Of a stretch of DNA of 35,441 nt, positions 1-35,441 are shown one piece after another (the stretch's first letter is position 1; every line of letters starts with the position of its first letter). The DNA lies in NCBI GenBank assembly GCA_003576845.1, contig QEVJ01000056.1:1-35441 (forward strand). The letters run 5' to 3'. The notes below the pieces were generated by a model. The model had not been told where the DNA came from. It saw only the letters and a program-made list of their open reading frames with translations, and ran no database searches. Made by a program: the position numbers and the translations under genes. The DNA comes from Planctomycetota bacterium (GTDB lineage Bacteria; Planctomycetota; Planctomycetia; Pirellulales; PLA5).

Positions 1-640
1 CATCAGGTCGTGGCCGAGCCGCTTCGCCCGCGGGTCCGCGCCGTCGGTAAGTCCTTGAAAATCGCGTTTCAAGTGCGCCCAACACCATTGCAAGCGGCCC
101 GTCGCGCCGACCGCAAAGTAGGCTTTCGCCCGATCGCAGGTGACCACGCCGCCGAACGTCTCGCCGAGCAGTTCCGCCACGACGCACGCGCGTCGCGCGC
201 AGCGCAAACACGGTGAACTGCTTGGCCACGCACGTCCACAGCCAGGTCTTCGTCGGGCCTTCCTTGCTCGGCGTTTCGTCGAGCGAGACGTGCGCTTGCG
301 CCGGCAACTGCGCGGCAAGCTGTTCATATCCGGGCCGCAGCGCCGCGGTAGTTTGATGCTGCAATTTCACCACCCAGCCAGGCGAGCACGGCTGGCCGAG
401 AATTTGTTCGAGAAACAGCGCCACGCGGCGCTTCGATTGGCGGAAACAGCCCATCAACATCGCGGTGAGCGCGACCAACCGCGGCCCCGCGGTGCTCGTC
501 GGCACGCCGTCGGGCAGTTCCGCACACGTCGATTCGCCGCAACCGCAACACATCAGGCGATGCAGTTGATACTCCGTGACGATCGGCTCGATCGTTTGAG
601 GAACGATTCTTGTTGCGCGCCATATTACGGACCGTCATAT
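1..640 (-). pseudogene. IS66-family transposase remnant, frameshifted and truncated
   Basis: Reading the minus strand from about 630 down to about 195 gives an IS66 TnpC-like segment: EPIVTEYQLHRLMCCGC (metal-binding region), an AMLMGCFRQSKRRVALFLEQ helix region, then ETPSKEGPTKTWLWTC around a DDE-domain acidic residue. Near 185-200 the frame is lost. A second frame then continues the same protein to the window edge (AELLGETFGGVVTCDRAKAYF, then LQWCWAHLKRDF, the typical end of the IS66 catalytic core). Upstream of about 640 the frame meets a TGA and no start is visible, so the 5' part is missing. The coding signal is therefore split by an indel and truncated; the rest lies left of the window. 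No terminal inverted repeat or companion tnpA/tnpB gene is seen. Family assignment is fairly secure; calling it inactive is inference from the frameshift. Confidence 0.75.
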
Positions 641-876
641 TGCGGGGCTGGCCGAACTGATGTTCCTGCCACCTTACGTCTTCTGGGACGCGACGTCAAC
701 AAGCAAACGCTCCTCGTGCGTGTCACGAAATGCGACGCAAGTCGACGTGCCAATGAGTGTGACGGCATTTTCGGGCGTGAAGTTCTCTACCCACAGAAAA
801 AGCAACCGGGCGGTGAGGAGCATCACGCTTCTCGTCGCCCGGAACACCACGGTATCGTTGCGACACGGCAAATGCG

Positions 877-1323
877 CTAGGTCGATTTGACCGCGATCTT
901 CTTCGGTTGCGCCTCCGCCCGCTTGCCGAACTTGACGTGCAGCACGCCGTCCTTGAGCTCGGCTTCGATCGAATCGGGATCGGCGCTCTCCGGCAGCACG
1001 AGCGTCCGCTCGACGCGGCCGAACGTCCGTTCCTGATGCTGATACTGCCGCTCGCCTTCCGGCGCCTTCCGCTCGGCGGCGACCTTCAACTGGCTCTTCT
1101 CGACCGTGATCTCGACCGCGTCGGCCGCGACGCCGGGCAGGTCGACGTCGACGAAGAAATTGCCCTCCTCTTCCCACAGCGACAGTGGCGCGAACCACGT
1201 CGAGCCATTGGCCGCCGACGGACCGAAGAACTGCTCGATCATCTCGTTCACCTCGCGCGGAAACGCCGAGAACGGTTTGCCAACCACCGCAGACCAACGA
1301 GGCCGACACGCAGTGCGTACCAT
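877..1323 (-). CDS. small heat-shock protein, Hsp20/alpha-crystallin family
   Basis: Encodes 148 residues. After a short N-terminal arm containing NEMIEQFFG, residues about 45-135 form the alpha-crystallin domain: FVDVDLPGVAADAVEITVEKSQLKV, then ERTFGRVERTLVLPESADPDSIEAELKDGVLHV, which includes the usual A-x-x-x-n-G-V-L strand, and a lysine-rich tail. Proteins of this family are ATP-independent holdases that bind unfolding proteins in the cytoplasm. The ATG at 1321-1323 is chosen because a strong GAGGAGGG ribosome site sits 7-8 bases before it; the reading frame stays open further upstream but that extension looks non-coding. It is divergent from folP, and the 345-bp shared spacer carries two TGTCA-N3-TGACA palindromes, although these lie about 245-300 bp from this start. 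Confidence 0.93.
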   Translation of the reverse strand: MVRTACRPRWSAVVGKPFSAFPREVNEMIEQFFGPSAANGSTWFAPLSLWEEEGNFFVDVDLPGVAADAVEITVEKSQLKVAAERKAPEGERQYQHQERTFGRVERTLVLPESADPDSIEAELKDGVLHVKFGKRAEAQPKKIAVKST

Positions 1324-1567
1324 AACGACACCCTCCTCAATTCGACGTGTACCGAATACCTTCGCGGCAACCCACACGATGCCGGCTCCGCGATGTACGG
1401 CACGAAAAGCAACCACCGTGCCAATCGTTCCCACCGCCGCGGCGTTCGCCACCTCGCCGCGGCCCGCCTTAACGCAAACCGAATTCAGATGAGAACTTGC
1501 AAAGACGTCGCGACACTTCTCCGTAAATGTCGGCCCAGTTTCCCTGGAATTCTCGGCCAATCCCCAC

Positions 1568-1624
1568 TGTCAAAGTGACAATCCGCGAAGCGCAAAACCC
1601 GTTGCTTGCCTGTCAGAATGACAG
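1568..1624. promoter_or_regulatory. two TGTCA-N3-TGACA palindromes, operator-like
   Basis: Perfect palindromes TGTCA-AAG-TGACA (1568-1580) and CTGTCA-GAA-TGACAG (1610-1624) have their centres 43 bp apart, about four helical turns, in the spacer between the divergent heat-shock gene and folP. The second ends 45 bp before the folP ATG. The repeated geometry suggests a dimeric regulator binding on one face of the helix. I do not recognise the regulator; this is not the CIRCE or HAIR heat-shock operator. Confidence 0.5.
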
Positions 1625-1638
1625 CGACGCGGCGTGCC

Positions 1639-1662
1639 GCGCTCGGCAGAGCGCGTTACAAT
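1639..1662 (+). promoter_or_regulatory. hairpin and -10-like box directly before folP
   Basis: A perfect 6-bp stem GCGCTC-GGCA-GAGCGC (1639-1654) is followed by TACAAT (1657-1662), six bases before the folP ATG at 1669. If TACAAT is the -10 box, transcription would begin at or next to the start codon and the mRNA would be leaderless. The -35 position (about 1634-1639) is a poor match, so the promoter call is tentative. Confidence 0.35.
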
Positions 1663-1668
1663 GCTCGC

Positions 1669-2613
1669 ATGTCGAACGCGCCGACCGCCGTCCTCGCCGA
1701 GCGATTCCCGATCCGCGCCGCCTTTTGGCAGCTTCGCACGCGGCGGCTGGAGTTTGGCTGCGTGCCGCTGGTAATGGGCATCGTCAATTGCACGCCCGAC
1801 AGTTTCTCCGACGGCGGCCGGTTTTTCTCGCCGCAAGCCGCCGTCGACCACGCTCGCCGGCTTCTCGACGAAGGGGCCGACATCCTCGACATCGGCGGTG
1901 AGAGCACGCGACCTTACAGCACGCCGGTCGACGCCGATGAAGAACTCCGCCGCGTGATGCCCGTCGTCGAAGCGTTGTTGAGTGCCACTCGCTCGGCCAA
2001 GGGTGGTACTGGCTCAGCCAGTGCGGCGCCGCCGACCGTCTCCATCGACACTTCCAAAGCCCGCGTCGCCCGCGAGGCCCTTGCCGCTGGGTGCGAAATC
2101 CTCAACGACGTAACCGCGCTCTCCGGCGATCCTGGGATGCTCGCCGTCGTACGCGAGGCTCGATGTGGCCTCTGTGCGATGCACATGCAGGGAACGCCGC
2201 AAACCATGCAAGACAGCCCGACGTACATCGACGTGGTCGGCGAGATTCTCAGCTACCTTCGGGAGCGCCGCGACGCCCTGGTCGCCGCTGGAATCGATCG
2301 CGAGCGGATTTGCCTCGACCCCGGCATTGGCTTCGGCAAGACCCACCGGCACAACCTGACGCTCGCCGCCAATTGCTGGCGGTTTCACGAGTTAGGCCAG
2401 CCCGTTCTCGTCGGCCACTCGCGCAAGGGGTTCATCGGCAAAGTTCTGGGCGACTCCGCGCGGGACCGAACGTTCGGCACGCTCGGCGTCTCGCTCGCGC
2501 TGGCCGTCCAGGGCGTGCAAATCCTCCGCGTCCACGACGTCGCCGCCACGCGCGAGGCCCTTGCCACCTTCGCAGCCACCGGCGGCATCGACGGGCGAGA
2601 AAGCAGGCTGTAG
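1669..2613 (+). CDS. folP: dihydropteroate synthase
   Basis: Encodes 314 residues. Condenses 6-hydroxymethyl-7,8-dihydropterin diphosphate with p-aminobenzoate to make dihydropteroate in folate synthesis; cytoplasmic TIM barrel and the sulfonamide target. All the signature blocks are present in order: VMGIVNCTPDSFSDGG (pterin/pyrophosphate loop 1), ILDIGGESTRP (loop 2), NDVTALSGD, MHMQGTPQTMQ, LDPGIGFGKTHRHN and VLVGHSRKGFIG. Length is slightly above the usual 270-290 because of a roughly 30-residue N-terminal extension and a Ser/Ala-rich insert near residue 110. The ATG at 1669 is preferred over an upstream in-frame start at 1606 because the latter would run through the palindrome at 1610-1624 and give non-homologous sequence. 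It stands alone, with no other folate gene adjacent. Confidence 0.95.
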   Translation: MSNAPTAVLAERFPIRAAFWQLRTRRLEFGCVPLVMGIVNCTPDSFSDGGRFFSPQAAVDHARRLLDEGADILDIGGESTRPYSTPVDADEELRRVMPVVEALLSATRSAKGGTGSASAAPPTVSIDTSKARVAREALAAGCEILNDVTALSGDPGMLAVVREARCGLCAMHMQGTPQTMQDSPTYIDVVGEILSYLRERRDALVAAGIDRERICLDPGIGFGKTHRHNLTLAANCWRFHELGQPVLVGHSRKGFIGKVLGDSARDRTFGTLGVSLALAVQGVQILRVHDVAATREALATFAATGGIDGRESRL

Positions 2614-2748
2614 GCCGGAGGCCGGAGGCGGTAGATTAGTGGGCAGTAGAGAGTTGATAGTGGGCAGTGAACAGTGGACCGTGAATATGACGTTCAAAGC
2701 GTCGCGCAGCGACGCCCGCCTGCTACTCACTGCCCATCGCCCACTCTT

Positions 2749-2825
2749 CCCGAATCCCGAATCCCGAATCCCGAATCCCGAATCCCGAATCTCGAATCCC
2801 GAATCCCGAATCCCGAATCCCGAAT
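2749..2825. repeat. tandem repeat, 11 copies of a 7-bp unit (CCCGAAT)
   Basis: Eleven head-to-tail copies of CCCGAAT lie immediately before the ATG of the next gene; only the seventh differs (CTCGAAT). The preceding spacer (about 2634-2690) carries imperfect GTGGGCAGT-type repeats. The unit is 7 bp, so copy-number changes would alter promoter or RBS spacing rather than a reading frame. No clear Shine-Dalgarno lies between the array and the ATG at 2830. Confidence 0.9.
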
Positions 2826-2829
2826 CCCA

Positions 2830-5088
2830 ATGTCCACCGACACCACCAAGCCCGACCAGCGCAAATTCAAAGTCCTCGGCACCCGTCCCATCCGCCACGA
2901 CGGCGTCGATAAGGTGACCGGCCGCGCGATCTACACGGCCGATTTCCAACTAGCCGGTCTTCTCTACGGGCAGATCCTCCGCAGCCCGCACCCACACGCG
3001 AAAATCAAGTCGATCGACACCAGCGCCGCCGAAAAGCTGCCGGGGGTGTACGCAGTCGCCACGGGCGCCGACTTCCCGAACCTCAAGGATAAAGTCGCCA
3101 ACCTCGGCGAAGGGAGCGTGAACCTTGCCCACTTAGGCGCGAACCTGCTGGCCCACGGCAAGGTGCTCTACAAAGGTCACGCGGTCGCCGCGGTCGCCGC
3201 CAGCTCGCCGCACATCGCCGACGAAGCGCTCCGGCTCATCAAGGTCGAGTATGAACCGCTGCCCGCCGTCACGTGGGTGCTCGACGCGATGAAGCCCGAC
3301 GCGCCCCTGTTGCACGACGACCTCCGCACCGATTCGATGGGCAAACGCGGCGACAAGCCGACGAACGTCGCGACGCACCTGCACTTCGAGAAAGGGGACA
3401 TCGCTGCCGGTTTCAAGCAAGCCGACGTCGTCGTCGAACGCGAGTTCCGCACGGCCAGCGTCCACCAAGGCTACATCGAGCCGCACGCCTCGACGGCACA
3501 CTGGAACGCCGACGGCCGCGTGACGATCTGGACGGCCACGCAAGGCGCGTTCACCGCCCGGCAGCAAACGGCGGAACTGCTGCAAATCCCCGTTTCGCAA
3601 GTGACGGTGGTTCCGTGCGAGATCGGCGGCGGTTTCGGGGGTAAAATCGCGGTTTATCTCGAACCGGTCGCGGCGATTCTGTCGCGAAAGTCGGGTCGGC
3701 CGGTGCGGATCACGATGACCCGCGCCGACGTGTTCGAGGGCACCGGTCCCACGCCCGGTTCGTATGTCCGCGTCAAGCTTGGGGCGAAGAACGACGGCAC
3801 GCTCGTGGCCGGCGAAGCGTATCTGGCCTACGACGCCGGCGCATTTCCGGGCGGAATGATCGGTCCCGGCTGCATGTGCATTTTCAGTTGCTATGACCTG
3901 CCGAATGCGATGGTCGACGGCTACGACGTGTGCAATAACAAGCCCAAGACGCAGGCGTATCGCGCGCCCGGCGCGACGCAGGCGGCGTTTGCGTGCGAGC
4001 AAGTAATCGACGAGCTGTGCGAGAAGCTCAAGCTCGATCCGATCGAGTTCCGCCTCAAGAACGCGGCGAAAGAGGGCACGCGGCGCGTCGACGGCCCGGT
4101 CTATCCGCGCGTCGGTCTCGTCGAATGTCTCGAAGCCGCGAAGAACAGCGCCCACTGGAAGTCGCCGCTCGCGGGTAAGAACCGCGGCCGCGGCCTCGCC
4201 GCCGGTTTCTGGTTCAACATCGGTCTCAAGTCGAGTTGCGCCGCGAACGTCAACGCCGACGGCACGGTCACGCTCATCGAAGGCTCGACCGACATCGGCG
4301 GCACGCGCACGAGCATCGCCATGCAACTGGCCGAAACGCTCGGCATCCGCGCCGAAGACGTCAATCCCCACGTCGGCGACACCGACAGCGTCGGCTACAC
4401 CGACGTCACCGGCGGCAGCCGCGTCACGTTCGCCACGGGCTTGGCCGCTTACGAATGCGGTCTCGATATCGAGCGGCAGATGTGCGAGCGGGCCGCGATT
4501 CTCTGGGAATGCAACCGCGACCAAGTTTCGTGCACCGACGGCGTCTACCAGGCGAACGGGAAGCGGATGTCGTTCAAGGAGCTCGCCGCGAACCTCACGC
4601 ATACCGGCGGACCCGTCGTTGGCCGCGCGACCGTCTCGCCCGAAGGCAGCACGAACGCGTTCGGCGTCCACATCGCCGACGTCGAAGTCGACCCGGAAAC
4701 GGGCAAGGCGACCGTCCTCCGCTACACGGCCATCCAAGACGCCGGCAAAGCGGTTCATCCGAGCTACGTCGAAGGCCAGATGCAAGGCGGCGCCGTCCAA
4801 GGGATCGGTTGGGCGCTCAATGAAGAGTATTTCTTCGACGCCGACCACCGCATGCGCAATCACAGCTTCCTCGATTACCGGATGCCGACGGCTCTCGATG
4901 TGCCGATGATCGAGACGATCATCGTCGAAGTGCCGAACCCGACGCATCCCTACGGCGTCCGCGGGGTCGGCGAGACGCCGATCGTTCCGCCGCCGGCGAC
5001 GATCGCCAATGCGATCTACCGCGCGACGGGCAAACGCATGACGGAGCTCCCCATGTCGCCGCCGAAAGTCTGGAAAGCTCTGTCGTAA
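2830..5088 (+). CDS. molybdenum hydroxylase large subunit (xanthine dehydrogenase / aldehyde oxidase family)
   Basis: Encodes 752 residues. The N-terminal small domain begins RHDGVDKVTGRAIYTADF and LRSPHPHAKI, the standard start of the aldehyde oxidase/xanthine dehydrogenase a/b hammerhead. The Mo-cofactor-binding part follows: GGGFGGK (about residues 266-272), AYRAPGATQ (376-384), and GVGETP with the conserved catalytic glutamate near residue 715. The AYRAPGA loop fits xanthine dehydrogenase/aldehyde-oxidase-type enzymes rather than CO dehydrogenase CoxL, which carries a Cys-containing loop. Such subunits work with a 2Fe-2S subunit and a FAD subunit, but neither is encoded next to it: folP precedes and galE follows. 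Substrate cannot be inferred. The ATG at 2830 is used because the open frame upstream runs through the 7-bp repeat and gives only low-complexity protein. Confidence 0.9.
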   Translation: MSTDTTKPDQRKFKVLGTRPIRHDGVDKVTGRAIYTADFQLAGLLYGQILRSPHPHAKIKSIDTSAAEKLPGVYAVATGADFPNLKDKVANLGEGSVNLAHLGANLLAHGKVLYKGHAVAAVAASSPHIADEALRLIKVEYEPLPAVTWVLDAMKPDAPLLHDDLRTDSMGKRGDKPTNVATHLHFEKGDIAAGFKQADVVVEREFRTASVHQGYIEPHASTAHWNADGRVTIWTATQGAFTARQQTAELLQIPVSQVTVVPCEIGGGFGGKIAVYLEPVAAILSRKSGRPVRITMTRADVFEGTGPTPGSYVRVKLGAKNDGTLVAGEAYLAYDAGAFPGGMIGPGCMCIFSCYDLPNAMVDGYDVCNNKPKTQAYRAPGATQAAFACEQVIDELCEKLKLDPIEFRLKNAAKEGTRRVDGPVYPRVGLVECLEAAKNSAHWKSPLAGKNRGRGLAAGFWFNIGLKSSCAANVNADGTVTLIEGSTDIGGTRTSIAMQLAETLGIRAEDVNPHVGDTDSVGYTDVTGGSRVTFATGLAAYECGLDIERQMCERAAILWECNRDQVSCTDGVYQANGKRMSFKELAANLTHTGGPVVGRATVSPEGSTNAFGVHIADVEVDPETGKATVLRYTAIQDAGKAVHPSYVEGQMQGGAVQGIGWALNEEYFFDADHRMRNHSFLDYRMPTALDVPMIETIIVEVPNPTHPYGVRGVGETPIVPPPATIANAIYRATGKRMTELPMSPPKVWKALS

Positions 5089-5205
5089 AGCCGTCTTTAT
5101 GAGCGAGGCGATTGCCACGGTCGTCTCGCTATGCCTCGGCGGCTTGACTCAGGCGTGCGAGGAATCGTCCATGCCGACTCATCTCACTCGGATCAGGAGC
5201 TTCGC

Positions 5206-6189
5206 GTGAACATTCTCGTCACCGGCGGCGCAGGGTACGTCGGCAGCCACGCTGCGCGCTGGCTTGCCCGCGCCGGACACGAAATCTGGATTTACGACAA
5301 CCTCTCGCGCGGCCATCGCGAAGCCGTCCCCGCCGGCCGTTTGATCGAGGGAGAACTGGCCGACACCGCCAAACTCGCCGGCGTCATGGTGGCTCGGCAA
5401 ATCGACGCCGTCATGCACTTCGCCGCATACGCGCTCGTCGGCGAGTCGGTCGCCGATCCGGCGATGTACTACCGGAACAACGTCCTCGGCAGCCTGTCGC
5501 TTTTGGAAGCGATGCGGGCGAGCGGTGTCCGGCGCATTGTCTTTTCGAGCACGACGGCCACCTACGGCGAACCGGAAAAAATGCCGATCCGCGAGGACTT
5601 TCCCCAGCGGCCGATCAATCCCTACGGCTTCTCGAAGCTCGTCGTCGAGCACGCGCTCGCCGACTACGCGGCCGCGTATGGCTTCGGCTATGCCGCGCTC
5701 CGCTATTTCAACGCCGCCGGCGCGACGCCCGACGGCGATCTGGGCGAAGACCACGATCCCGAGTCGCACCTGATTCCGATCGTCCTGCAAGTCGCCCTCG
5801 GCCAACGCGAAAAGCTAACGATCTTCGGCGACGACTACCCGACGCCCGACGGCACGTGCATTCGCGACTACGTCCACGTCGACGACCTGGCCTCTGCACA
5901 CCTGGCCGCACTCGACCGACTTCACGAGGGCGTCGCCCTCAAGCTGAACCTCGGCACCGGCCGCGGCACGAGCGTTCGGCAAGTGATCGACGCCTGCCGC
6001 CGCGTCACCGGCCACGCAATTCCCGTCGAAATCGGCCAGCGCCGCCCCGGCGACCCGCCGGAGCTCGTCGCCGACTCGTCGCTTGCGCGGGAAACCCTCG
6101 GCTGGAAGCCGAAGTACACTCAAATCGAACCGATCGTCGATACGGCCTGGCGCTGGCACAAGTCGCATCCGCGCGGATATGCCGGTTAG
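5206..6189 (+). CDS. galE: UDP-glucose 4-epimerase
   Basis: Encodes 327 residues. Interconverts UDP-glucose and UDP-galactose (Leloir pathway, sugar supply for surface glycans); short-chain dehydrogenase fold in the cytoplasm. Seen: NAD-binding GGAGYVGSH at residues 7-15; HFAAYALVGES; the active-site segment SSTTATYG; the YGFSK Tyr-x-x-x-Lys pair; RYFNAAGA; and LIPIVLQVALGQ with CIRDYVHVDDL, which are diagnostic for GalE over general NDP-sugar epimerases. The start is GTG at 5206, supported by AGGAG at 5195-5199; it begins directly with the Rossmann strand MNILVTGG, and the longer frame from 5131 has no homologous-looking sequence. Its stop overlaps the stop of the convergent lipoprotein gene by three bases. 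Gene symbol by family; true substrate range (glucose versus N-acetylglucosamine) is not determined. Confidence 0.93.
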   Translation: MNILVTGGAGYVGSHAARWLARAGHEIWIYDNLSRGHREAVPAGRLIEGELADTAKLAGVMVARQIDAVMHFAAYALVGESVADPAMYYRNNVLGSLSLLEAMRASGVRRIVFSSTTATYGEPEKMPIREDFPQRPINPYGFSKLVVEHALADYAAAYGFGYAALRYFNAAGATPDGDLGEDHDPESHLIPIVLQVALGQREKLTIFGDDYPTPDGTCIRDYVHVDDLASAHLAALDRLHEGVALKLNLGTGRGTSVRQVIDACRRVTGHAIPVEIGQRRPGDPPELVADSSLARETLGWKPKYTQIEPIVDTAWRWHKSHPRGYAG

Positions 6190-6935
6190 CTTTTTTCGTC
6201 TGCGACGCCGATCGATGGGGCGCTATCGAATGCGACGGAATTCAGGCGGTTCATCGCTTTGGCAATCAACTGCTCTGCTTCCGAAGAAAGAGCTGTCGTC
6301 CCTTCCGCACTCATCGCGTCGACTTCAAAGTGAACGACAAATCCGTATGTGTTTTGTGGACTTGCACCGAACAAAGCGCGTGTTCGATTTGGTGTCCAAG
6401 CGCCGTCGAGCGTGCTCGCCATGAGCAACAATTGGGGCTTTGGATCGTCGGGACTACGCTTCCGGCAGGCCGTGAAACGGAACTCGGCGCCGCCGCTTGT
6501 CGTAACGGAGACTAACTTGAATTCGTCGTATCGATAGCGAGGCGCCATTTCCTTCGCGGTGACAGCCCCGTTTCGGAGGTTGAGATGCCTCATGTCCAAG
6601 CAGATACCGGTGGACGGCACATACCGATGAACGTCTCGGCGATGCCCACCCACCAGCGTCAGACGAACCGTCGTGCCCGTTGACTTCGACGTGAATGAGC
6701 GCCATAGCAGGTTCTCAACGCGGGCTCGCCGATCTTGTTCGGCATGGATCTCCGTGTATCCGTCGTCGTGCGTCGACCAGCCATCAAAGGACGCGAGGCG
6801 CGTTTGAAGCTCAATTCGCAACGCCTCGTAGTCGGGTTTGCCGGAGTCGCCAGTATTCGACGCCGAGCAACCGCCAACGGTCGCGAGCGCGATCCCAAGG
6901 CAAAATGCCGCCCGGCGCAGGCAGACTTTGCCCAT
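6186..6935 (-). CDS. lipoprotein, EpsI/exosortase-associated-like
   Basis: Encodes 249 residues. Residues 1-23 are a lipoprotein signal: MGKVCLRR, a hydrophobic stretch, then GGC with the lipidated Cys at 23. The body resembles the C-terminal domain of exosortase-associated EpsI proteins (DUF3485): VRLTLVGGHRRDVHRYVPS with GICLDM corresponds to the conserved 'H-x-P-x-x-C' region, and STLDGAWTPNRTRALF with YGFVVHFEV matches the usual 'DGxWxxPexxRxxFxxxxxLYKLYV' end. This is recognition from memory at low identity and is tentative. No exosortase gene is in the window. The start at 6935 is favoured (GGGACGG upstream and a complete signal peptide); an in-frame ATG at 6980 would add 15 residues. 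Convergent with galE. Confidence 0.65.
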   Translation of the reverse strand: MGKVCLRRAAFCLGIALATVGGCSASNTGDSGKPDYEALRIELQTRLASFDGWSTHDDGYTEIHAEQDRRARVENLLWRSFTSKSTGTTVRLTLVGGHRRDVHRYVPSTGICLDMRHLNLRNGAVTAKEMAPRYRYDEFKLVSVTTSGGAEFRFTACRKRSPDDPKPQLLLMASTLDGAWTPNRTRALFGASPQNTYGFVVHFEVDAMSAEGTTALSSEAEQLIAKAMNRLNSVAFDSAPSIGVADEKS

Positions 6936-7027
6936 CGGCCGTCCCAAATCGGATTCACTTACGACTTGACTCGTTCGCATACCCGAATGTACGCGAACCA
7001 AAGAGCGCGGGTTCGCGCCCCGTCGTC

Positions 7028-8026
7028 CTAACCCTTCTTTTCGACAATCCAGACGTTGCGATACACGACCGGGTTGCCGTGGTCTTGGAAGAACAACGGC
7101 GCGGGACCGGGGCCCTCGCCGATGCGGCCCGGCGTTCCGCGCGGCAACTCCAGATCGTCGTGGATCGTCACGCCATTGTGCTTTACCGTGACGCGGGCGT
7201 TCTTCACCTTTTTGTCGCCTTCGTACTTCGCCGCCGTGAACTCGATGTCGTAAGTCTGCCACGCCAGCGGCGGAAAGCACATGTTGACGCTCGGCTCCTT
7301 GATCGAATAGAAGCCGCCGCACTCGTTGTTCTCGCCCGAAAGACCGAACGAATCGAGCACTTGCAACTCATACATGCTGTTGAGGTAGACGCCGCTGTTG
7401 CCGCGGCCTTGTCCGCCGGCTTTCGGTTGGAACGGCGTGCGGAACTCGATATGGAGCGTGCAATCGCCGAACTTCTCCTTCGTGTCGCTGCCGACGCGGA
7501 GCAGCCCGTCGTCGGTTGCCTTGCCGCCGTTCCAATTCGCTTCGTCGCCGGCCTTGCCGAAGAGCACTTTTGCGCCGTCCGGCGCCTTCGCGCCGAGCGT
7601 CGGGCTCTTGCGCTCGACCTTTTCGAGCGTGCCGACGACTTCGCCGCCTTCGTGGATCAGGCTCATCTTGCCGCCTTTGATGACCGCCGACTTGCCGTCC
7701 TTCTCGAATTTCGTTTGGTCGCCCTCCGTCTTGCCGTCGGCCTCGACCTTCGTTTCGTCGCGCGACCAGCCGTCGCCGGGCAATCCACCGTGATAAAACA
7801 CCGCGTGGAACTTGCCGTCGCCGAGCGCGATGACCTGCGCGCCGACTTTCTGCTCGTTCTCCCCGACCTTGCCCTGGTACTCGCCTTGAATGGCATAATC
7901 CGGACCGGCTTTCGCCGCGTCGGTGAAGACATCTCCCTTGCCGTCGGCGGCGCGGGCAGAAGTCGAAACGGCGAACGCGATAATGGCCGCAAGGGCGAGG
8001 CGAATCGGGCGGTGCGTGCGAAACAT
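7028..8026 (-). CDS. secreted DUF1080 (3-keto-disaccharide hydrolase-like) protein
   Basis: Encodes 332 residues. The N-terminus has a signal peptide (MFRTHRPIRLALAAIIAF, then ARAAD), so it is exported. Residues about 150-332 form the DUF1080/laminin-G-like beta sandwich: LHIEFRTPF, GRGNSGVYLNSMYELQVLDS, NECGGFYSIKEPSVNMCFP, WQTYDIEFTAAKY, VKHNGVTIHDDLELPRGT and PLFFQDHGNPVVYRNVWI. Planctomycetes carry many such proteins, and the family includes 3-keto-disaccharide hydrolases; the specific substrate is not predictable. Residues about 30-145 are a separate domain often found ahead of DUF1080, with repeated small-residue strands (GVVGTLEKV-like), function unknown. GGAGC lies about 8 bases before the ATG. 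Same strand as its neighbours, with roughly 100 bp to the stop of the upstream TPR gene. Confidence 0.9.
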   Translation of the reverse strand: MFRTHRPIRLALAAIIAFAVSTSARAADGKGDVFTDAAKAGPDYAIQGEYQGKVGENEQKVGAQVIALGDGKFHAVFYHGGLPGDGWSRDETKVEADGKTEGDQTKFEKDGKSAVIKGGKMSLIHEGGEVVGTLEKVERKSPTLGAKAPDGAKVLFGKAGDEANWNGGKATDDGLLRVGSDTKEKFGDCTLHIEFRTPFQPKAGGQGRGNSGVYLNSMYELQVLDSFGLSGENNECGGFYSIKEPSVNMCFPPLAWQTYDIEFTAAKYEGDKKVKNARVTVKHNGVTIHDDLELPRGTPGRIGEGPGPAPLFFQDHGNPVVYRNVWIVEKKG

Positions 8027-8125
8027 TGCGATGCTCCGGATAGTGATAGTTGGTTCCCTCAGGAATTCGGCATTGTCGAACGCGGCGGGACCGGCGGCAA
8101 CTCACCACAATGGGTGGTTGCCGCG

Positions 8126-10156
8126 TTATGGCCGCGGCCCCTCAAGACGCCGAAACGCATCCCTGTGCTTGCTGGCTTCCTCAGGGCGGCCCGTTCGTTC
8201 GAGAAGTCGGGCGAGATTGTAATGGACGTCGGCGTCGTTCGGCGCGAGCGCGAGGGCGTCGCGGAGGGCCGATTCGGCTTCGGTGGTCTGGCCCAGCTCC
8301 AAGAGCGAGACCCCGAGCATCATGCGGGCTTTCGGTTCTTTGGGGTCGGCGTCGGCGAGCCGGTGGAACGTTGCGGCGGCGGCTTGAAAATCGCCCGCCT
8401 CGAACTCGAATTGGCCCAGGCGGAACCGCGCCCCTGCGTTTTCGGGAGCGACTTCCAATAGTTCCTCATAGTACACGCGCGCGGCCGCAACGTCGCCGGT
8501 CCGATGAGCCAGTTCGGCACGCAGGTTAAGCATCGCGACGAGTTCCTTGACCAGGCCTGGCTCGTCCGGGAATGCTCGCCGCGCTTCCCGAAGTTCGTCG
8601 AGCGCGGCTTCGGGTTCGTCGGCGTCGCGGAGCGCTTCGGCGAGCTTGGCGCGATAGCGCCAGCGGTCGGGGGCGAGCGCGACTGCCCGCCGAAACGACT
8701 CGGTGGCGGCGATTGGCTCTCGGGCATGAAGTTGGGCGTCGCCGAACGTGGCGTGCGCTTCGTGCGAACGGGGCCGAAGCGCAACGGCCTTCTCGGCCAG
8801 CTTCACGCCGGCATCGAAGTTGCCTGACTCAATCGCCAATTGCGCCGCTTGAATCTGGGCCTCGGGCAAGTTGGGCGTCCAGCGGGCAAGTGCGGCATAC
8901 ACCCGCCGGTCGTCGCCCTCGCCCGAAGCGCGCGTCTCTTGCGTCCGTTGCCATTGCAGCCAGACGAGCAGGCCGAGTGCGGCGTAGAACGCGCCCCACT
9001 TCGCCGCATGAATTGCGCCCGGCACGAAACGGTCGGCGAGCGATGCGCCTTCGGCCACGTCGAGATTCACGGCGGTCTTGCGGTCGCTGACCTTCCAGAT
9101 GAAGCCGTCGTAGTAGAAGTGCAGCAGCGTGGATGTATTGAACGCGGCGGTGATGAGCGCGATCCAATCGGCGTGGCGGGCGATCAGGTCCGTATCGTCG
9201 GGTGCGCCCGAAAAGTAGCGGATCGAACCGTAGGCCGCGATCGATGCCAGGTACAAGCCCAACATCGACCACCGCTCGCGGAACAGGAAGCCCAACAGGC
9301 CGAACCGCTCGCCGACCCGCTCGGCCAGCCGGCGGTTGTAGATCCAGACGATTGCGTAGTATTGCACCGCATGGAAAACCTCGAACATGGCGATGCCAAT
9401 CACGAGGTTCGTCGACACGCGGCCGCTGAACCAATACAGCCCGCCGGTCGAGATGGCGAGGGCAATTTTGATCCAACTGATCCCCCGTTCGCGCCGCGTC
9501 TGGCGGACGATATCGGCGAGGTAGGCGAGAAACACGATGCAAGTCGCTGCGCCAACGGCATACCGCGCCGCCGTAAGCCATTGCGGCCCGACGATCGGCA
9601 CGCCGGATCGCCACGCGACGTTCATCAAGCCGAACACGCGGGCGTCGGAGAACACAAACCCGGCGACGAACAGCATCGCACAGAGCCAGAAGTCGAGCCG
9701 GGCCGTCCAGGCGTCGCCGGCGCCGCGCTTCAGGTCGTAGATCCGCATGAATCCGAACGTCTGCATCAGGCCGTGCCACGTGCCCCAGAGCAGCAGCGCA
9801 AGCTCCAAGCCGTCGAACGACACCCAGGGCAAGCCGAATCGCGCGATGAGCGACGGCGGCGGCAGGAATGCGACCGCCGTAGCGAAGGCGAGCGGCGGCA
9901 CGAGCAAGAACCGCCAGCGGAAGCGGGCGAACAACTCGCGGTCGCCATACGCCCGCATGAAGCCCGGCAGATGGTGGGCGAGCGTGGCGAAGCTGGTGAC
10001 GAACAGCAGAATCTGCGTCGGCGTGAAAACGGCGCGTTCGAGCCACAGCAGCAGCGGCACGATTGCCAGCGGCGTCGCCACGATGTAGGCCAGGTCCCAT
10101 GCCGGCGAAATGATCCACGGCGAAGGCGCGCGAAGAGTGGCGGCGGCGTGGCTCAT
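8126..10156 (-). CDS. integral membrane protein with C-terminal TPR repeats
   Basis: Encodes 676 residues. The N-terminal 420 residues hold about ten or eleven hydrophobic helices (for example LAYIVATPLAIVPLLLWL, LLVPPLAFATAVAFL, LDFWLCAMLFVAGFVF, LVIGIAMFEVFHAVQYYAIV) with conserved-looking His clusters HHLPGF, TWHG, EVFHAVQYY and LLHFYYDGFIW. The last 250 residues are tetratricopeptide repeats (about residues 435-670; for example DVHYNLARLLERTGRPEEA and KARMMLGVSLLELGQTTEAESAL), likely mediating protein contacts. I do not recognise a defined family; the buried His/Tyr/Trp pattern might mean a membrane enzyme or cofactor protein, but this is inference. Start: ATG at 10156; a TTG three codons earlier is possible and no good ribosome site is seen for either. 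Possibly co-transcribed with the DUF486 gene upstream. Confidence 0.8.
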   Translation of the reverse strand: MSHAAATLRAPSPWIISPAWDLAYIVATPLAIVPLLLWLERAVFTPTQILLFVTSFATLAHHLPGFMRAYGDRELFARFRWRFLLVPPLAFATAVAFLPPPSLIARFGLPWVSFDGLELALLLWGTWHGLMQTFGFMRIYDLKRGAGDAWTARLDFWLCAMLFVAGFVFSDARVFGLMNVAWRSGVPIVGPQWLTAARYAVGAATCIVFLAYLADIVRQTRRERGISWIKIALAISTGGLYWFSGRVSTNLVIGIAMFEVFHAVQYYAIVWIYNRRLAERVGERFGLLGFLFRERWSMLGLYLASIAAYGSIRYFSGAPDDTDLIARHADWIALITAAFNTSTLLHFYYDGFIWKVSDRKTAVNLDVAEGASLADRFVPGAIHAAKWGAFYAALGLLVWLQWQRTQETRASGEGDDRRVYAALARWTPNLPEAQIQAAQLAIESGNFDAGVKLAEKAVALRPRSHEAHATFGDAQLHAREPIAATESFRRAVALAPDRWRYRAKLAEALRDADEPEAALDELREARRAFPDEPGLVKELVAMLNLRAELAHRTGDVAAARVYYEELLEVAPENAGARFRLGQFEFEAGDFQAAAATFHRLADADPKEPKARMMLGVSLLELGQTTEAESALRDALALAPNDADVHYNLARLLERTGRPEEASKHRDAFRRLEGPRP

Positions 10157-10233
10157 AGCGCGCAACGGATGCGGACGGCAAGCAGCGGAGCGAACGGGCT
10201 TCCTCCAATTCTAGGCCATGCCGGCTTTGGCGA

Positions 10234-10638
10234 TTAGCGCGATTCCGACGCCCCGCTCGCGGCCGAAGCCGTCGGAGTGGTCGAACCGGGTTGCCCGGTC
10301 GGCGACTTTTCGTTGAAGCCGAAAACCACGGCCACGGCGGCGAGAATCAGCGCGAACCCGACGGCATAGTTCCAGCGGAATTGCTCGCGGAGGTAGAAGA
10401 CCGAAAACCCGGCAAACACGACGAGCGTGATAACTTCCTGGATGATTTTGAGTTGGGCGGCCGTGAAATAGCCGTGGCCAAACCGGTTGGCTGGCACCTG
10501 GAAGCAGTATTCGAGCAGGGCGATGAGCCAGCTCGCGCCGATGGCGATCCACAGGGGGCTTTCCTTGTACTTCAGATGCCCGTACCAGGCGAAGGTCATG
10601 AAGACGTTGGAGATGGTGAGCAGGACGACGGTGAGCAT
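10234..10638 (-). CDS. DUF486 family membrane protein (DMT superfamily)
   Basis: Encodes 134 residues. Four predicted membrane helices and the very conserved DUF486 signature: VFMTFAWYGHLK near the N-terminus, ALLEYCFQVPANRFGHG in the middle, QLKIIQEVITLVVFAGFSVFYL, then FRWNYAVGFALILAAV. The family is related to small drug/metabolite transporters, but no substrate is established. A Ser/Thr/Ala-rich tail of about 25 residues follows the last helix and is not part of the family core. The ATG at 10636-10638 has GGAG about 10 bases upstream. It lies just upstream of the membrane TPR gene on the same strand with a 77-bp gap, so the two may share a transcript. Confidence 0.9.
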   Translation of the reverse strand: MLTVVLLTISNVFMTFAWYGHLKYKESPLWIAIGASWLIALLEYCFQVPANRFGHGYFTAAQLKIIQEVITLVVFAGFSVFYLREQFRWNYAVGFALILAAVAVVFGFNEKSPTGQPGSTTPTASAASGASESR

Positions 10639-10748
10639 ACGGGGCGAAACTCCGAGGGCGACGGGACGGCCGCGCGGCAGGGGCGGGCAGTGAATCTTAT
10701 CGCGCCGGGAGTGTTTCGGGCGAGGCGAGATTGCGCGGGGGGACGACC

Positions 10749-10818
10749 GCTGGCTTGTCCGGCAGTGCGAATTGCCGCGTCACGTCGCCTCGCGAATCAC
10801 ACTGCTGGACAAGCCAGC
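10749..10818. repeat. 19-bp inverted repeat (REP/MITE-like hairpin)
   Basis: Left arm GCTGGCTTGTCCGGCAGTG (10749-10767) and right arm CACTGCTGGACAAGCCAGC (10800-10818) are inverted copies with one mismatch, enclosing 32 bases. It lies 44 bp past the stop of the minus-strand propeller gene and 110 bp upstream of the DUF486 start. From memory, very similar 'ctggacaagccag' hairpins recur between genes in planctomycete genomes. It could also act as a transcription terminator or mRNA-end stabiliser, although it lacks a T-run. Confidence 0.75.
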
Positions 10819-10861
10819 AGTTGCACCCAAACCAGAGTTGTTCGACACGTGCTGAACGCGG

Positions 10862-13800
10862 TCAAACACGGCGCACAAGGCGGCGAATCGTCGAACGCAT
10901 AGCCGCCGGATCGCCGCCGGAGAGCGAACCTCCGGTAAGCGCCTGATCGACTGCCGGCGCGGCGAGGACCGCCTCGCGGTGCACCCGGCGGGAACGTTGG
11001 GCTGCCGCCGATTCGGCTTGCTCGGTCGCCGTGGTATCGCCGCGGCGGACGCGGCGCGCGGGCGACTCGGTCGAGCTTCCTGGCGCCGTGGCGACGATAG
11101 CGGCAGGCGGAGTGATTGGCGCGAGCGTCGCGCCGAGCCGGTTGCGGACGGCAATCGCGTCGCGGACGGAGATCAGGCCGTCGCCGTCGGTGTCGGCGGC
11201 GAGGCTGAACTTGTCGCTGCCCACGTGGCTGAAGCTGGCAGCGAGAGTCGCGGCGAGATCGGCCGAGTCGACCGTTCCGTCGGCGTTCACATCGCCCGGA
11301 AGCGAGCCGAACGTGAACTTGAATTGCCCGCCGGCGACGCCATCGCGATTGCTGTCGAGCCGGTTGCCCGACATGTCGATCACCGAGTCGGCGAGCGTCA
11401 CCGTTACGTGGTCGGCCGGAAGTGCCTGGTCGAGCGTCCAAACGGCCGTCCGCGAGTCGGCGTCGTAGGCGAAGCCGACGACGTTGTATTGAGCGACGTT
11501 CACGCCCGTGACGGAGAGATCCTGTTGCCCCACGGCGATGTCCTCGCTGAACGTGAGCTTGATCTGGTTGACGTTGCTCCAGCCAAGCAGGGGCGTTGTG
11601 CCGGAGGCGTCGCCGCTCGTGGAGTTCGGCAGACCGTTCGTTTCGAGGTAGCCGATGACGCCGGGCGACCAGGTTGAGCCGCCGGCGCTGGCAGAGAGCA
11701 CGATCGGCGCGGCCAGGTGCGGCGATTCGGTAGCCAGCGTCACGACCGGATCGTCCTCGGGCGTAGCGACCAGCGGCACACCCACTGGCTCCTGGCCGAA
11801 GTGAACCTTGGCGATCAGCGTTGCCGGATCGAGGATCGCATGCGCCGTCACCGTATTTTCCGACACGGCGTAAAGCACGTCGCCGATCCGCACGCTGCGG
11901 CGGATGTGGCCGTCGTGCTGCACGCGGCCAAGCAGTTCGATGGCGGCCTCGTCGGTCGCCGGATCGAGATTGAGTTGGAACACCCACAGATCGGTCCGCG
12001 GACGGTACGTATAGAACTCGCGCGTGCCGTCGCCGTCGCGGTCGATCCATTCCCAGCCGCCGCCGTTCGTGACCGGAATCGCGAGCACGTCATAGCCGGG
12101 ATAAAAGCCGACGGCGTGATGATCGGTCGTCGCTTCGGACCACGACCAGTCGCCGACATGGATGCCGTACGTGCCTTCGAGCTCTGGATCGGTCATGTCG
12201 CCAACGTCGAACAGCGAGACCTGAAGCTCTTGCACGCGGCCGCTCAAATCGGCGTTGCGGCCGATGCCGATTAAGTGCGTTTCGTCGGCCGCTTGCAAGT
12301 AGTTCGAGAAGCCGGGAATCTTGAGCTCGCCGACGACTTGCGGATCGGTCGGGTCGGACAGATCGAGGGCAAACAGCGGATCGACCTGCCGGAAGGTCAC
12401 GACGTACCCTTCGTCGCCGATGAACCGGGCGGAGAAGATGCGCTCACCCGGCGCAAGGCCGACGATGCTGCCGACGATTTCGAGTTTTTCGCCGCTCTGG
12501 GCCAGTACGAAAACCGCGTTTTGCGATTCCATGCCCCAGCCTTGCGTGGTGGCAATCCGGAGATAGCCGTTGTGCTCGTCGATCGAGAACTGATTGAGCG
12601 TCTGGCCGGAAACGTGGCCGCGGGCAACCAAATCGACGCCGCCATCGTCGAGCAGGTCGAACTTCAACAGCGACGTCGCCGGGCCGACATCCCACCGCGT
12701 ACCCCAGTCGGGATTTACGAGGTAAATGCTATCGAGCGAGGCGTAAACCTCCGTGGTCGTTGTCGTCGGAACCGACGTCGACGCCAGCACGCCGGGCAGG
12801 CTCGATGCCATGTCGAACGTCGTAATCGAAATCAAACTGCGCTGGTCGTCGCCGGCGGGGCGATAGATGTTCGTCGGTGGCATGAGCGGGCCGGAGATGG
12901 ACGGAATGTCGCCCTCGGTGCTGCCCCTCGAGCCGCCGAGCGTTCCGCCCGTAGTTCCACCCGTCGTGCCGCTGACCGTGAGCGCGGCGTCCAACATGCC
13001 GCCCGGATCGCTCGTCATTTGCGGCGTGCCGAGCTCAATTTCGTGTCCGACGACGCGGGCGAGATACGATTCCTTGGTTTCGTACACACACGTCTCTTGC
13101 GGCCAGTACCAGATTGGTGCGATTGCCGCATCAACGGCGACTCCGTCGTCGCCCGCCGCCGGATCCTTCGGCTCGTCGGGATCTTCGATCGGCGTGCAGG
13201 TGATTTCCGGCGCAGGCAGGCCGAGCGTATCGCTGCTGAGCACGTACAACCGGTCGCCGATTGCCCGCGCGTCGACGAACGAACCGTCGAACGTCGTTTC
13301 CGTCACCACGCTCGGGGCGCCGCGATCCGTCACGTCGATCAACGTGAGTTTGAGTTCGGGTTCGTAGATCGGCCCGGGCCAGATGGACGGCCGCAGCACG
13401 GCGACGTCGATTGCGGGATACACTTCATACGACGGCGAAAGATACGAGAGGACCGCCAGGCGGTCGCCGTTCAAAAACTCGCCGATCGGCTGGCCTTCGA
13501 TGGCCACGCGCGAGACGACGCTCATACCGTCGGCCGGCGAGGCGTCGATGATGACCAGATCATCTTCGCCGAGCACGTACAGAAACTCGCCGTCGGTCTC
13601 GATGATGTCGGCTTCGTCGACGCCGGCGACTTGCGTGTTCGTTTCCGAGTAGTCGTTACGCACGACCGCGCCGCCGTCCGCCACAACCGGCCCGGCCATC
13701 AGATCGTAATACCACGGTCCCCAGCGCCACGTCGGTTGACCGAACAAGCTTTCGTATTGCTTGAGCGCATCGTCGAGCAGGAACTGCGACAATTCTTCGG

Positions 13801-13945
13801 CCGAGGCGAATCGCGAAAACGCCATGCCCGGCGTGTCGTCGACGCCGGCGGCGTCGAGCAATTGGCGCGCTTCGAGCGATTCGAGCTTCAAGCGGCGAGT
13901 CGAGCGACGAACGGCGGCACGAGAACGAGTCGAACGCGCGAACAT
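10862..13945 (-). CDS. secreted beta-propeller protein with LEPR-XLL-like N-terminus and dockerin domain
   Basis: Encodes 1027 residues. The N-terminus is an Arg-rich stretch ending RRLKLESLEARQLLDA (residues 17-32), a planctomycete LEPR-XLL-type motif of large surface or secreted proteins. Residues about 90-720 match the Beta_propel family: TQVAGVDEADIIETDGEFLYVL, VVSRVAIEGQPIGEF and GDEGYVVTFRQVDPLFALDLSDP are typical blades. An Ig-like domain follows (IKLTFSEDIAVGQQDLSVTG, about 790-870), then a dockerin type I domain with two calcium loops, DVNADGTVDSADL and DTDGDGLISVRDA (about 880-940), and a basic Ala/Arg-rich tail. A dockerin implies docking to a cohesin partner. The ATG at 13945 has AGGAGG nine bases upstream; the in-frame extension to 14017 lacks that support. 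Confidence 0.92.
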   Translation of the reverse strand: MFARSTRSRAAVRRSTRRLKLESLEARQLLDAAGVDDTPGMAFSRFASAEELSQFLLDDALKQYESLFGQPTWRWGPWYYDLMAGPVVADGGAVVRNDYSETNTQVAGVDEADIIETDGEFLYVLGEDDLVIIDASPADGMSVVSRVAIEGQPIGEFLNGDRLAVLSYLSPSYEVYPAIDVAVLRPSIWPGPIYEPELKLTLIDVTDRGAPSVVTETTFDGSFVDARAIGDRLYVLSSDTLGLPAPEITCTPIEDPDEPKDPAAGDDGVAVDAAIAPIWYWPQETCVYETKESYLARVVGHEIELGTPQMTSDPGGMLDAALTVSGTTGGTTGGTLGGSRGSTEGDIPSISGPLMPPTNIYRPAGDDQRSLISITTFDMASSLPGVLASTSVPTTTTTEVYASLDSIYLVNPDWGTRWDVGPATSLLKFDLLDDGGVDLVARGHVSGQTLNQFSIDEHNGYLRIATTQGWGMESQNAVFVLAQSGEKLEIVGSIVGLAPGERIFSARFIGDEGYVVTFRQVDPLFALDLSDPTDPQVVGELKIPGFSNYLQAADETHLIGIGRNADLSGRVQELQVSLFDVGDMTDPELEGTYGIHVGDWSWSEATTDHHAVGFYPGYDVLAIPVTNGGGWEWIDRDGDGTREFYTYRPRTDLWVFQLNLDPATDEAAIELLGRVQHDGHIRRSVRIGDVLYAVSENTVTAHAILDPATLIAKVHFGQEPVGVPLVATPEDDPVVTLATESPHLAAPIVLSASAGGSTWSPGVIGYLETNGLPNSTSGDASGTTPLLGWSNVNQIKLTFSEDIAVGQQDLSVTGVNVAQYNVVGFAYDADSRTAVWTLDQALPADHVTVTLADSVIDMSGNRLDSNRDGVAGGQFKFTFGSLPGDVNADGTVDSADLAATLAASFSHVGSDKFSLAADTDGDGLISVRDAIAVRNRLGATLAPITPPAAIVATAPGSSTESPARRVRRGDTTATEQAESAAAQRSRRVHREAVLAAPAVDQALTGGSLSGGDPAAMRSTIRRLVRRV

Positions 13946-14267
13946 GGTTCGATCCTCCTGCGCAGACGAGAGCATTGGCGGTATTGGCGGGAAGACAGGC
14001 CCGCGGACGGTCGCCAACCGGCGTCGAGCTAGATTCTGCCGGTTTCGACAATTCCGCAGGCTGGATACTAGCCGATCGGGGAGCCGGATGCAAGCAGCGG
14101 GGGAGGCTTACAGGGGTGCAGGACACGGTTTGCAAGAAAGTTCGCCGTTTCGCCGCAGTTTTTGCGGACTCTTGGGTCGGCCGAGAAACTTTGCCGCGTG
14201 TCGACTCGGGGCAAGGCCGTTGCGGTCCGGGTTGAATCGAGCTTTCTGGCGGCCTGGCGACTTTGGC
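13946..14267. other. intergenic region between divergent genes
   Basis: No convincing gene. It holds the 5' region of the minus-strand propeller gene, with its AGGAGG site at 13955-13960, and the upstream region of the phosphatase gene. Open frames crossing it are extensions of neighbouring genes or shadows with no recognisable protein. Confidence 0.6.
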
Positions 14268-14297
14268 TTGACCGGTCCGACGCGGTGGCGATACACT
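14268..14297 (+). promoter_or_regulatory. sigma70-like promoter for the CpsB-type phosphatase
   Basis: TTGACC (14268-14273), an 18-base spacer, and TACACT (14292-14297) match the -35/-10 consensus at 4-5 of 6 positions each. The implied start of transcription is near 14304, about 75 bases before the chosen GTG start codon. Not experimentally supported. Confidence 0.5.
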
Positions 14298-14378
14298 CCG
14301 CCGCCGCGTTGGCGTCGTTGGCGACGAACGCGGCGGATGGAAGCACCCGCGTCATTGCCAGCGAGAGGATCGGCCGCC

Positions 14379-15176
14379 GTGCGAGAGAGCGAACCGTTTG
14401 TCGATATTCACTGCCATTTGCTGCCCAACGTGGACGACGGCGCGGCAAGTTGGGCCGAGACGTTGGCGATGGCCCGGTTGGCGGTTGCCGACGGCTTTTC
14501 GACGGTCGTCGCCACGCCGCATCAGTTGACGAATTTCGTCCATGTGCCGATCGAGACGATTCGCGTCCGGGCGGCGGAAACGACCCGGTTTCTTGCCGAC
14601 CAGAACGTGCCGCTCGTGGTGCGCGCGGGGGCGGAGGTGCATCTCGGCGCCAACACGCTCTCGTGCTGGCAGGCCGGGTATTTGCTGTCGCTGGGCGAGC
14701 ACGAGCGGCACCTGCTCGTCGAGTTGCCGTTCGAGTCGCATTTTCCGTTCGACGACTTGCTTGGGGTGCTTCGCGAAAGGCAGATCGTGCCGATCATGGC
14801 CCACCCGGAGCGGAATCGCGCCTTGCTCGCCGAGCCGCGGCATGTGGCCGACCTCGTTTCCCAGGGCGTGCTCATGCAGCTCACGGCGGGAAGTCTCACC
14901 GGCTCGTTTGGGCCGGACGTGCAGGCGTTCGCCGAACAATTGCTGGCCGACGGGCTGGTGCATTTCGTGAGCACCGATGCGCATGGACCGCGGGTGCGGC
15001 CACCGCTGATGCGGGCGGCGTTCGAGCGGGTTTGCGAACTCGCCGGATGGCGGACGGCGACCGATCTGTGTTGCCGGCACGGGACGCACGTGGCCGACGG
15101 GGGCCAAATCACCGTCGATTCCGTGCGGAAGCGGCGGAGGGTATTCGCCTGGTGGCCGCGGCGGAAAGCGGCGTAG
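14379..15176 (+). CDS. CpsB/YwqE-type PHP-domain tyrosine-protein phosphatase
   Basis: Encodes 265 residues. The polymerase-and-histidinol-phosphatase (PHP) metal-binding motifs are visible in order: FVDIHCHLLPNVDDGA (residues 7-22), VVATPHQ, AGAEVHL, PIMAHPERN and VSTDAHGP. That set and spacing match the CpsB/CapC/YwqE manganese-dependent phosphatases, which dephosphorylate the tyrosine kinase controlling capsule or exopolysaccharide chain length. No kinase or polysaccharide cluster is adjacent, so the partner is unknown. The start is GTG at 14379, with GAGAGGA about ten bases upstream and homology beginning a few residues in; ATG at 14337 in the same frame would add 14 residues. The C-terminus is Arg/Lys-rich (RKRRRVFAWWPRRKAA). 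Confidence 0.87.
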   Translation: MRESEPFVDIHCHLLPNVDDGAASWAETLAMARLAVADGFSTVVATPHQLTNFVHVPIETIRVRAAETTRFLADQNVPLVVRAGAEVHLGANTLSCWQAGYLLSLGEHERHLLVELPFESHFPFDDLLGVLRERQIVPIMAHPERNRALLAEPRHVADLVSQGVLMQLTAGSLTGSFGPDVQAFAEQLLADGLVHFVSTDAHGPRVRPPLMRAAFERVCELAGWRTATDLCCRHGTHVADGGQITVDSVRKRRRVFAWWPRRKAA

Positions 15177-15314
15177 GGGCACGATTCAGAAACCCGGCTG
15201 GGGTGACAATGGGGCGATAAATCCGGTTGCGAGCGTCTTGCGGCCCAATTAGTGTGGAATTAGACGGGAACGCACACCGCATCGAGAGTTTTCGCACCTT
15301 TGGGAGACGCCACC

Positions 15315-15752
15315 ATGAAGTCCGCCGTTCGTTTTGCGCTGGTCGCGGCCGTTGCCGCCGCCGGTCTGGCCGCCGAATCGGCCACCGCTCAGGAAGTCGG
15401 TGTCCGTTACTACCTGTCCGACAACTACGGTTTCGGCCTCGATCGGGCCTACGCCAGCAGCCGGATTCCGACGCCGCCGTATTTCGCGATCCATCCGCCG
15501 GTTTACTACAGCTATCCGGTGCCGCGGACATACGGCTACACGCCGTGGGCGTATCCGTCGTATGTGATGACCCCGACGATCCAAGCCCCGGCTCAACCGG
15601 CGATGTTCGAGAACCCGCACGTGAAGCAGGAATCGGCGCCGGCTGCGAAGACCAAGTCGGCCAGCCATAAGACCGTGGTCCCGCAAGTGATCGAGAACCC
15701 GCACGTCGAGGCGACGATCCGGTCGGCATCGGTGGCGGTGGAAGTTCGCTAA
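15315..15752 (+). CDS. small secreted protein of unknown function, Tyr/Pro-rich
   Basis: Encodes 145 residues. A clear signal peptide (MKSAVRFALVAAVAAAGLAA, cleavage after ATAQ) is followed by a segment rich in Tyr and Pro (YYLSDNYGFGLDRAY, PPVYYSYPVPRTYGYTPWAY) and a Lys/Ala region containing two copies of the short motif ENPHV (about residues 100-104 and 124-128). No catalytic motif or known domain is recognised. The composition suggests a periplasmic or cell-wall structural protein, which is inference. GGGAGA at 15302-15307 is a good ribosome site for the ATG at 15315. A single-gene unit: it is followed by a terminator-like hairpin with a T-run. Confidence 0.75.
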   Translation: MKSAVRFALVAAVAAAGLAAESATAQEVGVRYYLSDNYGFGLDRAYASSRIPTPPYFAIHPPVYYSYPVPRTYGYTPWAYPSYVMTPTIQAPAQPAMFENPHVKQESAPAAKTKSASHKTVVPQVIENPHVEATIRSASVAVEVR

Positions 15753-15838
15753 CGCGTTGCGGGAAAATCGCCGACCGCGACGCGACCGCGACCAGCACTC
15801 CGGTTCGCGCGGAGTGGTCGGACTGTAGCAAATCTTCG

Positions 15839-15883
15839 GGAGGCGAGCGGCGCGATCGTGCGCGGCTCGCCTTCCGTTTTTCT
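15839..15883 (+). terminator. rho-independent terminator-like hairpin
   Basis: AGGCGAGC (15841-15848) pairs with GCTCGCCT (15865-15872), extended by a mostly paired GC-rich inner part, and is followed by TCCGTTTTTCT. It lies 88 bp past the stop of the small secreted protein gene and probably ends that transcript. Confidence 0.7.
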
Positions 15884-16287
15884 ACCCGCGCCGCGTGCTG
15901 CCGCGGCGTCAAAGCCTGTACAACCGCTACCACCGCGCGACGAATTGCCCTGCGCGGGCTCTGGAGTGGCCGAAACGCTTCTCGGCGCGTCCAGTAGCGC
16001 TAGAGTTTTGGGTAGGGCCGTGTTGCCCAAACGCATCGTGCGGGTCTTGCTCTTGGTGAGCGACGTGGCGGTCGCGGGCCGGTTGGCCGTCGCGTAAGAC
16101 GTGTGGCGGCCGCGGCAAAGATTCAGAATCGCCCGGACGCCGCGTCGATGGACTGAAGCGTGAATCAATCGACTCAGGTACGACATCTGGGATTTGCGAT
16201 GCGGGAAGGGACTCGCCGGCATGGACGCGCCTGGCGAGCGGCAGGGGAATCGACGGAGCCGCGACTTTCACCGTTTGACGCGCGTCC
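15884..16287. other. intergenic region upstream of ftsK
   Basis: About 400 bp without a supportable gene. Frames crossing it on the minus strand are Arg/Ser/Ala-rich, lack ribosome sites and have no recognisable domain. It must contain the ftsK promoter; no strong -35/-10 pair is evident. Confidence 0.5.
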
Positions 16288-19260
<2,973 letters not shown>

Positions 19261-19326
19261 CGTTTGCCGTTTAGGACCAGAACGTGGCGATGCTTCGAAC
19301 CGTCGGAGTATACGCGGCGGCGGCGG

Positions 19327-20394
19327 TTACGCATTGCTGCAATCCAGCGCCGGGTCGGCAACCGACGCGGGCCGTCTTCCCGGCAAGTCCTCTGCGTACC
19401 ACTGGGCCAGGACCGCGTGAATCTGCTCCGAGCGGTGAATCCGCACGAACGCTTCGCGCACGGCCTGTGCCTGGGGATGTAGCTGCGAGTACTTGATGCC
19501 GAACTTTCGCATTTGCTGCCCGCAGCGATTTGGCCCGTAAAGCTCCTCCGCGAGCCGATAGTGTTCGGCGATGACCTCGCGCTGCTCGAACAGCGACGGC
19601 GGTTCCGGCAGCGGTTCGCCGGCGGCGAGCGCTCGGCACTCGCGAAAGATCCACGGATTGCCGATGGCCCCGCGAGCCACGGTCACGCCGTCGACGCCCG
19701 TCTCGCGGATCATGTCGAGGCAATCCTGGGCGGTAAACAAGTCGCCGCTGCCGAGCACGGTGCGACTGCCGGCGTGCCGCTTTACCTCGGCGAGAAACTG
19801 CCAGTTGCTAGGCCCGTCGTAGCGTTGCAGAACGGTTCGGCCGTGCACGGTAATCGCCGCCACGCCCGCCGCCCATGCGCCATCGAAAATTGTGTAGAAT
19901 CGGTCGCGGCTCTCGGCCGAATCGTCGATGCCGCGCCGCATTTTGACCGTCACGGGGACGCTTTCCGGCACGGCGTCGCGCACGCGCCGCACGATTTCGA
20001 GCGCCACGTCCGGCTGACTCAAGTGAAATCCGCCCCGGCATCGCCCGAGCACCTTCTTCACCGGGCAGCCGAAGTTGATGTCGACCACGTCGAAGCCGGC
20101 CCGCACGAGCCGCTGTGCCGCGGGGCCAAAATCGTCGGGATTCGCGCCCATCAACTGTCCGCCGACCGGATGCTCTTCGTCGGCGACGTGCATGAAGTGC
20201 TTGTTCCGTGCGCGATCCTTTACGGCCAGCACGAACTGATCGAGCAACACCTCGCAGACGGAATACGAAGCCGCCAGCCGCCTTGCAATCACCCGCATCG
20301 CCGCGTCGCTATAGCCCGAGAGCGCCGCCTGCACGACGGGGAAGTCGAGCTGGAAGCGGCCAATGGAGAGCGTGGGCAGCGTCACGGGCGGCAT
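19327..20394 (-). CDS. tRNA-dihydrouridine synthase
   Basis: Encodes 355 residues. FMN-dependent enzyme that reduces uridine to dihydrouridine in tRNA D-loops. Seen: the N-terminal FPVVQAALSGYSDAAMR (FMN-binding start), GGQLMGANP, INFGCPVKKV with catalytic Cys at about residue 110, KMRRG with Lys 151, ITVHGRT with His 183, LGSGDLFTAQD, and ARGAIGNPWIFRE, which together define the family. The segment after the Cys (LGRCRGGFHL) differs from the usual GAG-A-L of DusB, so no specific Dus subtype symbol is given. ATG at 20394 follows AGGTG six bases away; an in-frame alternative at 20439 is less supported. It lies 49 bp behind the conserved unknown gene on the same strand, and the pair is probably co-transcribed. 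Confidence 0.93.
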   Translation of the reverse strand: MPPVTLPTLSIGRFQLDFPVVQAALSGYSDAAMRVIARRLAASYSVCEVLLDQFVLAVKDRARNKHFMHVADEEHPVGGQLMGANPDDFGPAAQRLVRAGFDVVDINFGCPVKKVLGRCRGGFHLSQPDVALEIVRRVRDAVPESVPVTVKMRRGIDDSAESRDRFYTIFDGAWAAGVAAITVHGRTVLQRYDGPSNWQFLAEVKRHAGSRTVLGSGDLFTAQDCLDMIRETGVDGVTVARGAIGNPWIFRECRALAAGEPLPEPPSLFEQREVIAEHYRLAEELYGPNRCGQQMRKFGIKYSQLHPQAQAVREAFVRIHRSEQIHAVLAQWYAEDLPGRRPASVADPALDCSNA

Positions 20395-20443
20395 CGCGGC
20401 ACCTGATAGATCGGTCGAGCATTGACGCCCGCACGCCACGGCA

Positions 20444-21187
20444 TCACTTCAGCGCAATCGTCCGCGCGAGCGGTTCGAGCACGTACTCGATCACGTACCC
20501 GTCGACCAGCCGCCGGCAGAGCGCGTGCAAATTGTCGAGCGCCGCGAGGAATGATATGTCCGGCCCAAGGCTGCCGTACTGCCGGGCCGTCACGTACACG
20601 CTCAACTGCTCCTCCGGATACTCGCCCGTGCGAACCTGATAAGCGTTCGTCCGCGTTTCGATGCTCATCCGGCACTGCAGGCGGCAATTCTCGTCCAAGG
20701 CTAGCGTGATCGAAGGCTCGTAATTGATGACCGTCGAACCGGGAATTTCGCCCAGCTTCTCCATTGCCGGCGGACCGCCCAAGGCATCGGCGACGAGCTG
20801 GCTGTGATTGCCGCGGTACGTGAAATCGAACCCGAACAACAAGTCCAGCGATTCGCAATCGAGCGGGCTCATCGAGAGCATGTACGGCGCCAGTTCCAGC
20901 ATCAGTTTGTGCTGCTCGAGAGCATCCTCGATCTGCGTCGGGTTGACCATGCCGGAGCAAATTCGCCGCGGTTCGATGGTGGCCCAGCGATAGTTGCCGC
21001 GTTCCTTGTCCTCTTCGAGGACAAAATCGCCTTTTTCGCGGCAATAAAAGTTGCGCATCGACGGATACGACTTCTGCACGCGCTCGAAGAAATGGAGGAT
21101 CGTCTCGCGGTTGGTGGGCAACTCCATTTCGGTCGACAGGTTCATATTGACGTAGAAATCGTCCGCGTACGAACCATACGGATTCAT
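20444..21187 (-). CDS. conserved protein of unknown function
   Basis: Encodes 247 residues with no signal peptide, no membrane segment and no motif I recognise. The sequence is balanced and globular-looking: MELPTNRETILHFFERVQKSYP near the start, a central ESLDLLFGFDFTYRGNHSQLVADAL, then TVINYEPSITLALDENCRLQCRMSIETRTN and a C-terminal helix-rich stretch. The E-x-x-x-LLFGFDF region and a later strand-rich part suggest two alternating alpha/beta halves. I believe homologues occur in other planctomycetes but cannot confirm this. It precedes the tRNA-dihydrouridine synthase gene and may share its promoter. ATG at 21187; no strong ribosome site is visible. Confidence 0.75.
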   Translation of the reverse strand: MNPYGSYADDFYVNMNLSTEMELPTNRETILHFFERVQKSYPSMRNFYCREKGDFVLEEDKERGNYRWATIEPRRICSGMVNPTQIEDALEQHKLMLELAPYMLSMSPLDCESLDLLFGFDFTYRGNHSQLVADALGGPPAMEKLGEIPGSTVINYEPSITLALDENCRLQCRMSIETRTNAYQVRTGEYPEEQLSVYVTARQYGSLGPDISFLAALDNLHALCRRLVDGYVIEYVLEPLARTIALK

Positions 21188-21569
21188 ATCCGGCCCCTCA
21201 ACCTATCGGTCTTCGTTGATGTGTTGCAAGCTGTGATGTGCGGTTGGCCGCTGCCCGGGGCGATGCCCGGCGATTGGCCAAACTTTGAGTATACGAAGCG
21301 TCCGCGGGCACTGCAAAGGAGCGTTTCATTCCCCATAAATGGTCCGAGTCACGGAAAGCGCTTAGGCAATGGTCGCCGACCCGGCCGTTTCCACGCCCGG
21401 GCGTCGTGTAGGAGGGACTTGAGAGTCTGTCCAACGTTGCCATCGCCTGCCCCGCCATTGCCTATGGAGTGGCAGCACAGCCTCCACTAGGCGCACGAGC
21501 GGAAACCGGCCAGATTGAGGAACGTCCCCGTTACAGACATGACGGAAGTCGTGTCCGACGTTACGAAGC
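21188..21569. other. intergenic region between the unknown gene and tRNA-Sec
   Basis: About 380 bp with no supportable gene. It must hold the minus-strand promoter for the conserved unknown gene and the plus-strand promoter for the tRNA. Short frames here have no recognisable product or ribosome site. Confidence 0.55.
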
Positions 21570-21669
21570 GGAAGTGCTTGTACGCCTGGTGGCGGCCGCG
21601 GTCTTCAAAACCGTCGTGCGGTGCGTTAAGCGCGTCGCAGGTGGGTTCGATTCCCATGCACTTCCGCCA
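21570..21669 (+). tRNA. selC: tRNA-Sec (anticodon UCA)
   Basis: The 8-bp acceptor stem GGAAGTGC (21570-21577) pairs perfectly with GCACTTCC (21658-21665), followed by G-CCA encoded in the DNA. The D arm is CGCC-TGGT-GGCG, with the tetraloop typical of bacterial tRNA-Sec. The anticodon loop CTTCAAA carries TCA at 21605-21607. The variable arm is very long (about 9 bp stem with a TTAA loop), and the T arm is GTGGG-TTCGATT-CCCAT. Eight acceptor plus five T-stem pairs give the 13-bp acceptor/T helix known for bacterial SelC. It reads UGA as selenocysteine, so this genome should encode SelA, SelB, SelD and at least one selenoprotein; none is in the window. A tyrosine integrase converges on its 3' end. 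Confidence 0.96.
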
Positions 21670-22930
21670 TTTTCTTTGCACCTGTTAGCGGGGTGTCGCA
21701 AAATTTCGCAGAAGTGGATACGACACAGACAGTTGCGCTTTGTTCGTTTGATTCGTTGCGATTTGGTGCGCACGCCCGCTGCGCCGCATTTTGTGCGCTC
21801 CGTGCGCCGCTTTCTGCGCCGCTTTGGATTGCCCGCTCGAAATCGCCGTCGGTCACGGTCCAATAGTGCTTCTGCGCGACGAGCGTGCTATGCCCTAACC
21901 ACGCCGCCGCAACGTGGGCAGGGTAATCTGCCGCTAACTCCGTCGCGCGGCTTGCGCGAAGGTTGTGCGTGATTCGCGGCCACGGTTTCAAGCCGGCGCG
22001 GCGGATGATCCGCTCCAGTTGCGTGCGCAGGTTGGCGTTCGGGTCGCGATAGCGCTCGATAACGAATTCGCTTCCGGGCGCGGCCGCGTCGAACACGGCT
22101 TCCAAGTATGGCCGCAACTCCGGGAACAGCGGGACGATCCGCGATTCGTGGCCCGCGTGCCGCGCCGTCTTGGGCGAGCGTACCGTGATTCGGTTGCGTT
22201 CCCAGTCGACATCGGCCCAGGCAAGCGCCAAGTGCTCCGAAGGGCAGCGTAGGCCGCCGTAGCGACTCATGGCGATGATTAGCCGCCATTCGGCATCGGG
22301 AGCCGCGTCCAGAATCTTTGCCGTTTCTTCGCGGGTCACGAAATACTGCCGCGCGGCGTTGCCCACGGGCGCGGATACCAGCTTGGCGAACGGGTTGACG
22401 GCGACCAACTCGCGGTCGACCGCTTGGGCGAAGAAATGCTTGGCAAATCCGCAATGCTTGCGCACCGATGCGTCCGCCATCTTCGCCGCCACGAGCGAAA
22501 GCCGCCAATCGGCTGCGTCGCCCCGCGTAATGTCGCCCAGCGGCTTGTCCGCGCCGAAGTGCCCCGACAATAGCCGCAACGTCTGCCGCCAGATTCGCCG
22601 AGTGTGCGGCGACACGTCGTTTCGGCGGGAAATGTAACCTTCGATGAACGCATTGAGGGTCGCCGACGGTTTCGGCTCCGGATCGGGAATCAGTCCGACG
22701 CGGGCCAGTTTCTTTGCCATCGGCGGTTCAAGGTCCATTACCCATTGGGCCAAGTTTGGCTCCATCGGCCGCTTGAAGTTCAACGATTCGAGCAATTGCT
22801 CCACTCGGCACTTCATGCCTTCCGCCGTGCGCTGCGAAACCTTGCCCAAGCGAAACTGCCGACGCTCGCCATCGGGAGCAACGAACAGAATCCGGCGAGT
22901 GCCGTTTTTCTCGCGTGCAATGCTTGCCAT
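21626..22930 (-). CDS. tyrosine-type site-specific integrase
   Basis: Encodes 434 residues. Catalyses integration and excision of the island. The core-binding domain is about residues 90-175 (LNAFIEGYISRRNDVSPHT with RRIWRQTLRLLSGHF). The catalytic domain shows Arg 228 in GLRCPSE, His 322 and Arg 325 in HNLR, His 347 in WLGHS, and the nucleophile Tyr 356 in KHYWTV. The N-terminal 60 residues (RRILFVAPDGERRQFRLGKVS) form the arm-binding strand-rich region. The last 15 or so residues (EVHGNRTHLRRA) are read antisense from the tRNA-Sec 3' half, so the protein tail is provided by the attachment site. Start ATG 22930 has AAAGGGAAG about eight bases upstream; the frame extends to 23104 but through the XRE gene. 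It is 14 bp downstream of the XRE gene. Confidence 0.95.
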   Translation of the reverse strand: MASIAREKNGTRRILFVAPDGERRQFRLGKVSQRTAEGMKCRVEQLLESLNFKRPMEPNLAQWVMDLEPPMAKKLARVGLIPDPEPKPSATLNAFIEGYISRRNDVSPHTRRIWRQTLRLLSGHFGADKPLGDITRGDAADWRLSLVAAKMADASVRKHCGFAKHFFAQAVDRELVAVNPFAKLVSAPVGNAARQYFVTREETAKILDAAPDAEWRLIIAMSRYGGLRCPSEHLALAWADVDWERNRITVRSPKTARHAGHESRIVPLFPELRPYLEAVFDAAAPGSEFVIERYRDPNANLRTQLERIIRRAGLKPWPRITHNLRASRATELAADYPAHVAAAWLGHSTLVAQKHYWTVTDGDFERAIQSGAESGARSAQNAAQRACAPNRNESNEQSATVCVVSTSAKFCDTPLTGAKKMAEVHGNRTHLRRA

Positions 22931-22944
22931 TGTCACTTCCCTTT

Positions 22945-23160
22945 CTATGTCGCCTTGCGGCCCAAATTGATCGTCAGGTGCAAGCACTCGCCCAACGCAT
23001 TCAAAGCTTCCATCGAAAGCCCGCGGTGCCCGTTGTAGAACTTTGCCAGGGCGCTTTCGTCGATGCCGGTTTCCTTCGCGATTTGGTATCGCGTCAGTCC
23101 GCAATCGTCGATTGCTTGCCGGAGTTGATCCGTCAGCTTGTTCGTTCGTTTCGTCGCCAT
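22945..23160 (-). CDS. XRE-family HTH transcriptional regulator (Cro/CI-like)
   Basis: Encodes 71 residues. A compact helix-turn-helix of the Cro/CI type: LRQAIDDCGLTRYQIAKET forms helices 1-2, and GIDESALAKFYNGHRGLSMEAL forms the recognition helix and helix 4. It is followed by LGECLHLTI and a basic tail. Likely represses or controls the integrase and/or the divergent or upstream element operon. The gene lies 14 bp before the integrase and probably shares its transcript. A good -35/-10 pair (23167-23195) sits directly upstream so that the predicted start of transcription falls at or next to the ATG, which would make the mRNA leaderless, as in phage lambda cI from PRM. Confidence 0.9.
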   Translation of the reverse strand: MATKRTNKLTDQLRQAIDDCGLTRYQIAKETGIDESALAKFYNGHRGLSMEALNALGECLHLTINLGRKAT

Positions 23161-23166
23161 GTTGGG

Positions 23167-23195
23167 ATACTAGTCGATGCTGGCCTTATTGTCCA
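23167..23195 (-). promoter_or_regulatory. sigma70-like promoter of the XRE regulator and integrase
   Basis: On the minus strand TGGACA (23195-23190), a 17-base spacer, and TAGTAT (23172-23167) match the -35 and -10 consensus. Only six bases separate the -10 box from the ATG at 23160. The -35 box overlaps the last codons of the TubC_N/zinc-ribbon gene. The spacer region holds a CTGG...CCAG inverted pair that could be an operator. Confidence 0.6.
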
Positions 23196-23542
23196 GTATT
23201 CTTGCCGTACCAAACCGGAAAGTCGATGAACCGCCCGCATCGCCCGCAGTCCCGCCGGATCGTTTGCCCGCCGTGGATTGGCACGTCACGCCATTTCGTC
23301 GAACCGCACCGGCAAACGGCCACCGTGGGCAACGCCGTCGCCTCTGCCGCCACAACGGGCAACACCGGACCATCGTCGGGCGTCCGTCGCAGGATCGCCA
23401 GCAACGCGGCCTTGTGCGTTTTGAGGCGGTCCAGCAAGTCCGGCGTCGCGGCCGAGCGCGGATGATAACGCAGCCGGTCGCCGTCGGCTTCCAAACGGAT
23501 GCCGAGCCGGTCCAAGTCGGCGAGTAGTTCCGCGGCGTTCAT
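23186..23542 (-). CDS. TubC_N-like domain plus zinc-ribbon protein
   Basis: Encodes 118 residues. Residues 1-50 (MNAAELLADLDRLGIRLEA, GDRLRYHP, PDLLDRLKTHKAALLAIL) closely resemble the TubC_N docking domain, a small helix-strand module best known at NRPS/PKS subunit termini. Residues about 76-110 form a zinc ribbon: CRCGSTKWRDVPIHGG then DCGRCGRFIDF, with two Cys pairs. The ATG overlaps the primase stop in an ATGA, so the two proteins are translationally coupled and probably work together, for example as a loading or specificity factor. That role is inference. The pairing of a TubC_N-like module with a replication-type gene is known to me only as a recurring arrangement in islands; its function is not established. 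Confidence 0.8.
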   Translation of the reverse strand: MNAAELLADLDRLGIRLEADGDRLRYHPRSAATPDLLDRLKTHKAALLAILRRTPDDGPVLPVVAAEATALPTVAVCRCGSTKWRDVPIHGGQTIRRDCGRCGRFIDFPVWYGKNTGQ

Positions 23543-25956
23543 ACGTCACCCCATTCGTCACCGGGGCCGTCAGACTCCGCGTCACCTTCGCCGTCAACGT
23601 CAACGGTATTCGTCGGACCGCCGAGTGATTGGCCGTTACCGTTGACCGCGGACGAAGTTGACAGCCGAAAACGCCGCGTCGGCTGCCCGCGTTGGCCCGC
23701 CGGCGACGGTTCCCACGCTCCGCGGCCAGCCTTCGCCAATTCGTTCAACTCGGCTTCTGCCGCTCCGGGTTCCCTCAGCCATCGGCAACCCATTTGCACC
23801 TCGCGGGCCGTGACCGCAGCGCCCTTGCGCCCGATCCATTCGACAAGCCGCCGCCGCTCGCGGTCTTCATCGCTTTCGCCCAGCATCGCGTAGACGCGAC
23901 GGGCTTCTCCCTTGAACCACGTCGTCAGGCGAACGCCCGCGGCCATGCTCGCGGCGTCAACCACGTCAGGCGATTCCAACGTAGGGTCGTCCGCGGCCCA
24001 ACGAACGCAATGAATCACGAGCGCGAACCGCGGTGCGTATTCTTCCAACTTCGACCACGCGGCGGACAAGTCGCCGGTCGATTCCGCTTGCTCCTGCCCG
24101 TGGACGTTGTAGAACCGTTTCCAAATCGCTTTGGCGTCGGCCGACAACGTGACAATCACGGGCCGCGGTTCGTCGTCATCGTCCATCGCCGGTTGCAGTT
24201 CATACAGACGATCAACCAGCCGGGCGATTTCCACTTCGGCGCTTGGGTCAATGTCGGCTTCGGTCCACCGCTTTGCGATTCGAGGCGGGCAGGACAGCAG
24301 CAGCCGCGCCGCCAAGCCCGACTCCCGATGCTCCATTCCCAGCGCACGATGCAAGATCGCCGGTTGAATGCCGCCGCAGACGCACACCGATGCTTGCGGG
24401 ACGAAGATTGTCCGCGGGTTCCCGGTTTTCCGGTCGACGATGATGCTTTCGCCGTTGTGCATCGAAAGCCAATGGGCCGCGTCCGCACCGCCCTTCCCGC
24501 CGGAATACCTGTCGAACGAGCCGAGCCAGCCCGCAAGTTCATCGCGGGCCATCAACAACCCCCGCGGATTCGACAACAGCAGCGGGGCCAGGGCTTCGAC
24601 GGTCGTGTCGGACACGATCCAGCGCTCGGCTTGTGGAGGTTGCGGCTTCGCGGGCGGGTCTTCGATTGTTTTCTTGTCCCGCTTCCATTCGGCCACCGCC
24701 TTTTCCCACCGCGCCAAGTCGACTTCGTAAAGGTCCGTCGCCGCGGCGTTTCGCTCCAGCGCCTTCCGCTGTCGTTCCCGAACCGGCTTCATAACCAACT
24801 TGAACGCGGGCGTTTTCGCCGTGCCGCTCTCGCCGACAATCGCGGCCCAAAGAATCGCGGGAGCGGTCCAGCCGCGCTTGAGTTGAATCCGGCGCGTGTT
24901 GCCGATGGCGGACGCAATCGCCGTCAGCATCGGCAACGCGAGGTACGACGGATCGCAGCCAATCGCCTTCGCGCCCGCTCGCACGAAGCCTTGCGCCGGT
25001 TCGGGCAGCGAATCGACGGGGAACGGCACGAAAACACCGACTACTTCAGTTGCTTTTTGCGAATTCAATTGTTCGGCTTCATTTGCCAGCGCATCGACGA
25101 TTCGCCGCAGTTCATCCGTCGCGGTGCCTTCGTTGGCTTCGACGAAATCCGCAGCGTCGCCTTTGTCGGGCAGTCCGGGCAGTTCCACGACTTTGACGAC
25201 CGGAGCGGGCGTCAGCTTCGCCAGAATGCCCGCTACGGCGTCCGCGTACTTGCGGCCAGGTGGATCGTTGTCGGGCAACAGAATCACTTCCTTGCCCGCC
25301 AGGGGTCGCCAGTCGGTCTTGTCGGGGGACTCGCAACCATGCGCCGAAGTGGTCGCCGTCAGACCGATGGCCTTCGCCGCGTCGGCCGCCTTCTCGCCTT
25401 CGCAAACGTAGACCCGTTCGGCCTTCGCTAACGCGGGCAGTCCATACAATGGCCGCGGTGTCGGCATCGCCGTAATTTGCCAGCCGTCGCCCTCGCGACT
25501 CGCCGGGCGAATGTCTTTCTTGCCGTTCGGCCGATCCCAACGCACGACAACGCCCACCGGTTCGCCGTTGGCGTCGCGATACGTCCACAGTGCCGCCCGC
25601 GGACCGTGCCGCCGTTCCAACTCGGCTACGGCGTCGCGAGCCAATGCGAACACCTTGCCCGGCGATTGGCCGCTGTCGCGTCCACGGTTTTGCCGTTTTT
25701 CTCGACTCGGGCGCAATACTGTTGACGTTGACGCTGCGAATAGGTCCGCGGGACGCATTCCAACCGCCGCGCAAACGGCGTCGACATTGCATCCCGCGTG
25801 ACAGAAAACCAACACCCGCCCGTCATCGCCTTCCGATATGCTCAAACTCGCCCGCCCGTCATCGTGCGCCGGGCACTTCGCCGTCCAGCCATTCCCCGTG
25901 CGGCGAACGCCTTGCAGCTTGGAAAGCAGCGCCTGCAAATTGCCGTTTGTGTCCAT
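23539..25956 (-). CDS. island primase: zinc finger, Toprim and DUF3987 domains
   Basis: Encodes 805 residues. Residues about 24-60 form a CHC2-like zinc finger (CPAHDDGRAS with C28/H31, and FCHAGC with C52/C56). Residues about 180-250 are a Toprim domain: VYVCEGEKAADAAKA with Glu 186 and LLPDNDPPG with Asp 229/Asp 231. From about 315 to 620 there is a DUF3987 module with a P-loop-like GESGTAKT (375-382), FVPQASVCVCGGIQP and SGLAARLLLSCPP. The C-terminal part is helix-rich (EWIGRKGAAVTAREVQMGCRWL), looking like a winged helix. Zinc finger plus Toprim indicates primer synthesis for element replication; DUF3987 is ATPase-like and could be the helicase part. The start ATG at 25956 lies after a hairpin and repeat region. 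Its stop overlaps the TubC_N gene start. Confidence 0.88.
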   Translation of the reverse strand: MDTNGNLQALLSKLQGVRRTGNGWTAKCPAHDDGRASLSISEGDDGRVLVFCHAGCNVDAVCAAVGMRPADLFAASTSTVLRPSREKRQNRGRDSGQSPGKVFALARDAVAELERRHGPRAALWTYRDANGEPVGVVVRWDRPNGKKDIRPASREGDGWQITAMPTPRPLYGLPALAKAERVYVCEGEKAADAAKAIGLTATTSAHGCESPDKTDWRPLAGKEVILLPDNDPPGRKYADAVAGILAKLTPAPVVKVVELPGLPDKGDAADFVEANEGTATDELRRIVDALANEAEQLNSQKATEVVGVFVPFPVDSLPEPAQGFVRAGAKAIGCDPSYLALPMLTAIASAIGNTRRIQLKRGWTAPAILWAAIVGESGTAKTPAFKLVMKPVRERQRKALERNAAATDLYEVDLARWEKAVAEWKRDKKTIEDPPAKPQPPQAERWIVSDTTVEALAPLLLSNPRGLLMARDELAGWLGSFDRYSGGKGGADAAHWLSMHNGESIIVDRKTGNPRTIFVPQASVCVCGGIQPAILHRALGMEHRESGLAARLLLSCPPRIAKRWTEADIDPSAEVEIARLVDRLYELQPAMDDDDEPRPVIVTLSADAKAIWKRFYNVHGQEQAESTGDLSAAWSKLEEYAPRFALVIHCVRWAADDPTLESPDVVDAASMAAGVRLTTWFKGEARRVYAMLGESDEDRERRRLVEWIGRKGAAVTAREVQMGCRWLREPGAAEAELNELAKAGRGAWEPSPAGQRGQPTRRFRLSTSSAVNGNGQSLGGPTNTVDVDGEGDAESDGPGDEWGDV

Positions 25957-25972
25957 TTGGAGTAAACTTCCC

Positions 25973-26080
25973 TTGGATTCACAAGTCCACGTTTGCGAAG
26001 CGCCCGGCCCCAACGCCGGGCGTTTCGGTTAATGGACTGACCGGGAATCGAACCCGGCGCGTTGGATTCACAAGTCCACG
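25973..26080. repeat. 19-bp direct repeats flanking a hairpin and a tRNA T-arm
   Basis: TTGGATTCACAAGTCCACG occurs at 25973-25991 and 26062-26080, identical over 19 bp and 89 bp apart. On the minus strand each copy reads as an anticodon-arm-like hairpin (TGGA-CTTGTGAA-TCCA). The second copy is part of the tRNA-like sequence; the first stands alone just ahead of the primase ATG. They may be remnants of a duplicated or recombined attachment core. Confidence 0.7.
25997..26026. promoter_or_regulatory. strong hairpin between the tRNA-like sequence and the primase
   Basis: GAAGCGCCCGGC (25997-26008) and GCCGGGCGTTTC (26015-26026) pair over 12 bp with one G-T wobble around a 6-base loop. It sits 41 bp upstream of the primase start on the transcript from the excisionase side and could be a terminator, attenuator or structured replication signal. 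There is no long T-run on the minus strand. Confidence 0.6.
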
Positions 26081-26101
26081 CTGGCGACCACGCCCCAGCC
26101 C
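26033..26101 (-). tRNA. tRNA-like sequence, possibly a degenerate tRNA-His (GTG)
   Basis: On the minus strand a perfect T arm CCGGG-TTCGATT-CCCGG is followed by TCAGTCC-A. GGGCTGG at 26101-26095 can pair with TCAGTCC allowing two wobbles, giving a 7-bp acceptor stem. The anticodon arm is TGGA with loop CTTGTGAA and TCCA, that is an 8-base loop on a 4-bp stem, with GTG (26069-26071 on the plus strand as CAC) in the anticodon position. The D arm is short (3 bp). Total 69 bases and no encoded CCA. The T arm is convincing but the D and anticodon arms are abnormal, so it may be a defective element tRNA, a tRNA mimic or an att-site remnant. Confidence 0.4.
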
Positions 26102-26136
26102 ACCGCGCTACAAAGCGCTTGGGGGTCGGGGGCGGC

Positions 26137-26355
26137 CTACGTCGACACGTCAACGCCGTGGGCCTTCCGACTGAGCCACGCTTGAAGGTCCGCCACGGGG
26201 TATAGAACCGACCGCCGCTTGCCGTTGCCGACGCGGACGCACGGCACAACGCCATCGTGCGTCAGTTGCCAAAGCAGCCGGGGAGAGATACCCAACGCCT
26301 TCGCCGCCTCACGGGGCCGAAGGGCCAGGGGATGTTGCACGCTTGCCGAAGCCAT
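26137..26355 (-). CDS. excisionase-like MerR/HTH_17 DNA-binding protein
   Basis: Encodes 72 residues. A winged helix-turn-helix of the AlpA/Xis (HTH_17) type: ALRPREAAKALGISPRLLWQLT (helices 1-2 and recognition helix), GVVPCVRVGNGKRRSVLYPV (wing with the basic loop) and the final helix DLQAWLSRKA. Such small proteins bend DNA at attachment sites to favour excision or act as operon regulators. Start ATG 26355 has GGAG about nine bases upstream; the frame reaches 26514 but that extension crosses the repeat cluster and looks non-coding. It is separated from the integrase by four kilobases, unlike classical int-xis pairs, and sits next to the repeat cluster at 26416-26527, which it or the large protein upstream could bind. 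Confidence 0.85.
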   Translation of the reverse strand: MASASVQHPLALRPREAAKALGISPRLLWQLTHDGVVPCVRVGNGKRRSVLYPVADLQAWLSRKAHGVDVST

Positions 26356-26527
26356 CGTCGCAAACTCCAACAGGTCGCCCGCCGCGAAGTGCGGCTTGCA
26401 TACCCGTTGGCGCAGCGTTGGGCGAAAAGATACCCAACGGTTGGTGAATCGCGAGGAATCGCCGAGAAATGCCAGGGTCGGCACGGCAAAGAAAAGACTT
26501 CGGGCGTTGGGCAAGCGATGCCCAACG
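26287..26527. repeat. GATRCCCAACG repeat cluster, iteron- or operator-like
   Basis: GATACCCAACG occurs at 26287-26297 (inside the HTH gene) and 26429-26439, and GATGCCCAACG at 26517-26527, all in the same orientation. Inverted copies CGTTGGG at 26416-26422 and CGTTGGGC at 26505-26512 face the latter two, forming two similar hairpins (7 and 8 bp arms) about 89 bp apart. The intergenic part lies between the large HTH-ended protein and the excisionase-like gene. The first copy encodes the conserved ALGIS turn of the HTH, so it may be coincidental. Confidence 0.55.
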
Positions 26528-26544
26528 ATCCAACGCGCGGTCGA

Positions 26545-28821
26545 TTATTCGTTGTCGCGGTCGTCTTCGTCAGCCGGCCTTTTGCCGTAAAGAAGATGGG
26601 GCGCGAATTCTCCATTTAGCAGCTTCAATGCTGCGGCCAATTGCGCCGCGTCTGCGCAAGCCGCCTTGTACTTTCCGTGACCCTTGAATTGCTGTTTGAA
26701 GAATGACGATGCAGTCGCTTGGTCAACTTCTGCCAGCCGGGCCAACTCGTTGTTGCCGATAGGTTCCAAGTTCAAGCAACCGCCGCCGGCGTACTTGTGG
26801 TGCTTCGTCAGGGCAGCAATCAACTTCGCTCTGCCTTCGCCCCGCTCCGTGCTACGCTTGGCCTTCCGCGGCGTGGGACTATCACCAAGGTCGGCCACTG
26901 GCTCGGCTTCACTTGCCGCCGAAGCTGCGGCTCGCACGTTGCGGTTGAAATCGCGTATCAACTTTAACTTGTTCCTACGATTCCAAGTTTCTGATTCGCC
27001 CAACGGACTGGCGCGCCTTTCACGTTGAATTGCCGACGCCGAAATGGGCTGTCCCAAGTACGCTTCCAGTAGCGCCAACTCGCGGTCCGATAGTTCGGCA
27101 TCGTTCGGCCCGGCCAGCAGCCCCTCGATAAGGTCGCCTTCGCCGGCCTTTACCGAGTTCAAGTTGCCATCGCCCCTGCTGCCGGTCGCCGCCGCCACGA
27201 ATTCCGCAAGCGGCATGTTGATGACACTTGCCCAGTCCGAATCCGTTTGCAGTTCAACGCGGGCGATAAGTTTCTTCATGGTCGATGCTTCGTCCCCGCC
27301 TTCGGCTCGGATCAACGCCATCGCGCGTCCAAGCGATCGCCGCTTGGTTTCGTCGGCGCTTTCGGGAAACGTAACGATGGGCGTATTCGCGCCGCGGCGA
27401 GATGAAATGCTCGAAGTCGTGACGCACGGCTGCCGGCCTTCCGATAGCGCCTTCCACAAGTCGCCGGCCGTGTTCACAATTGCAACCTTGCTAGCCAACG
27501 CGCCGACGCGGGCACGCTCCCAGGCATCGCGCAAGGCGTTGACCGCCGGTGTCAAAAGCCCGTCGATTTGTTCCACCGTGCCCGCGGTCAACTCGCGGCG
27601 CAGCACATCGCCCGCGATTGCCTTCGCTTCGTCCGGCAAGTCCACCAGCGCCGCCAGTCGTGCGCCAGCTTCGGCCCAGTAGATACCGCGAACCATGCTT
27701 TCGATGGTCGCGTTCGGATACCCGCGTTCAAGTTGCTGTCGCTTCGCTTCGGCCGCGTAGCGAACTTCGTCGCGGACGATTTCCAGAAAAGCAACGTGCC
27801 CGGCCGGCGTTGCCGGAAACCGATCCAAGAGCGAAAAGGCCGGCTTCGCCGCTGCCCGCCGGGCGTCATCGACGAACGCGAAAGGATCGTCCCGCCGCCG
27901 CGCTTTGGAAACTTGCTTCACCGCTTCCCAGCCGTCGTGGAAAACCGTTTTCAGTTCTACCGCAGCGTCCAGATGATCCGTGAATCCACCGTCGCGGCCC
28001 AGCTTATTCCGAATCTCCTTGGCGATGCCAGCCGCTTGCAACAACCGGTCAGCCACGGGAGCGAATCCATCGGGTGCATTCTGCATCGCATCGCGCAGGT
28101 CTAACAGCGCCGCGCAGAACGCATCGAACGCCGGGGCGTGCTTTTGCCAAAGCGACAGGTCGTAGAAAACCGCCCGCGATTGGCCTTGCTCGTTGAACGC
28201 TTCGGCTAGTTCACGGGCCAGGGAAAAGACGTTGCCGGCCCGGTCCAAGAGTGTTTCGAGCGAACGCCCGCCCAGGGTCGGATTCTCGTTTGTCGCGGTC
28301 GCCGTCGATGCGCATTCGTCAATGCGGACAGCGCTCGCCGTCGAAAGATGAAGGTCCAGCGATTTCGACGCCGATTTGAGAAGGCTTAGCGATTCGCCCG
28401 AAATCACGTCGCCCCTGAACCAGCGCTGCTTTTGATGCTGCTTGGCGGCGGGCAACGCAACGACTTCGCGAGCCTTTTCGAGTGCGGCCAACAGCCGTGG
28501 CACACCCGTGCTTGGAATCCGTCCGACCCGCACGCTTTCCGCGCCGATGGGCTTCGACGATCCGTCGGTCGACTTGGCTTGAAGCAGCGTCACGCCTTTC
28601 GGCAATTCGCTCAGCACTTCGCCGATGGAAGCGAACAGGTATAGATATGCGAACCCGATGGCGTTTGTTAGCGCCGCTGTCGATTCCGAAAGCGCCTCGG
28701 CATCGTGAATGCCGATGACTTCCCAACCGCCATCGACTTGCCGGGTTGCGGCGTCGAAGTCCGCGAAGAATCGGTCGAATGCAGCGCGAAGCGCCGACAG
28801 AACGCCCGTGGCGTCGCCCAT
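26545..28821 (-). CDS. large island protein of unknown function with C-terminal HTH-like domain
   Basis: Encodes 758 residues. No known domain recognised over most of its length. Residues 1-250 contain WEVIGIHDAEALSESTAAL, LPKGVTLLQAKSTDGSSK and RVGRIPSTGVPRLLAALEKAREVV. The middle is Ala/Arg-rich and helical, with many DxRR-type segments. Residues about 640-670 are basic (RRNKLKLIRDFNRN, PRKAKRSTERGEGRAKL). The C-terminal 86 residues look like a DNA-binding module: GGGCLNLEPIGNNELARLA, VDQATASSFFKQQFKGHGKY, LLNGEFAPHLLYGK, with the predicted HTH at about 690-712. Its size and basic HTH end, next to a repeat cluster and a primase, suggest a replication or partition protein or transcription factor; this is inference. 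ATG at 28821; AGGTG about four bases upstream falls in one arm of an inverted repeat. No signal peptide or membrane helix. Confidence 0.8.
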   Translation of the reverse strand: MGDATGVLSALRAAFDRFFADFDAATRQVDGGWEVIGIHDAEALSESTAALTNAIGFAYLYLFASIGEVLSELPKGVTLLQAKSTDGSSKPIGAESVRVGRIPSTGVPRLLAALEKAREVVALPAAKQHQKQRWFRGDVISGESLSLLKSASKSLDLHLSTASAVRIDECASTATATNENPTLGGRSLETLLDRAGNVFSLARELAEAFNEQGQSRAVFYDLSLWQKHAPAFDAFCAALLDLRDAMQNAPDGFAPVADRLLQAAGIAKEIRNKLGRDGGFTDHLDAAVELKTVFHDGWEAVKQVSKARRRDDPFAFVDDARRAAAKPAFSLLDRFPATPAGHVAFLEIVRDEVRYAAEAKRQQLERGYPNATIESMVRGIYWAEAGARLAALVDLPDEAKAIAGDVLRRELTAGTVEQIDGLLTPAVNALRDAWERARVGALASKVAIVNTAGDLWKALSEGRQPCVTTSSISSRRGANTPIVTFPESADETKRRSLGRAMALIRAEGGDEASTMKKLIARVELQTDSDWASVINMPLAEFVAAATGSRGDGNLNSVKAGEGDLIEGLLAGPNDAELSDRELALLEAYLGQPISASAIQRERRASPLGESETWNRRNKLKLIRDFNRNVRAAASAASEAEPVADLGDSPTPRKAKRSTERGEGRAKLIAALTKHHKYAGGGCLNLEPIGNNELARLAEVDQATASSFFKQQFKGHGKYKAACADAAQLAAALKLLNGEFAPHLLYGKRPADEDDRDNE

Positions 28822-29124
28822 GATGCACCTGCCTTTGCCGGGCCGATTCGCGCGGGCCGTGGTAGGCAGGTGAGAACCACGCGCCCGCGGGAATCGCTCG
28901 CCGGGGATCAGCCGGCTACCCGATTGAATCCTGTTTCGCTGCGCCGAACATAGGCCGCGCAGCAAAAACCTGACCTTCCCGATTCGCGTCGCAATTGGGC
29001 GGCGCGAAGGAAGGGGCCGGCGAAAGCGACAATCGTCGCCGCGGTCCGCTCGCCGGCTCGAATCATTATACGCGGCGGCCAAAAGCAGTCGCCTCAAGGC
29101 GCTTGGCGGGCCGCCCATCGCAAT
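28822..29124. promoter_or_regulatory. leader of the large unknown gene with an inverted repeat covering its ribosome site
   Basis: CACCTGCC (28826-28833) and GGCAGGTG (28865-28872) are perfect inverted repeats. On the minus strand the arm nearest the ATG (28821) contains the AGGTG that would serve as ribosome site, so the hairpin could occlude translation. The rest of the 303-bp gap shows no gene; a small GCCTC-AAGGC-type stem lies near 29090. Confidence 0.45.
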
Positions 29125-29484
29125 TCACTGCGCCCGGCGTCGCTCGCGGGCCGCGGCTCGCCGCTCGGCTTGCTCGGCGCGGAGATTCGCACCGTCCATC
29201 GCGATTGCAGCCCAAGCCATCGAAAGCACAAGCCGCGTATACCGGTCGGAACGGGCCGCCGCGAAATCCGCTTCCCAATCGGCCACGACGGCATGGCGAA
29301 CGGCCTGCGGCGTCGGCCAATCCTGATTCGCCGCCCGGCAGACCAATCGCCAGTCGCCGCGCCGATTGCGCAAACCGCGCCCCCAACCCCCTGACAACTT
29401 CCGCTGTCGCAGTGTCGGGGACTCGCCCGCGGTCGCCTCCGCCAGCTTGCGGCGGTATCGTTTCCGGGCTTTACGGGATGGCAT
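29125..29484 (-). CDS. small basic protein of unknown function
   Basis: Encodes 119 residues. Begins with a strongly basic stretch (MPSRKARKRYRRKLAEATAG) and ends with an Arg/Ala helix (LRAEQAERRAAARERRRAQ). Between them are WRLVCRAANQDWPTPQAVRHAVVADWEADFAA and RYTRLVLSMAWAAIAMDGANL. The Trp/Arg pattern and high charge suggest nucleic-acid binding, but no known domain is recognised. It follows the PemK-like gene by 46 bp on the same strand, so it is likely part of the same transcript. The ATG at 29484 precedes the basic run; the open frame to 29676 overlaps the toxin gene and is ignored. No strong ribosome site is visible. Confidence 0.65.
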   Translation of the reverse strand: MPSRKARKRYRRKLAEATAGESPTLRQRKLSGGWGRGLRNRRGDWRLVCRAANQDWPTPQAVRHAVVADWEADFAAARSDRYTRLVLSMAWAAIAMDGANLRAEQAERRAAARERRRAQ

Positions 29485-29530
29485 ATCGCCAATCGTATCG
29501 CCGCGCCGTTTGCGGGCAAACGGTCGCCCG

Positions 29531-29914
29531 CTATGGCGCGTCGGCGTCGGGACTTCCGTCAGCATGAAGCGCCCGCACCTTCGCCACGATTTCGGCGAGT
29601 TGTTCCGGGGGCACGATACCGCCAACTTGCTGAATGTCGCCCAGCGCGACTTCCGCGAGCCAACTACAAACGGCAAACGTCGGCTTCCTCAGTTTCGTGC
29701 GCGTCTGGCCGGATGGATGCCACGGCAGCGCCACTTGATCCGCCGGCATCGGCAAATCGTCGCGCGTCGTACAAACGACAACGGCGAGCGGTTCGTCGGG
29801 CCGTTCCGCGGGCGGAGTCCCCAAGACGACAGCCGGGCGCGGCATCGGCTTCGCGTAGCCGTTTGGATCGGCAATGACGGCCCAAATCAGCCTTCCAGGC
29901 TCCGGGGTCGACAC
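29531..29914 (-). CDS. PemK/MazF-like toxin
   Basis: Encodes 127 residues. The fold signature of PemK/MazF (CcdB-like) endoribonucleases is visible: GRLIWAVIADPNGYAKPMPRPAVVLG matches the N-terminal 'GDIWWxxxPxxGxExxGxRPxVVL' strand pair, AVVVCTT is the next strand, and KPTFAVCSWLAEVALGDI then IVPPEQLAEIVAKVRAL fit the C-terminal 'sxvxxxQlrtvdxxrl' and last helix. Such toxins cleave mRNA at short sequences. The start is GTG at 29914, with GGGGAG about ten bases upstream. The 109-residue gene lies 21 bp upstream, the typical antitoxin position. Whether it is active cannot be told from sequence alone. Confidence 0.75.
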   Translation of the reverse strand: MSTPEPGRLIWAVIADPNGYAKPMPRPAVVLGTPPAERPDEPLAVVVCTTRDDLPMPADQVALPWHPSGQTRTKLRKPTFAVCSWLAEVALGDIQQVGGIVPPEQLAEIVAKVRALHADGSPDADAP

Positions 29915-29935
29915 GCCGCAACTCCCCGCCGCGAG

Positions 29936-30265
29936 TTAGAACGGGTTTTCTTCCGCCCGGTCGCCGTCCAGATACTTCGGCGGGCCGCTCCGCTTCGCCA
30001 TTTCGCGCAGCTCGTCATACGACGGTAGGTCTGCCGCCGCGTCCCGCGGCCGATTGCGGTTCGGACGCTTCATGGTACGGCGGTCGGGAATCAGTTGTCC
30101 GGCCAACACCGCGAGCGCGTCGTCAGCTACTTTTTCCGCCCGAAGTTCGCCGGTCGTCACGGAGCGTGTTTCGGCCGACTCGTCAAACGGCAATGGTTCG
30201 GCGCACTCCGGTTCCACGGCTCGCGTCTCGGCAAATGTACCGTGGTCTGTCGCAATTCCGCTCAT
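29936..30265 (-). CDS. possible antitoxin to the PemK-like protein
   Basis: Encodes 109 residues, rich in Glu, Asp and Arg and probably partly disordered. The central part (ELRAEKVADDALAVLAGQLI, PDRRTMKRPNRNRPRD) and the C-terminus (LPSYDELREMAKRSGPPKYL, DGDRAEENPF) resemble toxin-wrapping antitoxin tails in composition only; no known DNA-binding fold (AbrB, RHH, Phd) is clear. Assigned by position: 21 bp upstream of the toxin and three bases after the DUF6941 gene. Alternative: an unrelated island protein. ATG at 30265. Confidence 0.5.
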   Translation of the reverse strand: MSGIATDHGTFAETRAVEPECAEPLPFDESAETRSVTTGELRAEKVADDALAVLAGQLIPDRRTMKRPNRNRPRDAAADLPSYDELREMAKRSGPPKYLDGDRAEENPF

Positions 30266-30268
30266 AGG

Positions 30269-30706
30269 TTACTCGTTGCCTTCGCTTGTGCCGTCGCCAT
30301 CGTGACGACGGGCATCGGTCAAGCGCAGTCGTCGCGCCATTAAGTGTTCGTCGCCCGAATACAGTTCGCAGTGATAAACGCCCGGCTTGGGCAATTCGAT
30401 TTTCGCCAGAATACAGAACCCTTCGACAGTCGTCAGTGGGTCCGGAAACTCCAAGTCGGGCAAATGGATCGTCTTATCGAACGTGTCCGTTTCCGCAATG
30501 TCGCCGGAAGATTCCGCGATGCGTAGTCTAAGCGGGACGCGGCCAACCCCATCGGTAAACGCGAAGTAAATGCAAAAGCCCGCGCAGCAGGGAAACTCAC
30601 TGGCGTTGATGTTGTTGAACGTCCCCAGGATCGTAAACTTGCCCGTCGTTCGGTCGCGGTGGACGGCATCGCAAATCACCATCGCCAAGCAATACGGGGT
30701 TGCCAT
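30269..30706 (-). CDS. DUF6941 family protein
   Basis: Encodes 145 residues. Matches the DUF6941 pattern as I know it: LAMVICDAVHRDRTTGKFTILGTFNNINASEFP at the start, FTDGVGRVPLRLRI, DPLTTVEGFCILAKIELPKPGVYHCELYSGDEHLMARRL. A beta-sandwich-like cytoplasmic protein of unknown role; homologues are typically free-standing genes in many bacteria. It starts the four-gene run that leads into the antitoxin-like and toxin genes (stop to next ATG three bases). The ATG at 30706 has GAAGG upstream. The leader contains a hairpin followed by a T-run at 30740-30779. Confidence 0.8.
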   Translation of the reverse strand: MATPYCLAMVICDAVHRDRTTGKFTILGTFNNINASEFPCCAGFCIYFAFTDGVGRVPLRLRIAESSGDIAETDTFDKTIHLPDLEFPDPLTTVEGFCILAKIELPKPGVYHCELYSGDEHLMARRLRLTDARRHDGDGTSEGNE

Positions 30707-30739
30707 CCGGTGGGCCTTCGCACGCTAGCAAGAGGGCGC

Positions 30740-30779
30740 AAAAACAAACCCGCCAACCGACCGAACGTCAAAAGGCGGG
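30740..30779 (-). terminator. hairpin with T-run in the leader of the DUF6941 gene
   Basis: On the minus strand CCCGCC (30779-30774) pairs with GGCGGG (30754-30749) across a 19-base loop and is followed by TTTGTTTTT (30748-30740). It lies 34 bases before the DUF6941 ATG and so may be a second terminator for the restriction operon or an attenuator for the genes downstream. Confidence 0.5.
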
Positions 30780-30860
30780 CATCCGTTCACTCACGACCGC
30801 GGCCGCAGGGCCGCCGCAACTCGCATCCATCCAAGCCTATCCTACACAAACAATATCGGC

Positions 30861-30893
30861 AAAAACAACCTTCCGGCGGGGGCTTTCTCCGCC
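30861..30893 (-). terminator. terminator-like hairpin after the restriction operon
   Basis: On the minus strand GGCGG (30893-30889) pairs with CCGCC (30879-30875), followed by GGAAGGTTGTTTTT. It is the first hairpin with a T-run downstream of the metallopeptidase stop at 31030, 137 bp away, and may end the hsd transcript. A weak TTGTTT/TAGGAT pair overlapping it could be the DUF6941 promoter. Confidence 0.45.
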
Positions 30894-31029
30894 AAACCCG
30901 ACCGGCCGGGCACTCGTTTTAGCGTCCCCCGCGGCCCACCGCAACGCGGCTTTTACGCCACTTTGGAAGGCCGCCTTTCCCCAAGACGCCGGAAATCAAG
31001 CCGCCGGAACAAGTTGCGGGACAACGCCG

Positions 31030-31404
31030 TCAAACTGCCGCCGTCCCCGCCGCCCGCGAAAGCCCCAATCCCGCCTCTCCCCGTCGGTTTCGCGGGGCCA
31101 CGGTTCGCCAATTCGGCACGAAGGCCGCCAGCAGCGCCTTGAATAGCTTGCCGTGGTTCGGCACGTGCAAATGCAGCAGTTCGTGGACAATCACGTATTC
31201 CTGCCACTCGTGCAATTCGCCGAGCAAGTCGGCGCTAAACGTAACGCGGCCCGTGCTGGAACAGCTTGCCCATTTGGTCGTCATCGTGCGGACGTGGATT
31301 TCCTTCGGCCGCACGCCAATCCGCTCCGCCCAAGCCCGCACGCGCTGCTTGAATGCGTAAACGTCGGTCCGTCGCTTCGGTCGCCGTCGTAGCGTGGTCG
31401 TCAT
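31030..31404 (-). CDS. YgjP/SprT-like (M48-type) metallopeptidase coupled to hsdR
   Basis: Encodes 124 residues. Contains the zinc-metallopeptidase motif HELLHLHVPNHGKLFKALL at about residues 75-93, and the preceding RTMTTKWASCSSTGRVTFSADL typical of the YgjP-like DUF45 family. The N-terminus is basic (MTTTLRRRPKRR). Its ATG overlaps the hsdR stop in ATGA, so translation is coupled. Such peptidases are frequently encoded directly after type I restriction subunits; their role there is not settled, perhaps proteolytic control of the restriction complex. The C-terminal tail is Gly/Ala-rich and weakly conserved. Confidence 0.85.
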   Translation of the reverse strand: MTTTLRRRPKRRTDVYAFKQRVRAWAERIGVRPKEIHVRTMTTKWASCSSTGRVTFSADLLGELHEWQEYVIVHELLHLHVPNHGKLFKALLAAFVPNWRTVAPRNRRGEAGLGLSRAAGTAAV

Positions 31405-34289
31405 CCTTCGTGCCTTTCCATAGCCAGCAAGCTGTCGATAGCCGCGGAAACCCGATCCTTGCCAAGCGGCTTCAACAGGGCCACCGTCAGCCGCAACCGC
31501 AGTTGCCGCATATTCTCCGGGTTCACGTCGCGGGAGGGATGCTCGGCGATGATACGGTCGACTTCCGTCGCCAGTGCCGGATCGTCGCGGCCGCAATCCT
31601 GTTTCAATCGCCAATAGACCGGGAACGTGGTCGACCGGTCAAACCCCATCGCCGTCTCTTGTTTCTTCGCTTCGGTGTACTCGCGGACGAATTCTTCCAT
31701 CGCCTCTAGCGCGGTCTTCGTGTCAATCTGCCGTTCGTCGTAGCGCTGGACCAACTCTTCGACGCGCTCGCCAATCGTTCGCAAGTGCGGCTTCTCGCCC
31801 GCCTCTTCCGACACCGTGACGACCAGACTTTTCGCCAGATTGATGACCTTCGCTTCGTCGGGCGTCTTGCCCTTGTGGAGCGCTTCCAGCGTCTTCTCGT
31901 TGATTTCGTACCGCTTGACCGCCCCCGTGGGATCGTCGGCCCGCACGTGCTGTTGCACGAGCGCTTGCGTTTTGCGGAGCAATTCGCGGTCCAACATCGG
32001 CCGCATCGAAAACATTGCCCGCACGACCGCGTACAGCCGGGCCAGCTTGCCGTAATCGTCGATGAAGTCCCGCAGAAACGCATCGGGCGAAATGATTTCA
32101 TACATCCGTTCCAAATCCTTGAATCGGTTGTAGAAACTCAATCGCCGCTCGCGGTCGGTAAACGCGGCGACCGCGGCTTCGACAGCTTTATCGTCGCCGC
32201 CCTTGGCCAGCGTCAGGAACTCGCCGCACAACTCGCCCAGCCGCACCTTGAACGTCGCTTTGAGCAAGTCGATATTCTCGATGACCGATTGCACTTCGGC
32301 CGAATCGAACGCCAGCGCCTTTTGCAGATTGTCGAAGATGCCCACGAAGTCCAGCACGTAGCCCGCCGGCTTCACCCGGCCATCGTCGGCTTCGTAGGGC
32401 CGATTGACGCGGGCGATGGCCTGCAAAAGCACGTGGTCGCGCATCGGCTTGTCGAGATACATGCAATAGAGCACGGGCGCATCGTAGCCCGTCAGCAGCT
32501 TTTCGGTGACGATCAAGATTTGCGGATCGGTGTCCGGCTTGGCGAACGCCTTGCGGATGGCCTTTTCGTCTTTCGATTCCAGCTTGTACCGCTTCAAGTC
32601 CGCGCCGTCGTTGTGGGCCGACGTGTAGACGACGCGGCTCCACTCCGCCGGCAAATAGCGGTCCAGCGCTTCCTTGTAAAGTGCGCACGCTTGCCGATCC
32701 ACGCCCACGAGAAACGCCTTGAAGCCAAGCGGTTGAATCTTCGCGCGGAAATGCTCCGCCACGAATCGCGCAATCGCGTCGACCCGCTCGCGGTTTTTCA
32801 TCGCGGTTTTCAGCGTCACGGCCCGGTCAAGGATCGCGTTCAATTCGTCGATGTCGCTCACGCCCTGCGCTTCGGCCAGGGCAAGAAACTCCGTTTCGAG
32901 CAATTCGCGGTCCACCTTTAATTCGTTCGGCGCTAGTTCGTAATGCAGCCGCAACGTCGTGCCGTCGGCCACGCTCTCGGCAATCGAATACTTGTCGAGA
33001 TAGCCCTTATCATCGTCGACGCCGAAAGTCTTGAACGTCCCTTTGCCGTGGGCCGTCTTGTCGATTGGCGTCCCCGTAAAGCCGATCCACGTCGCATTGG
33101 GCAGCGCGCCGAGCAAGTAATTTCCCAAGTCGCCGCCCGTGCTGCGGTGAGCTTCGTCGATGAGCACGAAGATATCTTCCCGCGTATTCAAGTCTTTCGG
33201 GATGCCCTCGAATTTGTGGATCATCGACACGATCAACCCGCAGTAGTCGCTTGCCAGCAAGTCTTGCACGTCGCGTTTGCTCTCCGCCACGCGGTGCGCC
33301 ACGCCGACGCCGGCCAGATTGCCGAAGAGTTGCGTTTCGAGTTCGTTGCGGTCCACCAGCATCAGCACCGTCGGCTTGCCGAATTGCTCGCGTTCCAACA
33401 GCATTCGCGCCGCGGTAATCATGGTGAACGTCTTGCCCGATCCTTGCGTATGCCAGACCAGCGCCCGGCGTCGCTTGGAATCGGCACAGCGGGCGACCAC
33501 CTTATCGACGGCCCGCGTTTGATGCTGCCGCAGCACGTATTTTTTCAGGTCGTCATCCTTCGCGGCGAACACGATGAAGTCGGCGAGAAACCGCAGGATT
33601 CGCTCCGGATCGCAAAACGCCTTGATTGCCGCTTCATAGTCGCCCGTTTCGTCGGTCCGCCAGCGAAACAGGTTTTTGCGCTCCAGCGACCACGTGACGC
33701 CGTACCACAGTTGCCGCAGTTCCGACACGTCGAACAATTGCAGCGCCGCCATCATTTCCGGCGTTTCGCGGTGGTAGCGGCGGATTTGGTCGATGCCCTG
33801 CGCGATCGCGTCTTGCTTGTGGGCCGCCTTCGTTTCGGCGACCAGCACGGGCAGACCGTTGACGAGAAACACCACGTCGTAGCGGTTGTGTTCCTTGCCG
33901 TTCGTATACCGCCATTCGTGCGTCACCTCAAACTCGTTGGCCACTCTATCGTCGAAGTCGATAAGCCGAACGTTGATTTCTCGTTTCTGCCCATCGTGAT
34001 ACACGCTCCGCTCGCCGCGCAGCCAGGCGAGCATCTCGCGGTTTCCTTCAACCCTTGCGGGCAGGTTTTGCAACTTGCGGAGCACTTCGGCCGCGTGAAC
34101 GCCGTTTAGACCGGCCGCCTTGTTCAGCTTGCAGAATTGTTCCGTGAGCCGCTGAACGAACACGATACCCGTTTCGCCGCCGCGGCGCTTGAGGGCTTCG
34201 GCTTTGTCTACGGGCGTCCAGCCGATTTCCCGCGCGTACCGCAGCATCGGCAGTTGCACCGCGGGAACTTCTGCGCCCAAGTTAGGCAT
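31401..34289 (-). CDS. hsdR: type I restriction endonuclease subunit R
   Basis: Encodes 962 residues. Cuts and translocates unmodified DNA as part of the HsdR-HsdM-HsdS complex. The N-terminal nuclease domain has NRYDVVFLVNGLPVLVAETK (PD-x-ExK type; Asp 138, Glu 152, Lys 154) with a conserved Gln downstream (QGIDQIRRY). The superfamily 2 motor has Walker A TQGSGKT (281-287), LVDRNELETQ, DEAH (378-381), GFTGTP, and in the second domain FLVG, VVYTSA, ILIVTEKLLTGYDAP and QAIARVNRP. The length is normal for HsdR. Its ATG overlaps the hsdS stop by 8 bp, and its own stop overlaps the metallopeptidase start. hsdM is not in the window and is expected to the right of hsdS. Confidence 0.95.
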   Translation of the reverse strand: MPNLGAEVPAVQLPMLRYAREIGWTPVDKAEALKRRGGETGIVFVQRLTEQFCKLNKAAGLNGVHAAEVLRKLQNLPARVEGNREMLAWLRGERSVYHDGQKREINVRLIDFDDRVANEFEVTHEWRYTNGKEHNRYDVVFLVNGLPVLVAETKAAHKQDAIAQGIDQIRRYHRETPEMMAALQLFDVSELRQLWYGVTWSLERKNLFRWRTDETGDYEAAIKAFCDPERILRFLADFIVFAAKDDDLKKYVLRQHQTRAVDKVVARCADSKRRRALVWHTQGSGKTFTMITAARMLLEREQFGKPTVLMLVDRNELETQLFGNLAGVGVAHRVAESKRDVQDLLASDYCGLIVSMIHKFEGIPKDLNTREDIFVLIDEAHRSTGGDLGNYLLGALPNATWIGFTGTPIDKTAHGKGTFKTFGVDDDKGYLDKYSIAESVADGTTLRLHYELAPNELKVDRELLETEFLALAEAQGVSDIDELNAILDRAVTLKTAMKNRERVDAIARFVAEHFRAKIQPLGFKAFLVGVDRQACALYKEALDRYLPAEWSRVVYTSAHNDGADLKRYKLESKDEKAIRKAFAKPDTDPQILIVTEKLLTGYDAPVLYCMYLDKPMRDHVLLQAIARVNRPYEADDGRVKPAGYVLDFVGIFDNLQKALAFDSAEVQSVIENIDLLKATFKVRLGELCGEFLTLAKGGDDKAVEAAVAAFTDRERRLSFYNRFKDLERMYEIISPDAFLRDFIDDYGKLARLYAVVRAMFSMRPMLDRELLRKTQALVQQHVRADDPTGAVKRYEINEKTLEALHKGKTPDEAKVINLAKSLVVTVSEEAGEKPHLRTIGERVEELVQRYDERQIDTKTALEAMEEFVREYTEAKKQETAMGFDRSTTFPVYWRLKQDCGRDDPALATEVDRIIAEHPSRDVNPENMRQLRLRLTVALLKPLGKDRVSAAIDSLLAMERHEG

Positions 34290-35394
34290 CGGCGGACACT
34301 CCCAACGCGGCTAGGTCCAACTCGTTGACGCGAATGCGGCCCGTCATTAGCTCGTCAAGCATCGCGGCGAAAAGCTCGTGAGATAATTCCCGCTGGGCTT
34401 CTGCAAAAGCAATGCGTTGGTCCACCGCACCCAGCGCGCCGGCAATCTCCTCTTGTTCATCGGGGGTGGGGAATGCCACGTCAAAGATTTTCAGTTTGCC
34501 AGCGCTTATGTTGGACTGACTCACGCCCCGCGTTGCAATTGCCTTTAGCCGCTGTTGCGTCCGTTCCCAGTTCAAGTAATGGTTCAAGTAAGCCGGCAAC
34601 AATTCGTCGCGCCGCGGCTGCATCCGAATGAGATACGACGCGAACACCGCGTCGCGGTCGTCGTCAAAGATCGCCGTTCTGCCCACAAGGTCAGCGCTAT
34701 TCGTGCGGTTGAACAAAATGTCGCCGCGCCGCAATTTGTACGCAGCAAAGGTTCGATCGTCGATATCGACGTACTGCAAATCATCGAATGCCACGCGGCC
34801 GTTTCGCTGGCAATTCATTCGCAAGATCGGATATCGCCCGGCCGCCTCGCCGCGAACCGAAAGCCCGTATTGCGGTGGTTCGATTGCGTCGCCGAGCGGC
34901 TTTGATCCCCAACTTATCGGCACGATTCCCGATACGGTTTCCTTCGTCGGCTCGCCGCGGGTTCCTTCCGTGAACAGTTTGGCCATGAGGGCGGCTTTGA
35001 GTTCGGCGGTTCGGTCGATGATCGCCTGTTGCGCCGCCACCGCCGCTTGCAGCTTTCCCAACACCGCCGCTATCGCCCGTTGTTCCGAAATCGCGTCGGG
35101 AACCGGAACTACGATTTGAGAAAACGCGCTTGGGTCAACTCGTTGACGGCTCGGCGTTGACCCGCTCACAAGTCCCTTTGCGATCGGCATTACGTGACGC
35201 GACCAGCACGCGAAATAGAGAAAAGTCGCGTCAATCAATTCCGGGTGTGCAACAATCGGAATGAATTCCGTCGACGCAATCTTTCGCCTTTCGCCTTTTC
35301 CGGAAACAAGCCAAACCTTTTCGACGCGGGGATTCAGTTTCCCGTAACAGTTTAGCCGTCTGAAGTTCGTATTGTCGGTTTGTGGGGTGTTCGT
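34282..35394 (-). CDS. hsdS: type I restriction specificity subunit S (5' end interrupted or outside the window)
   Basis: The open frame covers 370 residues. The right end (residues about 1-100) is the tail of the first target-recognition domain (YGKLNPRVEKVWLVSGKGE, IASTEFIPI, FLYFACWSRHV). A conserved central helix region follows (EQRAIAAVLGKLQAAVAAQQ), then the second recognition domain (YGLSVRGEAAGRYPILRMNC, YKLRRGDILFNRTNSADLVG, VSQSNISAGKLKIF) and the repeated helix at the end (EEIAGALGAVDQRIAFAE). In this frame a TAA occurs at 35395-35397 and no ATG precedes the recognition-domain sequence, so either a frameshift lies near 35,395 or the true N-terminus, coming from outside the window, joins another frame. 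Complete subunits are usually 400-450 residues. Defines the DNA sequence recognised by the R-M complex; the recognition sequence cannot be read from this. Confidence 0.85.
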   Translation of the reverse strand, partial: TNTPQTDNTNFRRLNCYGKLNPRVEKVWLVSGKGERRKIASTEFIPIVAHPELIDATFLYFACWSRHVMPIAKGLVSGSTPSRQRVDPSAFSQIVVPVPDAISEQRAIAAVLGKLQAAVAAQQAIIDRTAELKAALMAKLFTEGTRGEPTKETVSGIVPISWGSKPLGDAIEPPQYGLSVRGEAAGRYPILRMNCQRNGRVAFDDLQYVDIDDRTFAAYKLRRGDILFNRTNSADLVGRTAIFDDDRDAVFASYLIRMQPRRDELLPAYLNHYLNWERTQQRLKAIATRGVSQSNISAGKLKIFDVAFPTPDEQEEIAGALGAVDQRIAFAEAQRELSHELFAAMLDELMTGRIRVNELDLAALGVSADA

Positions 35395-35441
35395 TTATGA
35401 CATGGCTCATTGACAGAACTTGGTCGAGTGAGCCGTGGTAT

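What the first reader, a model, noticed from the sequence alone, without database searches (positions are those of the whole stretch)
26287..26527. Iteron- or operator-like GATRCCCAACG repeats beside primase and HTH genes
Three same-direction copies of an 11-bp motif and two inverted core copies form a pair of matching hairpins spaced about 89 bp apart in the gap between an HTH-ended 758-residue protein and an excisionase-like protein. This is the layout of a plasmid-type origin or of a self-regulated operator.
Basis: partly seen in the sequence, partly recalled or inferred. Interest (0 to 1): 0.55.

Follow-up and report, generated by a model that had tools for sequence, protein, structure and literature searches.

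The report
Matched regulator tail and operator pair
The repeats are most likely the paired DNA landing sites of the gene next door, and across planctomycete mobile islands the landing-site letters and the protein residues predicted to read them change together, like matched locks and keys.

Summary
The repeats are real and their layout is conserved, but the third direct copy (26287-26297) is only the HTH_17 gene's ALGIS codons. What matters is two 21-22 bp palindromes, P1 (26506-26526) and P2 (26417-26438), plus a tandem half-site (26527-26534), between a 758-aa protein ("ORF-C") and an AlpA/HTH_17 excisionase-like gene. ORF-C matched no Pfam, NCBIfam or PHROG family; its C-terminal domain (CTD) recurs in other planctomycete elements. 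In 38 curated loci the layout stays while the half-site GTTxx changes (GG, CG, CC, CA), mostly the same within a locus (36 of 38 for P1, 34 of 38 for P2). xx follows residues at the start of the CTD's predicted recognition helix (D for GG, S for CG, G for CA), not AlpA residues. Spacing is mostly 86-89.5 bp, else mainly about one helical turn shorter or longer. In two pairs of co-resident sibling elements CTD and palindromes diverge together from similar upstream DNA. Best reading: operators of a modular, immunity-type regulator controlling alpA-primase-integrase in islands with the PICMI gene core, here next to tRNA-Sec. A replication origin with ORF-C as initiator is the main rival. Binding, regulation and replication were not tested.

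The parts
26545..28821 (-). ORF-C, 758 aa, mosaic N-terminal part plus conserved C-terminal domain
   Evidence: translation; no match in Pfam, PHROGs (E up to 0.1) or NCBIfam (E up to 0.01); relatives
26545..26937 (-). ORF-C C-terminal domain (CTD), HTH-like
   Evidence: alignments A1, A3; AlphaFold2 block pLDDT 85-96 over residues 31-110 of 130, helix 73-84 as second HTH helix; weak HTH family hits in other members
26713..26724 (-). codons D700-Q701-A702-T703, start of the predicted recognition helix; 700, 702 and 703 (CTD columns 72, 74, 75) covary with the half-site
26527..26534 (-). half-site H1, GTTGGATC, tandem to P1
26506..26526 (.). palindrome P1 (minus strand GTTGGGCATCGCTTGCCCAAC), 21 bp
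26417..26438 (.). palindrome P2 (minus strand GTTGGGTATCTTTTCGCCCAAC), 22 bp, centre 88.5 bp from P1
26398..26405 (-). GGGTATGC box downstream of P2, -10-like (function inferred)
   Evidence: GGTA-type box 11 or 12 nt after P2 in 26 of 38 loci (no shuffle control); consensus
26381..26395 (-). leader hairpin GCCGC-ACTTC-GCGGC before the AlpA gene
   Evidence: 36 of 38 loci have a hairpin of at least 5 bp (G-U allowed) in the 70 nt after P2, 20 distinct 5' stems; no shuffle control was run
26137..26355 (-). AlpA-like HTH_17 protein, 72 aa (excisionase/regulator)
   Evidence: HTH_17 E 9.6e-9; PHROG 66 excisionase 3.6e-6; AlpA-like ORF within 900 nt downstream of ORF-C in 44 of 52 rows
23539..25956 (-). 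DUF3987 primase-helicase
   Evidence: E 7.5e-77; PHROG primase/helicase
23186..23542 (-). TubC_N-domain small protein
   Evidence: E 6.4e-13
22945..23160 (-). Cro/C1-type HTH protein, 71 aa
   Evidence: HTH_3 5e-6
21626..23104 (-). tyrosine integrase
   Evidence: E 3.9e-12
21570..21669 (+). tRNA-Sec overlapped by the end of the integrase ORF; presumed insertion site
   Evidence: same arrangement at other tRNA/tmRNA genes
26287..26297 (+). third GATACCCAACG copy: codons of ALGIS in HTH_17, not a site

Best explanation
The palindromes are the operators of the neighbouring 758-residue protein. Its C-terminal HTH domain binds the half-site GTTGG as a dimer on each palindrome. The two sites lie 88.5 bp apart, so that two bound dimers can meet across a short DNA loop, and P2 sits where the -35 region of the alpA promoter should be. 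The protein thereby holds (most likely represses) the alpA-primase-integrase operon of an integrated island; the exchangeable N-terminal part would sense the inducing signal. CTD and operators form one specificity cassette, so co-resident islands do not cross-regulate, as in phage immunity groups. Supported by tool results: conservation and layout, co-change of half-site and recognition-helix residues, joint divergence of CTD and sites in sibling elements, gene order, integrase ends at tRNA/tmRNA genes. Inferred: dimer binding, looping, promoter position, repression rather than activation, sensing, cross-talk avoidance.
For: Layout H1-P1-P2 recurs while the letters change: 38 curated rows of 52. 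xx of H1 equals that of P1 in 36 of 38 and of P2 in 34 of 38. Covariation controlled for overall CTD identity: column 74 partial r 0.58, column 72 0.42, column 75 0.30; 0 of 300 label permutations reach 0.58, their maximum is 0.35. D at 72 in 10 of 10 GG loci and 0 of 28 others; G at 74 in 5 of 5 CA loci and 0 of 33 others; S at 74 in 15 of 17 CG loci. Control: AlpA columns, verified frames, 35 loci: max 0.215, reached by 22 of 300 permutations; CTD on the same loci 0.548, 0 of 300. These residues sit at the start of the predicted recognition helix. Spacing in the 38: 86-89.5 bp in 28, 97-100 in 7, 76.5 in 2, 81.5 in 1. Siblings in one genome, L006/L018: 82-100% alike over the 500 bp before the CTD region, 24-84% over CTD and P1-P2, then 98-100% over the AlpA leader and gene; L005/L019: 94-98% over the 150 bp ending just before the recognition helix, then 50-78%. 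GGTA box 11-12 nt after P2 in 26 of 38. The replication genes after AlpA vary, also between siblings with 78% alike ORF-C N-termini: L005 has DUF3987, L019 a DnaB-type protein; this fits a regulator better than a specific helicase loader.
Against: No binding, expression or replication data. ORF-C and alpA are co-directional, so read-through could bypass the operators; no terminator was shown. The -10-like box is a poor sigma-70 match and its recurrence had no shuffle control. The fold comparison is generic (best VIA Z 7.0 to a CRP-family protein, no Foldseek E below 0.001). The first 20 nt or so after P1 are 19-23 points richer in A+T than the locus mean, which an origin would also show. 14 of 52 rows are outside the curated set: 11 without a pair by the rule, 3 dropped. 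Label permutation ignores descent, some loci are near copies in this region (L061/L063), tree support is low and independent pairs on starred branches are few (1, 3 and 2). CC loci have no single residue (R, R, S, A, A, A). L005/L019 do not return to high identity after P2. Within genomes 1 of 10 element pairs shares xx, not significant by my hand estimate.
Confidence: 0.62

Rival explanations
1. Replication origin: P1 and P2 are iteron clusters flanking a T-rich stretch; ORF-C is the initiator whose CTD binds them and loads the element's primase-helicase. Changing iteron specificity would set incompatibility groups.
For: Sites lie directly 3' of ORF-C and 5' of replication genes; tandem half-site H1; T-rich TTTTCTT tract and A+T excess after P1; satellite origins with repeat-binding initiators exist (PLE RepA, PMC7145576, passages). 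The CTD/half-site covariation supports it equally.
Against: ORF-C proteins match no helicase, primase or Rep family at the thresholds used; siblings with 78% alike N-termini carry different replication genes; the A+T excess is confined to about 25 nt; P2 has a near-fixed distance to a GGTA box before alpA in 26 of 38 loci; fold neighbours are mostly transcription regulators.
Confidence: 0.25
2. The palindromes act as RNA hairpins (terminator or processing signal) in the ORF-C/alpA transcript.
For: Arms stay complementary while changing, and P1 lies just after the stop codon.
Against: Two palindromes and a tandem half-site carry the same letters in most loci, and these follow HTH residues; spacing clusters about a helical turn apart; no T-run directly follows the stems (by eye).
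Confidence: 0.05
3. The AlpA-like HTH_17 protein, not ORF-C, is the reader of P1/P2, and ORF-C covaries only by linkage.
For: AlpA-type proteins are DNA-binding and the gene lies directly downstream.
Against: AlpA columns do not track the half-site (max partial r 0.215, 22 of 300 permutations as high); L006 and L018 have nearly identical AlpA DNA but different half-sites.
Confidence: 0.04

Closest known systems
PICMI satellites of Vibrionaceae (PMC10803314; passages read)
   Same: Core genes int + AlpA (PF12728 or PF05930) + primase (DUF3987/DUF5906); integrated island; there alpA expression is described as necessary and sufficient for activation, and how the helper phage activates the early regulon is named as an open question.
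   Different: Planctomycetota host, integrase next to tRNA/tmRNA genes instead of fis, an upstream ORF-C with paired sites, varied replication genes, no shown helper phage.
SaPI Stl master repressor (PMC6695447; passages read)
   Same: DNA-binding domain coupled to partner-recognition parts; Stl described as modular and Stl proteins as highly divergent; control of excision and replication.
   Different: Stl has its HTH at the N-terminus, ORF-C at the C-terminus; no direct sequence comparison was made; the inducer of ORF-C, if any, is unknown.
Immunity repressor and operator/stoperator systems of Cluster A mycobacteriophages (PMC6550527; passages read)
   Same: Repressor and binding-site motif diverge together and underlie immunity specificities.
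   Different: 20-30 sites per genome and no cooperative binding there; here two palindromic sites before one gene.
PLE RepA_N initiator and iterons (PMC7145576; passages read)
   Same: Satellite-coded protein reading repeats with inverted sub-repeats at an origin.
   Different: RepA_N family with N-terminal DNA-binding domain; ORF-C has no such family match.

Membership tests
PICMI-like element | integrase, AlpA (PF12728/PF05930) and primase (DUF3987 or DUF5906) together | tested here: met
   PF00589, PF12728 and PF13148 within 4.8 kb
PICMI-like element | insertion at fis (required in the Vibrionaceae model, optional in the broader one) | tested here: inconclusive
   integrase ORF ends in tRNA-Sec, which points to another site; fis was not searched and the far end of the island was not located; so it is not filed as a PICMI
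PICMI-like element | induction and packaging by a helper phage | not testable with these tools
   no phage data; one relative lies in an IMG/VR contig (L065), weak
[quoted passage not shown]
   the HTH-like domain is C-terminal; works-like claim kept, membership not claimed
Stl/Rpr-type PICI repressor | derepression by direct binding of an inducer protein | not testable with these tools
   none
Iteron plasmid/satellite origin with Rep initiator | Rep-family initiator (Pfam/NCBIfam/PHROGs) | tested here: not met
   none among the families listed for 48 ORF-C proteins (E up to 0.05, 0.01, 0.01)
Iteron plasmid/satellite origin with Rep initiator | autonomous replication from the fragment | not testable with these tools
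   none
Operator of a dimeric HTH regulator | palindromic sites whose letters follow recognition-helix residues | tested here: met
   (association, not binding)
Operator of a dimeric HTH regulator | site overlaps a promoter of the controlled gene | tested here: inconclusive
   GGTA box at near-fixed distance in 26 of 38, but not a clear -10

The most novel reading that the evidence does not exclude
A family of planctomycete islands carries a plug-in immunity cassette: an HTH tail and its own operator pair that are exchanged as one unit between co-resident islands, fused to ever-changing N-terminal parts that act as sensors for different triggers. Its DNA specificity can largely be read from two residues (D700 with A702: GTTGG; S702: GTTCG; G702: GTTCA; R702: one way to GTTCC).
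Probability: 0.35. Interest if true: 0.8.

Novelty: new variant of a known kind. Interest (0 to 1): 0.66.

Why it matters
It gives a testable recognition code for an unannotated DNA-binding family, a candidate for what controls alpA in islands with the PICMI gene core (activation of the early regulon is named as open in PMC10803314, passages), and a natural set of about 40 matched protein/site pairs with switches of specificity, some between sibling elements in one genome. It suggests that integrative elements of Planctomycetota may fall into immunity or incompatibility groups. In the held library I found no paper on it: 'planctomycetota' with 'phage satellite' gave 0 papers; planctomycetes/integrative/duf3987/alpa, at least 3 of 4, gave 5 papers, 4 listed, of which the PICMI paper is the only related one by its listing; alpa/operator/repressor/satellite/primase/early operon, at least 5 of 6, gave 0. 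No wider search was made.

Tried and rejected
Iteron array of three GATRCCCAACG: rejected, one copy is codons. RNA hairpins: disfavoured (see rivals). Dispersed repeat: the palindrome pattern occurs at only two places in the genome, both here, with a backwards control of equal count. ORF-C autoregulation at its own promoter: no other GTTGG-N8-14-CCAAC in the window. Repeat of the tRNA-Sec end elsewhere in the window as a second att site: only three 13-mer matches, one of them the generic T-arm; the far end of the island is not located. Domain identity of the N-terminus: AlphaFold2 on the whole protein gave pLDDT 52.6, not used. PDB sequence search with the CTD profile: no hit at E up to 1. PDB fold search: generic HTH regulators, no Foldseek E below 0.001. 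Co-resident elements avoiding the same xx: G043 has four elements with four xx (GG, CG, CC, CA; the CG one, L012, read by eye), G037 GG/CG/CG, G046 CC/CA; 1 of 10 pairs alike against about 0.29 per pair expected by hand from the 38 loci, not significant. First AlpA control (max 0.148, 106 of 300) held some wrong-frame rows and was redone with profile-verified ORFs. Own-genome second ORF-C (L015, contig C21): no pair found by the script and no AlpA-like ORF; left out. An earlier count gave rougher identities for the sibling pairs than the report; the report follows.

Rows dropped before counts: of 52 ORF-C rows, 41 passed the pair rule; L037 and L048 (doubtful pairs) and the second row of the broken L038 were dropped, leaving 38. 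Rows without a pair by that rule: L012, L058, L015, L064, L031, L035, L041, L008, L014, L049, L067. L012, L058 and L064 hold a CG-type H1-P1 by eye (L012 and L058 fail the rule only on two outer letters) and, with L084 and L089 found later, these 5 fit CG (residue 74 S, S, S, S, D). L035, L086, L088, L092, L093, L094 have other half-sites (GTCACC, GTTTCA, GTCCCA, GTCCAC, GTTTCC, GTTTCA), read by eye; pairs were found by script in L035 and in L086, L088 and L093. Of the 13 non-duplicate loci, L085, L087, L090, L091, L095 and L096 gave no convincing pair, L092 and L094 only a partial one. Pair choice used P1/P2 similarity, so the 34 of 38 P2 agreement is partly selected for; H1 was not used in the choice.

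Full report
What was claimed and what is there. The window is one whole contig of a 7.05-Mb genome. The 14 relatives with named records all carry planctomycete titles. On the minus strand the order is ORF-C (758 aa, 26545-28821), a 189-bp gap, an AlpA-like HTH_17 gene (26137-26355), a DUF3987 primase-helicase (23539-25956), small TubC_N and Cro-type proteins, and a tyrosine integrase whose ORF ends inside tRNA-Sec. The three 11-mers and two inverted cores are present, but the copy at 26287 is codons of ALGIS in HTH_17. The gap holds two palindromes with the same GTTGGG outer arms and a tandem half-site: reading with the genes, GTTGGATC-GTTGGGCATCGCTTGCCCAAC, then 67 bp, then GTTGGGTATCTTTTCGCCCAAC.

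Relatives. The window's ORF-C matches no Pfam, PHROG or NCBIfam family at the thresholds used; among 48 relatives there are only weak hits, mostly to HTH families (LacI in 7 of 48, best E 0.0023). Its last 120 residues are conserved: matches in 9 of 57 relatives searched, 38 of 396 genomes of the order, 3 of 392 spread over the phylum, 17 of 241 and 6 of 43 in two families; these sets overlap and include the window's own genome in the first three. Further: 14 loci in the named genome collection and one contig of the viral collection. The N-terminal parts are mosaic: BLAST finds shared segments only in small groups.

Layout. Downstream of 52 ORF-C rows (51 loci), 29 have two palindromes 80-110 bp apart sharing at least 6 of 7 arm letters, against 0.4% of shuffles. 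With a rule that demands GTT and AAC ends with at most one deviation, 41 rows pass, 38 after dropping two doubtful rows and one duplicate row. Centre spacing in the 38 is 86-89.5 bp in 28, 97-100 in 7, 76.5 in 2 and 81.5 in 1: apart from the last, steps of about one helical turn, which fits two proteins meeting on one DNA face. Most of the 88-bp cases may share it by descent. An AlpA-like ORF follows within 900 nt in 44 of 52.

The letters change together. The dinucleotide xx in GTTxx of H1 is GG, CG, CC or CA (10, 17, 6 and 5 loci). H1 and P1 agree in 36 of 38, H1 and P2 in 34 of 38. More distant members use other half-sites in a similar arrangement, and some show no clear pair.

Who reads them. 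For each protein column I asked whether sharing a residue predicts sharing xx, beyond overall CTD similarity. Columns 74, 72 and 75 of the CTD stand out (partial r 0.58, 0.42, 0.30; median over columns -0.01; 0 of 300 permutations reach 0.58). The predicted structure puts them at the start of the second HTH helix, residues 73-84. D72 marks GG (10 of 10), G74 marks CA (5 of 5), S74 marks CG (15 of 17), CC is mixed. AlpA columns show nothing comparable (max 0.215, 22 of 300 permutations as high, 35 loci). Five further CG-type loci not used in the test agree (S, S, S, S, D; D at 74 was already seen in one CG locus). On a tree built without these columns xx needs at the fewest 12 changes and residue 74 also 12, but most forks are weak and independent pairs on well-supported branches are few (1 GG/D72, 3 CG/S74, 2 CA/G74; over random pairings b goes the same way in 1.0, 2.7 and 2.0 of them and hardly ever the other way). 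From memory, the equivalent positions of the LacI recognition helix also set operator preference; this is recall, not a test.

A cassette. In one genome L006 and L018 are siblings: over the 500 bp before the CTD region they are 82-100% alike, over CTD and P1-P2 24-84% (50-bp windows, mostly 50-70%), and from just after P2 through the AlpA gene 98-100%. L005 and L019, siblings in another genome, are 94-98% alike over the 150 bp that end at the codon before the recognition helix (78-96% further upstream, apart from one poor window), then 50-78% through P2 and the AlpA gene, without a full return. So protein tail and sites diverged or were replaced together between co-resident elements; only the first pair shows both borders.

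What it controls. A GGTA-type box lies 11 or 12 nt after P2 in 26 of 38 loci and is followed by a small hairpin and the AlpA start. P2 would then cover the -35 region. The genes after AlpA vary: DUF3987 with different primase parts, AAA_25, DnaB-type, Prim-Pol, ParB_N. L005 and L019, whose ORF-C N-termini are 78% alike, carry DUF3987 and a DnaB-type protein, respectively. I therefore prefer a transcription regulator of the operon over an initiator that loads a specific helicase; this is inference.

What the element is. Of 19 distinct long loci with at least 4 kb downstream of ORF-C, the window included, 15 have an integrase of the window's type there. By comparing by hand, 11 of these 15 integrase ORFs end in, or within 10 bp of, a tRNA or tmRNA gene (SeC, Met four times, tmRNA twice, Ser, Glu, Val, Lys); for the other four ARAGORN reports none in the stretch held. 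These look like integrative islands with the int-AlpA-DUF3987 core of PICMI satellites (PMC10803314, passages), but at other sites; no helper phage is known. Near the window's ORF-C are type I restriction genes, probable cargo.

Limits. Nothing here shows binding, repression, looping or replication. An origin remains possible at about one in four.

Noticed in passing
window 26033-26102 (minus), with direct repeat 26063-26080 / 25974-25991: A tRNA-like stretch with a perfect T-arm between AlpA and the primase gene, followed by a GC hairpin and a second copy of its anticodon-arm stretch just before the primase start. The same arrangement is in L020/L072, L016/L076 and L036, and next to AlpA-like ORFs (by eye) in L103 (own genome, C208) and L100, contigs where the ORF-C searches gave no match. 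The four folded copies each give a cloverleaf as best structure, with an 8-nt anticodon loop in 3 of 4 (z -2.5, -1.2, -1.6, -2.1). ARAGORN does not call the window copy; Rfam gives only a sub-threshold tRNA-Sec match, E 0.12. A model built from the four finds only those four strongly in 73 sources, and L103, L100 and three weaker matches besides in 57 genomes. Unexplained: att site, tRNA mimic or leader switch.
   Followed up: partly
window 21570-21669 and 21626-23104: tRNA-Sec overlapped by the integrase ORF end; in related islands the integrase ORF likewise ends at tRNA-Met, Glu, Val, Lys, Ser or tmRNA genes.
   Followed up: partly
window 29531-35238: Probable cargo: HsdS- and HsdR-like genes, YgjP-like peptidase, DUF6941, and a PemK-like toxin match below its curated cut-off.
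   Followed up: no
L063 and L061, end of ORF-C to AlpA leader: Loci of two different records share a nearly identical stretch from the last ~18 codons of the CTD to the AlpA leader while the CTD before it is about 75% alike: another recombination joint.
   Followed up: no
window 26381-26395 and relatives: Small hairpin in the AlpA leader whose stem changes between loci with pairing kept, e.g. GCCGC/GCGGC, GCCACG/CGTGGC, GACCAC/GTGGTC (no shuffle control); possibly an AlpA site or a translation control.
   Followed up: no
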